43,442 nucleotides of DNA, from NCBI GenBank assembly GCA_030145205.1, contig JAQYVZ010000027.1, positions 1 to 43,442 of the forward strand, read 5' to 3'. Source of the stretch: Desulfuromonadales bacterium (lineage in GTDB: Bacteria > Desulfobacterota > Desulfuromonadia > Desulfuromonadales > BM103). Under the pieces are notes generated by a model, which was given only the letters and a program-made list of their open reading frames with translations, ran no database searches and was not told the origin of the DNA. Both the position numbers and the translations under genes were made by a program. This document shows positions 1-43,442 of the stretch, in pieces; position 1 is the stretch's first letter, and every line of letters starts with the position of its first letter.

Positions 1-1482
1 GGGCTGTTTATTCTCCTCGGTTTTGGTGTTCTGGCAGGTTTCGGTGGCGGGTTCAGTTTTGCGGCAATGGCAAACGCGCCTTTGAGTCTAGGCTGGGAAA
101 GCATTGCTTTTGTCCTTGCTTTCATCGGGTTTGGCATGAAGGCGGGCCTCGTTCCTTTGCATGTCTGGCTGCCCCAGGCTCACCCGGTCGCTCCGTCACA
201 TATCTCCGCACTCATGTCGGGCGTGATGCTGAAGGTGGCTGTGTATGGCTTTATCCGGTTCAGCTTTGGTCTGCTCGGCAATATTCATTGGCAGTGGGGC
301 GTCCTGGTCCTGTTTGTTGGAAGTGCTTCGGCGATCTTAGGCGTACTCTATGCCTTGATGCAGCACGATCTCAAGCGGCTGCTGGCCTATCACAGTGTCG
401 AAAACATCGGCATCATCTATATGGGGCTGGGCCTGTCTATGATTTTTGCCAGCAACGGGTTGCCCGGTCTGGCAGCTCTTGGCCTGGTCGCGGCCCTCTA
501 TCATTCGCTCAATCATGCCCTGTTCAAGAGTCTGCTGTTTCTGGGGGCCGGTGCCGTTCTGCAACAGAGCCAGGAACATGACTTGGGAAAGATGGGCGGA
601 TTGATCCGCGGCATGCCGATTACGGCAGCCTGTTTCCTGATCGGCTGCATCAGCATTTCAGCTTTGCCGCCTTTCAATGGTTTCGTGTCCGAGTGGTTGA
701 CCTTCCAGGCGGCCCTGCAGGGGACGGCGCTGCAGAGCGGTATTCTCGGGTCTCTGATCCCCGTGGCAGCCGCTGTGCTGGCGCTTACTGGAGCTTTGGC
801 TGCGGCGTGCTTCGTCAAGGTTTTCGGGGTGGCCTTCCTTGGTCAAGCACGAAGCCAACGGTCACTGGTCGCCAGGGAAACAGCTCCCGGGATGTTGGTC
901 AGTCAGACGGGACTGGCGCTGCTATGCCTGTTGTTCGGGATTTTCCCTGTCTGGACCGTGGGTGTTATCAGCCATATCCCACTGAGTCTGTTCGGCGCCG
1001 GCTTGCCTGAGGCAACGGCAGGGGGGTGGCTCTGGTTGACTCCGGTTGGGCCGCAAACGGCCTCATATGGGGCACCGATGGTCCTGGTGGGAATCTGTCT
1101 CGCCTGGTTGTTGGTCTATCTGAGACTACACCCTCGCCGCCGCAAAACACCGATGAGAATCGGTGCGACCTGGGATTGTGGCTTTGGTCCTCTCAATCCA
1201 CGGATGCAATATACGGCGACAGCCTTTTCTATGCCGATCCGGCGGGTGTTTCGGCCGGTCTGGCCCATTGAGGAACGGATTGAGCCAGAAACACCCAGCA
1301 ATCCGGGCGGGGGATACCACCTCAAAGTCGGGGACTGGGCCTGGCAGAAAATTTACCTGGTCATCGGACGCATCCTTCTGGCCAGCGCGAAACGGGCGGC
1401 CCTGATCCAAGGCGGTAATATCCGGGTTTATCTGGCCTACTCCTTCTTTACGCTGCTTTTCCTGTTGTGGGTGATCGTATGA
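1..1482 (+). CDS. Ehr/hydrogenase-4 membrane subunit B-like (NuoL/N antiporter family), 5' truncated
   Basis: The frame is open from base 1, so the start lies outside the window; 493 codons are visible. This is an inner-membrane subunit of the Mrp/NuoL-N family, which forms a proton channel in complex I and group 4 hydrogenases. The segment around bases 130-260 has the family's channel signature (MKAGLVPLHVWLPQAHPVAP, then ISALMSG), including the conserved lysine. The C-terminal part carries the HyfB-type motif TWDCGFGPLNPRMQYTATAF. Many hydrophobic helices are visible, the last at the extreme C-terminus. Its stop overlaps the next start (ATGA), so translation is probably coupled. The five following genes make the rest of the complex. 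The family is clear; the HyfB assignment, as opposed to another antiporter-like subunit, rests on the C-terminal motif and gene order. Confidence 0.9.
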   Translation, partial: GLFILLGFGVLAGFGGGFSFAAMANAPLSLGWESIAFVLAFIGFGMKAGLVPLHVWLPQAHPVAPSHISALMSGVMLKVAVYGFIRFSFGLLGNIHWQWGVLVLFVGSASAILGVLYALMQHDLKRLLAYHSVENIGIIYMGLGLSMIFASNGLPGLAALGLVAALYHSLNHALFKSLLFLGAGAVLQQSQEHDLGKMGGLIRGMPITAACFLIGCISISALPPFNGFVSEWLTFQAALQGTALQSGILGSLIPVAAAVLALTGALAAACFVKVFGVAFLGQARSQRSLVARETAPGMLVSQTGLALLCLLFGIFPVWTVGVISHIPLSLFGAGLPEATAGGWLWLTPVGPQTASYGAPMVLVGICLAWLLVYLRLHPRRRKTPMRIGATWDCGFGPLNPRMQYTATAFSMPIRRVFRPVWPIEERIEPETPSNPGGGYHLKVGDWAWQKIYLVIGRILLASAKRAALIQGGNIRVYLAYSFFTLLFLLWVIV

Positions 1483-2423
1483 ACGGCTGGGCTTTGGCAG
1501 TTATTCAGGCCGGGCTTCTCGCTTTCGGCGCGCCATTCCTTTCGGGGTGGGTCAAGTGGGTCAAGTGTAAGCTACAGTGTCGTCAAGGGCCTCCGCCCTG
1601 GCAGCCTTATCGTGACCTTTCAAAGCTGTTCCAAAAGGAAATTCTTCTTTCCGATCAGGCTTCGCCGGTGTTTCGGATGGCGCCCTACCTGGTTTTCAGC
1701 GTCACCGCTCTGGCAGGTTCCGTGATGCCCACGATTGCAGTCGGCCTGCCAACATCGGCGATCGCCGATGTGATTGTGCTGGTCGGTTTCTTTGCCCTGG
1801 CGCGGTTCTTTCTCGCTCTGGCTGGTATGGATGTCGGAACAGCTTTCGGTGGCATGGGCTCGTCCCGGGAGATGATGGTCTCTTCGCTGGCTGAGCCGGC
1901 TATGCTGATGGCTGTGTTCACTCTGGCAATGACTGTGTCGAGCACCAACCTGGCCAGCATGATCGTCAACCTGCTGGTCGGGCCTGTACAGCTTTACCCC
2001 TCGTTTATCTTTGCTGGCATGGGATTGTTGCTGGTCACCGTGGCCGAAACGGGCCGCATCCCGGTGGATAATCCGGCAACACATCTTGAACTGACCATGA
2101 TTCACGAGGCGATGATCCTTGAATACACCGGTCGGCACCTGGCCCTGATGGAATGGGCGGCCATGCTCAAATTAATGATCTACGGGGTTCTGATTGCCAA
2201 CTTGTTTATTCCGTGGGGTGTCGCCATCGCATTGACCCCGATGACGCTGGCTGTCGGATTGGCTGCGATTACCGGCAAACTTCTGCTGCTTGGTGTTGTC
2301 CTCGCTGTGGCGGAAACCGGCCTGGCCAAAATGCGGCTGTTCCGGGCTCCGCAATTTCTCGGCCTGGCCTTTATCCTGTGTCTGCTCGGCATGCTGAGCC
2401 ACGTTATCCTGGAGGTGCGCTGA
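1479..2423 (+). CDS. Ehr/hydrogenase-4 membrane anchor subunit C-like (NuoH/HycD family)
   Basis: A 314-aa multi-helix membrane protein of the NuoH/HyfC/HycD family, which joins the peripheral redox arm to the membrane arm near the quinone-like cavity. Visible motifs are the acidic stretch GRIPVDNPATHLELTMIHEA followed by ILEYTGRHLA, typical of this subunit in formate hydrogenlyase-type complexes. An in-frame GTG lies 12 bases upstream, but the ATG at 1479 is preferred because it overlaps the upstream stop as ATGA and gives a normal N-terminus (MNGWALAV). Only one base separates its stop from the next ATG at 2425. Within this family it cannot be told from sequence alone whether the complex evolves hydrogen; see the large subunit for why that is doubtful. 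Confidence 0.9.
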   Translation: MNGWALAVIQAGLLAFGAPFLSGWVKWVKCKLQCRQGPPPWQPYRDLSKLFQKEILLSDQASPVFRMAPYLVFSVTALAGSVMPTIAVGLPTSAIADVIVLVGFFALARFFLALAGMDVGTAFGGMGSSREMMVSSLAEPAMLMAVFTLAMTVSSTNLASMIVNLLVGPVQLYPSFIFAGMGLLLVTVAETGRIPVDNPATHLELTMIHEAMILEYTGRHLALMEWAAMLKLMIYGVLIANLFIPWGVAIALTPMTLAVGLAAITGKLLLLGVVLAVAETGLAKMRLFRAPQFLGLAFILCLLGMLSHVILEVR

Positions 2424-2424
2424 G

Positions 2425-3099
2425 ATGCAGATGGCGGTTTTACCCCTTTCCGAACAGATGATTTTGACCCTGGCGGCCCTGATCCTGTTTACCTCTTTTT
2501 TGCTTCTGGCCCAGACACGTATCGTCACGTTGATTCATACCTTCGCCTGGCAGGGGGTATTGTTGTTCCTTGCAACGGTTCTGGTCGCGATCGTTTCAGG
2601 GAGACATCACTTGTTGATTTCGGCGGCCTTGACTCTGGTGCTCAAGGTGTTCTTCATCCCGTGGCAGCTACGCAGACTGGTTATTCGTCTGGATATTCGA
2701 CGCGATGTCGAAACTGTCGGAAGCGCCTCGTTGATCATGATTGGGGCGGGGGCGTTGGTGCTGTTCAGCTACTATGTTGCCCTGCCGATCCGTGAACTGT
2801 CGCTGCATTCAACGCGCAATATGATCGCGATTTCACTGGCCGTCATCTTGATTGGCATGCTGATGATCATCACCCGGCGCAAGGCCGTTGCACAGGTTGT
2901 CGGTTTCATGTCGATGGAGAACGGGCTGCTGTTTGCCGCGGTCGTGGCCACCTATGGCATGCCGATGGTTGTTGAGCTGGGGGTGGCATTCGATGTCCTG
3001 GTCGCTGCGATTCTGTTCGGCATTTTCTTCTTCCAGATCCGTAGCGGGATCGGCTCTTTGAATGTCGATCATCTGAACCGCCTTAACGAGGTCGACTGA
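2425..3099 (+). CDS. Ehr/hydrogenase-4 subunit E-like membrane protein (NuoK-related)
   Basis: A 224-aa membrane protein resembling HyfE, which contains a NuoK-like core in its C-terminal half. Hydrophobic helices run through most of the protein. The segment MSMENGLLFAAVVATYGMPM has the buried glutamate expected of NuoK-type ion-pathway subunits. It ends in a short charged tail. The stop shares a base with the next start (TGATG at 3097-3101), which indicates translational coupling to the HyfF-like gene. Gene order B-C-E-F matches the hyf operon but without the HyfD subunit that lies between C and E in E. coli. Confidence 0.85.
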   Translation: MQMAVLPLSEQMILTLAALILFTSFLLLAQTRIVTLIHTFAWQGVLLFLATVLVAIVSGRHHLLISAALTLVLKVFFIPWQLRRLVIRLDIRRDVETVGSASLIMIGAGALVLFSYYVALPIRELSLHSTRNMIAISLAVILIGMLMIITRRKAVAQVVGFMSMENGLLFAAVVATYGMPMVVELGVAFDVLVAAILFGIFFFQIRSGIGSLNVDHLNRLNEVD

Positions 3100-4565
3100 T
3101 GAATGCTCTTTATCTGACCTTGTTGCTTCCCCTGTTTGGAACCTTATTGTTCGCACTGATCGGGCATCGGCGTTCGGCCGGTGCCATCAACCTCGTGATC
3201 AGCACGGCAACCTTTGCAACCTCCCTGCAGTTGGCCTTCAATATTTTCAATAAAGGGCCTTTGTTGTCCCCGGACAAGCTGTTTTACGTCGATGCGTTCA
3301 ACGTCTATCTGATCCTGCTCAATGCGTTTGTCGGTATGACCACTGCGGTTTTTTCCGGCCCTTACATGGCGCATGAGCTGGAGATCGGCCGGGTCGATGA
3401 CAAGCGCATGCGGCTCTACTATTCGATGTACCAGGGGTTTCTGTTGACCATGCTGGTGGCCTTGTCGACCAACAACCTCGGGCTGCTGTGGGTTGCTGTG
3501 GAAGGCGCCACCCTGGCGACTGTCCTGTTGGTCAGCCTCTACCGGACCCCGGAATCAATCGAAGCGGGCTGGAAATATTTTCTGCTTTGCGGGGTTGGTA
3601 TCGCTCAGGCTCTGTTCGGTACGGTACTGATTTATTTTGCTGCGGAACGGATTCTTCCCGGTAGTGACGAATCTTTGTTATGGAGTGTCCTCCACCAGCA
3701 TGCCGCGGAGTTGGAACCGGCAGTGCTGAGCCTGGCGTTTGTGTTCCTGTTGGTCGGTTACGGCACCAAGATCGGTCTGGCGCCTTTACATAACTGGCTG
3801 CCTGATGCACATTCGGAAGGCCCGACGCCGATGTCGGCGATCCTGTCCGGTCTGCTTCTCAATGTTGCGCTGTACGCCGTGGTCCGTTTCAAGATGCTGA
3901 TTGACCCGGCTCTTGGCGATAACCTAGCTGGTAAAATGATGATGGGGTTCGGTCTGCTGTCCTTTACGCTGGCGGGCTTGCTGCTGCACCGTCAGCGTGA
4001 CGTGAAGCGCATGTTCAGTTACTCCTCCATTGAGCATATGGGGCTGATGACCTTTGCGTTCGGGATCGGCGGTCCCCTGGCGACCTTTGGCGCCCTGTTG
4101 CACATGATTGTCCACTCCTTGACCAAGTCAGCGATCTTCATCACAGTCGGTCATGCCGCCCATGTCGCCGGAACCCAGTCGATTGAAAAAATTCGCGGTT
4201 TGATTCGGACCCAGCCTGTCGTTGGCTGGAGCTTTTTGATCGGCACCGTGGCGATTGCCGGTTTCCCGCCATTCGGGGTGTTCACCAGTGAATTTCTGCT
4301 GTTTACCGCAACGATTAAGAGTTGGCCATGGCTGGTCATCCCGCTTCTTTGCGGTCTGGGTGTCGCGTTTGCCGGCCTGTTCCGCCATGTTCAGCCCATG
4401 GTGTTCGGTGAACCTCCCGCAGGGCAGGTTGCTGTCAAGGCCAATATGTGGCCGGTCGTTTTACATCTGCTGCTGGTCCTCTGGCTCGGCCTCGCAATTC
4501 CCGGAGTTCTTGCCAACTGGATCGATCAGGCGACCGCCATGGTGGTCGGAAGGGGGCTGTTATGA
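3099..4565 (+). CDS. Ehr/hydrogenase-4 membrane subunit F-like (NuoL/M/N antiporter family)
   Basis: A 488-aa polytopic protein, the second antiporter-like subunit of the complex. The channel signature is clear around residues 226-255: GTKIGLAPLHNWLPDAHSEG then PTPMSAILSG, with the conserved lysine in its helix. A second signature, SYSSIEHMGLMTFAFGIGG, follows, and the broken-helix region LIGTVAIAGFPPFGVFTSEF is also typical. Such subunits carry a proton or sodium ion across the inner membrane as electrons move through the peripheral arm. The start overlaps the upstream stop by one base, and its own stop overlaps the next start (ATGA at 4562). With the HyfB-like subunit this gives the complex at least two antiporter modules. 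Confidence 0.92.
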   Translation: MNALYLTLLLPLFGTLLFALIGHRRSAGAINLVISTATFATSLQLAFNIFNKGPLLSPDKLFYVDAFNVYLILLNAFVGMTTAVFSGPYMAHELEIGRVDDKRMRLYYSMYQGFLLTMLVALSTNNLGLLWVAVEGATLATVLLVSLYRTPESIEAGWKYFLLCGVGIAQALFGTVLIYFAAERILPGSDESLLWSVLHQHAAELEPAVLSLAFVFLLVGYGTKIGLAPLHNWLPDAHSEGPTPMSAILSGLLLNVALYAVVRFKMLIDPALGDNLAGKMMMGFGLLSFTLAGLLLHRQRDVKRMFSYSSIEHMGLMTFAFGIGGPLATFGALLHMIVHSLTKSAIFITVGHAAHVAGTQSIEKIRGLIRTQPVVGWSFLIGTVAIAGFPPFGVFTSEFLLFTATIKSWPWLVIPLLCGLGVAFAGLFRHVQPMVFGEPPAGQVAVKANMWPVVLHLLLVLWLGLAIPGVLANWIDQATAMVVGRGLL

Positions 4566-6166
4566 GACGCAGACAGCCAGAACAGGTGACCGCCGGAAAA
4601 GTCGCTGAGTTTGTCACGCACCTGACCAGAACTGTTGTCACAACCGGACAGAAATCAACTGTGCCCGGGGTTCAGGTCTGCCTTGATGTTGCTGGTGAGG
4701 ACTGGGGCAAGGCCGCTGAGATTGCCGCGGAGCACACCTTGCGTTGGTCGGCGGCTTGGGCAGAGCATTTGTCTCCCGATTTTCATGTGGTGTGTCTTTT
4801 GGCATGCAGCGATGGACACTGTCTTCTGCGGACCCGTTTGGCCGAGGGTCGTCCCGAGCTGCCATCGCAGATGCCAAGTTTCCCCGCAGCAAACAGGCCG
4901 GAGCGGCATATTCAGGATATGTTCGGCATCCGCTTTACCGGACATCCCGACCCGCGCCGCTGGACCCGGCATCAGGCCTGGTCAGCAAAGGAATTCCCCC
5001 TGCGTAAGGATTTTCCTCTGTCCGGTTCGCCGCAGCTCAAAACACCGCCTGATTGCGATTACCCTTTTGTGCCGGTGAGCGGCGAAGGTATCTACGAAAT
5101 ACCGGTGGGCCCGGTCCATGCCGGGATTATTGAGCCGGGGCACTTCAGATTCCAGGCGGATGGTGAGGATGTGTTGCGCCTGGAAGAGCACCTTGGCTAC
5201 GTGCACCGTGGTGTCGAAAAGCTGGCCGAAGGACGTGACTTGGCTGGGTTGGCCCGGTTGGCCGGGAGGCTGTCCGGCGACAGTACCGTGGCACATGGCT
5301 GGGCCGCCTGTCAGGCGGCTGAGCGGGCCTTGGGAGTCGAGCCGTCGCCACGGGCGCTGGCGTTGCGGGCGATCTTGTGCGAACGTGAAAGGATCGCCAA
5401 CCATCTGGGCGATATCGGTGCCATCTGCAACGACGTTGGTTTCACCTTTGCCTTGGTTCAGTGCAGTCGACTGCGTGAACTCTGGCAACGGAACAATGCC
5501 GCCATTTTTGGACACCGTCTACTGATGGATCGGGTCGTTTCCGGTGGGGTCAATTGTGATATCAGCCCGGAACATTTGCCGGAGCTGTTCGCGGAAATCA
5601 ACGAGCTTCGGGTCCGGGTTGAAGAGCTGATGCCGATGCTGCTCGAATATCCTTCCCTACAGGACCGTTTGCGCACGACCGGCATTTTGTCCGTTGAGCT
5701 GGCACAGCAACTGGGGACTCTCGGGTACGTTGGTCGCGCCAGTAATCACCAGGATGATTTGCGGCGCGATGCGCCCTACGCACCCTACGACCAGCTGGTT
5801 GTTAATGTTCCGGCCTACCTTGAAGGGGATGTCGCTAAGCGGACGCGCGTGCGAGGCGATGAAGTCCTGGTGTCTCTCGAATTACTTGAACAGCTCTTGA
5901 AAAGCCTGCCCGAAGGGCCCCTGCAGATTGATTGTGGTCCCTTTGCGCGTTGTTGTGAAGGACTTGGCCTGGTCGAGGGATGGCGGGGAGAAACCGTGGC
6001 GTACGTACGTCTCGACGAAACGGGTCGGGTTATGCGTTATTTCCCACGTGATCCAAGTTGGCTTAATTGGCCGGCATTGGAACGACTGATTCTCGGCAAT
6101 ATCGTGCCAGATTTTCCCGTGTGCAATAAATCTGTGAATGGCTCTTACGCCGGGCACGACCTGTAA
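4562..6166 (+). CDS. Ehr-type large subunit: NuoC-NuoD (HycE/HyfG-like) fusion lacking the NiFe-site cysteines
   Basis: A 534-aa fusion of a NuoC-like 30-kDa domain (about residues 1-135, signature HIQDMFGIRFTGHPDPRRW) and a NuoD/[NiFe]-hydrogenase large-subunit domain (about 170-534). In active group 4 hydrogenases the nickel is held by RxCGxCxxxH near the start of the second domain and DPCxxC near the end. Here the first reads RLSGDSTVAH (residues 236-245), with serine at both cysteine positions, and the second reads DPSWLNW, with no cysteine. The protein is otherwise full length and intact. That combination is the mark of energy-converting-hydrogenase-related (Ehr) complexes, so hydrogenase chemistry is unlikely and the true substrate is unknown. 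The ATG at 4562 overlaps the upstream stop; a longer open frame begins at 4448 but runs into the HyfF-like gene and lacks support. Confidence 0.88.
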   Translation: MRRRQPEQVTAGKVAEFVTHLTRTVVTTGQKSTVPGVQVCLDVAGEDWGKAAEIAAEHTLRWSAAWAEHLSPDFHVVCLLACSDGHCLLRTRLAEGRPELPSQMPSFPAANRPERHIQDMFGIRFTGHPDPRRWTRHQAWSAKEFPLRKDFPLSGSPQLKTPPDCDYPFVPVSGEGIYEIPVGPVHAGIIEPGHFRFQADGEDVLRLEEHLGYVHRGVEKLAEGRDLAGLARLAGRLSGDSTVAHGWAACQAAERALGVEPSPRALALRAILCERERIANHLGDIGAICNDVGFTFALVQCSRLRELWQRNNAAIFGHRLLMDRVVSGGVNCDISPEHLPELFAEINELRVRVEELMPMLLEYPSLQDRLRTTGILSVELAQQLGTLGYVGRASNHQDDLRRDAPYAPYDQLVVNVPAYLEGDVAKRTRVRGDEVLVSLELLEQLLKSLPEGPLQIDCGPFARCCEGLGLVEGWRGETVAYVRLDETGRVMRYFPRDPSWLNWPALERLILGNIVPDFPVCNKSVNGSYAGHDL

Positions 6167-6192
6167 ATTTTTGGATCAAGGACACCTTTGCC

Positions 6193-6711
6193 ATGTTTCG
6201 CATCTTCAATCGAATTCGCAGTACAGGTCGCCTGACAGAGCCGCTTCCAAGCCCTGACCAGACGGTCGCCGAACTTGGCTCTGCCTGTCAGGCAGAAATT
6301 GCTGCCCGGTTTAGCGGCAGTCTTGCCATTCGCATGGTCGATGCCGGATCGTGTAATGGCTGTGAACTGGAAATGCATGCTGTTAATAACAGTTATTACG
6401 ATATTGAGCGGTTTGGTATCCACTTTGTGGCTTCGCCGCGGCACGCTGACTTGTTGCTGGTGACCGGGGTTGTGTCGCGCAACATGCAAGCTGCGCTTCA
6501 GAGGACTTACGATGCGACGCCATCCCCGAAGTTGGTCGTCGCTATGGGGGATTGTGCTGCCTGTGGTGGTGAATTCGGTGAGAGCTATGCCAGCTGCGGC
6601 GCTGTCGCCAATGTCATCCCGGTGGATGCTGTGATCCCGGGTTGCCCGCCAACCCCGCTGCAGCTTATGCAGGGTTTACTTGAATTATTGCATGACTTGC
6701 CGGGGCAATGA
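6193..6711 (+). CDS. Ehr/hydrogenase-4 small subunit I-like (NuoB family, one 4Fe-4S cluster)
   Basis: A 172-aa protein of the NuoB/HyfI/HycG family. It carries the four cysteines of the proximal 4Fe-4S cluster: C54 and C57 in SCNGCELE, C121 in MGDCAACGG and C151 in IPGCPPTP. The cluster therefore looks intact, in contrast to the partner large subunit, whose metal site is gone. It would be the last electron carrier at the interface with the membrane arm. It sits 26 bp after the large subunit, preceded by a weak AAGGA. The polyferredoxin subunit HyfH, normally between G and I, is absent here, so electrons would have to come from a subunit encoded elsewhere or upstream of the window. Confidence 0.9.
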   Translation: MFRIFNRIRSTGRLTEPLPSPDQTVAELGSACQAEIAARFSGSLAIRMVDAGSCNGCELEMHAVNNSYYDIERFGIHFVASPRHADLLLVTGVVSRNMQAALQRTYDATPSPKLVVAMGDCAACGGEFGESYASCGAVANVIPVDAVIPGCPPTPLQLMQGLLELLHDLPGQ

Positions 6712-6910
6712 ATCCCGTTTGCACCTTCTTTCATGAAAAAAGTGCGCTCGTTATGACAAAAAATGACAGGTAGACAGGATGGTACAGGATGTTTTTTTGC
6801 GAGACCCTCTATAAATCAGGAGGTTAGGTTGGGGCATCGACTGGCATAAAACCTGAATAAGAAGTTCTTATTGGTTTGTTCACCAGGTTGACCAGTTCAG
6901 GAGCCCACTG

Positions 6911-8122
6911 ATGATCAAGTTGTCCTGCCCTGCTTGCGGTTTCAGCAAGGAGATCCCCGCTGACCGGATTCCGCCGGGGAAAAAGCGGGTCGCCTGTCCG
7001 AAATGTCGAGAGACCTTTCCTTTGCCGTCGGCTGCTCCGCCGGAGACTCCGGTCGCGGCCGAGCCAGAACCGACACCGCAACCTGCCGAGGAGCAATCTC
7101 CCGTTGAGCAACAGTTCCCTGCCGATGACGACCAGCTGACAATTGTCTGCCCGCATTGCAGCGTGCGTCGCAACCTTCCTCGCGATAAAGTGCCGTCGCG
7201 TACCGTGCAGGTGACTTGCCCGCAATGTAGCAAGAAGTTCACCTTTCATGGCGACCAGTTGCAGCACGATGAAACTTTGGTTCGTCCAGAACAACACCCG
7301 ACCCTGGCACCATCGCTCTTGCCCACCCCTGTTCTTGAGCCACTCCGTCGCAAGACCCTCTCTGGAGTGGCCGAGTTGTTCGACAAGAGTTGGCAGACTT
7401 TTGTGCGGCGGATTCTTTGCCTGATCGGAATAGGCCTGCTGGTTCTTTGTCTGGCCGGTCTCGGCCTCTGGGGTCTGACGGCGCTTGGTCAGTATGCTGC
7501 TCGATTGAGTGAAGGTAGCATGTTGGTTCATTACGTGCGGGTCGCACTCATGGGGGCCTATGCTTTTATTATGATGACCTGGGCCGGCGCTGCGTCGATT
7601 TACGCTCTTGTCGACGAGGACCTTGGAATCTTGCAGTCCCTTGGTTGCGGGTTGCAGCGTTTGGGCTCATTCCTGTGGGTTTACTTGCTGGTCTCGTTCA
7701 TGATTGCCGGCGGATCGTTGCTTTGTGTTGTCCCCGGCTTGCTGTTTGCCTTTTGGTTCCTGTTCGCGCCGTTCATTCTGGCGCGCGAAGACTTGCGTGG
7801 GATGGAGGCTCTGCTCAAGAGCAAAGCCTATCTTGAAGGTTTTGGCTGGGCGGTATTGGGCCGGGTTCTGTTGGCTGGGCTGGTGGTTGCCATTGCTACG
7901 GCAATCCTCTCCTTGATCCCGTTTCTTGGTGTGTTTCTCAGCAACGTTTTCGGGTTGTTCACGATGGTTTGTTACGTGGAAATATTCAAGGAACTGATCG
8001 AGATCAAGGGCGATATTTCATTTGATTGCTCACGCAACGCCAAACTGCGCTGGCCATTGGTCGCTGCCAGTGGCTTTGCCTTGGGACTTGTGATCGTTTT
8101 TGCGGCAGGATTGATCGGGTAG
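6911..8122 (+). CDS. Zinc-ribbon (MJ0042-type) multi-pass membrane protein
   Basis: A 403-aa protein with two N-terminal zinc-ribbon motifs of the MJ0042/prokaryotic zinc-finger type. The first has C6-x2-C9 and C29-x2-C32; the second, around residues 78-107, has CPHC and CPQC. A proline-rich linker separates the two ribbons. The C-terminal 250 residues hold about six hydrophobic helices with glycine-rich turns, resembling the membrane domains of YciC/DUF975-like proteins. An AGGAG lies 7 bp before the ATG. A 199-bp gap separates it from the Ehr operon, so it is probably its own unit; it converges on the next gene with only 19 bp between stops. In delta-proteobacteria such ribbons occur on many unrelated envelope proteins, so no specific role is assigned. 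Confidence 0.75.
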   Translation: MIKLSCPACGFSKEIPADRIPPGKKRVACPKCRETFPLPSAAPPETPVAAEPEPTPQPAEEQSPVEQQFPADDDQLTIVCPHCSVRRNLPRDKVPSRTVQVTCPQCSKKFTFHGDQLQHDETLVRPEQHPTLAPSLLPTPVLEPLRRKTLSGVAELFDKSWQTFVRRILCLIGIGLLVLCLAGLGLWGLTALGQYAARLSEGSMLVHYVRVALMGAYAFIMMTWAGAASIYALVDEDLGILQSLGCGLQRLGSFLWVYLLVSFMIAGGSLLCVVPGLLFAFWFLFAPFILAREDLRGMEALLKSKAYLEGFGWAVLGRVLLAGLVVAIATAILSLIPFLGVFLSNVFGLFTMVCYVEIFKELIEIKGDISFDCSRNAKLRWPLVAASGFALGLVIVFAAGLIG

Positions 8123-8141
8123 GGTTCATGCGTTACCCGGC

Positions 8142-8963
8142 TTAGAGATAGGTTCTCCCTCCCATGTAGGTCTTTGTAAAAAACGTGTTGGACATCTTCT
8201 CGATCCGGACATCCTTGCCGGTGCGCGGCGCATGAATAAAATTGCCGCCGCCGATATACATGCCGACATGGGTGATTCGTTTGCCCCCCTTGGTAGCAAA
8301 AAAGACCAGGTCGCCCGGTTGCAGCTTCGCCTTGGGAACCCACCGGCCGGCCTTGAACTGGTTGCGCGAGACCCGTGGCAGATTGAGGCCGTTGAGGCGG
8401 TAGCAGACCATGGTCAGGCCGCTACAGTCGAAGCCGTTCTCCGCCGTGGTGCCGCCCCAGCGGTAGGGGATGCCGATAAAGCGGCGGGCGGTTTTTACCA
8501 GCTCGGTACGGATGTTCCCCTTGCCGGTTTTCTTAATGCGCGCGGCCGCGTAATCTTCCGGGTAGACAATGAAGAAATTACCGATCAGCCCCTGGCCTTG
8601 CAGTTTTTCTGCCTCTGCCCGGGCTGGTTTATAGGTCGTATGATTGCCGAAACGCACTTTGTACAAACCGGACTCATGCCGGAAATAGTAGGCATCGATG
8701 CCGCGTTGCTTGAGCAGGGCTTCGAGCCGGACCGCGTTGTCCAGGTTGGCAAAAGCGCCCACCTGAATGGAGTAGCCCATCTTTTGCAAAGGCGCCGCGG
8801 CAGGAGGCGGCGTTTCAGTGGGAAGCAGGACGGAGACAGGATCAGCCGGCGGCGTCGCCTGTGGCCTGGGCCGATAGTCGGGCGCAGAGCAACTGGAGAG
8901 CGTCAGGATGACGAGCAGACAGAGCAGAGCATTTATTGTAATCGTCAGGCCGCGGTTTGACAT
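8142..8963 (-). CDS. SPOR and NlpC/P60 domain lipoprotein (cell-wall endopeptidase)
   Basis: A 273-aa lipoprotein. The N-terminus is a signal sequence ending in a lipobox (LSSC). A SPOR domain (about residues 62-135, YSIQVGAFANLDNAVRLEAL) would bind denuded septal peptidoglycan. The C-terminal NlpC/P60 domain (about 155-273) has the catalytic cysteine in GFDCSGL, histidine in THVGMYIG and a second histidine in FIHAPR. The protein is expected to cut peptide stems in peptidoglycan from the periplasmic face of an envelope membrane. It stands alone on the minus strand. All catalytic positions are present and the length is normal for this domain pair, so it looks functional. Confidence 0.9.
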   Translation of the reverse strand: MSNRGLTITINALLCLLVILTLSSCSAPDYRPRPQATPPADPVSVLLPTETPPPAAAPLQKMGYSIQVGAFANLDNAVRLEALLKQRGIDAYYFRHESGLYKVRFGNHTTYKPARAEAEKLQGQGLIGNFFIVYPEDYAAARIKKTGKGNIRTELVKTARRFIGIPYRWGGTTAENGFDCSGLTMVCYRLNGLNLPRVSRNQFKAGRWVPKAKLQPGDLVFFATKGGKRITHVGMYIGGGNFIHAPRTGKDVRIEKMSNTFFTKTYMGGRTYL

Positions 8964-9106
8964 GCGCGTGAGGATAACATAAGCGGACCCTGAAAGGAAT
9001 CGGCTGATGACCCCGGCTTTTGTCCTTGTTCTACAGGACCGGTCTTGTATAAAATCAAGTTTTTCGGGCAGGACCTGCCGAACAGGTGCTGAGCAGAGGT
9101 GTTTGA

Positions 9107-9646
9107 ATGAAAAGCCATTCAGGGCTGGAAGAGGTTTTTCGGCAGACAGGGTTTGCCGATTTCAAATGGATTAACGCCGACCAGATTGTGGTGGCCCAGT
9201 GGGTGCGGTTCAAATGCACCTTCGGCTGCTCTTCCTACGGCAGGAATGCATCCTGTCCGCCCAATGTCCCCGAGGTGGCCGTGTGCCGGGAGTTCTTCGG
9301 GGGTTATCGCACCGCCGTACTGTTCCGCATTCATGAACAGCTCGATGATCCGGAGAGCCGCGGCCAATGGTCGGCCAAGGTTAACAGCAGGTTACTGGAG
9401 GTCGAACGCAGCGTCTTTCTGGCCGGTTACCATAAAGCGTTCCAGACCTTTATGGATGAATGCCAGTTGTGCAAAGAGTGTACTGCGGAACGAACGACCT
9501 GTCTCCGCCCGAGCGAGTCACGGCCAGGTCCGGAATCCCTGGGGGTCGATGTGTTCGCCACGGTGCGTAGCGCCGGGTACCCGATCGAGGTCCTGACCGA
9601 TTCGTTGCAGGCAATGAACCGTTATGCCATCCTGTTAGTCGAGTGA
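9107..9646 (+). CDS. DUF2284 metal-binding protein
   Basis: A 179-aa soluble protein matching the DUF2284 family. It is cysteine-rich in the family's pattern: FKCTFGCSSYGRNASCPPN near residue 45, then DECQLCKECTAERTTCLRP near residue 125. These clusters suggest iron-sulfur or other metal binding. The reaction is not known. The gene is preceded by GAGG about 8 bp before the ATG and ends 7 bp before queF, so the two are probably co-transcribed. No transmembrane or signal segment is visible. Confidence 0.82.
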   Translation: MKSHSGLEEVFRQTGFADFKWINADQIVVAQWVRFKCTFGCSSYGRNASCPPNVPEVAVCREFFGGYRTAVLFRIHEQLDDPESRGQWSAKVNSRLLEVERSVFLAGYHKAFQTFMDECQLCKECTAERTTCLRPSESRPGPESLGVDVFATVRSAGYPIEVLTDSLQAMNRYAILLVE

Positions 9647-9653
9647 GACTGTT

Positions 9654-10484
9654 ATGAATGACTTTGAAGCCAGCTTGCCGCTCGGCAAGCAGACGCCTTA
9701 TAAAGCGGAGTATGATCCTGCTCTGCTTTGTCCCTTCCCCCGGCAGTTGAAACGGGATGAGATCGGTGTCACCGGAGACCTGCCGTTTTACGGAGTTGAT
9801 CTCTGGAACGCGTATGAGCTCTCCTGGTTGACCCCGCTCGGCAAGCCGGTCGTGGCCATGGGGGAGTTCCGTTTCCCCTGTACCTCTCCCAATCTGATTG
9901 AATCCAAATCATTCAAGCTCTACCTGAATTCCTTTAACCAGACCCATTGTCCTGACCCTGAGGCGGCGGCGACGTTGATGAAGCAGGATCTGAGCGCAGC
10001 GGCTGGCACGTCCGTTGAGGTGAGTTTGCTGGAGGCTGGACAGTTTGAGCAGTTGCAATTCGGACAGTTGCCGGGACGCTGCATTGATGAGCAGGACCTG
10101 GAGATTGACCGCTACGATCTGGACGCTGGTGTACTGAAGGGGGCGGCCGACGGCAACCGAACGGTTGATGAAACCCTGCACAGTCACCTGTTGAAAAGCA
10201 ATTGCCTGGTGACCAGCCAGCCGGACTGGGGCAGCCTGATGATCCGCTACCGCGGCCCGAAGATTGACGAGGCGGCGCTGTTACGCTACCTGATCTCGTT
10301 CCGCCAGCACAATGAGTTTCATGAACAATGCGTCGAGCGAATCTTTGTTGACCTGCAGCGCTATTGCCAACCGGAGCAACTGACCGTATATGCCCGCTAC
10401 ACCCGGCGCGGCGGGCTGGACATCAACCCGTTCCGCAGCAACTTCGAAACGGAGATCGAAAATATCCGCCTCGCAAGACAGTAA
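9654..10484 (+). CDS. queF: NADPH-dependent 7-cyano-7-deazaguanine (preQ0) reductase, long YqfF/QueF type
   Basis: A 276-aa protein very similar in sequence to E. coli QueF, which reduces preQ0 to preQ1 in queuosine synthesis. The nucleophilic cysteine is C184 in LLKSNCLVTSQPDWGS, and the general acid aspartate is D191. The NADPH motif ESKSFK (residues 83-88) and the strongly conserved HNEFHEQCVERIF and YARYTRRGGLDINP segments are present. Its length, about 280 aa, matches the bimodular form and not the short Bacillus form. Other queuosine genes are not in the window. It follows a DUF2284 gene by 7 bp. Confidence 0.97.
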   Translation: MNDFEASLPLGKQTPYKAEYDPALLCPFPRQLKRDEIGVTGDLPFYGVDLWNAYELSWLTPLGKPVVAMGEFRFPCTSPNLIESKSFKLYLNSFNQTHCPDPEAAATLMKQDLSAAAGTSVEVSLLEAGQFEQLQFGQLPGRCIDEQDLEIDRYDLDAGVLKGAADGNRTVDETLHSHLLKSNCLVTSQPDWGSLMIRYRGPKIDEAALLRYLISFRQHNEFHEQCVERIFVDLQRYCQPEQLTVYARYTRRGGLDINPFRSNFETEIENIRLARQ

Positions 10485-10518
10485 GGGGACTGTCCCGGCA
10501 GTTAACGGGGCTGTCCCC
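10485..10518. repeat. Two short near-palindromes GGGGACTGTCCC / GGGGCTGTCCCC
   Basis: Immediately after the queF stop lie two 12-base, near self-complementary units, at 10485-10496 and 10507-10518, separated by 10 bases. Each could fold on itself or act as a protein site. They may be a dispersed genomic repeat; only these copies are visible in the window. There is no T-run, so this is not a standard terminator. Confidence 0.5.
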
Positions 10519-10541
10519 GACTCGAAACACGAGAGGACCCT

Positions 10542-11288
10542 ATGCCAAAAACCATCCTGATCACCGGCGCCACTGCCGGCTTCGGTGAAGCCTGTGCCCG
10601 CCGGTTTGCCGCCGAAGGCTGGCAGTTGATCCTGACCGGTCGTCGTGCCGAACGTCTCGAGGCACTCCAGGCAGAGCTGGGGGAGGCCGTTCGCCAGGTG
10701 ATCGCCCTCGATGTGCGCGACCGTGAGGCCGTTCATGCGCAGCTCGCTGGATTGTCGGACATCGATGTGTTGCTGAACAACGCCGGCCTGGCGCTTGGCC
10801 TTGAGCCGGCCTGGGAGGTCGACCTCGATGACTGGGAGACCATGGTGGACACCAACGTCAAGGGGGTGATGTACTGCACCCGCGCGATCCTGCCCGGCAT
10901 GGTCGAACGCAACTGTGGCCATGTGATCAACATCGGCTCCACGGCCGGCAGCTGGCCTTATCCGGGCGGCAACGTCTACGGTGGGACCAAAGCGTTTGTG
11001 CAGCAGTTCAGCCGCAATCTGCGCACCGACCTGCTTGGCACCCGGGTGCGGGTGACCGAAATCGATCCGGGCATGGCCGAGAGCGAGTTCTCCCAGGTGC
11101 GTTTCAAGGGAGATGACGAGTCTGCAGCCAAGGTTTATGCGGGAGCCGAGGCCTTGAGTCCGGCGGATATTGCCGAGGCCGTCTTTTTCGTCGCCAACTT
11201 GCCCGGTCATGTCAATGTCAACGCCATGGAACTGATGTGTATCGATCAGGCCTGGGGCCCTCTGGCGGTCCATCGAAAGGAAGGATAA
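10542..11288 (+). CDS. Short-chain dehydrogenase/reductase, YdfG-like
   Basis: A 248-aa classical SDR. The cofactor loop TGATAGFG (residues 8-15), NNAG (79-82), and the catalytic S133, Y146 and K150 (YGGTK) are present. The basic residues in TGRRAERL after the second strand suggest NADP(H). Overall it most resembles the YdfG group, which oxidises 3-hydroxy acids such as L-allo-threonine and reduces malonic semialdehyde. The exact substrate cannot be read from sequence. AGAGGA precedes the ATG by about 7 bp. The following 54-aa gene starts one base after its stop, with its ribosome site inside this gene's end. Confidence 0.9.
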   Translation: MPKTILITGATAGFGEACARRFAAEGWQLILTGRRAERLEALQAELGEAVRQVIALDVRDREAVHAQLAGLSDIDVLLNNAGLALGLEPAWEVDLDDWETMVDTNVKGVMYCTRAILPGMVERNCGHVINIGSTAGSWPYPGGNVYGGTKAFVQQFSRNLRTDLLGTRVRVTEIDPGMAESEFSQVRFKGDDESAAKVYAGAEALSPADIAEAVFFVANLPGHVNVNAMELMCIDQAWGPLAVHRKEG

Positions 11289-11289
11289 A

Positions 11290-11454
11290 ATGGAAACGGT
11301 TAAAACAGCTAGCTTTGAATACCTGATTGATCTGGCAAAAGAAAATCCGGAGGGCGGCTACACTTTTGTTCTCGACGGCGAAAGTTACCAGCTCAAGGAC
11401 GTACTGGAAATATCTAAAATTGCTTCGGATCACGGTTATATAGTAATCTACTAA
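11290..11454 (+). CDS. 54-aa conserved-looking small protein, coupled to the SDR gene
   Basis: A small ORF beginning METVKTASFEYLIDLAKENP and ending HGYIVIY. Its ATG lies one base after the SDR stop, with AAGGA at the correct distance inside the SDR 3' end, which supports real translation. The peptide is acidic and soluble, with no signal or transmembrane segment. The aromatic and charged pattern looks like a folded alpha/beta peptide and not junk. I do not recognise the family and assign no function. Confidence 0.6.
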   Translation: METVKTASFEYLIDLAKENPEGGYTFVLDGESYQLKDVLEISKIASDHGYIVIY

Positions 11455-11522
11455 ACTCACAAGGCACCCTGCGCTTCGGTGCGGGATGTAGATCGATAAC
11501 TTACAGATTGAGAGGGGTTGCT

Positions 11523-11684
11523 ATGGACAACAAGATCTTGCTGGTTATTCTGGCTATTCTGCTGCCGCCGTTGGGGGTGTTCCTGAAGAGCGGGGCGGGC
11601 AAAGACCTGGTGATCAATATCATCCTGTGTCTCTTCTTCTACCTGCCGGGTGTGATCCACGCTGTCTGGGTGGTGACGAAATAG
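11523..11684 (+). CDS. Pmp3/YqaE-family small membrane protein
   Basis: A 53-aa two-helix membrane protein with the Pmp3 (UPF0057) signature: ILAILLPPLGVFLKSGAG in the first helix and LPGVIHAVWVV in the second. Homologues are often linked to salt or membrane stress, but their molecular role is unclear. GAGAGGGG lies about 7 bp upstream of the ATG. A strong hairpin terminator follows at once. The 68-bp gap from the preceding small gene may hold its own promoter. Confidence 0.88.
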   Translation: MDNKILLVILAILLPPLGVFLKSGAGKDLVINIILCLFFYLPGVIHAVWVVTK

Positions 11685-11690
11685 TTTTAC

Positions 11691-11722
11691 AAAAAAAGGG
11701 CAGCCGGTTGGCTGCCCTTTTT
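11691..11722. terminator. Bidirectional intrinsic terminator
   Basis: A perfect 8-bp stem GGGCAGCC/GGCTGCCC (11698-11705 and 11710-11717) with a GGTT loop, flanked by seven A on the left and five T on the right. It can end both the Pmp3-like gene on the plus strand and the convergent gene on the minus strand. Confidence 0.92.
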
Positions 11723-11738
11723 GATTGAAAGAGAGGGA

Positions 11739-12446
11739 TTACTCTTTCAGCTTGATTTTCAGTTGTTGTTCATTGACCTTGATCTCATCAACCCCGTCGG
11801 AAAACGCTTTCCAAAAGCCCTCTTTCCCGCCGAACTCACGGACCAGATCGACATTCTTGATATTGCCGAGCCAGGCATTCGGCAGTGGCACACCCCAGAC
11901 GCTGATGCCTCTTAAGGCAACAACCGGTCGGCTGTCAGCATAAGCCAGTTCCAGTCCCGCCGTCACTTTCAAGGTTTTGCCGCCGAACAGCGGGAAGTCC
12001 TCGTCCAACGGAATCAGCAATTTGGCGCTGGCCAGGTCGTCTGACAGGTCAATGGCCAGGTGGGTGGCCAGGTCGGTGTTCCTGGCCAGCAGGGCGTTGA
12101 GTTCCCGTTCCGTCAAGACGATCTCACGGCTGGCGCCCTCTTCCGAGTAACGTTCCGGTACTAACCGGCCATTCTGAACCTCCGGAGCGCGGTCTTTATG
12201 CAGGGTTCGCGTGCGGCGCAGCGGGTCGAGACGATCGAGTTTCTCATCGAGAGCCTGCTCCTCACCGGAACTGAGGGTTACCGGCCGGAACTCGTTCGGA
12301 AACAGGTAAGTCTTGATCACCAGGACTGCGACCAGGGTCGAGATCAGGCTGGCAATCACGACGATGCCAAGAATTTTGAGCCAATTGCTACTGCCCGGTT
12401 TGACCGGTGGCTGTGGGTCTGGTGTCGTTGGCAGCTGGTTTTCCAT
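11739..12446 (-). CDS. Membrane-anchored periplasmic protein, unknown function
   Basis: A 235-aa protein with a proline-rich cytoplasmic N-terminus, one transmembrane helix (about residues 24-46, ILGIVVIASLISTLVAVLVI) and a soluble C-terminal domain outside the membrane. The domain contains VLTERELNALLARN, a motif seen in conserved delta-proteobacterial hypothetical proteins, and a beta-rich end. The start at 12446 is chosen because GGAAGGACC precedes this ATG; a longer frame from a GTG at 12461 would translate through the ribosome site itself. I do not recognise an enzymatic motif. Confidence 0.75.
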   Translation of the reverse strand: MENQLPTTPDPQPPVKPGSSNWLKILGIVVIASLISTLVAVLVIKTYLFPNEFRPVTLSSGEEQALDEKLDRLDPLRRTRTLHKDRAPEVQNGRLVPERYSEEGASREIVLTERELNALLARNTDLATHLAIDLSDDLASAKLLIPLDEDFPLFGGKTLKVTAGLELAYADSRPVVALRGISVWGVPLPNAWLGNIKNVDLVREFGGKEGFWKAFSDGVDEIKVNEQQLKIKLKE

Positions 12447-12652
12447 GAGGGGTCCTTCCACGCAACGGTTTTATGGACATGTTATCGGCTGAAATTAAAT
12501 TCTAGCAGATTCAGCGAATTGGGGCACGGTTTTCATTGAGACAAAATGGCATCACGGAGAGCATTCCTTTTCTGAGAATGGTTGATTTTTCCTGGGTACC
12601 CGATAGCCTTAAACTATCGTAAGGCAAATGGAGAGTGCGATAGGAGGTTCCC

Positions 12653-13033
12653 ATGAGAAAGCTGGAATGGCTCTGTTGTCTGGTGTTGACACTGTTTCTC
12701 TTTGTCAGTGCACTGCCACCGACAATCTGTCTGGCCCAACCTGAAGATGAAGAGGAAGAACCGGTCCAGGCTCGGCCCAACCCGATGCTGCGGCCGAGTC
12801 CGGTTGAGCAAACTGTACGAACGCCGGCGGCAGAAAGTTCTTTATTGCTGCGTGATGGCCGGCAGTTGCAGGAGGGTACCTTTGCAGGTCGCCAGGTCTG
12901 GTTCCTGGTCGGGCCGACAGGAGAGCGCAGTCTGGCGAACGGCACCTTCACCTTGCAGAGCGGGACACCGGTGACGCTCCAGGGAGGGGCGATGAGTCCT
13001 GCGCAGATGAAAAGTTTGCCGCGGATGAAATGA
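12653..13033 (+). CDS. Small secreted protein, unknown function
   Basis: A 126-aa protein with a clear signal peptide (cleavage probably after CLA, about residue 27), then a short acidic and proline-rich stretch, then a beta-rich segment (residues 60-115). GATAGGAGG precedes the ATG. Its stop overlaps the start of the DUF192 gene as ATGA, so the two are one unit. A CGATAG/CTATCG hairpin (12601-12619) lies just upstream. The segment GRQVWFLVGPTGERSL faintly resembles GRQLLLVNRNGSRQMF in the exported protein at 19986-20474; this may be chance. Function unknown. Confidence 0.7.
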   Translation: MRKLEWLCCLVLTLFLFVSALPPTICLAQPEDEEEEPVQARPNPMLRPSPVEQTVRTPAAESSLLLRDGRQLQEGTFAGRQVWFLVGPTGERSLANGTFTLQSGTPVTLQGGAMSPAQMKSLPRMK

Positions 13034-13542
13034 GCAGGCCCAGGTCTGTTCTTGGAGGGCTGTTGGCGGGGTTGCCTTTGGTCCTGCTGGCTGTTTTGAT
13101 GCAAACGGGTTTTGTGGCGGCTGAAACCGTTTCAGAGGAACCGCTGCTTGATACTCCTCTTCGGGAGGATGGCCACGTTCGTTTCCTGTCGAGTACCGGT
13201 CAAGAGTTGGTACAGGTCACCGTTGAAATCGTTGAGGACAAAGACGAACGACAAAAAGGACTGATGTTCCGTCGCGGGCTGCCTCCAGATGCTGGCATGT
13301 TGTTCGTCTATGAACAAGAGCGACTACGCTCCTTCTGGATGAAGAACACCTATATTCCTCTCGATATGATTTTTGTAAACCGAACCGGCGAGATTGTCAG
13401 TGTTGTTGCCCGGACGCAGCCCCTGTCGCTCCGTTCTTGTCGATCATCGGCGCCGGCTCGGTATGTTGTCGAAGTCAATGCCGGTTTTTGTGAAGACCAC
13501 GGCATTGTCATTGGCGGAACGATCCGGATAAAGAAAGGTTAG
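13030..13542 (+). CDS. DUF192 family exported protein
   Basis: A 170-aa protein with an N-terminal signal or anchor helix (to about residue 31) and a DUF192 domain (about 50-168). Family landmarks are all visible: ERQKGLMFR, GMLFVYE, SFWMKNTYIPLDMIFV, RTQPLS and PARYVVEVNAGF. DUF192 proteins are small beta-rich proteins of uncertain role. Translation is coupled to the upstream small secreted protein (ATGA overlap). The following 360 bp have no gene. Confidence 0.92.
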   Translation: MSRPRSVLGGLLAGLPLVLLAVLMQTGFVAAETVSEEPLLDTPLREDGHVRFLSSTGQELVQVTVEIVEDKDERQKGLMFRRGLPPDAGMLFVYEQERLRSFWMKNTYIPLDMIFVNRTGEIVSVVARTQPLSLRSCRSSAPARYVVEVNAGFCEDHGIVIGGTIRIKKG

Positions 13543-13620
13543 TTGTTCTGGAGATCTCTGGAATCATTGCCATTCAACGGGAAATACCAGAAAAAAGCTC
13601 AAATAATAATCTGGGCTTGC

Positions 13621-13648
13621 TTGACATCAGTACCGGTTATGATTTAAT
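13621..13648 (+). promoter_or_regulatory. Sigma-70-type promoter for the exported-protein operon
   Basis: TTGACA (13621-13626) and TTTAAT (13643-13648) with a 16-bp spacer: a perfect -35 and five of six matches at -10. It lies about 250 bp upstream of the first gene of the 13903-23974 operon, which implies a long 5' leader. It is the best promoter seen in the window, but is not proven. Confidence 0.6.
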
Positions 13649-13680
13649 ACTTCCCTATATTCAATGATTTAAATGATTCT

Positions 13681-13798
13681 TCCCGGTGAAGCAATGTGTA
13701 TTCTGATCGGTTTCTGTCGCCTCCGCAGAATATCCCCGGGAGATTAGATTTTATGTGCGGGAGAGGGCGGATGCTTATAGGTACGCCTCCCAGTTTTT
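13681..13798 (+). promoter_or_regulatory. Structured 5' leader, possible attenuator or unknown riboswitch
   Basis: Between the promoter and the first gene the sequence can fold. An outer stem TCCCGG/CCGGGA (13681-13686 with 13736-13741) encloses TATTCTG/CAGAATA (13699-13705 with 13726-13732), whose loop can extend with CGG/CCG. Downstream, GGGA plus GGCG pair with CGCC plus TCCC (13760-13791) followed by TTTTT (13794-13798), which looks like a terminator placed inside the leader. A structure followed by a terminator and 100 bp later by a gene is the layout of an attenuator. It does not match the c-di-GMP (GEMM) core or any riboswitch I can name. Confidence 0.4.
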
Positions 13799-13902
13799 CT
13801 AACTTTTCATTACAACCATAATTTCGGAAGCATGAAGTCTCCCGGTCGTATGGGGTGGTGTCGCTTCCAGTCATGCATCAGTAACTTGTGGGAGGAGGCG
13901 CT

Positions 13903-15834
13903 ATGTCGGGAGAGTTGTCTCGAAATTGGGGTCGGGTTGTTGTGCTGTTTGTCGGTGGCCTGATTCTGTCGGGCCTTGTTGCGGGAACAGTCAGTGCTGC
14001 GGGCATTGCCTTTGTCTCGCCGGGGGAGGGCGTTGAAGCCACGACCAGCAAGCCCCCGGTTGCCTGTGACGTGGGCGTGCCCGTCTCGAATCAGAATCTG
14101 CTGGTCATGCTCGACGGCATTGATGTCACCGGCGCTCTCGATTTCACCTCGACCGGCTTTTCCTATAAGCCGATCCAGCCGCTGCCCAACGGGCCGCACC
14201 AGCTCTACCTGGTGATTTATGCTGCCGATGGTAGTGCCGCAGAACAGATTTTTTCCTTCAGCACATTAACCAAGATTTCCAGTAATACACAGATTTCGGC
14301 TGTCTACGAGCAGGTGCTGGACAAGTCGGATCACCTGCACCAGGTGCCGCATCGCAATGTTGCGGCCAACCTCGGCAATACCACGACCTTCACGCAGGGC
14401 AACTGGCAGATGGGGATGACGACCAACCTGCGCTGGCTCGATCGGAGTACGTCGATCTACGCCCCGGAAAAGAAGGGGATGGACCTAGTCAATTACCTGA
14501 TCAGCGGTCAATATCAGAAGGATGACCTGACCTTGCAGATCAATGCCGGCGACCTGCAGATCCAAGAAACCCAGAATACCGTGATGGGCCTGGCGCGCCG
14601 CGGTGTGCAGACTCGCTTCAACTACAAGGGGTTATCGCTGGATGGTTTTGTGGTGGACAGTGAGCAGCTGTTTGGCATTCAGGAGGGTAGCGGCCTGGAG
14701 TTTGACTCCTCCAAAAATATCAAGGGTGTCTCCGGCGGCTTCAGCCTGCTGGATAACTCTCTGAAGCTAAGGGCGATTTACGTGACCGGCGTCGAGGAGA
14801 GCAACTCCTTCGGCATCTATGATGCGGACAGTGGCGAACGGGAAGGCGATGTTCTCGGTTTCCTGCTGCAGTACCAACTGCTCGACGGCAAGCTGAATCT
14901 TGAAGGCGAATATGATCGGTCCGATTTTGATGGAAATACGGCGGACGAATTTTCAGGCGAAAAAGACAAGGCCTGGACCCTGCGTGCCAACGGCTACGCA
15001 GGCAGCTATTCTTACCAGGCTGTTTACGAGTATACCGGGCCGGATTACGAGGTGATCGGCAACCCGGGGCTGCAGCGCGACCGGGAAGGCTTTACCCTGA
15101 TGGGCGGCGTTCAGAAGACCAACCATGCCCTCAACGTGAGTGCCTCCCGCTATGAGGACAACGTCGAAGAGGATAGCCGTTTGCCGCAGATGGAGACCTC
15201 GACTCTTTCGGCTGATTACTCCTTCAACCGTTTCCCGACCCTGCCGATGGGACTCAGTTTCCAGAAGACCATCATGGATAGCACCATGGTGCCGGAGGGC
15301 GGGTTGTCGTACCGTATCGATACCAGCATGTACGGCGCCCGCGTCAACTATCTCAAGGGCCCATGGAACTTCGGCTTCAATGCCAACTACTCGCTGCAAG
15401 ACGATAAGACCGAAAGCGATTACGACACCACTAACCAGACCTACAGCTTTATCCCGACCTACTACGCGGAGACCTTGTCGTTTTCCCCCAACTTGATGTT
15501 CAATCGGTCCACTGATGAAACCACCGATGTGGACACGGATACCTTGACGGCGACTCTCGATCTGCGCGGCAATTTGCTGAACGGCGTGGTTTCCTACGAG
15601 TTGGCCGGAACCTTCAACCGGATGGAAACCAGCAACGACACCATGGAGATGGATATGTACAGCGCCAATGCGCAGGTTGCTTATCACTTCCTGCAGGAAT
15701 GGGCCGGGTTTCTGAACCCTTCGGTGGGGATCCGTGGATTGTACAACCGGACCGACGATAAGGTGTCTGACCGGGACGATGATGAATTTGCCCTGTTCCT
15801 GGTGCTTTCTTCCAGCATGGGCTTTGCATTTTAA
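13903..15834 (+). CDS. Outer-membrane beta-barrel protein with N-terminal Ig-like domain
   Basis: A 643-aa exported protein. The signal peptide ends near residue 32 (GTVSAAG). Residues 33-115 form an Ig-like domain with a single cysteine (PPVACDVGV). From about 120 to the end, alternating polar and hydrophobic residues with many aromatic strand ends indicate a large beta-barrel, and the chain ends in phenylalanine (SSSMGFAF), as expected for outer-membrane insertion by the BAM machinery. No plug or TonB box is seen. GGGAGGAGG precedes the ATG at 13903; a GTG at 13888 would include that ribosome site. It is the first gene of the exported-protein operon, 12 bp before the next gene. It could be an anchor, pore or export channel for the following proteins; which one is unknown. 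Confidence 0.82.
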   Translation: MSGELSRNWGRVVVLFVGGLILSGLVAGTVSAAGIAFVSPGEGVEATTSKPPVACDVGVPVSNQNLLVMLDGIDVTGALDFTSTGFSYKPIQPLPNGPHQLYLVIYAADGSAAEQIFSFSTLTKISSNTQISAVYEQVLDKSDHLHQVPHRNVAANLGNTTTFTQGNWQMGMTTNLRWLDRSTSIYAPEKKGMDLVNYLISGQYQKDDLTLQINAGDLQIQETQNTVMGLARRGVQTRFNYKGLSLDGFVVDSEQLFGIQEGSGLEFDSSKNIKGVSGGFSLLDNSLKLRAIYVTGVEESNSFGIYDADSGEREGDVLGFLLQYQLLDGKLNLEGEYDRSDFDGNTADEFSGEKDKAWTLRANGYAGSYSYQAVYEYTGPDYEVIGNPGLQRDREGFTLMGGVQKTNHALNVSASRYEDNVEEDSRLPQMETSTLSADYSFNRFPTLPMGLSFQKTIMDSTMVPEGGLSYRIDTSMYGARVNYLKGPWNFGFNANYSLQDDKTESDYDTTNQTYSFIPTYYAETLSFSPNLMFNRSTDETTDVDTDTLTATLDLRGNLLNGVVSYELAGTFNRMETSNDTMEMDMYSANAQVAYHFLQEWAGFLNPSVGIRGLYNRTDDKVSDRDDDEFALFLVLSSSMGFAF

Positions 15835-15846
15835 GGAGAACTGGCA

Positions 15847-17397
15847 ATGAAACGAATTCTTTCAATATTAGGGCTGTTTCTGGTCTTGTTGTCGGTGAGC
15901 TCTGTTGCCAAAGCAGAGATTGAAGGCTTTACTGTTCTTCCCAGCCCGGCGACTGCTGGCCAGCTTGTAACGGCGACCGTAACGGTAGATGGTGCCCTTA
16001 CACCCAGCACAGTCTCAGTCGATTTTGGTGATGGCAGCGCGCCGAGCATTCTGGCCTTTGCTGCCGTTACTACTGACCAGATTCGGACAGCGACCCACAT
16101 TTACACGTCGCCTCCTGCGTTTGCCGCCAGCTACTTGGTTCAGGCGACGCCCGATACCAGCCTCGGAGGATCCATGTGGGAAGCCACACTCGTCGTCAAT
16201 TGCCCGACGCAGGTGATTACCACGGCGGCGTTGCCGCCCGCAACGGTTGGGCAGTTTTACAGTGCTCAGCTGCTTTCCAGCGGTGGTGTCTTCCCCGTGT
16301 CCTGGAGCGTGGGTGCGGATGGAGACCCCCTTCCGACAGGGCTGACCTTGTCGCCGACGGGCCTGATCAGCGGGACTCCGACGCAGGCAATTAGCGCGAA
16401 TGTTTCCTTTGAAGTGACTGACAGCTGCGGGCCGACAACGACGGTCAAACTCCTGGCTTTATCTGTCTCCTGTCCGGCGTTGAATGTCGCGACATCAGCG
16501 TTGCCTGCCGGCATCGTCGGTCAGCCCTACAGCGCCCAATTGCTGTCAAGCGGCGGGGTTGCCCCCGTGACCTGGGCGCTTGAGGATGGTGCAGGTTTTC
16601 TTCCCAATGGATTAATGATTACCCCGACCGGTTTGATTATGGGAACCCCCACAACCTATGGGCTCTCTGTTTTCGCGGTCAACGCTGAGGACAGCTGCAA
16701 CCCTGTCGCTCAGATTGAGGAAAAAGATCTCTCAATAAATATCGACACACCCGTGACGACAGAATTGACCATTACCCGAATGCAACTTTCGTTCGACAAT
16801 GGTCGGGCGGAAACCACGGTCAGCCGTAACCAGCCGGGTCTGCGTGTCGTGGCCGATCTGCGGTTTGATGGCTCCGGGCTATTGAGAGGCTACTGGGAAG
16901 TCGACGGACGTTTCTTGGCACCGGTCAACCAGCACCTGATCTATGGCAAGAGCATCCGGCTGACCTCGCCGGCAGTACCTTTCCTGCCGACCTTTGTCGA
17001 AGGGACGCATCGGGTGCGGCTGGTGATCACCGATCCCGAGAATGAGATCCCCTTCCCGGCGGCGCTCTATTACGTGACGGCAGAAGAAGCGACGGCTGAT
17101 CTCGCCCCGCTGCGCACCGCCGAGCCGCGCAACCACGCCGAGCTGCCGTTTGCGCCGGTGACGTTCAACTGGGAAACGGCTGGGAGTGCGACCACCTACC
17201 TGGTGGAGTTCTTCATTATTGACAGTGAAAAGCCGATCGCAGCCGCATTCACCAAGGGGACAGCCTACGACCTGCCTGAGACGATCCTCACCGACAGTTT
17301 TTCTGCCGGCAAGGCGTATCGCTGGTGGGTGAAGAGCTTTGATGCAGACGGCAACCTGATGGGGGTCAGTGAACTCTCTCATTTTGTATTCGAATAA
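15847..17397 (+). CDS. Secreted Ig-repeat surface protein (PKD-like plus two He_PIG domains)
   Basis: A 516-aa exported protein. The signal peptide ends at AKA (residue 23). A PKD-like domain follows (VDFGDGSAPS to THIYTSP, about 28-118). Then come two copies of a putative Ig (He_PIG) domain, each with VGQxYSAQLLSSGGV near its start and LxPTGLIxGTPT in the middle (about 119-205 and 206-300). The remaining C-terminal part has an unassigned beta-rich segment and a fibronectin-III-like end. Such folds are usual in surface adhesins and periplasmic binding modules. AAGGAG lies 9 bp upstream. It has no catalytic motif. The next gene follows after 30 bp. Confidence 0.85.
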   Translation: MKRILSILGLFLVLLSVSSVAKAEIEGFTVLPSPATAGQLVTATVTVDGALTPSTVSVDFGDGSAPSILAFAAVTTDQIRTATHIYTSPPAFAASYLVQATPDTSLGGSMWEATLVVNCPTQVITTAALPPATVGQFYSAQLLSSGGVFPVSWSVGADGDPLPTGLTLSPTGLISGTPTQAISANVSFEVTDSCGPTTTVKLLALSVSCPALNVATSALPAGIVGQPYSAQLLSSGGVAPVTWALEDGAGFLPNGLMITPTGLIMGTPTTYGLSVFAVNAEDSCNPVAQIEEKDLSINIDTPVTTELTITRMQLSFDNGRAETTVSRNQPGLRVVADLRFDGSGLLRGYWEVDGRFLAPVNQHLIYGKSIRLTSPAVPFLPTFVEGTHRVRLVITDPENEIPFPAALYYVTAEEATADLAPLRTAEPRNHAELPFAPVTFNWETAGSATTYLVEFFIIDSEKPIAAAFTKGTAYDLPETILTDSFSAGKAYRWWVKSFDADGNLMGVSELSHFVFE

Positions 17398-17427
17398 TTG
17401 ACACGATTTTGTGATTAAGGAGGCGGG

Positions 17428-19149
17428 ATGATGAATTGGGGAAGAGGGATAACTCTGTTCATAATGATGATCGGTGTCTGTTCGGTTGCCTTCGCGGCGC
17501 CGCTGCAGCTCAAGCCGGTCAGTCCGATCAGTTCGGTAAAGCCAGCTACGCCAACAGCTTTGCAGCCCGTTATGAAAACGGTTGTGCCGGTGGTTGCCAA
17601 GACCGGTGTGTCGGCAGTTAATCCGCGCGTTTTGAAGTTGCAATCTGGAGATCCGGCCAAGCAGGTCTCTCTGGCCGGCAGCGCGCTTGACAAGGCGACC
17701 AGCGCCCAACTGCTGCAGAACAACCGGCCAGCCACCGGTATGAACGTACAATTGCTCGGCGGTTCACCAGGGATGCGGCCGGTGCGGATCAGCGCGACAT
17801 CGAGTGCCGCGGCTGGCAACTACTCCTTACGCCTGGTGGCCGGAATGACGCGTATCGATGTGCCGCTTACCACGTTCAGCGTGTTGGTGGCCAAGGCTGT
17901 TCAAACTCTGGCTCCTGCGGCAAGGCTCGCCAGCAGTACTCCCGCAGTCGCAAAGCTCGCCGGTAGCGCTCCTGCAGTGGCACAGCCGACCATGGCTGTT
18001 CAGCCGACCAACCCGATGACTGTCAAGCCGGTGGCGCCGATTCGCTCTGTCAAAACGATGCCCATAAAGCCGGTAGCACCGAAAGTTCCAACAGTCCAAA
18101 ACGGTAACCTGGCGAATGCGGCGGGTTCGGCGCTCAACCCGATGTTAATGAACAAGTCATTGATGCAGGTAACGCGTCCGGCAGCTGGCTACGTCTCATG
18201 CAAGGGCAAGACCCAGCCGATTCAGTGGAGCCGGGATACGAGCGATCTCGGTCCGGTTAAAATTACCCTGAGGGCCTACAACCAGGACGTCAAGGTGATT
18301 GCCAACAGCACGACCGATATAGGGCAGTACGACTGGCTGATTCCGGACGATCCGGCTCTGGGGAGCCCCAACTACACGATCCGGGTGCAGAAGGTGGCCG
18401 ACAGCACCAAGTTTGGTGACAGTGGTCAGTTCAATATTTCAGTGTGTGATGTGACCCAGGCGGGTGTGCTGCCGCAGGGTGAGCAGGCGACATTGGGAGG
18501 CGGGACTCCTGTCATCCCGACTGGGGGTGGTTTCTCCGCACCAGGAGTGAACCCTCAGCCATTAACCCTTGGAAGCGTCAAACTTCTGGAGCCTCCAAGC
18601 AAGGGCCTGGCAAAATATGTTGTTGATGCAATCACATATGCAAGCCATGGTCTCACAACAAAGAGCCCCGATTCTTTGAAGGTTGGAACTCCCATAACAC
18701 TTGTCGCAGAATGCCCGACCGGTAGTTCCCTGCGAAAACTGGATCTTTTCACGCTTGGAGGTTTAGCTGCCTCCGAACAGTGGACCGGCAACACTCAAAA
18801 AGCACAAAAAATGTTTCATGATTTTGAGCTGGCGTCTGCTACGGCGATAAAATCGTTTCATTGTACAGACCCGGATGTACTTCACTCCTCGGATATCACC
18901 GTCAATATTGTCGCAGAACTGACTTGTGAAGCACCAGAAGTGCCTCCTGTCAGAGTTGAAGCTTCGTTGCCGTACCCGGTTCAGTTGACCTGCGATACGC
19001 GGCTGCCCCATCAGGCGCCACAGACGGTTGTCGAGTGGGAACATATCTGCCCAGATCCGTACGTCATCGATGGAACGAGCAAAAAGAGCCTCAAAAGTCG
19101 GTCACGTGATGCAAATGACCCCATGCTGTGTAGACAACCGGGACAATAG
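17428..19149 (+). CDS. Exported protein with Ig-like/Kre9-like domains and C-terminal CP...C module (paralogue of 20550-22943)
   Basis: A 573-aa exported protein with a signal peptide ending at AFA (about residue 23). A Lys/Pro/Val-rich low-complexity stretch is followed by an Ig-like domain (about 55-155) nearly parallel to that of the 797-aa protein at 20550: both read LGGSP...RPxRI...YxLRxxxGxTRIDVPxTTFS. A linker with repeated PVAP, KPVAP and AxLAxS elements follows. Next is a domain resembling the Kre9/KNH-like family (IQWSRDTSDLGPVKITL to SGQFNIS). The C-terminal third has ECPTGSSLRK and ends in CPDPYVIDGT (C541) with a last cysteine 27 residues later (C568). AAGGAGG lies just upstream; an ATG three bases further in is equally possible. 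Function unknown. Confidence 0.8.
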   Translation: MMNWGRGITLFIMMIGVCSVAFAAPLQLKPVSPISSVKPATPTALQPVMKTVVPVVAKTGVSAVNPRVLKLQSGDPAKQVSLAGSALDKATSAQLLQNNRPATGMNVQLLGGSPGMRPVRISATSSAAAGNYSLRLVAGMTRIDVPLTTFSVLVAKAVQTLAPAARLASSTPAVAKLAGSAPAVAQPTMAVQPTNPMTVKPVAPIRSVKTMPIKPVAPKVPTVQNGNLANAAGSALNPMLMNKSLMQVTRPAAGYVSCKGKTQPIQWSRDTSDLGPVKITLRAYNQDVKVIANSTTDIGQYDWLIPDDPALGSPNYTIRVQKVADSTKFGDSGQFNISVCDVTQAGVLPQGEQATLGGGTPVIPTGGGFSAPGVNPQPLTLGSVKLLEPPSKGLAKYVVDAITYASHGLTTKSPDSLKVGTPITLVAECPTGSSLRKLDLFTLGGLAASEQWTGNTQKAQKMFHDFELASATAIKSFHCTDPDVLHSSDITVNIVAELTCEAPEVPPVRVEASLPYPVQLTCDTRLPHQAPQTVVEWEHICPDPYVIDGTSKKSLKSRSRDANDPMLCRQPGQ

Positions 19150-19164
19150 GAGGGGAGAATAACT

Positions 19165-19938
19165 ATGGCTGACAATCAAAGCAAATTCACGAAAACCTGC
19201 TGGGTGCTCATGGCCGGCGCATTTTTAGTCCTCTTGATCTGCGGCTCAAGTTTTGCCGCGCATTACGTGATCAATCCTGCGACAGGTCAGGGGATCGAAT
19301 CTGGAGATCTCTGGGTGAAAATTGTTGAAGAACGAGTTGTTTCGACATCGCCGGGAATAAAGATTCTCGGTGGAAACGTTGAGTTTGACGATGCACTGAC
19401 ACTCAATATGCATTGTCCAGAAGATTATGTGTTCATAGATGGCTGGGGTGCCGTCGATCTCAGCTCAGGATGGGAGAATATGGTGGGGTTACGATGTATA
19501 AGGCCTAACGTGAGTGCATCTGACTCGATGGCGGGTGACCCTCAAGCCACTATAGATTTCGTGTGCGGAAGCAGACATGCCCGAGGGGTGAAAGTCCCAG
19601 GTTTTACCCTTGTGACTGAAAGAGCCCTTGTGGACGCTTGTCAGCAGGGGAAGACATCGTTCAACGCATGGGTGCGTATCCAGGCCACCTGCGATGCTAC
19701 AAGTTATATTGACAGCGGCACGGTCTTTGGTGACGGCGGGATGCAAAAACCTGAGACAACCGTTCAGGTTGCCATTGGCCTGACGTGTGAAGATGTCCCC
19801 GAGGCAGGCACGACAAAGGCTTCCGTATCACCAAGCCTTTTCCATTATGAGTGCCCTGAAGGTTTTATTATCGAAGCCACTGGCAGGAGAGTTCACGAAT
19901 CCCCCAAAGGGGAAAAACATATGTGCATTAGAGAGTAG
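19165..19938 (+). CDS. Exported cysteine-rich protein with two copies of the CP...C module
   Basis: A 257-aa protein with a signal sequence ending near SFAA (residue 32). The mature part is beta-rich with eight or more cysteines. The CP...C module occurs twice: C84 in MHCPEDYVFIDG paired in pattern with C111 in LRCIRPN, and C230 in YECPEGFIIEAT with C254 in MCIRE at the very end. Cysteines between them (FVCGS, DACQQ, ATCDA, LTCED) match positions in the other family members. AGGAGGGGAG precedes the ATG. It lies 15 bp after the 573-aa protein and 47 bp before the repeat protein. No known domain is recognised. Confidence 0.75.
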   Translation: MADNQSKFTKTCWVLMAGAFLVLLICGSSFAAHYVINPATGQGIESGDLWVKIVEERVVSTSPGIKILGGNVEFDDALTLNMHCPEDYVFIDGWGAVDLSSGWENMVGLRCIRPNVSASDSMAGDPQATIDFVCGSRHARGVKVPGFTLVTERALVDACQQGKTSFNAWVRIQATCDATSYIDSGTVFGDGGMQKPETTVQVAIGLTCEDVPEAGTTKASVSPSLFHYECPEGFIIEATGRRVHESPKGEKHMCIRE

Positions 19939-19985
19939 GACTTTGTTCCTCTCAATGTGATCCCGGACAGTAAAAGGAGTGCGAT

Positions 19986-20474
19986 ATGGCGATGCGATTT
20001 AATGTGCTGCTGGTGACCTTCGTATGGATTTGTTTCGGAACAGGTATGCAAGTGCAGGCCATGGAAAAAGCCGAAGCGGATGAACGCACCAACCCTTTGA
20101 TGATGGAGAAGGCTGAGGCTGATGAGCGCACCAATCCATTGATGATGGAAAAGGCGGAAGCCGACGAACGCACCAACCCCCTTTCCATGGAGAAGTGCTG
20201 TATCGATGAACGCAACAACCCGCTCAGTCCGCAGAGTATTGCACGCACGCCAGGCACGGCGACGCTCAAGCCAGGACAAAGGTTGCCCGTACAGAACGGC
20301 GGCATCTTGACCATGCAGGGTCGGCAGCTCCTTCTGGTGAACAGGAATGGCAGCCGACAAATGTTCCCGTCCGGTGCGACGATTTCAAAACAACTTAACG
20401 GTCAGGTCGGGATCTGGGGAACAGACGGTGCTCCGATCTGGGGCACCGACGGGGCCGCTCTGGGGCCCAAATAA
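19986..20474 (+). CDS. Exported protein with four 14-residue tandem repeats (MEKAEADERTNPL)
   Basis: A 162-aa protein with a signal peptide ending at VQA (residue 25). The mature N-terminus consists of four tandem 14-residue units: three read MEKAEADERTNPL plus one residue, and the fourth is MEKCCIDERNNPL, which introduces two adjacent cysteines. The rest is a beta-rich segment (LKPGQRLPVQNGGILTMQGR...) and a C-terminal double IWGTDGA repeat. AAAGGAG precedes the ATG. It sits inside the exported-protein operon but lacks the C-terminal CP...C module. The double cysteine could anchor it to its cysteine-rich neighbours by disulfide; that is inference. Function unknown. Confidence 0.78.
   Translation: MAMRFNVLLVTFVWICFGTGMQVQAMEKAEADERTNPLMMEKAEADERTNPLMMEKAEADERTNPLSMEKCCIDERNNPLSPQSIARTPGTATLKPGQRLPVQNGGILTMQGRQLLLVNRNGSRQMFPSGATISKQLNGQVGIWGTDGAPIWGTDGAALGPK
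20061..20228 (+). repeat. Four in-frame 42-bp tandem repeats
   Basis: Units at 20061-20102, 20103-20144, 20145-20186 and 20187-20228. The first three differ at many third codon positions but encode the same 13 residues, so the peptide has been kept while the DNA drifted. The fourth is more divergent. Confidence 0.92.
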
Positions 20475-20549
20475 TCGCATCAAGAATTCACTTTTCGGGT
20501 CCGTCTCGGGCTTGATGAATGTATCCATCCTGTTTTGAAGGGGACGTCT

Positions 20550-22943
20550 ATGTCGAGGCAAAGGATTGTTACCATTCTGGCACTTGTTCTGGTCTGTGCC
20601 TTCTGTTCTCCCGCGTTTGCAGCACCGATACAGCTCAAGGCGGTCAGTCCGCTCACGCCTGTAACGCCACAGGCTGTCAAGCCGGTAACGCTACAAGTTG
20701 TCAAGCCGGTGACACCGCAGGTTGTCAAACCGGCGATTGGATCAGTGATCCCGGTTGTCGCTGCAACCCGTGTCACCCTGGTCAATCCGCGCACTCTCAA
20801 GCTTGAGGCTGGCGCCCCAGCCAGGCAGATCACATTGGGAGGCAGCGGCCTCGACAAGGCAAGCAGCGCGCAGCTTTTGCGAAACAATCAACCCGCTACA
20901 GGAGTGAGTTTGCAACTTCTGGGCGGATCCCCTGCCTCGCGACCGCTCCGAATTGGTGCTCTCAAAAATGCAACTCCGGGAACCTACACCCTCAGGGTGA
21001 TGGTCGGAGTGACCCGGATCGACGTTCCCCCGACAACTTTCAGTCTCCAGGTGACGTCAACCATCAAGGTGGTCAACCCTGTTTCGTCAGCGGTGGCGCC
21101 GGCAGCGAATAATGTTGCAACTGCGGGGCTGGCAGGCAAACTCCAGATACAGCAACCGACGCTTCTCCGGGTGCTGCGCCCGGGGACCGGACAAACGTTG
21201 TATCGCACCGTGGATACCTCGATCAAGTGGATTCCTGACCCTAAGATCCCCGGCCCCGTAAAACTTTTGCTGCTGACCAACGGACAAAGTAGCAAATTGA
21301 TTGCGACGGTGCCCGACAATGGGACCTACACATGGAAAGTTCCCTTCGATCTCAAGGACACCCCGGTTCATAAAATCAAGGTGGAAAAGGGAACAACCAA
21401 GGTGGTCTCTGCCGTTGGCGGTTTGTTTGCCACCAAGCGGTTTGATCCTTTCGCGAAGGGTCCGAACACTTTGGATGGTCAGGCCTTGAGCGATATTCTT
21501 TCTGGACCGGGCGATGGTGGCAGTGGCTCGTCGGGACCGAGCATTGACCCTTCACATCTTCCGGCCGACCGTCAGGTCGCCAGCCGGGTTGCTCTGCCGG
21601 CAGTTCAGATGCCAGCCTCTGCCGGAGGCTTGCAGCAAGCGCCCTTACAGACCTCCGGGCGTGTTGCAGGTTTGCCAGCCGGGTCCGAAGAGGAGGGTGG
21701 CCTGGAAGAAATCCATATGGGCGGAGGAACTTTCCCACGACCCGGTTCACCGACTCTGGACGATTTGCTTGCTGGAGGATCAGAGGGCTCGGCTGGGACC
21801 GGTACGCCAAAAGTCTTGCCGACAAAGACTGTCCAGTTAGCCTCTCAAGCCAAAATGACGGGCCTGAAACCGGCAGCTCAGGGTTCCGGTGTTGCTTTGG
21901 CACAGGCTGGCTTGCAGGGTAAGGTGGAGGTGAACAACACCGGCAGTTTGGCTGTGACGAGTCCGATGGCAGATGATAGCTGGTGTGTGAGTGAATCGCA
22001 GAATATCACCTGGCGAAGTTCAGGCTCGACCTACAAAGACTTGAAAATCTTGCTGCTCTCCAATGGTTCGCCCGTTAAAACCATTGTCGAGAGTACGATG
22101 GTGCTTGACCAATCCTTTGCCTGGAACGTGTCCACGGCTCCCGGGACTTATCAGGTGGAGCTGGTAGGCCGGGATGGCCAAGGTCTCACAATCAAAAGTC
22201 AGAGCGGCAATTTCGAGATAGGCACATGTGGCAATGTTGCCGCGATGGCTGCGGCAGCGGCAGGAACCATGAGCGGCGGGGTTGGGATGCCTGGTGGGAT
22301 TGCGGAGTCTGCGGCCAAACCTCAGACCGTTGTGCCGGTGTCGAGTACAAAGGTGGATCTGAAAATGACTGGTGCAACCTTGGTCGGTGAGCTGAAGCCT
22401 GGCACGATTGATATTTCCGGAAGTAAATTGGTCAAGGCTGATGGCGGGCTTTGGCTGTCGCATGACGGACATGTGGTCTTTGCCAATTCAATTGAAGCGG
22501 AGATCGTTTGCCCCGAGGGGAGTAGCTTGACAAGGGCCAACGTGTCAACCATCGATTCCCTTAAAGGTCCGGACATGACTTTTCCGAGTGGCAGCGCTGC
22601 GGATCGGCAGATTCTATTTAGTGCGGTGCCGGTGGTTAATGACGAAATCCTTGAGCAACTTTGTCCGGATGGTGGGACCGATCAGCTAACATGGTTCAAT
22701 CCCAATGTGCAGGCAACGTGGGTTTGTGAGACTGACAATACTGTTGATTCAAAGAGGCAGTCGATTGGCAATTATCCGGTGACGGTCAATTGTGACATGC
22801 GCGAGGCTACGGCTTCGACTCTGTCCTTCTCGGGGTTCAAGTATGAGTGCCCGGAGGGTTTCGTTATCGAAGGAACGAACTCACGAACCTATCTTCCTTC
22901 CGATAATAACCGTGAAGGCGAGAAGAACTGTGTGAGGCCATAA
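20550..22943 (+). CDS. Large exported multi-domain protein with Ig-like/Kre9-like domains and C-terminal CP...C module
   Basis: A 797-aa protein. Signal peptide to AFAA (about residue 26), then a low-complexity stretch with repeated (T)xQxVKPVTxQ units, then an Ig-like domain (about 60-165) paralogous to the one at 17428. Two Kre9/KNH-like domains follow, the first near residues 205-290 (VLRPGTGQ to VSAVGGLF) and the second near 470-555 (VTSPMADDSWCVSES to SGNFEIGTC), with a long Gly/Ser/Pro-rich linker between. The C-terminal quarter has VCPEGSSLTRANVSTID, like the 573-aa paralogue, and ends with YECPEGFVIEGT (C767) and CVRP (C794). The ATG at 20550 follows AAGGGG; a TTG at 20535 would precede that site. 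Its stop overlaps the next start. Function unknown. Confidence 0.8.
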   Translation: MSRQRIVTILALVLVCAFCSPAFAAPIQLKAVSPLTPVTPQAVKPVTLQVVKPVTPQVVKPAIGSVIPVVAATRVTLVNPRTLKLEAGAPARQITLGGSGLDKASSAQLLRNNQPATGVSLQLLGGSPASRPLRIGALKNATPGTYTLRVMVGVTRIDVPPTTFSLQVTSTIKVVNPVSSAVAPAANNVATAGLAGKLQIQQPTLLRVLRPGTGQTLYRTVDTSIKWIPDPKIPGPVKLLLLTNGQSSKLIATVPDNGTYTWKVPFDLKDTPVHKIKVEKGTTKVVSAVGGLFATKRFDPFAKGPNTLDGQALSDILSGPGDGGSGSSGPSIDPSHLPADRQVASRVALPAVQMPASAGGLQQAPLQTSGRVAGLPAGSEEEGGLEEIHMGGGTFPRPGSPTLDDLLAGGSEGSAGTGTPKVLPTKTVQLASQAKMTGLKPAAQGSGVALAQAGLQGKVEVNNTGSLAVTSPMADDSWCVSESQNITWRSSGSTYKDLKILLLSNGSPVKTIVESTMVLDQSFAWNVSTAPGTYQVELVGRDGQGLTIKSQSGNFEIGTCGNVAAMAAAAAGTMSGGVGMPGGIAESAAKPQTVVPVSSTKVDLKMTGATLVGELKPGTIDISGSKLVKADGGLWLSHDGHVVFANSIEAEIVCPEGSSLTRANVSTIDSLKGPDMTFPSGSAADRQILFSAVPVVNDEILEQLCPDGGTDQLTWFNPNVQATWVCETDNTVDSKRQSIGNYPVTVNCDMREATASTLSFSGFKYECPEGFVIEGTNSRTYLPSDNNREGEKNCVRP

Positions 22944-23974
22944 TGACTGTGAGGGCGAACAACATGAAAATATCTCAAACGATAAGAGAATCATCGCGTC
23001 ATAAATCGCATCTCCCTTTATTGCAACAGGTGCTGCCAGTATTTTTTGTTGTATTCTGCTTACTCCTTTCCATTCCAAGGGTGGCCAATGCGAATTGGGT
23101 ATCAGATGCAGCGAATGCTGCCTCGGATGCTGTCTCGGATGCTGCGAGTGCTGCCGGGGATGCTCTCAACGAGGGTGCTATGGATTTGGGTGAAGGTCTG
23201 CGAGACTTAGGCAGTGCAGTGACTCCAGACGTTGTGGAGGATGCATTGGACGATGCTGGTGCTTGGGTCGGTCAGTACGGTCAGTATGTTGATCCGAATA
23301 ATATAGTCGATGGCGCGGAGGCTGCAGCGGATTTTTTTACAAATGGTTCTAGTAGCGGAACACCGACGGTTCCGAAGTTGTTTCCACCAACGCAACGCGA
23401 GATGTCAGCAAGTTTCAATGGTAAGGTGAGCGGTCCAAATCTTTACTTGCGAAATGATGGGGTCATCCTCACAGAAATAAATGCAGGGGTTGAAGGTGGC
23501 CCTTTGTGGGTGCTAAGGCAGCTTGAACTGACAACTCCGCATGATCATGTGACCGGGCAATTCCCAAATCCTTCTGGCTTGCCTGTCATTTTTAATCCGA
23601 TTGAGCGTAAAGTATCTATAACGACGGTGGAGAACGTATTGAATGCTTGTCGAAGTTCATCGTCAGGGAAGGTTAACTTCCGCATTCCGGTTACGATCAA
23701 GGCAACGTTGGATCCGAACCCTGCCGTTTTCACGGATGGTCTTATGGATGACCAGAGAGTGGAGCAGATGAAGGGCCGGGTTGAGGAGAGAGCCAGCGAG
23801 CTGATTTTTGCGCTGAACTGTTCGTCTACAGCGGTTGTTAAAAAGGTTTACAATGAAACTTGCCCCGCAGGGTTTGTTCTTGAGAGTACAAACGAACCAA
23901 TCACTCAGCACGAGCTCTCTGAAATAGCTTCTGCGTCTTCTATTCAACGTAGCCGTTGTGTCAGGCCAAACTGA
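22943..23974 (+). CDS. Exported protein with Ala/Asp amphipathic helix region and C-terminal CP...C module
   Basis: A 343-aa protein whose ATG overlaps the upstream stop (TAATG), preceded by GAGG. An ATG at 22964 with GAGGG 8 bp upstream is an equally good start and gives a cleaner N-terminus (MKISQTIR). A signal-type helix (VLPVFFVVFCLLLSI) ends near ANA. Next is an alanine/aspartate-rich amphipathic region with repeated SDAA(S/N)AA units (about residues 52-90), likely helical. A beta-rich domain follows. It ends with NETCPAGFVLEST (C307) and CVRPN (C339), the same module as its three relatives but with a longer spacing of 32. It is the last gene of the operon; a hairpin follows at 24011. 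Confidence 0.75.
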   Translation: MTVRANNMKISQTIRESSRHKSHLPLLQQVLPVFFVVFCLLLSIPRVANANWVSDAANAASDAVSDAASAAGDALNEGAMDLGEGLRDLGSAVTPDVVEDALDDAGAWVGQYGQYVDPNNIVDGAEAAADFFTNGSSSGTPTVPKLFPPTQREMSASFNGKVSGPNLYLRNDGVILTEINAGVEGGPLWVLRQLELTTPHDHVTGQFPNPSGLPVIFNPIERKVSITTVENVLNACRSSSSGKVNFRIPVTIKATLDPNPAVFTDGLMDDQRVEQMKGRVEERASELIFALNCSSTAVVKKVYNETCPAGFVLESTNEPITQHELSEIASASSIQRSRCVRPN

Positions 23975-24010
23975 TTTTCTTGAAGTAGGGGTTTGGCAGT
24001 GTTTCACCGG

Positions 24011-24038
24011 AAAGGCGGCCAATCGGCCGTCTTTCTGA
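24011..24038 (+). terminator. Hairpin terminator after the exported-protein operon
   Basis: AAAGGCGGCC (24011-24020) pairs with GGCCGTCTTT (24025-24034) around an AATC loop, with one G-T pair. The T-run after it is short, so termination may be partial. Confidence 0.6.
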
Positions 24039-24149
24039 TTCTGGGTGGATTGTAATGACGAGAAGAAGGAAATGTCTTGAATCTGACCTGTGAGTTGAGG
24101 CCTAATAGGCGTTCAAAAAACGACGATTAAAAAACGCTGGAGAATGTTC

Positions 24150-25070
24150 ATGACCAACCAATCTGAAATCCTGTCCCGCCCCCAATGTCCCGAGCTTGAT
24201 GAAATTCTCGGTGTGACTTTCCCCGTGCTCGATGACGGGTTCATTCGTGTGATTGATTACATGGGGACCGACAGCTCCATTGTACAGGCGGCGCGGGTCT
24301 CCTACGGGGCCGGCACCAAGAAGGTCAGCGAAGACCGTGGTCTGATCCGTTACCTGCTACGTCATCGCCACACCACGCCGTTCGAGATGTGCGAGCTGAA
24401 GCTGCATGTGCGGGTGCCGATGGACTGCTGGCGGCAGTGGATTCGTCATCGGACGGCGAGCGTCAACGAATACTCGACCCGCTACTCGGTGGCGATCGAT
24501 GCGGCCCGGACGACTGCGCCCGACGAGTGGCGCTCCCAGTCGGAGATCAACAAGCAGGGCAGCGGTACGGGCATCGATGCCGAGACGGGTGCTCAACTGA
24601 GTGCCCAGGAAGTAGAGCTCCAGCAGCAGTGCAAGGATGTTTACCAGAGCCGGATTGATCAGGGTGTGGCTCGCGAACAGGCACGCAAGGATTTGCCGCT
24701 TGGGACCTACACCGAGGCTTACTGGAAGGTTGATCTGCACAACCTGCTGCATTTTCTGGCGCTGCGCATGGATGAACACGCCCAGTTCGAGATCCGCGAG
24801 TACGCCAAGCTGATCGGTGAGCAGATCGTCAGCAAGTGGGTGCCGCATACTTGGGAAGCGTTCCTCGATTACCGCTTTAACAGCCTCTATCTCTCCGATG
24901 CTGAGGCTCAGCTGATTGCGCTGGTGGCGCAGGGTAAAGAGGAAGATGCCCGGGCGCTGGCCTTTGAGATTGGCTGGCTGTCTGAGAAAGAGGGGGAGGT
25001 GAAGCTGTCGCGTGAGGCGCGGGAGTTTCGTGGTAAGTTGGAGAGGTTGGGGTTGGGGATGCCTTGGTAA
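24150..25070 (+). CDS. thyX: Flavin-dependent thymidylate synthase
   Basis: A 306-aa ThyX. It makes dTMP from dUMP using methylene-tetrahydrofolate and reduced FAD. The signature RHRTASVNEYSTRY is at residues 99-112, with the flanking QWIRHR and the C-terminal HNLLHFLALRMDEHAQFEIR region expected of the family. It is longer than the common 220-250-aa form because of a segment near residues 125-165 (EINKQGSGTGIDAETGAQLS), which is seen in a subset of the family. GGAG lies 7 bp before the ATG at 24150; the ATG at 24144 is too close to it. It is followed by a strong terminator and stands alone. Confidence 0.96.
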   Translation: MTNQSEILSRPQCPELDEILGVTFPVLDDGFIRVIDYMGTDSSIVQAARVSYGAGTKKVSEDRGLIRYLLRHRHTTPFEMCELKLHVRVPMDCWRQWIRHRTASVNEYSTRYSVAIDAARTTAPDEWRSQSEINKQGSGTGIDAETGAQLSAQEVELQQQCKDVYQSRIDQGVAREQARKDLPLGTYTEAYWKVDLHNLLHFLALRMDEHAQFEIREYAKLIGEQIVSKWVPHTWEAFLDYRFNSLYLSDAEAQLIALVAQGKEEDARALAFEIGWLSEKEGEVKLSREAREFRGKLERLGLGMPW

Positions 25071-25098
25071 GGGTTCGTTTTTAGGAATACAGTTTGTT

Positions 25099-25131
25099 AA
25101 GCCCGGTGAGATTCAACCCACCGGGCTTTTT
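25099..25131 (+). terminator. Intrinsic terminator of thyX
   Basis: AAGCCCGGTG (25099-25108) pairs perfectly with CACCGGGCTT (25119-25128) around a 10-base loop, followed by a T-rich run. Confidence 0.93.
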
Positions 25132-25150
25132 CTTTCTGAAAGATAAAACC

Positions 25151-25595
25151 TAAAAGTCTGCGGGTTGCGTCCCGCCGGACGCCTTACTCTTTTGCTGGCT
25201 CAAAAGAGTAAGCAGAAAAGAGCCTTAAAGTCCCCTGGCAGGGGGCATGCGCGAACTTGCGCGTCATCAACAATCCTCTCCTACGCTGCTCATCATACAT
25301 ATCTGCTGCTGCTCAACACAGTCGAGCGTGGCCCATCCCTCTGGGGCCACTTATTCTTGCTACCGTTGCTTTTTACGCCCTTTTCGGATAACGATCAACG
25401 GTCCTTGTTTATCTCCATCAGCCTCGCAGCAAGAAGGTGGCAGCATCACTGCCGGTCGAGATCCAGTGACGTGTTGTTCGGAGACAGTACACCTTACCCT
25501 GACAAACTTGAGCCTTTAAAAGGCCCTTTTCTGCATCCTCTTTTGAGCCAGCAAAAGAGGATGTCGGCTGGCGGGACGAGACCCGCCGGTTTTGA
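25151..25595. repeat. ~445-bp non-coding element bounded by 76-bp imperfect inverted repeats
   Basis: The left arm (25151-25226) and the right arm (25520-25595) are reverse complements over about 76 bases with scattered differences. Shared landmarks are the GCGTCCCGCC region at the outer end and CTTTTGCTGGCTCAAAAG near the middle. Each arm has its own internal hairpin: TTACTCTTTTG/CAAAAGAGTAA on the left (25184-25211) and CATCCTCTTTTG/CAAAAGAGGATG on the right (25534-25563). The stems differ in sequence yet both pair perfectly. The centre (25227-25519) has no credible gene; an open frame across it has no ribosome site and low protein-like character. It could be a MITE-like element, a pair of dispersed repeats in opposite orientation, or a structured RNA. 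Confidence 0.7.
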
Positions 25596-25651
25596 TTCTG
25601 TAAAGGGAAATATTTCTTTGATATGGCAAGCGGGCCGAAACCCGCAGAGCT

Positions 25652-27022
25652 TTATCTCTCAAACCGAGCAAACGAACAAAATATCCCCACCCCGCACAAT
25701 CCACAGAAAATCAACAAAGCCGTCTGCATGCTGGTCAAAAACGCCGGTAAAGTTTCTGGCGCCACCGCATGCCCCTTCATGAAGATCGAGAAGATAATGG
25801 TGATAATGGTCATGCTCGACATCATCCCCAAGGTGCGTACGCTGCCGTTCAAACCGGAGGCGACGCCGAGGTAACGCGCCGGCACGCTGCCCATGATGAC
25901 GCTGACGTTGGGGGAGGAGAAGAGGGCGAAACCGAAGCCGAGCACTCCCAGCATGATCATGATCATCCAGAGCGGTGTGGCCTGGCCGATGGTGGCAGCG
26001 ATGCCGACACCGACTGCGCAAAGGGCCATGCCGAGGGTGGCGACCTTGGCCGCCGGGTAGCGGTCGGCAAGTCGGCCACAGAGGGGGGAGAATGACGCCT
26101 GCACGATCGGCTGGATCATCAGCACCATCCCTGCCTCGCGCGGATTCATGCCTTTGACGTACTGCAGGTAGAGACTCAGGAAAAAGGTGATACCGAAGGT
26201 CGCCGCATAGTTGAGCATGGCAGCCAGGTTGGAGAGGGCGAATACTCGGTTGTCGCGCAGCAGGGCGATGTTGAGAATCGGGTGGTCAATCCGCGCCTCG
26301 AATAACAGAAACACGCCCAGTCCGGCGGTGCCGACTGCGCCAAGTACCCAAGCCCAGAGGCCCAGGTCAAGGTTGGACGACCCGGTAATTAGCAGCAGCA
26401 GGCTGGCGGCATAGATCAGGCTGCCCCACCAGTCAAAGGGCTCCCCTTTGGCTTCGGCCCACTCGCCCTGGAGTTTTGTTGCCGCGATAAAAAAGGTCAA
26501 TGCCCCCAAAGGGACGCTCAGATAGAAGAGGGAACGCCAGCCGAAGGCGTTGACCAGCATGCCACCGAAAAAGGGCCCGCAGGAGATACCGGCATAGACG
26601 CTGGCGATGGCGATGCCGAGCGCCTTGCCGCGCTCTTCGGGGGGGAAGATCGAGACGACAATCGCCATGGTGGTCGCCATGACCATCGATCCGCCCATGC
26701 CTTGCAAAAAGCGCAGACCGATCATCGCTTCGATCGACCAGGCTTGTGACAGCAGGCCGCCAACCAGGGTGAAGATCACGATGCCGATCTGGAAGATCCG
26801 CTTGCGGCCGTGGATGTCGCCCATCCGGCCCATGGCCAGCAGGAAGATCGACGCCGACAGCACATAGGTCGTTTCCACCAGGCCGAGCTGGATTGCGCTC
26901 GGGTGAAACTCCCGGCCGATCGCGGGCAGAGCCACGGCCACGGCCGACATCATGAAGGGCATCAGGAAATGTGCGCTGCAGACCGCAAACAAGGCTGCTG
27001 TGCGGGAGGTGTGGGTCGACAT
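25652..27022 (-). CDS. MFS exporter, DHA2 (EmrB/QacA-like, 14 TM) family
   Basis: A 456-aa membrane protein with about 14 hydrophobic helices. The motif A loop reads GRMGDIHGRKRIF (about residues 65-77) and the antiporter motif C reads ASVYAGISCGPFFGG. These place it among the drug:H+ antiporters of the DHA2 type; the actual substrate cannot be read from sequence. The gene is alone on the minus strand, ending near the inverted-repeat element. Its ATG is preceded by GAGAAA, a weak ribosome site. A palindromic GCGGG(t)/CCCGC element lies just downstream of its stop. Confidence 0.9.
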   Translation of the reverse strand: MSTHTSRTAALFAVCSAHFLMPFMMSAVAVALPAIGREFHPSAIQLGLVETTYVLSASIFLLAMGRMGDIHGRKRIFQIGIVIFTLVGGLLSQAWSIEAMIGLRFLQGMGGSMVMATTMAIVVSIFPPEERGKALGIAIASVYAGISCGPFFGGMLVNAFGWRSLFYLSVPLGALTFFIAATKLQGEWAEAKGEPFDWWGSLIYAASLLLLITGSSNLDLGLWAWVLGAVGTAGLGVFLLFEARIDHPILNIALLRDNRVFALSNLAAMLNYAATFGITFFLSLYLQYVKGMNPREAGMVLMIQPIVQASFSPLCGRLADRYPAAKVATLGMALCAVGVGIAATIGQATPLWMIMIMLGVLGFGFALFSSPNVSVIMGSVPARYLGVASGLNGSVRTLGMMSSMTIITIIFSIFMKGHAVAPETLPAFLTSMQTALLIFCGLCGVGIFCSFARFER

Positions 27023-27135
27023 CAGTTTCTCTCGGGATCAGGTCATGGTGCGCAGATACCATACCCGATTCCGGTCGAATGCGGAAGTCAGCAAATGCGA
27101 GAGGCGGGATTATCCCCTTTGAGGAGAAATCCCGT

Positions 27136-27309
27136 TTATCCACGGCTCAAAGGGGGAACCATAATGCAACTCCACCTGGTAGCGCAGGGGCTTTGGTCCC
27201 TCTCCCCCCGAGCTTCCTGTTCGTCGATGCGAGCGCGCTCTGCCAACTCCTCGGTGAACGCCTGAATGCGGTCTGCCCGTTTCTGGGCGCTATCCTTGTG
27301 TGGCACCAT
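27136..27309 (-). pseudogene. 57-codon ORF coupled to the DUF3014 gene, probably a decayed remnant
   Basis: The ATG at 27309-27307 overlaps the DUF3014 stop as TAATG, a typical coupled start. The first 38 residues look like protein (MVPHKDSAQKRADRIQAFTE, then ELAERARIDEQEARGE), a charged helical start. The remainder (PCATRWSCIMVPPLSRG) has the character of untranslated sequence. The simplest reading is a gene whose 3' part was lost. The rest of the 286-bp gap between DUF3014 and the MFS gene shows nothing else. Confidence 0.4.
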
Positions 27310-28112
27310 TAATTCGCGACCTCGGCCGCGACCAGTTGTTTGCGATAGACGCGCAGAATCTGCTTGATCCGTTCGGCGTTGCCCGACCCGATTCGAATCA
27401 GGACCTTCCGCCCCGCCGAGAAATCTTCAAGGGCAGGGTCGGCAAACAGGTAGAGCGCCTTCGGTTGAATCAGACGGACCGGGTCCTGAACGATCGGGGT
27501 CTGCAGCAGGTGGTCAATCACCTCGATCAGACGGTCGTTGAAATAGCGGTCCGGGTAGCCGAGGGCCGCATAGGCTTCCTGAAACAGGGGATAGAAAGTC
27601 GCATAGACGGTAACAACCTGCTGCGCATCCGCTTTTTCGAGCAAGCGGATGACCGGCGTGTAGCGATCGTAGTTGGCTGATGCGATGGTGAGCTCACCCG
27701 CCTTCTTTTGAACCAGGAACTTGCCGCTGATTTTTTTGAGCGGTCGGTGGGAAACCGGCAGGTCCTGGCGCGGCAGGTTGTCGACCATCACCACGAAGCG
27801 CTCGATAATATGCTCCAGTAGAAAAAATCGGCCGAGGTTCTGTTCGGAGAATAGGCGTTCAAGGACCTCGCCGACCGTTTTATCGCTTTGCTGCAGTTCA
27901 GGTAAAGGCTGACTCGCATCAATAATCGGCTCCGTTGTGCCGACGTCAACGGTCGCTTCTTCAATCGGGTGTGTCGGTTGTGGTGCCGCAGGTTGAACGG
28001 CCGGGGCGGGGATGCTGACCGGTTCCGGCTGGTCGGTGCGAAAAAATTGCAGGTAGAGGATGATCACCACGATCGCGGCCAGACAACCGATCCAGAACGG
28101 CCAGTTTTTCAT
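27309..28112 (-). CDS. DUF3014 family membrane-anchored protein
   Basis: A 267-aa protein with one N-terminal transmembrane helix (residues 4-24), a proline-rich linker, and a DUF3014 domain in the rest. Landmarks are FLLEHIIERFVVMVDNLPRQ, the YxxYTPVIxLLEKADAQ segment and FNDRLIEVIDHLLQTP. The family is common in proteobacteria and has no assigned activity. GGGAG lies 7 bp before the ATG. It is coupled to the 57-codon remnant downstream. The 108 bp upstream may hold its promoter. Confidence 0.9.
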   Translation of the reverse strand: MKNWPFWIGCLAAIVVIILYLQFFRTDQPEPVSIPAPAVQPAAPQPTHPIEEATVDVGTTEPIIDASQPLPELQQSDKTVGEVLERLFSEQNLGRFFLLEHIIERFVVMVDNLPRQDLPVSHRPLKKISGKFLVQKKAGELTIASANYDRYTPVIRLLEKADAQQVVTVYATFYPLFQEAYAALGYPDRYFNDRLIEVIDHLLQTPIVQDPVRLIQPKALYLFADPALEDFSAGRKVLIRIGSGNAERIKQILRVYRKQLVAAEVAN

Positions 28113-28220
28113 AAAATGCTCCCTTATGATAAAAATGCAACTGAAACATGAGCCTTCACAATGTCAGCTTAAAATGTAGCGCCTATCGGGGCAGCGTCAA
28201 GCGCGTCGTCATGACCTGCC

Positions 28221-29204
28221 TCAGCTACCTGTATAAAGGGCCGTATACCAGGCCACAACGACCAATGCGATGCTGCAGAGGCTGAGACCCGCATTCAGAC
28301 TTTTACCCGGTCTGCCGAAAGTCTCTGCTAGGGATTCACTGCCGGCACCGAAGATCAATCCACAAAGGAAGCCGAACAGATGGGCCCCCAGATCGGTGTT
28401 CTCGCCGCCGGCGCCCAGCATCGCCAGCAGGCCGAGCGCCGCCGCCACCGGCAGGGCCCAGCGTTTCTGAGGCCGCAGGTGGTGGCGAAAGCGGACCAGG
28501 TTGATCGCGGCAATCAGACCCACCGCCCCGAAAATCGCTGTCGAGGCACCAACGGCCCGATGCTCCGGGGATTGCAGCCAGGCATTCACCAGGTTGCCGG
28601 CCGCGCCGCTGGCGAGCAGCAGGCTCCAGCCGAGGCCGGCGCCGAGATCCCGACACAAGCGGATGATAAAAACACCGCCGATCAGCAGGTTGCTGAGCAG
28701 GTGCAGCCAGCTGGAGTGTAGGGTCAAGGCAGTAATGCAGCGCCACCACTGTCCGTCGAGAATTTTGCCGGCATGGGCGTTGCCCAATTCCAGCCAGTCC
28801 ACCGACAAATGTCCTGGCAGGCTGATGTTTGTCAGGGTGACATCATGAAACAGCCCGAGGGCAATCAGGCCCCAAATGGTCGGGAACAGATTGTTGTTTA
28901 CGGGCGGCGCGTCAGGATCGGGCGGCGGCCAGTTGTGATTCTCGGTTTCGTACTGGTGCAGCTCCTTCAGAGCCGTGGCGTAAGCGCCCTCCGGCACCAG
29001 CAACTGCCAGCGGTGCCTGAGACGCTCAGACCGGCAAGGGACCTGCCGTGCCTTGAGGACCAGCGACCAGCTGCGGACCTGCTGCCTGGAGAGAAAAACC
29101 CGCGGGTCGGCGGTGTCCAGACCGGGCGGCAGCGGTCGCCAGGACTCTTCTTCCGGTAGAAGGTCAAACTCCTCCATGGAGGTATGCGATGACTCCTCGG
29201 ACAT
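28221..29204 (-). CDS. Rhomboid-family intramembrane serine protease
   Basis: A 327-aa protein. A cytoplasmic N-terminal domain of about 105 residues is followed by six or seven membrane helices. The catalytic serine is S221 in GASTAIFGAVG and the catalytic histidine is H275 in DLGAHLFGFLCG; the HSSWLHLLSN motif of the first rhomboid loops is present. It is expected to cleave membrane proteins within or near the bilayer. A longer open frame begins at 29408 but would overlap the divergent upp gene, and its extra 68 residues look non-coding. The ATG at 29204 is therefore used, although no strong ribosome site precedes it. Confidence 0.85.
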   Translation of the reverse strand: MSEESSHTSMEEFDLLPEEESWRPLPPGLDTADPRVFLSRQQVRSWSLVLKARQVPCRSERLRHRWQLLVPEGAYATALKELHQYETENHNWPPPDPDAPPVNNNLFPTIWGLIALGLFHDVTLTNISLPGHLSVDWLELGNAHAGKILDGQWWRCITALTLHSSWLHLLSNLLIGGVFIIRLCRDLGAGLGWSLLLASGAAGNLVNAWLQSPEHRAVGASTAIFGAVGLIAAINLVRFRHHLRPQKRWALPVAAALGLLAMLGAGGENTDLGAHLFGFLCGLIFGAGSESLAETFGRPGKSLNAGLSLCSIALVVVAWYTALYTGS

Positions 29205-29369
29205 GTAGACATCATCGCAGATTCGACGCGCGCAGTCACCTGTTTCAATCGTGTTGATCCGGTTCAGTGAGGCGTACTGATTTGCTGATTGACCCCGTCG
29301 CCTCGTCCGGATATTCTCTTTCATTAAGAATTTGATGAGACAATGGAAAGCAAAGAAGAGGAGGTTGGC

Positions 29370-29996
29370 GTGGCTGTTATTGAAGCGGTTCATCCCCTGG
29401 TCAAACACAAGCTTGGATTGATGCGAAGGGTGGATATCAGTACCAAGGATTTTCGTGAGTTGGCATCAGAGGTCGCGCGTCTGCTGACCTACGAGGCGAC
29501 CAAGGATCTGGAAACAGAAAAAATCACGATCTCCGGCTGGGCCGGCCCCGTGGAAATCGACCAGATCAAGGGGAAGAAAATTACGGTTGTCCCGATCCTC
29601 CGGGCCGGCCTCGGCATGATGGATGGTGTGCTCGATCTGATTCCGAGTGCCAGGGTCAGCGTCGTTGGCCTCTATCGCGACGAGGAGACGCTGGAGCCGG
29701 TTCCTTATTTTAAAAAGCTGACGGGTGAGATGGAGAGCCGCATGGCGTTGATCCTCGATCCGATGCTGGCCACCGGCGGCAGTTTGATCGCCACAATCGA
29801 TATGCTGAAAGAGACCGGTTGTACGCAAATTCGCGGTCTTTTCCTGGTCGCCGCTCCCGAAGGGCTGCAACGTCTGCAGGAGGTCCACCCCGATGTTGAT
29901 ATCTATGTTGCGGGCATTGATGAAAGGCTGAACGAGCAAGGCTATATCCTGCCGGGCCTCGGTGATGCCGGCGACAAGATTTTCGGAACCAAGTAA
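29370..29996 (+). CDS. upp: Uracil phosphoribosyltransferase
   Basis: A 208-aa protein, the same length as E. coli Upp and closely similar along its whole length. It converts uracil and PRPP to UMP. Visible motifs are [14 protein letters not shown] at the N-terminus, [20 protein letters not shown], the PRPP loop [11 protein letters not shown] and the C-terminal [18 protein letters not shown]. The GTG at 29370 follows GAGGAGG by 6 bp and gives the family-typical N-terminus; the ATG at 29343 would add nine residues with no good ribosome site. It lies 93 bp before the uracil permease gene. Confidence 0.97.
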
Positions 29997-30089
29997 TTAC
30001 AGGCTTCGGTCACAACTGGACCCGGGCAGGTGTACACATGCCCACAGTACGAACGATCGTAAAGATTCCATCCTCAAGGAGGCGTTTGC

Positions 30090-31409
30090 ATGAGCCAAGA
30101 AAATTTGCCGACTGATTACAACTTTCGACTAAGGGACGCCCTGCTTGGTGCTCAGATGCTGTTTGTCGCCTTCGGCGCACTGGTGCTGGTGCCCTTGCTG
30201 ACCGGGCTGAATGCCAACGTTGCCCTGTTTACCGCGGGGGTTGGCACTTTGGTTTTTCAGGTGATCACCCGTGGCAAGGTGCCGGTTTTTCTCGCCTCCA
30301 GTTTCGCTTTTATCGCGCCAATCATCTACGGGGTGCAGCAGTGGGGTATCCCCGGCACCATGTGCGGCCTGTTTGCTGCTGGTCTGCTCTATGTGATTCT
30401 GAGCCTGCTGGTCAGGGTTTTTGGTTCCGAACTTTTGCATAAAGTCCTGCCGCCGGTGGTGACCGGCCCGGTGATCATGGTCATCGGTCTGGTGCTGGCG
30501 CCGGTCGCTGTACATATGGCCTCCGGTCGGACCGGCGACGGCTCTGCCTGGCTGGTGCCGGAAACCACAGCGTTCATCATTGCCGGGGTCTCGCTGGCAG
30601 TCACAATCATCGTTTCCCTGCTCGGCAAGGGGCTGTTCAGGCTGATCCCGATTCTCTGTGGTATTACTGCAGGCTATGTCACCTCTTTGGGCCTCGACTT
30701 GAGTGGTTTTTCCGCGGCAACGCAGGCAGCCTTTGACCCGGGTAGCTTACAAAACTGGACCGGCCCGACGCTGATCTCGATAGAAAAGGTTGCTACCGCG
30801 CCTTGGTTCGCATTCCCTGACTTTACTTTCCCGGTCTGGAATCTGGAAGCGATCCTGTTCATTGTCCCGGTGGCGATCGCCCCGGCGATCGAGCACTTTG
30901 GGGACGTGCTGGCGATCGGCGGTATCACCGGCAAGGACTACGTCGAAGAACCGGGCATCAAAAACACCCTGCTCGGTGATGGAATTGCCACCAGCTTTGC
31001 TGCCTTTTTGGGTGGTCCGCCGAACACGACCTACTCGGAAGTTTCCGGCGCAGTCGCCCTGACCCGCGCCTTCAACCCGGCGATCATGACCTGGGCGGCA
31101 ATTACCGCCGTCGTCCTCGCCTTTGTCGGTAAACTCGGTGGGTTCCTCAACACCATCCCGGTGCCAGTTATGGGAGGCATCATGGTGTTGCTGTTTGGTG
31201 CCATCGCAGTGATCGGCATCAACACCTTGGTCAGGGCCGGGACCGACCTGATGGAGCCGCGCAACCTTGCGATTGTCGCTATCATCCTGGTTTTCGGCAT
31301 TGGCGGTATGAACTTCGATCTGGCCGTGGTCAAGCTTGGCGGCATCGGCTTGGCCGGGATCGTCGGCGTCCTGCTTAACCTGTTGTTGCCGGGTAAAAGC
31401 CGGGGCTAG
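30090..31409 (+). CDS. uraA: Uracil permease, NCS2 family
   Basis: A 439-aa membrane protein of the nucleobase:cation symporter-2 family. The signature segment IAPAIEHFGDVLAIGGITGK, followed by GIATSFAAFLGGPPNTTYSE, contains the conserved acidic and asparagine residues that bind the base. About 12-14 helices are visible. AAGGAGG lies 7 bp before the ATG. With the preceding upp gene it forms a uracil uptake and salvage unit. A terminator lies 124 bp downstream. Confidence 0.94.
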   Translation: MSQENLPTDYNFRLRDALLGAQMLFVAFGALVLVPLLTGLNANVALFTAGVGTLVFQVITRGKVPVFLASSFAFIAPIIYGVQQWGIPGTMCGLFAAGLLYVILSLLVRVFGSELLHKVLPPVVTGPVIMVIGLVLAPVAVHMASGRTGDGSAWLVPETTAFIIAGVSLAVTIIVSLLGKGLFRLIPILCGITAGYVTSLGLDLSGFSAATQAAFDPGSLQNWTGPTLISIEKVATAPWFAFPDFTFPVWNLEAILFIVPVAIAPAIEHFGDVLAIGGITGKDYVEEPGIKNTLLGDGIATSFAAFLGGPPNTTYSEVSGAVALTRAFNPAIMTWAAITAVVLAFVGKLGGFLNTIPVPVMGGIMVLLFGAIAVIGINTLVRAGTDLMEPRNLAIVAIILVFGIGGMNFDLAVVKLGGIGLAGIVGVLLNLLLPGKSRG

Positions 31410-31532
31410 TTTCGCAAACCCTGCTGCAAGAGTGACATGCCGGTGTCGATGAGGAATGTCAGGATACCGGGGCTTTTGAAGAGCCCCCTGTTTCTTTCGG
31501 ACAATTTCTTTCGTTCAGACAGAGCTTTTAAT

Positions 31533-31568
31533 AAAAAAAGGCCGCCCTTTTAGGGGCGGCCTTTTTTT
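31533..31568. terminator. Strong bidirectional intrinsic terminator
   Basis: AAAAAAAGGCCGCCC (31533-31547) pairs with GGGCGGCCTTTTTTT (31554-31568) around a 6-base loop. It ends the upp-uraA transcript and, because of the A-run, can act in both directions. Confidence 0.95.
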
Positions 31569-31576
31569 ATTTTGTC

Positions 31577-31683
31577 GGGGATGGGTCACGGATCTCATCG
31601 AAAAACAGTAAAATATTGTTGCGTGTCGTTCTGATTTATGACAGGATAATCCCAGTTTTGTTATTGCCCCGTGACCCATCCCC
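31577..31683. repeat. 15-bp perfect inverted repeat around a 77-bp AT-rich loop
   Basis: GGGGATGGGTCACGG (31577-31591) is exactly complementary to CCGTGACCCATCCCC (31669-31683). The loop is AT-rich and has no ORF. A GGGG followed by seven T (31694-31705) comes soon after the right arm and could terminate a short plus-strand RNA. It could be a small RNA, a small mobile-element remnant or a protein-binding palindrome. No gene lies in 31410-31717. Confidence 0.6.
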
Positions 31684-31717
31684 TCCGGTGTTGCGGGGTT
31701 TTTTTATGCGCGATGCG

Positions 31718-31837
31718 CTAGAATCTCAGCCAACTCAAAAATGAAATACTGCAGAGCAGCATGGCGCTGCCCGTCAGCAGGTAAAGCAGTGTATCAAGTG
31801 GTTTCCGGCGGTATGTCGTGCTGTTCTTGTTGTTCAT
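31718..31837 (-). CDS. 39-aa single-pass membrane peptide
   Basis: The ORF begins MNNKNSTTYRRKPLDTLLYL and ends SWLRF. AGGAG lies 7 bp before the ATG, an ideal ribosome site. A basic N-terminus (YRRKP) precedes one hydrophobic segment of about 22 residues (TLLYLLTGSAMLLCSISFLS), which predicts N-in orientation. It lies on the same strand as the diheme cytochrome upstream, 168 bp away. I do not recognise a family. Confidence 0.6.
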   Translation of the reverse strand: MNNKNSTTYRRKPLDTLLYLLTGSAMLLCSISFLSWLRF

Positions 31838-32005
31838 TGATGTACTCCTGAATACCGGTCCTGATTTCCTATTGCTCTCCTGTGAAAAGCAATAAGCGTA
31901 CCAGAAACCGGAGCCCCCTTTTGGCGCAGTCTGGCCGCAAGGTTGTGCCGGTCAGGCGTGGTTGGTCAGGCGCTTCCGCGTGATGATCCGGTGAAATGAC
32001 GGAAA

Positions 32006-32275
32006 TCAGGGGCGCTGCATTTTATGGCAGAACAGGCAGCGGGATTTCGACGGATGTTCTGCGGAGAAGGGGAGATCATCCTCGTTGTGACAGTCGGCGC
32101 AAAATTTTTCAGCTGCCTTCTTGCCATCCGTTTTTACCAGTTCGTAATACGGTTTGTGATCATCGTCGAAGGGGACCCGGCTGGTTGATTCCGGGGGGGC
32201 TTGCCAGAGAAAAGCGAGTATGATGACTGCCAGACCGATCAGCAGTAAATCACGTTTTTTAATAGGGTTTGCCAT
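32006..32275 (-). CDS. Membrane-anchored diheme c-type cytochrome
   Basis: An 89-aa protein with a transmembrane anchor (about residues 10-25) and two c-heme motifs near the C-terminus: CADCH and CLFCH, spaced by about 16 residues. The heme domain would face the periplasm. The short spacing resembles multiheme electron carriers of Desulfuromonadales, but only two hemes are present and its electron partners are unknown. The ATG at 32275 is used because GAGGAA lies just upstream; a frame from 32302 would include that site. Confidence 0.85.
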   Translation of the reverse strand: MANPIKKRDLLLIGLAVIILAFLWQAPPESTSRVPFDDDHKPYYELVKTDGKKAAEKFCADCHNEDDLPFSAEHPSKSRCLFCHKMQRP

Positions 32276-32365
32276 GGGTTCCTCATCGGCGGTTGCTGTC
32301 ATCCAGTTTTCGGAAGGTCTCCCCTCCCAGGATGTCGCGCCGGTTTTTTATAGAGTTCGGGAGTG

Positions 32366-32701
32366 TTATTCACTCCGGATAAACAGCATGTAGATTACCA
32401 GAAAAACCAGGGCTGCGCCGCCGATGACGAAGATCATCAGGGAGTCGCTGCCGACGCCCCCATCCAGGGAGACGCCTTGCTCGAAGGTGTAGGCGAGCAG
32501 CGCGATAAAGCCGGTAATTGCCAAAATTACGGTAAGTAGCAGGCGCCAGTGCATCAGGAATGCAATAATGGCCAGAGTCCCGGTCCCGCCGAGAAAATAG
32601 GGGTTCCGGACCAACTCCTGCAAGTTGAGCGTCTCCAGGGTTTTCATCACCCGGTGCGTTTCGAACTGCTTTATAAATTCGATGGCCTGACTGAAGTCCA
32701 C
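32366..32701 (-). CDS. Small three-helix membrane protein, unknown function
   Basis: A 111-aa protein starting at GTG with GGGAG 7 bp upstream. The first third is a soluble helical region (MDFSQAIEFIKQFETHRVMK); three hydrophobic helices follow. The protein is 90 bp from the cytochrome gene and on the same strand, so they are likely one unit. It resembles conserved Geobacter-type hypothetical proteins in layout; no motif suggests a reaction. Confidence 0.75.
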   Translation of the reverse strand: MDFSQAIEFIKQFETHRVMKTLETLNLQELVRNPYFLGGTGTLAIIAFLMHWRLLLTVILAITGFIALLAYTFEQGVSLDGGVGSDSLMIFVIGGAALVFLVIYMLFIRSE

Positions 32702-32819
32702 AGCGATCTCCCTCTCATGTCCATTGAAACTTAAGCAATCCTTGTTCCAACGCTGACAACAATGATGAATAATACCAGCTTTTGTCCCTGCTTACAAAGG
32801 GGAAAACACCCCATATTTC

Positions 32820-32848
32820 TTGACTTTTTTTCGCCTCCTCTCTACAGT
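32820..32848 (+). promoter_or_regulatory. Sigma-70-type promoter upstream of murI
   Basis: TTGACT (32820-32825) and TACAGT (32843-32848) with a 17-bp spacer lie 40 bp before the murI start. Five of six and four of six positions match consensus. It could drive the murI-GerMN-metH series. Confidence 0.5.
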
Positions 32849-32887
32849 AGTCACCCCTTAACATCTTGGGAAAGCGAGGGTTTTGAC

Positions 32888-33688
32888 GTGTCGGAACGTG
32901 CTGTTGGTGTATTTGATTCAGGCGTGGGCGGTTTAACGGTTCTGCGTGCTTTGCGACATTGCCTGCCCGACGAGGATCTGGTCTACCTTGGCGATACGGC
33001 CAGGGTCCCGTATGGAACAAAAAGTGCGCCGACAGTCCGTCGTTACGCGGTTGAAGCGGCACATTTTCTCATGGAACAACGGGTCAAGTTGATCGTGGTG
33101 GCCTGCAACACGGCCTCTGCCGTTGCCCTGGAGTATCTTGCCGAGCGTTTTCCAGTTCCGGTTGTCGGCGTGATTGAGCCGGGTGCACGGCGAGCTCTTG
33201 AAGTGTCGCAGCAGGGCAGAATTGGTGTTATCGGGACCGAGGGCACGGTTCGCAGCCAGGCTTACGAAAAGGCAATCCGGCAGGGCCGGGCCGATGTGTC
33301 AATCTCTGCGGCCGCGTGTCCGCTGTTTGTGCCACTGGCGGAAGAAGGGTGGGCGGACCATGAAATTGCCCGGATCGCCGCGCAGGAATACCTGGCGCCC
33401 CTGCTCAGCCAGGGGATCGACACCCTGGTGCTCGGCTGTACACACTACCCATTGCTGAAAAAGACTCTTCAAAAAGTCGCCGGAAGTAGCGTAAAATTGA
33501 TTGATTCAGCAGAGGAGACGGCCAAGACGGTCGCCACCCTGTTGCAGCGTGATGATCTGAGGCGCCGCCAACCATCGCAGGAGCCTCCCCGTTTTTTTGT
33601 GACCGATATCCCTGATCGTTTCGAAAAAGTGGGCGGCGCTTTTCTTGGCGACACCCTTGATCGGGTTACGACAATTTCACTGGATTGA
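32888..33688 (+). CDS. murI: Glutamate racemase
   Basis: A 266-aa protein that interconverts L- and D-glutamate for peptidoglycan. The substrate loop DSGVGGLTVLRAL (residues 10-22), the first catalytic cysteine C73 in VVACNTAS and the second C184 in LGCTHYP are all present. The start is a GTG with GAGGG 7 bp upstream; the frame is open back to 32762, but those residues look non-coding and contain the promoter. A lipoprotein gene follows after 4 bp. Confidence 0.96.
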   Translation: MSERAVGVFDSGVGGLTVLRALRHCLPDEDLVYLGDTARVPYGTKSAPTVRRYAVEAAHFLMEQRVKLIVVACNTASAVALEYLAERFPVPVVGVIEPGARRALEVSQQGRIGVIGTEGTVRSQAYEKAIRQGRADVSISAAACPLFVPLAEEGWADHEIARIAAQEYLAPLLSQGIDTLVLGCTHYPLLKKTLQKVAGSSVKLIDSAEETAKTVATLLQRDDLRRRQPSQEPPRFFVTDIPDRFEKVGGAFLGDTLDRVTTISLD

Positions 33689-33692
33689 GTTT

Positions 33693-34340
33693 ATGACCAG
33701 AACAGACAATCGCAAATCGCAAGGAGCATACAGCCGGTCCGTCAGGCTGCTCACGTCAATCGGGTTCATGGTTGGCTTGCTGCTGAGTTGTGCCTGGCTG
33801 CTGACCGGATGTGACCAGCAGCCGGAAGAAGACGTTTCTTCAACACAGGCCGATACCCAGCAGGAGCCGACGGTGCGCGAAGTAATTCTTTATTTCTCCG
33901 CTCCGGATGGCAGCCGCCTGGTCGCGGAGCACCGGCTGGTTGAGGGTTGTTTTGATGAAACCGAGTGCATTCAGGCGGTCGTTGCCGCTTTGGCTGCTGG
34001 ACCGGCCGACGCGACTGCCGCGGTCCTGCCGACCGCCGTCGTACTGCAGGCACTCAGCATGGACGGCTCTCTGGCCTCGCTGGATTTTAACGCTGCATTT
34101 GTCACGGCGCATCCGGGCGGGACCCGCAGTGAACTCTTGAGCATTTATGCTCTGGTGGACACGCTGGCGGCTAACTTCCCTCATCTGCGTCAGTTTAACT
34201 TCCTGGTCGACGGTGCACCGATCGAGACGATCAAGGGCCACGTTGACTTGCGCCAGCCGATCACTCCTGATTTCAGCCTGGTCCAGGAAATGTCCGCAGC
34301 CGCGGGTGATCTGTCCAATGTCCCTGCAAGGAGCGAATAA
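33693..34340 (+). CDS. GerMN domain lipoprotein
   Basis: A 215-aa protein with an N-terminal signal helix ending in a lipobox (LLTGC, cysteine at about residue 40). The rest is a GerMN-type domain (VREVILYFSAPDGSRLVAEH to GAPIETIKGHVDL, about 60-200), a small alpha/beta fold found in spore-germination proteins and in many non-sporulating bacteria. It is thought to act at the envelope. The ATG at 33693 is 4 bp after murI; the longer frame from 33645 overlaps murI. Its stop is one base before the metH start. Confidence 0.85.
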   Translation: MTRTDNRKSQGAYSRSVRLLTSIGFMVGLLLSCAWLLTGCDQQPEEDVSSTQADTQQEPTVREVILYFSAPDGSRLVAEHRLVEGCFDETECIQAVVAALAAGPADATAAVLPTAVVLQALSMDGSLASLDFNAAFVTAHPGGTRSELLSIYALVDTLAANFPHLRQFNFLVDGAPIETIKGHVDLRQPITPDFSLVQEMSAAAGDLSNVPARSE

Positions 34341-34341
34341 G

Positions 34342-36759
34342 GTGAACCGTTTCAGACAGACCATACAACAGCGGGTCCTGATCCTTGACGGAGCGATGGG
34401 AACCATGCTGCAAGAGCGCGGTCTTGCTCCCGGCGGTTGCCCGGAGGAGATGAATCTGCAGCACCCGGAGGTGGTGACCGGCATTCATCGCGAATATGTT
34501 GAGGCGGGTGCCGATATCGTTGAGACCAACACTTTTGGTGGTTCCCGCGCCAAACTGGCGCATTACGGTCTGGAGGATCGGGTCGTCGAAATCAACCGTA
34601 AAGCGGTGGAGCTGGCGCGGCAGGCGTGCACGCCGGAGACCTTTGTCGCCGGATCGGTCGGCCCGACCGGGCGTTTTCTCGAGCCGGTCGGCGACGCCAG
34701 CTTCGACGAAATGGTCGAAATCTTTGCCGAGCAGATTGCCGCGCTGGCTGATGCCGGCGCCGATCTGATCAATTTCGAGACTTTTCTGGATATTCGGGAG
34801 CTGCGGGCCGGGGTGATCGCTTGCCACGATGTCTGCGACCTGCCGATCATCGCCCAGATGACCTTCGACGATGCCGGACGGACCGTGCTGGGAACGCCTC
34901 CCGAAGCGGCCGCCGTGACGTTGGACGCGTTGCAGGTCGATGTCCTTGGTTCGAATTGCGGTTTGGGCATTGACGGTATTTTCTCGATCCTGCAGGCGAT
35001 GCGCACGGTTTCATCGAAACCGCTGATTGCCCAGGCCAATGCCGGTTTGCCGGTGCTGCAAGATGGCGAGACCGTGTTCCCCGGCACCCCGGAGGAGATG
35101 ACCGCTTATCACAGCCGCCTGCTCGAGATGGGCGCGCGGGTGATCGGCGGCTGCTGCGGCACCACCCCGCAACACATCCGGGTCATGCGCCAGGCTTTGG
35201 CCGGGCTGGATGCCAGCTGGACGCCGCCGCCGCGCCGCGGGGCTTTGTCGAGCCGCGCCGCCTGCGTGGAGATTGGCGGTGCCGCGTCCTGCGCCCTGAT
35301 CGGCGAACGCATCAACCCGACCGGCAAAAAAGGCTACAGCGAAGAGCTGCGTTCCGGCAAGACCGCATATATCCGCAAGGAGGCCCGCGAGCAGGTTGCG
35401 GCCGGCGCCGATCTGCTCGACCTGAACTGCGGGCTGCCCGGCATTGACGAGGCGCAGGCCCTGGAACGGGCCGTGTTCGCGGCCAGCGGTGCGGTGACGA
35501 CGCCCCTGGTGCTGGATACCTCCGACCCGGTCGCCCTGGAGCGCGGGCTGAAGGCGGCCGATGGCAAGGTGCTGATCAACTCGGTGACGGGAGAAGCGCG
35601 CAGCCTGGAACGGGTTCTGCCCCTGGCGCATCGCTATGGTGCGGCGGTCATCGGCCTGACCTTGGATGAGAAGGGGATCCCGGAAACCGCGGAAGGCCGG
35701 CTGGAAATCGCCCGGCGGATTCGTGACGCTGCCCGCGCTGTCGGCCTGCCCGACCAGGACTTGGTTATCGACTGTCTGACCCTGACCGTCTCGGCTGAAC
35801 AGAAGCGGGCCCTGGAGACTTTGCGGGCGCTGCGTCTGGTGCGCGATGAGCTTGGCCTGGCAACCGCCCTGGGGGTCAGCAACATCTCCTTCGGCCTGCC
35901 GGCGCGACCGGTGTTGTCTGCGGCGTTTTTCGCCATGGCACTCGAGGCGGGGCTGAAGGCGGCGATCATCAACCCGAAAGATGTTCGGATGATGGATGCC
36001 TTTCGGGCTGCACGCGTCCTGCTCTGCCAGGATGTACGGGCAGAAGAATATATCGCGCATTATGCTGAGCACGCCCAGATTGACTCCGCGGCAGCCGCAC
36101 CTGTTCAGGAAGAGGCGGATGTTTTTCAGCGGCTTGCTACCGCGATTATTGCCGGGGACCTCGATGGCATCGTGTCGTTGGTCGATGAAGCCCTGCGGGA
36201 GGGCGTGCCGGCGATGCAGATCAGTAACGATGGCCTGCTGCCCGGCCTGGAAGAGGTTGGTCGGCGGTTTGCCGACAACCGGATTTTCCTGCCGCAGGTG
36301 ATGCAGTCGGCGGAGACCATGCAGGCGGCTTTTGCGCATCTGAAGGAAATGCTGGGGGGACAGAGCGGTCCGTCTCTCGGCAAGATTCTGATGGCGACGG
36401 TCGAAGGCGATATCCACGATATCGGTAAGAATATCTTGTGCACCCTTCTGGAAAACCACGGTTTCGAGGTGATTGACCTGGGGAAAAATGTGCCGGCCGC
36501 AAAGATTCTCGAGGTCGCCCTCGAACAAAAGGTGGATGCCGTTGGGTTGTCGGCCCTGATGACGACGACCCTGCACCAGATGGATATCACTCTCGGCCAA
36601 CTGCGTGAGGCGGGCATCAAGGTGTTCACCATGGTCGGTGGGGCGGTGGTCACCCAGGAATACGCCGACAGCATCGGTGCGGATGTCTATGCCGCCGATG
36701 CCATGGAGGCGGTCGCGAAAGTGAAGCAGATCCTGGGTTCAACCGCTAAAACGCAGTGA
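34342..36759 (+). CDS. metH: B12-dependent methionine synthase lacking the C-terminal reactivation domain
   Basis: An 805-aa protein. The homocysteine domain (1-300) has the zinc ligands C206, C271 and C272 (GGCCGT). The pterin-binding domain (about 310-570) has GERINPTGKKG and DLNCGLPG. The B12 cap (about 590-670) precedes the cobalamin domain (680-800) with the DxHxxG motif, H692 in GDIHDIGKN. E. coli MetH is about 1,230 aa because of a C-terminal S-adenosylmethionine reactivation domain; none is present here and the chain simply ends. Reactivation must use a separate protein or be unnecessary in strict anaerobes. The GTG start follows AGGAG by 8 bp. An alternative is another corrinoid methyltransferase, but the domain order favours methionine synthase. 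Confidence 0.92.
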   Translation: MNRFRQTIQQRVLILDGAMGTMLQERGLAPGGCPEEMNLQHPEVVTGIHREYVEAGADIVETNTFGGSRAKLAHYGLEDRVVEINRKAVELARQACTPETFVAGSVGPTGRFLEPVGDASFDEMVEIFAEQIAALADAGADLINFETFLDIRELRAGVIACHDVCDLPIIAQMTFDDAGRTVLGTPPEAAAVTLDALQVDVLGSNCGLGIDGIFSILQAMRTVSSKPLIAQANAGLPVLQDGETVFPGTPEEMTAYHSRLLEMGARVIGGCCGTTPQHIRVMRQALAGLDASWTPPPRRGALSSRAACVEIGGAASCALIGERINPTGKKGYSEELRSGKTAYIRKEAREQVAAGADLLDLNCGLPGIDEAQALERAVFAASGAVTTPLVLDTSDPVALERGLKAADGKVLINSVTGEARSLERVLPLAHRYGAAVIGLTLDEKGIPETAEGRLEIARRIRDAARAVGLPDQDLVIDCLTLTVSAEQKRALETLRALRLVRDELGLATALGVSNISFGLPARPVLSAAFFAMALEAGLKAAIINPKDVRMMDAFRAARVLLCQDVRAEEYIAHYAEHAQIDSAAAAPVQEEADVFQRLATAIIAGDLDGIVSLVDEALREGVPAMQISNDGLLPGLEEVGRRFADNRIFLPQVMQSAETMQAAFAHLKEMLGGQSGPSLGKILMATVEGDIHDIGKNILCTLLENHGFEVIDLGKNVPAAKILEVALEQKVDAVGLSALMTTTLHQMDITLGQLREAGIKVFTMVGGAVVTQEYADSIGADVYAADAMEAVAKVKQILGSTAKTQ

Positions 36760-36822
36760 GCACCCCTTGTCTGGAAGCCTGGGTTGTGCAACAATCTTTC
36801 TTGGAGTGTGAGGAAGAGGAAC

Positions 36823-37377
36823 ATGGTCGTAGGATTTAACCACAATTTTCAATACAAGAGCGTGACCTACCATATCCAGACGGAAGATGGCGGGTTGGGC
36901 AGTCCGAACATTATCACCCTGCTGTATCATGGCGGGACGATTCTGGCGTCGCGTAAAACCTCCTATGCCGACATCACCAAGGCCGACCAGCTGGAAAAGG
37001 TGGTCGAGGACCTGATGAAAGAACAGCATAAGGGAATGTTGCGCAGCCTCAAGAATGGTGAGTTTGATGATGTGATCGCCCGTTACCAAGCCAGAACCGG
37101 AAAAAAGGCCGCCCCTGCCGAAGCGCCTGCCCCCAAAGCAGCCGTCCCCGAAACTCCTGTTGATCCGGCCAAGGTTGAAACTGAGCCGGTCGAGGCGACC
37201 CGGTCGCCCCGGGAAACAGCGGTACTCGCGCCGAAACAGGCGGCACCGCAACCGAAGCAGGCAGCACCGCAACCGAAGCAGGCAGCACCGCAACCGAAGC
37301 CGGTGGCGAAGAGCCCCTCGGTCGCAGCGAGCCTGGATGAAATTGTGCTGTCCTACCTGATGGGTGATGAAAAGTAA
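36823..37377 (+). CDS. Conserved hypothetical protein with Pro/Gln/Lys-rich tail
   Basis: A 184-aa protein. The N-terminal 85 residues (MVVGFNHNFQYKSVTYHIQT ... EVVEDLMKEQHKGMLRSLK) form a conserved domain known from delta-proteobacterial hypothetical proteins. A proline/alanine/lysine-rich linker follows, including three PKQAAPQ repeats, and then a short conserved end (SLDEIVLSYLMGDEK). There is no signal peptide. AGGAAGAGGAAC precedes the ATG. The next gene starts inside its 3' end. No function can be assigned. Confidence 0.82.
   Translation: MVVGFNHNFQYKSVTYHIQTEDGGLGSPNIITLLYHGGTILASRKTSYADITKADQLEKVVEDLMKEQHKGMLRSLKNGEFDDVIARYQARTGKKAAPAEAPAPKAAVPETPVDPAKVETEPVEATRSPRETAVLAPKQAAPQPKQAAPQPKQAAPQPKPVAKSPSVAASLDEIVLSYLMGDEK
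37231..37293 (+). repeat. Three in-frame 21-bp tandem repeats (PKQAAPQ)
   Basis: Units at 37231-37251, 37252-37272 and 37273-37293. The second and third are identical and the first differs at two bases, so the array is recent compared with the 42-bp array at 20061. Confidence 0.9.
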
Positions 37378-37909
37378 ACGGCCGGGTTATGTGTTCTGCC
37401 GCCGCCGGGAGTCTCAGCGCGGCGCAGCGCTGCTGCTGGTCCTGGTGGCTGTGACGATTCTCGGCCTGGCAACCGGGATCGCCGGGCAGAGCTGGCGCAG
37501 CCTGGTACAGCGCTCCAAAGAAGCCGACCTGCTCTGGTGTGGCGCGCAGTATCGACAGGCTATTGAAGGCTATTATCATGTCAAGCAGGGCCCCAAAAAC
37601 AGGTACCCTGCCAAGCTGGAAGACCTGCTGAAGGATCCACGTTTTCCGCAGCCGGTCCGCCACTTGCGGCGCTTGTACAAAGACCCGATGACCGGGGAGG
37701 ACTGGGAAATCATCAAGTCCCCGGAAGGAGGTATTGCCGGGGTTCGCAGCAGCAGCACCCTGAAGCCTTTTCGGCAGGACGGTTTCCCGAAGGAAGAGGA
37801 AGCCTTCGCCAAGAAGGACAGCTACCGGGAGTGGGAGTTCGTTTACCAGCCCGGACGGACGACATCGAAAACGGTCAAGTCGTCGACTTCTGCAGCATCG
37901 TCTCAATAA
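37367..37909 (+). CDS. Type II secretion pseudopilin-like protein
   Basis: A 180-aa protein with a type IV pilin-like N-terminus: a basic leader (SKRPGYVFCRRRESQRG), then a hydrophobic helix (AALLLVLVAVTILGLATGI). The processing site lacks the usual glutamate at position 5, so it is a divergent, minor-pseudopilin-like member. A soluble domain follows with LEDLLKDPRFPQPVRHLRRL and DPMTGEDWEI, typical of GspG/PulG relatives in Geobacter. It overlaps the end of the previous gene by 11 bases. A GTG one codon upstream is also possible. No other secretion gene is nearby. Confidence 0.72.
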   Translation: MKSKRPGYVFCRRRESQRGAALLLVLVAVTILGLATGIAGQSWRSLVQRSKEADLLWCGAQYRQAIEGYYHVKQGPKNRYPAKLEDLLKDPRFPQPVRHLRRLYKDPMTGEDWEIIKSPEGGIAGVRSSSTLKPFRQDGFPKEEEAFAKKDSYREWEFVYQPGRTTSKTVKSSTSAASSQ

Positions 37910-37935
37910 TCGTAGTCGCATCCAGAGGTTCGCCC

Positions 37936-39423
37936 TTGTTCTACAGCAGCCTGATCGGTCGCATCATCGTCTTCTCCTTCCTGTTGTTTTCCTTTGCAAT
38001 CGGTGCGGTGTCCTTTGTACACATCCACCGTGAACATCAGCATATCACCAGCTCCAGCCAGTCCGCTGCTGACCTGATGCTGTCGGTGGTCGAGCGGTCG
38101 ATTGTCGGTGCCATGAGCATCGGCAAAAGCCAGGAAGTCCAGAAGATCTTTGAAGAGGTTGTGCATGATCCTCTGTTGATCGGGGTGCGCATTTTTCATC
38201 CCAATGGCCGGATTCTCAACTCGGCGGCTCCGGCGGAAATCGGGCAGATGGTGAACGCCTACGATCTGGAGGCCTTCCGCCAGGGAGAAGTGCATACGAC
38301 ATTTGCCGGACCGGATGGTGAGGTCCTTGGTGTCGTCAGGCCGATCTATTTTGAAGAGCGTTGTCTCGGTTGCCACGACCCGGCTGAAAAAGTCATTGGG
38401 GTGCTCAACGTCGATTATTCACTGGCCGCAATGAATGATCAGATGATCGATTCGTCGCAGTTTTTCATCCTGTCGATGCTGGTCATGATCGTTCTTCTGA
38501 CCGGTGGTATCTCGTTGATCGTGCACCGCTTTGTCTGCCATCCGATCAGTTTGATCACCGAAAAGATGGCCCAGGTGGAGTCGGGCGATCTGACGACCCG
38601 CTTCGAGACCCGTCGGACTGACGAGATCGGGAGCCTGATGGTCAGCTTCAACTCGATGGTCGAGCGTCAGCAGTTGGCCAACGAGGAGCTCAATAGCTGG
38701 CATCAGCAGCAGATGGAGCGGGTGGATCGTTTGGCTTCTGTCGGCGAGATGTCGGCGGGCATCGCCCACGAGATCAAGAATCCGTTGGCCGCGATCAGCG
38801 GTGCCATTACCGTGCTGGCCTTGGACTTTACAGACGAAGACCCCCGCCGTGAGGTGGTCAGCAAGGTGCTTGAACAGATTGCGCGGCTCGATAAGGCCGC
38901 CACCGACTTGCTTTATTTCGGCAAGCCGGGTGACCCGGCATTCGACCTGGTCGATGCGAACGAACTCCTTAAAAAAACTCTGTTTTTTGTGGCTCAGCAT
39001 CCCGAAGCGAGCAATGTTCACCAGGTCAAAGAGTTCACCCGCAACCTGCCCCCGGTCTGGGTGGACGAAAAACAGTTGCAACAGGTCTTTTTTAACGTCA
39101 TCATTAATGCTATCCAGGCGATGACAAAAGGCGGGACCCTGTTGTTGCAGACCGAATTGAGCAGCCAGGGCGACAAAGAGTATGTCAAAGTGCTGGTGGG
39201 TGACAGCGGTCCCGGTATTCCGGAGAAGACGCTGCAGAAAATATTCACACCTTTCTTTACCACCAAAAACCAAGGCACCGGCCTTGGCCTGGCGATCTGT
39301 CGCCAGTTGATGGAGCAACAGGGCGGAACCATCGAGATTACGAGTCGCAGCGGCGACGGCACGCGGGTGACCCTTACCCTGCCGGTTCGACCGTTGACCA
39401 ATTTTGAACAGAAGGGGAATTAG
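37936..39423 (+). CDS. Sensor histidine kinase with heme c-binding periplasmic sensor
   Basis: A 495-aa kinase. A first helix (residues 7-28), then a periplasmic domain (about 30-172) with a c-type heme motif CLGCH (C143-H147) in a PAS-like fold, a second helix (about 176-199), HAMP (200-252), then the kinase core: phospho-accepting H278 in AGIAHEIKNPL and ATP-binding motifs (VIINAIQAM, GDSGPGIPE, GTGLGLAICR). Heme sensor domains of this kind occur in Geobacter and detect redox or gas ligands. No good ATG/GTG start exists; the TTG at 37936 follows AGAGG by 7 bp and is preferred. A longer frame (37831) would overlap the previous gene. Its stop is 2 bp from the regulator gene. Confidence 0.9.
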   Translation: MFYSSLIGRIIVFSFLLFSFAIGAVSFVHIHREHQHITSSSQSAADLMLSVVERSIVGAMSIGKSQEVQKIFEEVVHDPLLIGVRIFHPNGRILNSAAPAEIGQMVNAYDLEAFRQGEVHTTFAGPDGEVLGVVRPIYFEERCLGCHDPAEKVIGVLNVDYSLAAMNDQMIDSSQFFILSMLVMIVLLTGGISLIVHRFVCHPISLITEKMAQVESGDLTTRFETRRTDEIGSLMVSFNSMVERQQLANEELNSWHQQQMERVDRLASVGEMSAGIAHEIKNPLAAISGAITVLALDFTDEDPRREVVSKVLEQIARLDKAATDLLYFGKPGDPAFDLVDANELLKKTLFFVAQHPEASNVHQVKEFTRNLPPVWVDEKQLQQVFFNVIINAIQAMTKGGTLLLQTELSSQGDKEYVKVLVGDSGPGIPEKTLQKIFTPFFTTKNQGTGLGLAICRQLMEQQGGTIEITSRSGDGTRVTLTLPVRPLTNFEQKGN

Positions 39424-39425
39424 TC

Positions 39426-40799
39426 GTGCGTAAGCCGAAAATACTGGTTGTCGATGATGAACATCTGATCCGCTGGTCGCTGGAGCAGTCCCTGCTCAAG
39501 CAGGGCTACGATGTGGTGACTGCGGCCAGTGGGGAAGACGCACTACGGATGGTGCAGGAGGATGCTCCTGAACTGATCCTACTCGATATTCAGCTGCCGG
39601 GGCTGGACGGCCTCGAAGTGCTGGAGCGGGTCAAGGATATCGACGAAGATATCCTGGTGATCATGGTCACCGCCCTGGGTGTGCTGGAGACGGCGGTCAA
39701 GGCGATGCGCATGGGTGCCTACGATTACATCAACAAGCCGTTCAACCTGGACGAACTGTCGATCATCATCAAGAAGGCTCTGGAAACCAAGGAGCTGCGC
39801 AAGGAAGTTGCCCACCTGCGTTCCACCCAGTCGAGCAAGTACGGTATCGATAAAATTATCGGTGGCAGTTCGCACATGCATCAGGTCCTGGAAATGGTAC
39901 GCAAGGTCGCCCAGAGTGATGCGAGCACCGTCCTGATCCAGGGCGAGAGCGGCACCGGCAAGGAGCTGATCGCGCGCGCCATCCATTTCGAAAGTTCCCG
40001 TGCCGACAAGCCGTTCATGGCGATTAACTGTGCCGCCATGCCGGAGACCCTGCTCGAGAGCGAATTGATGGGCCACGAGAAGGGCGCGTTCACCGACGCC
40101 AAGTCTCAGAAAAAAGGCCTGTTCGAAATCGCCGATGGCGGCACCCTGTTCCTCGATGAGATCGGCGATATGGATGTCGGTATGCAGGCCAAGCTGCTGC
40201 GGGTGCTCGAAGAGCGCACCTTCCGGCGGATCGGCGGCACCAAGGAGATCCCGGTCGACGTGCGGATCGTTTCGGCGACCAACCAGGAGCTGCTCCAGAA
40301 GATTGAGGAAAAGAGCTTCCGGAACGACCTCTACTACCGCCTCCAGGTCATCCCGATTTACCTGCCGCCCTTGCGTGAGCGTCCTGAAGATATCACGCCG
40401 CTGGTCGATTTCTTCATCGGGCACTATAACCGCGAGTTCGGCAAGAGCGTCAAAGGCGTTTCGAAGATGGCCAGCAAATTCCTGCTGGAATACGAATGGC
40501 CGGGCAACGTCCGTGAGCTGCGCAATATCATCGAGCGGGCGATCATCCTCGAGAGCGAAGAAACGCTGATGCTGGAACATCTGCCGAACGAATTGGTCTC
40601 ACGGGCTGGCGGCACCAGCTCCGGGCCGATGAGCCTGCGGATTCCGCCGGAAGGGGTTGATATCGAAGATATTGAACGAGAGCTGATCCGGCAGTCGCTG
40701 GAGATTGCTGAAGGCAACCAGTCGAAGGCCGCCAAGAAGCTGAACCTGGGGATCGATGCTTTCCGCTACCGGATGAAGAAGTTCGGGTTTTTGACCTGA
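39426..40799 (+). CDS. NtrC-family sigma-54-dependent response regulator
   Basis: A 457-aa regulator starting at GTG. Receiver domain (1-125) with phospho-acceptor D54 and acid pair D10-D11. AAA+ domain (about 140-370) with Walker A GESGTGKE (173-180), the sigma-54 contact GAFTDA (220-225), Walker B LFLDEIGD and the arginine finger region [13 protein letters not shown] Fis-type helix-turn-helix closes it ([20 protein letters not shown]). It would respond to the adjacent heme kinase and activate sigma-54 promoters. I looked for a GGCAC-N5-TTGC[AT] promoter in the window and did not see a convincing one, so its targets are elsewhere or unproven. A hairpin terminator follows. Confidence 0.95.
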
Positions 40800-40821
40800 T
40801 CCGGCAAGACATAAATGAGAT

Positions 40822-40863
40822 GACAAAGGGGCTGTTCCGATTCTACGGAGCAGCCCCTTTGTC
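40822..40863. terminator. Bidirectional hairpin terminator
   Basis: GACAAAGGGGCTG (40822-40834) pairs with CAGCCCCTTTGTC (40851-40863), with an extra CCG/CGG pair inside. It ends the regulator transcript; on the minus strand it could end ftsH read-through. Confidence 0.8.
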
Positions 40864-40890
40864 TTACTACTGAACTCTCCCTGGGAGGTA

Positions 40891-40960
40891 CTCCCTCTCC
40901 CTTGACGGACCCACAGGGCCTAAAGGAGAGGGCTGGGGTGAGGGTGGCTACTGTATGAAT
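40891..40960. repeat. Dispersed 70-bp repeat, copy 1 (downstream of ftsH)
   Basis: A 56-base core (40891-40946) matches 43040-43095 with one difference (C/T at 40933); after six unlike bases GTATGAAT (40953-40960) matches again at the same spacing. The core holds CCCTCTCC/GGAGAGGG arms that can form a hairpin. The repeat runs right up to the ftsH stop codon. Confidence 0.92.
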
Positions 40961-42870
40961 CAGGTGTTCCCGAAATCCGGGCAGCCCTCTTCCGGAAGGA
41001 CCAGTTGGCGGCCGTCCATAAACGTCTTGAAGAGTTCCCTGTCGATAGTTTCCTCTTCAAGTAACTTTTTCGCAAGTGCCTCCAGGACATCATGGTTGGC
41101 AGCAACGACCCCCGCCGCGCACGTCTCGGCGGTCTGGACCATCTCCTTGATCTCCTGGTCGATGATCCAGGCCGTTCGCTCGCTGAAGGTTTTATCAGAG
41201 GCCAATTTCATGCCGAGAAAGGGATGTTCTTCGCCGCGCGAGTAACTGAGCGGGCCCAAGCGCTCGCTCATCCCCCATTGGCAGACCATTTTTTCAGCCA
41301 GGTCCATCACCTGCTTCAGGTCATTCTGCGCCCCCGTTGAGAACTCTCCGAAGAACTCCTTTTCGGCACATCTGCCACCGAGCATGACAACCATCCGACC
41401 CAGCAGGTAACTGAAGCGAAAATGATAACGATCGTCCTCCGGCAGCTGCTGAGTGACACCGAGCGCCTGCCCGCGCGGGATGACGGTGATTTTGTGGACG
41501 GGGTCGGCGCCCGGCAGGCAGTGCGCAACCAGGGCATGCCCGGCTTCATGAACCGCCGTGATCTTTCGTTCCTCGTCGGTCATGATCAACTGACGCTCCA
41601 TACCGAGGTATTGTCGGTCCTTGGCCTTTTCGAAGTGACGCATGGCGACCTGTTCGACATCTTCGCGGGCGGCAATCAGAGCCGCTTCGTTGACCATCCC
41701 CTGCAGATCGGCGCCGACCATGCCGGGAGTCCCCTTGGCAATCACTTCAAGTGCGACATCATCGGCCAGGGGCATGTTCCGCGTGTGCACTTCGAGAATC
41801 GCGCCCCGGTCCCGCCAGTCAGGCCGTTCAATGACCACCTGCCGGTCGAAACGCCCCGGCCGGAGCAGGGCTGTATCGAGTACATCCGGACGGTTGGTCG
41901 CGGCCAACACGATCACCTCGTCATGCGGGGTAAAGCCATCCAGTTCCGAAAGTAGCTGGTTCAGGGTTTGTTCACGCTCATCATGACCGCCCCCCAGGCC
42001 GGTCCCGCGGGCGCGACCAACTGCATCCAGCTCATCGACGAAGATGATGCTGGGCGCGTTCTTTTTCGCGTTTTCAAACAGGTCACGCACCCGGCTGGCT
42101 CCAACACCGACAAACATCTCGATAAACTGCGAAGCTGAGATGCTGAAAAAAGGCACTTCGGCCTCACCCGCCACAGCCCGTGCCATCAAGGTCTTACCGG
42201 TCCCTGGAGGGCCGACCAGTAAAAAGCCCCGGGGGACCTTCCCACCAAGCTTTGTGAATTTCAGGGGCTCCCTCAGGTAAATGATGATCTCCTGGAGTTC
42301 CTGCTTGGCCTCGCGCAGGCCGGCGACATCCTCAAAAGTCACCCGGGATTGTTGCTGGGAATAAAGCTGGGCACCTGATTTTTTGAACTTGGTAAGCAGA
42401 CCGCCACCCATCCCGCCCTGCTGACGCATCTTGCTCATGAAATACACCCAGACACCGACGATCAGTACCCATGGCAACAGGGCGATCAGAAATTTTTCCA
42501 GCAATGAGGGTTCTGCCGCCCGCCTGGCTTCGACCAGAACCTCGTGCTGCTGCAACTGGGCAAGCAGCTCGGGGTCTTCAACCGGCGGCAGCGTCGTCCG
42601 GAAACGGGAGAAAAGCAGCTCCTCTCCAGGTCGGGGGTTCAACAGCTGGTTCGCTGGCAACGAAACGCCGTCCACGAAATGCCCGCTCAGTTCGTCGCCC
42701 TGCATCACCACAGTTGCAACCTGATCGCTTTCGAGCTTCTCCTTGAAGACACTGTAGGCGATTTCAGCGACCGGCTCGGGTGGTTCCGCTGGGAAAATAA
42801 GTAAAAAAATGATGTTGGTCCCCAGAATGAGGACAATGAAAAGCAGGAATCTGTACCAAGGGTTTTTCAT
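40960..42870 (-). CDS. ftsH: ATP-dependent zinc metalloprotease FtsH
   Basis: A 636-aa membrane protease. Two N-terminal helices (about residues 7-27 and 126-145) flank a periplasmic domain. The AAA+ domain has Walker A GPPGTGKT (220-227), Walker [11 protein letters not shown] (274-283) and the second region of homology [20 protein letters not shown]. The protease domain has the zinc motif HEAGH (441-445) and the downstream acidic ligand in AQNDLKQV. The C-terminal coiled region is normal. The gene stands alone, flanked by two near-identical repeats. The N-terminal periplasmic part looks divergent from typical FtsH, so this may be one of two paralogues in the genome; that is inference. Confidence 0.95.
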
Positions 42871-43039
42871 GTTTGAGAGCTATCCGCGCCAAGGTTGATG
42901 TTCTGTCTCAGAAAAAACACCTTTCTTTCAGAGTACCAGAAAACTCGTATTCTGCTTTATCTGCGCGGATTACAGCGACACTCTTGCGGGACACTTCTGT
43001 GTAAGCCCCCGTAACAGTGTCCTCGTAACTTATGCGTGG

Positions 43040-43109
43040 CTCCCTCTCCCTTGACGGACCCACAGGGCCTAAAGGAGAGGGTTGGGGTGAGGGTGAACAA
43101 CGTATGAAT
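43040..43109. repeat. Dispersed 70-bp repeat, copy 2 (upstream of ftsH)
   Basis: Same orientation as copy 1. It lies 170 bp upstream of the ftsH start. Between the two (42871-43039) I see no gene; a GGACACT/AGTGTCC inverted pair (42989-42995 and 43016-43022) is the only other structure. The two repeats bracket ftsH as direct repeats about 2.15 kb apart. Confidence 0.92.
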
Positions 43110-43206
43110 GGTCCCTTTCTCGTTGCACTTTTCCTGACGGTTTCTTAGTCACTGCTACAACACGAAATAAGTAAGGTGTCCCCGGAACTCGCTTTTTTCA
43201 TCTAAC

Positions 43207-43385
43207 GGACCAAGCTAAGCGGGCTGGAGCTGGTCCTTTTCAAGTGTGTAGAAACCTTTACGCGAACCGCCGATGTATCAACCAGACCGCTTTAGTGATT
43301 TGATACTAGTGCAGGCCCCCTCCCAGATACCGGACCATCCGGTATCCTTTGAGAATCGGAAAACCTCAAAGAAAGGAGCCTGCAC
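43207..43385 (+). ncRNA. Structured left end of an IS110-family element, candidate bridge RNA
   Basis: Four hairpins lie in 180 bp before the transposase start. GGACC-A-AGCT pairs with AGCTGGTCC (43207-43216, 43228-43236). GTATCAA pairs with TTGATAC (43275-43281, 43300-43306). A three-way junction is closed by GTGCAGGC/GCCTGCAC (43309-43316, 43378-43385) and contains GATACCGG/CCGGTATC (43326-43333, 43339-43346) and CTTTGAG/CTCAAAG (43347-43353, 43365-43371). IS110-family elements are known to encode a bridge RNA in this position. The junction also covers the ribosome site, so it might limit transposase translation. The true element boundary is not visible. Confidence 0.5.
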
Positions 43386-43386
43386 C

Positions 43387-43442
43387 ATGAGATTTTACAC
43401 GAAACAGCACGATTTTTATTGCGGTATCGACCTGCATGCCGA
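43387..43442 (+). mobile_element. IS110-family transposase, first 18 codons (cut by window end)
   Basis: ATG at 43387 with AAAGGAG about 9 bp upstream. The visible start, MRFYTKQHDFYCGIDLHA, has the YCGIDLHA motif with the first catalytic aspartate of the DEDD-type IS110 transposases. The rest lies beyond the window. Only a short stretch is visible, but the motif is distinctive. Confidence 0.8.

Follow-up and report, generated by a model that had tools for sequence, protein, structure and literature searches.

Four neighbouring genes of a Desulfuromonadales bacterium encode exported proteins that end in a similar two-cysteine stretch. Is this stretch a signal by which the proteins are sorted or docked, as originally predicted, or does it belong to something larger? 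The window examined here, meaning the whole stretch of DNA analysed (43,442 nucleotides), covers positions 1-43,442 of contig JAQYVZ010000027.1 in assembly GCA_030145205.1.

The operon and its two-cysteine tails

The genes and features concerned are listed below. Types A and B are two classes of tail-bearing protein; type A comprises the 573-, 257-, and 802-aa proteins and a 1190-aa protein from Desulfuromonas sp. BM522, and type B comprises the 343-aa protein and a 353-aa protein from BM522.

13888..15834, + strand: 648-aa protein, probable outer-membrane beta-barrel, with an N-terminal region of ~100 residues and the C-terminus ...MGFAF (ORF)
15847..17397, + strand: 516-aa exported Ig-domain protein (Pfam He_PIG, 2e-15)
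17428..19149, + strand: 573-aa exported protein, type A, with an N-terminal domain of ~95 aa, a Kre9/KNH Ig-like domain, and the C-terminal domain (ORF; PF10342, 2.9e-7)
18583..19146, + strand: C-terminal domain of the 573-aa protein, two-cysteine tail from 19048 (profile, alignment)
19165..19938, + strand: 257-aa exported protein, type A, almost nothing but the C-terminal domain; eight mature cysteines
19414..19509, + strand: probable internal fifth copy in the 257-aa protein, CPEDYVFIDG...CIRPN (alignment, shuffle tests)
19852..19938, + strand: two-cysteine tail at the C-terminus of the 257-aa protein
19986..20474, + strand: 162-aa protein inside the cassette, with a signal-like start (by eye) and 14-residue repeats, without the C-terminal domain (ORF)
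20535..22943, + strand: 802-aa exported protein, type A, with two Kre9/KNH Ig-like stretches (PF10342, 5.2e-13); an alternative ATG may lie at 20550
22362..22940, + strand: C-terminal domain of the 802-aa protein (modelled), two-cysteine tail from 22848
22943..23974, + strand: 343-aa exported protein, type B (ORF)
23381..23971, + strand: C-terminal part of the 343-aa protein, two-cysteine tail from 23861 (39% identity to the BM522 353-aa counterpart)
24008..24037, + strand: 13-bp GC-rich hairpin directly 3' of the last cassette gene, with a weak T run

The 648-aa protein is probably an outer-membrane beta-barrel, judging from its C-terminal Phe and sequence pattern; it has no Pfam match at E ≤ 1. 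It is 76% identical to its relative in a genome of the same genus (G007), 60% to that in BM522, and 53% to that in a third genome (G090), and in these three closest barrel loci an Ig-protein gene adjoins the barrel gene. Within the cassette, the 573- and 802-aa proteins are 52% identical across residues 12-211 of the latter, and the ATG of the 343-aa gene overlaps the stop codon of the 802-aa gene by 1 base. All six tail-bearing proteins, the four in the window and the two in BM522, begin with a signal-like stretch by eye. For the N-terminal ~95-aa domain, hhalign gives a weak hint of a TIG/IPT origin (E 0.0024, probability 12%; no Pfam match). The hairpin at 24008..24037, which does not appear in the terminator-scan list, is a possible transcript end. 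Two further observations concern the proteins themselves. The BM522 1190-aa protein (L013 2262-5834) carries two of the ~95-aa N-terminal domains and very long linkers rich in Pro, Val, Glu, and Ala. The 162-aa protein (19986-20474) contains a 14-residue repeat (MEKAEADERTNPLM) in three near-identical copies and a fourth, diverged one; it has no Pfam match and no match in the 15 neighbourhood loci searched.

The tails begin with CPDPYVIDGT at 19048 (573-aa protein), CPEGFIIEAT at 19852 (257-aa protein), CPEGFVIEGT at 22848 (802-aa protein), and CPAGFVLEST at 23861 (343-aa protein), with steps from cysteine to cysteine of 27, 24, 27, and 32; the step in the internal copy is 27. All five sites and spacings were re-checked in the sequence and agree with the original prediction. 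Across all six frames of the window, the strict motif CP..[FY].[ILF][ED].T is found at exactly these four C-termini and nowhere else, far beyond chance: given their composition, the four proteins (1,975 aa in total) would be expected to hold ~0.0001 occurrences. The shared motif thus holds for the C-termini, but the internal copy falls outside its strict form, and the proposed ending C[VIR]R fails in the 573-aa protein, which ends in CRQPGQ. The last cysteine lies 3-5 residues from the end in five of the six proteins, and 15 residues from it in the BM522 353-aa protein.

The tail is more conserved than the sequence upstream of it in both orthologue pairs: 54% versus 43% identity between the 802-aa and BM522 1190-aa proteins, and 55% versus 35% between the 343-aa and BM522 353-aa proteins. 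Between types A and B, identity is 19-37% in the tail and 13-21% upstream, where the alignment itself is poor. The 573- and 257-aa proteins show no excess conservation of the tail (16%, versus 17% upstream). Within the final 60 residues, none of the six proteins has a transmembrane-like stretch (maximum 19-residue hydropathy, 0.92), and the last 15 residues contain between 0 and 4 K/R.

A larger C-terminal domain and its cysteines

The tail, proposed as a module beginning at CP, is not free-standing, for among type A proteins the sequences upstream of it are also similar. In the 573-, 257-, and 802-aa proteins, the tail ends a C-terminal domain of ~190 residues with six cysteines. A profile built from the four C-terminal regions, into which only the second half of the 257-aa protein was entered, gave four matches in the source genome at E ≤ 10, all within the operon, with lengths of 186 (802-aa protein), 190 (573-aa protein), 199 (343-aa protein), and 145 residues (257-aa protein).

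The extent of the homology was assessed with the tail removed, each pairwise score being compared with 500 shuffles. Four type A pairs gave scores that none of the 500 shuffles reached: 802 versus 1190 (z 63.8), 802 versus 573 (z 9.0), 802 versus 257 (z 9.8), and 1190 versus 573 (z 8.7). The pairs 573 versus 257 (30/500) and 1190 versus 257 (10/500) were weak. Pairs between types gave variable results: for the 802-aa protein, 149/500 against 343 and 158/500 against 353; for the 1190-aa protein, 290/500 and 17/500, respectively; for the 573-aa protein, 312/500 and 43/500; and for the 257-aa protein, 6/500 and 20/500. The two types were aligned apart, because the first MAFFT alignments misplaced the upstream part of type B. 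Comparison of the type A and type B profiles gave an E value of 1.6e-5 (probability 79%), with 40 columns aligned at the tail; once the tail was removed, E rose to 0.59. From the shuffle tests and the profile comparisons with and without the tail, it is secure at the level of sequence that the tail is common to all six proteins, whereas the full domain is secure in type A only; in the 343-aa protein, the tail is securely shared with type A, and homology of the upstream remainder is only suggestive.

The domain had no above-threshold match in Pfam, NCBIfam, or PHROGs, and its profile gave none at E ≤ 1 by sequence against solved structures. The same sequence search with the barrel gave one match (E 0.42), which was disregarded. 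No title describing the domain was found among the literature matches listed (in one listing, the best 10 of 335). We conclude that the C-terminal domain is a real, significant, and under-described lineage-specific family of exported paralogues; even if ordinary paralogy should account for it, the operon defines a domain for which these three collections gave no above-threshold match.

A structure of the 802-aa protein's domain was predicted with AlphaFold2 from four rows, with a mean pLDDT of 67.9 and a pTM of 0.55; pLDDT across the five models ranged from 67.9 to 35.4, so that the prediction is usable but fragile. The model for the 257-aa protein's domain was unusable (pLDDT 40.2). Foldseek returned no match to the 802 model at E ≤ 0.001 (best E 0.028). 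Residues 1-146 of the model resemble Ig/Fn3-like and other sandwiches (best VIA-align Z 7.4), and 49 of 50 VIA-align rows end by residue 147, ahead of the tail. Many Ig-like families appear at a similar Z and none was picked; values under 8 may reflect a common arrangement alone. As modelled, the type A domain would consist of an Ig-like sandwich followed by the two-cysteine tail.

Type A has six cysteine positions, and type B has positions 2, 4, 5, and 6. Positions 1 and 3 are both present in all four A domains and both missing in the two type B proteins, and the joint absence is most simply read as the pattern left by a lost disulfide. The number of cysteines in the mature protein is even in every case: eight in the 573-, 257-, and 802-aa proteins, four in the 343-aa protein, six in the BM522 1190-aa protein, and four in the 353-aa protein (signal cut sites placed by eye). 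From this parity and the paired loss we infer disulfide closure; on the simplest reading, a 1-3 bond would be missing as a pair from type B, and a 5-6 bond would close the tail. DsbB and VKOR matches are absent from the source genome, although the operon's exported proteins hold even numbers of cysteines; the same searches were positive in 6/14 and 3/14 control genomes, respectively. This negative result speaks against disulfides forming easily here.

The fifth copy, placed inside the 257-aa protein by the original prediction, is located as claimed, with the predicted spacing: it starts at residue 84, and the next cysteine is residue 111. It aligns to the first of the cysteines conserved in type A, after which there is a 21-residue insertion. 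With CP and C held fixed, 1000 shuffles of the internal copy were scored against the six tails. The score was reached by 0/1000 shuffles for the BM522 1190 tail, 3/1000 for 343, 12/1000 for 573, 13/1000 for 802, 75/1000 for BM522 353, and 86-87/1000 for the other tail of its own protein. These mixed counts make it the weakest of the five copies, and we regard it as a probable rather than certain copy of the tail. Cys84 likely corresponds to type A position 1, which would make Cys176 its likely partner, and Cys111 may pair with Cys134 rather than with Cys84. With such pairing, the fifth copy may resemble the tail without sharing its closure.

Distribution among genomes

Barrel homologues were found in 23 of 277 genomes of the class at E ≤ 1e-10, the source genome included. 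The domain profile is far rarer, matching three of the 277 at E ≤ 0.01: the source genome, BM522, and a tail-only remnant in G006, a genome of the same family and another genus. In BM522, the gene order is barrel, Ig, A, B, with one A gene and one B gene, which overlap by 16 nt (mechanical start). The B gene thus overlaps the preceding A gene in both genomes; the 573 and 257 genes, two of the three A genes in the window, do not adjoin a B gene. The proposed co-occurrence with the barrel applies in one direction: the barrel is present in both whole-domain genomes, but the domain profile had no match in 21 of the 23 genomes with a barrel. The barrel therefore does not need the domain; the reverse dependence is possible.

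The same-genus genome G007 has the barrel and Ig genes, and the domain profile finds nothing anywhere in it. Its Ig gene is directly followed by a gene (thyX-like by eye) which in the window comes after the cassette, and from this junction and the missing domain match we infer that the cassette was either lost in G007 or gained in the source genome. In G090, the contig stops inside the Ig gene, and a domain match is absent from the whole genome. G098 and G067 have weaker Ig matches next to the barrel, and in G059 such a match lies in its vicinity.

The remnant in G006 (G006:C32:84880-84996) is a 57-aa frame containing the final 36 codons of a 343-like gene. Of its 36 residues, 31 are identical to the 343-aa protein; 14 of the 19 differing codons are synonymous and 5 nonsynonymous, and third positions account for 18 of the 27 base changes. 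This excess suggests that, until recently, selection at the protein level acted on the tail. The profile finds no other part of a 343-like gene in G006, and the barrel search finds no barrel; the remnant is likely dead now. A hairpin-like stretch lies 3' of it by eye, as in the window.

Wider searches added little. A sample of 395 genomes of the phylum gave one further match (G349; E 0.01, one internal stop), at chance level, and a match in G270 (E 0.009, one internal stop) was likewise judged to be chance. An alignment query run on a collection covering 84,980 species, by way of a single 10-residue pattern without which relatives would be overlooked, found BM522 alone (19 stretches). The 343-aa protein as a single query found no relative in genome contigs (27 pattern stretches), the 16 stretches in viral contigs included none, and plasmids gave no match.

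Several features of the barrel neighbourhoods were recorded in passing. By eye, a response-regulator gene adjoins the barrel gene at loci of distant homologues from another family of the class (L045, L047), and metH-like genes lie near the barrel at L044, L045, and L055; the same kinds of gene are found at 34147-40799 of the window, about 18-24 kb from the barrel. The G090 locus (L043 3300-4554) encodes an ECF-type sigma factor (Sigma70_r2, 1.7e-14), accompanied by a protein with sub-threshold zf-HC2 and prodomain matches only. The G067 locus (L052 13354-15517) encodes, by eye, a similar small protein and a subtilisin-like protease.

Possible roles of the tail and likeness to known systems

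Our preferred reading, which we hold at about even confidence, is that the tail is the closing part of a lineage-specific C-terminal domain of co-exported paralogous subunits in one envelope or surface assembly. The subunits would be encoded together with the barrel and the Ig protein; the domain would most likely fold outside the inner membrane, be closed by disulfides, and act as a common contact joining an A subunit and a B partner, to each other or to a shared partner, with the variable N-terminal parts reaching outward. The sorting or docking tag first proposed keeps some of its ground, as the tail lies near the C-terminus and is conserved above the upstream sequence in both orthologue pairs. 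Its general form does not: a general signal should mark many unlinked proteins, but the four matches in the source genome lie in one operon, and in three of the four proteins the tail belongs to a larger domain. Because of this confinement, which holds in BM522 too, the overlap of A and B genes, and the conservation of the tail, a contact surface among co-exported subunits fits better than a general export signal.

Plain paralogy, in which the proteins would have arisen by duplication of an ordinary exported Ig-like protein, with the tail as just a conserved closing end that has no common partner, is unlikely, though well short of remote. It accords with the tandem gene order, the restricted spread, and the additional N-terminal identity of the 573- and 802-aa proteins over ~200 residues, but it leaves unexplained why in both orthologue pairs the tail is better conserved than the sandwich, and why it is kept in A and B, whose N-terminal parts have no detected similarity.

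Rather unlikely, too, is a tag private to the operon, a tail of ~45 residues that the barrel (or the Ig protein) would recognise, thereby anchoring or exporting the four proteins. The position of the tail at or near the C-terminus in all six proteins, its conservation, and its presence in two types whose upstream parts are not significantly alike are all consistent with such a tag, as are the barrel in both whole-domain genomes, the lack of a barrel match in the genome with the remnant, and the recent protein-level selection suggested by that remnant. Against it, 21 of 23 barrel genomes, same-genus G007 among them, lack a domain match, three of the four proteins carry the tail within a larger domain, and the BM522 353-aa protein continues for 15 residues beyond the last cysteine. 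More doubtful is a self-contained docking system of one operon, in which the barrel captures the exported proteins through a cystine-closed ~45-residue tail, independently of known C-terminal sorting systems. If the tail does dock, the operon would be a small, complete model of one outer-membrane barrel gathering several exported proteins. Binding of a metal or cofactor by the tail cysteines in place of disulfides is very improbable: the lineage is anaerobic and neither DsbB nor VKOR was found in the source genome, but the even cysteine counts, the joint absence of positions 1 and 3 from type B, and the lack of CxxC spacing in the tail all speak against it.

A subunit domain of the kind we favour can be set beside several known systems. 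Pilin and chaperone-usher Ig-like proteins (EcpA, FimC, and Caf1M) are among the sandwich rows (Z 6.1 to 7.4); the aligned range stops short of the tail, the best Foldseek E is 0.028, and none of the nine proteins of the region has a usher or chaperone Pfam match. EGF-like domains resemble the tail in the wording CPEGF...C, and there is a sub-threshold Pfam match to EGF_Tme5 (E 0.026) over 10 residues of the 257-aa protein. An EGF-like domain has six cysteines in ~40 residues, whereas the tail holds two. The MYXO-CTERM signal of the myxosortase system is also C-terminal with a conserved cysteine; as described in PMC11980579, it combines a cysteine motif with a transmembrane helix and an Arg-rich end. 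The tails in the window have neither a transmembrane-like stretch nor an Arg-rich end. The C-terminal domains of type IX secretion are likewise C-terminal and shared by several exported proteins, and they are sandwich-like, as the 802 domain is modelled to be; the VIA-align rows include a chain of a RemA C-terminal domain (8gl6, Z 6.4). NCBIfam includes models of type IX C-terminal domains; searched against it at E ≤ 1, the four operon proteins matched neither these nor any C-terminal sorting family. A search for SprA_N, of the type IX translocon, was negative in the source genome, as it also was in all 14 control genomes. A further difference from type IX secretion is that the four C-terminal copies belong to one operon.
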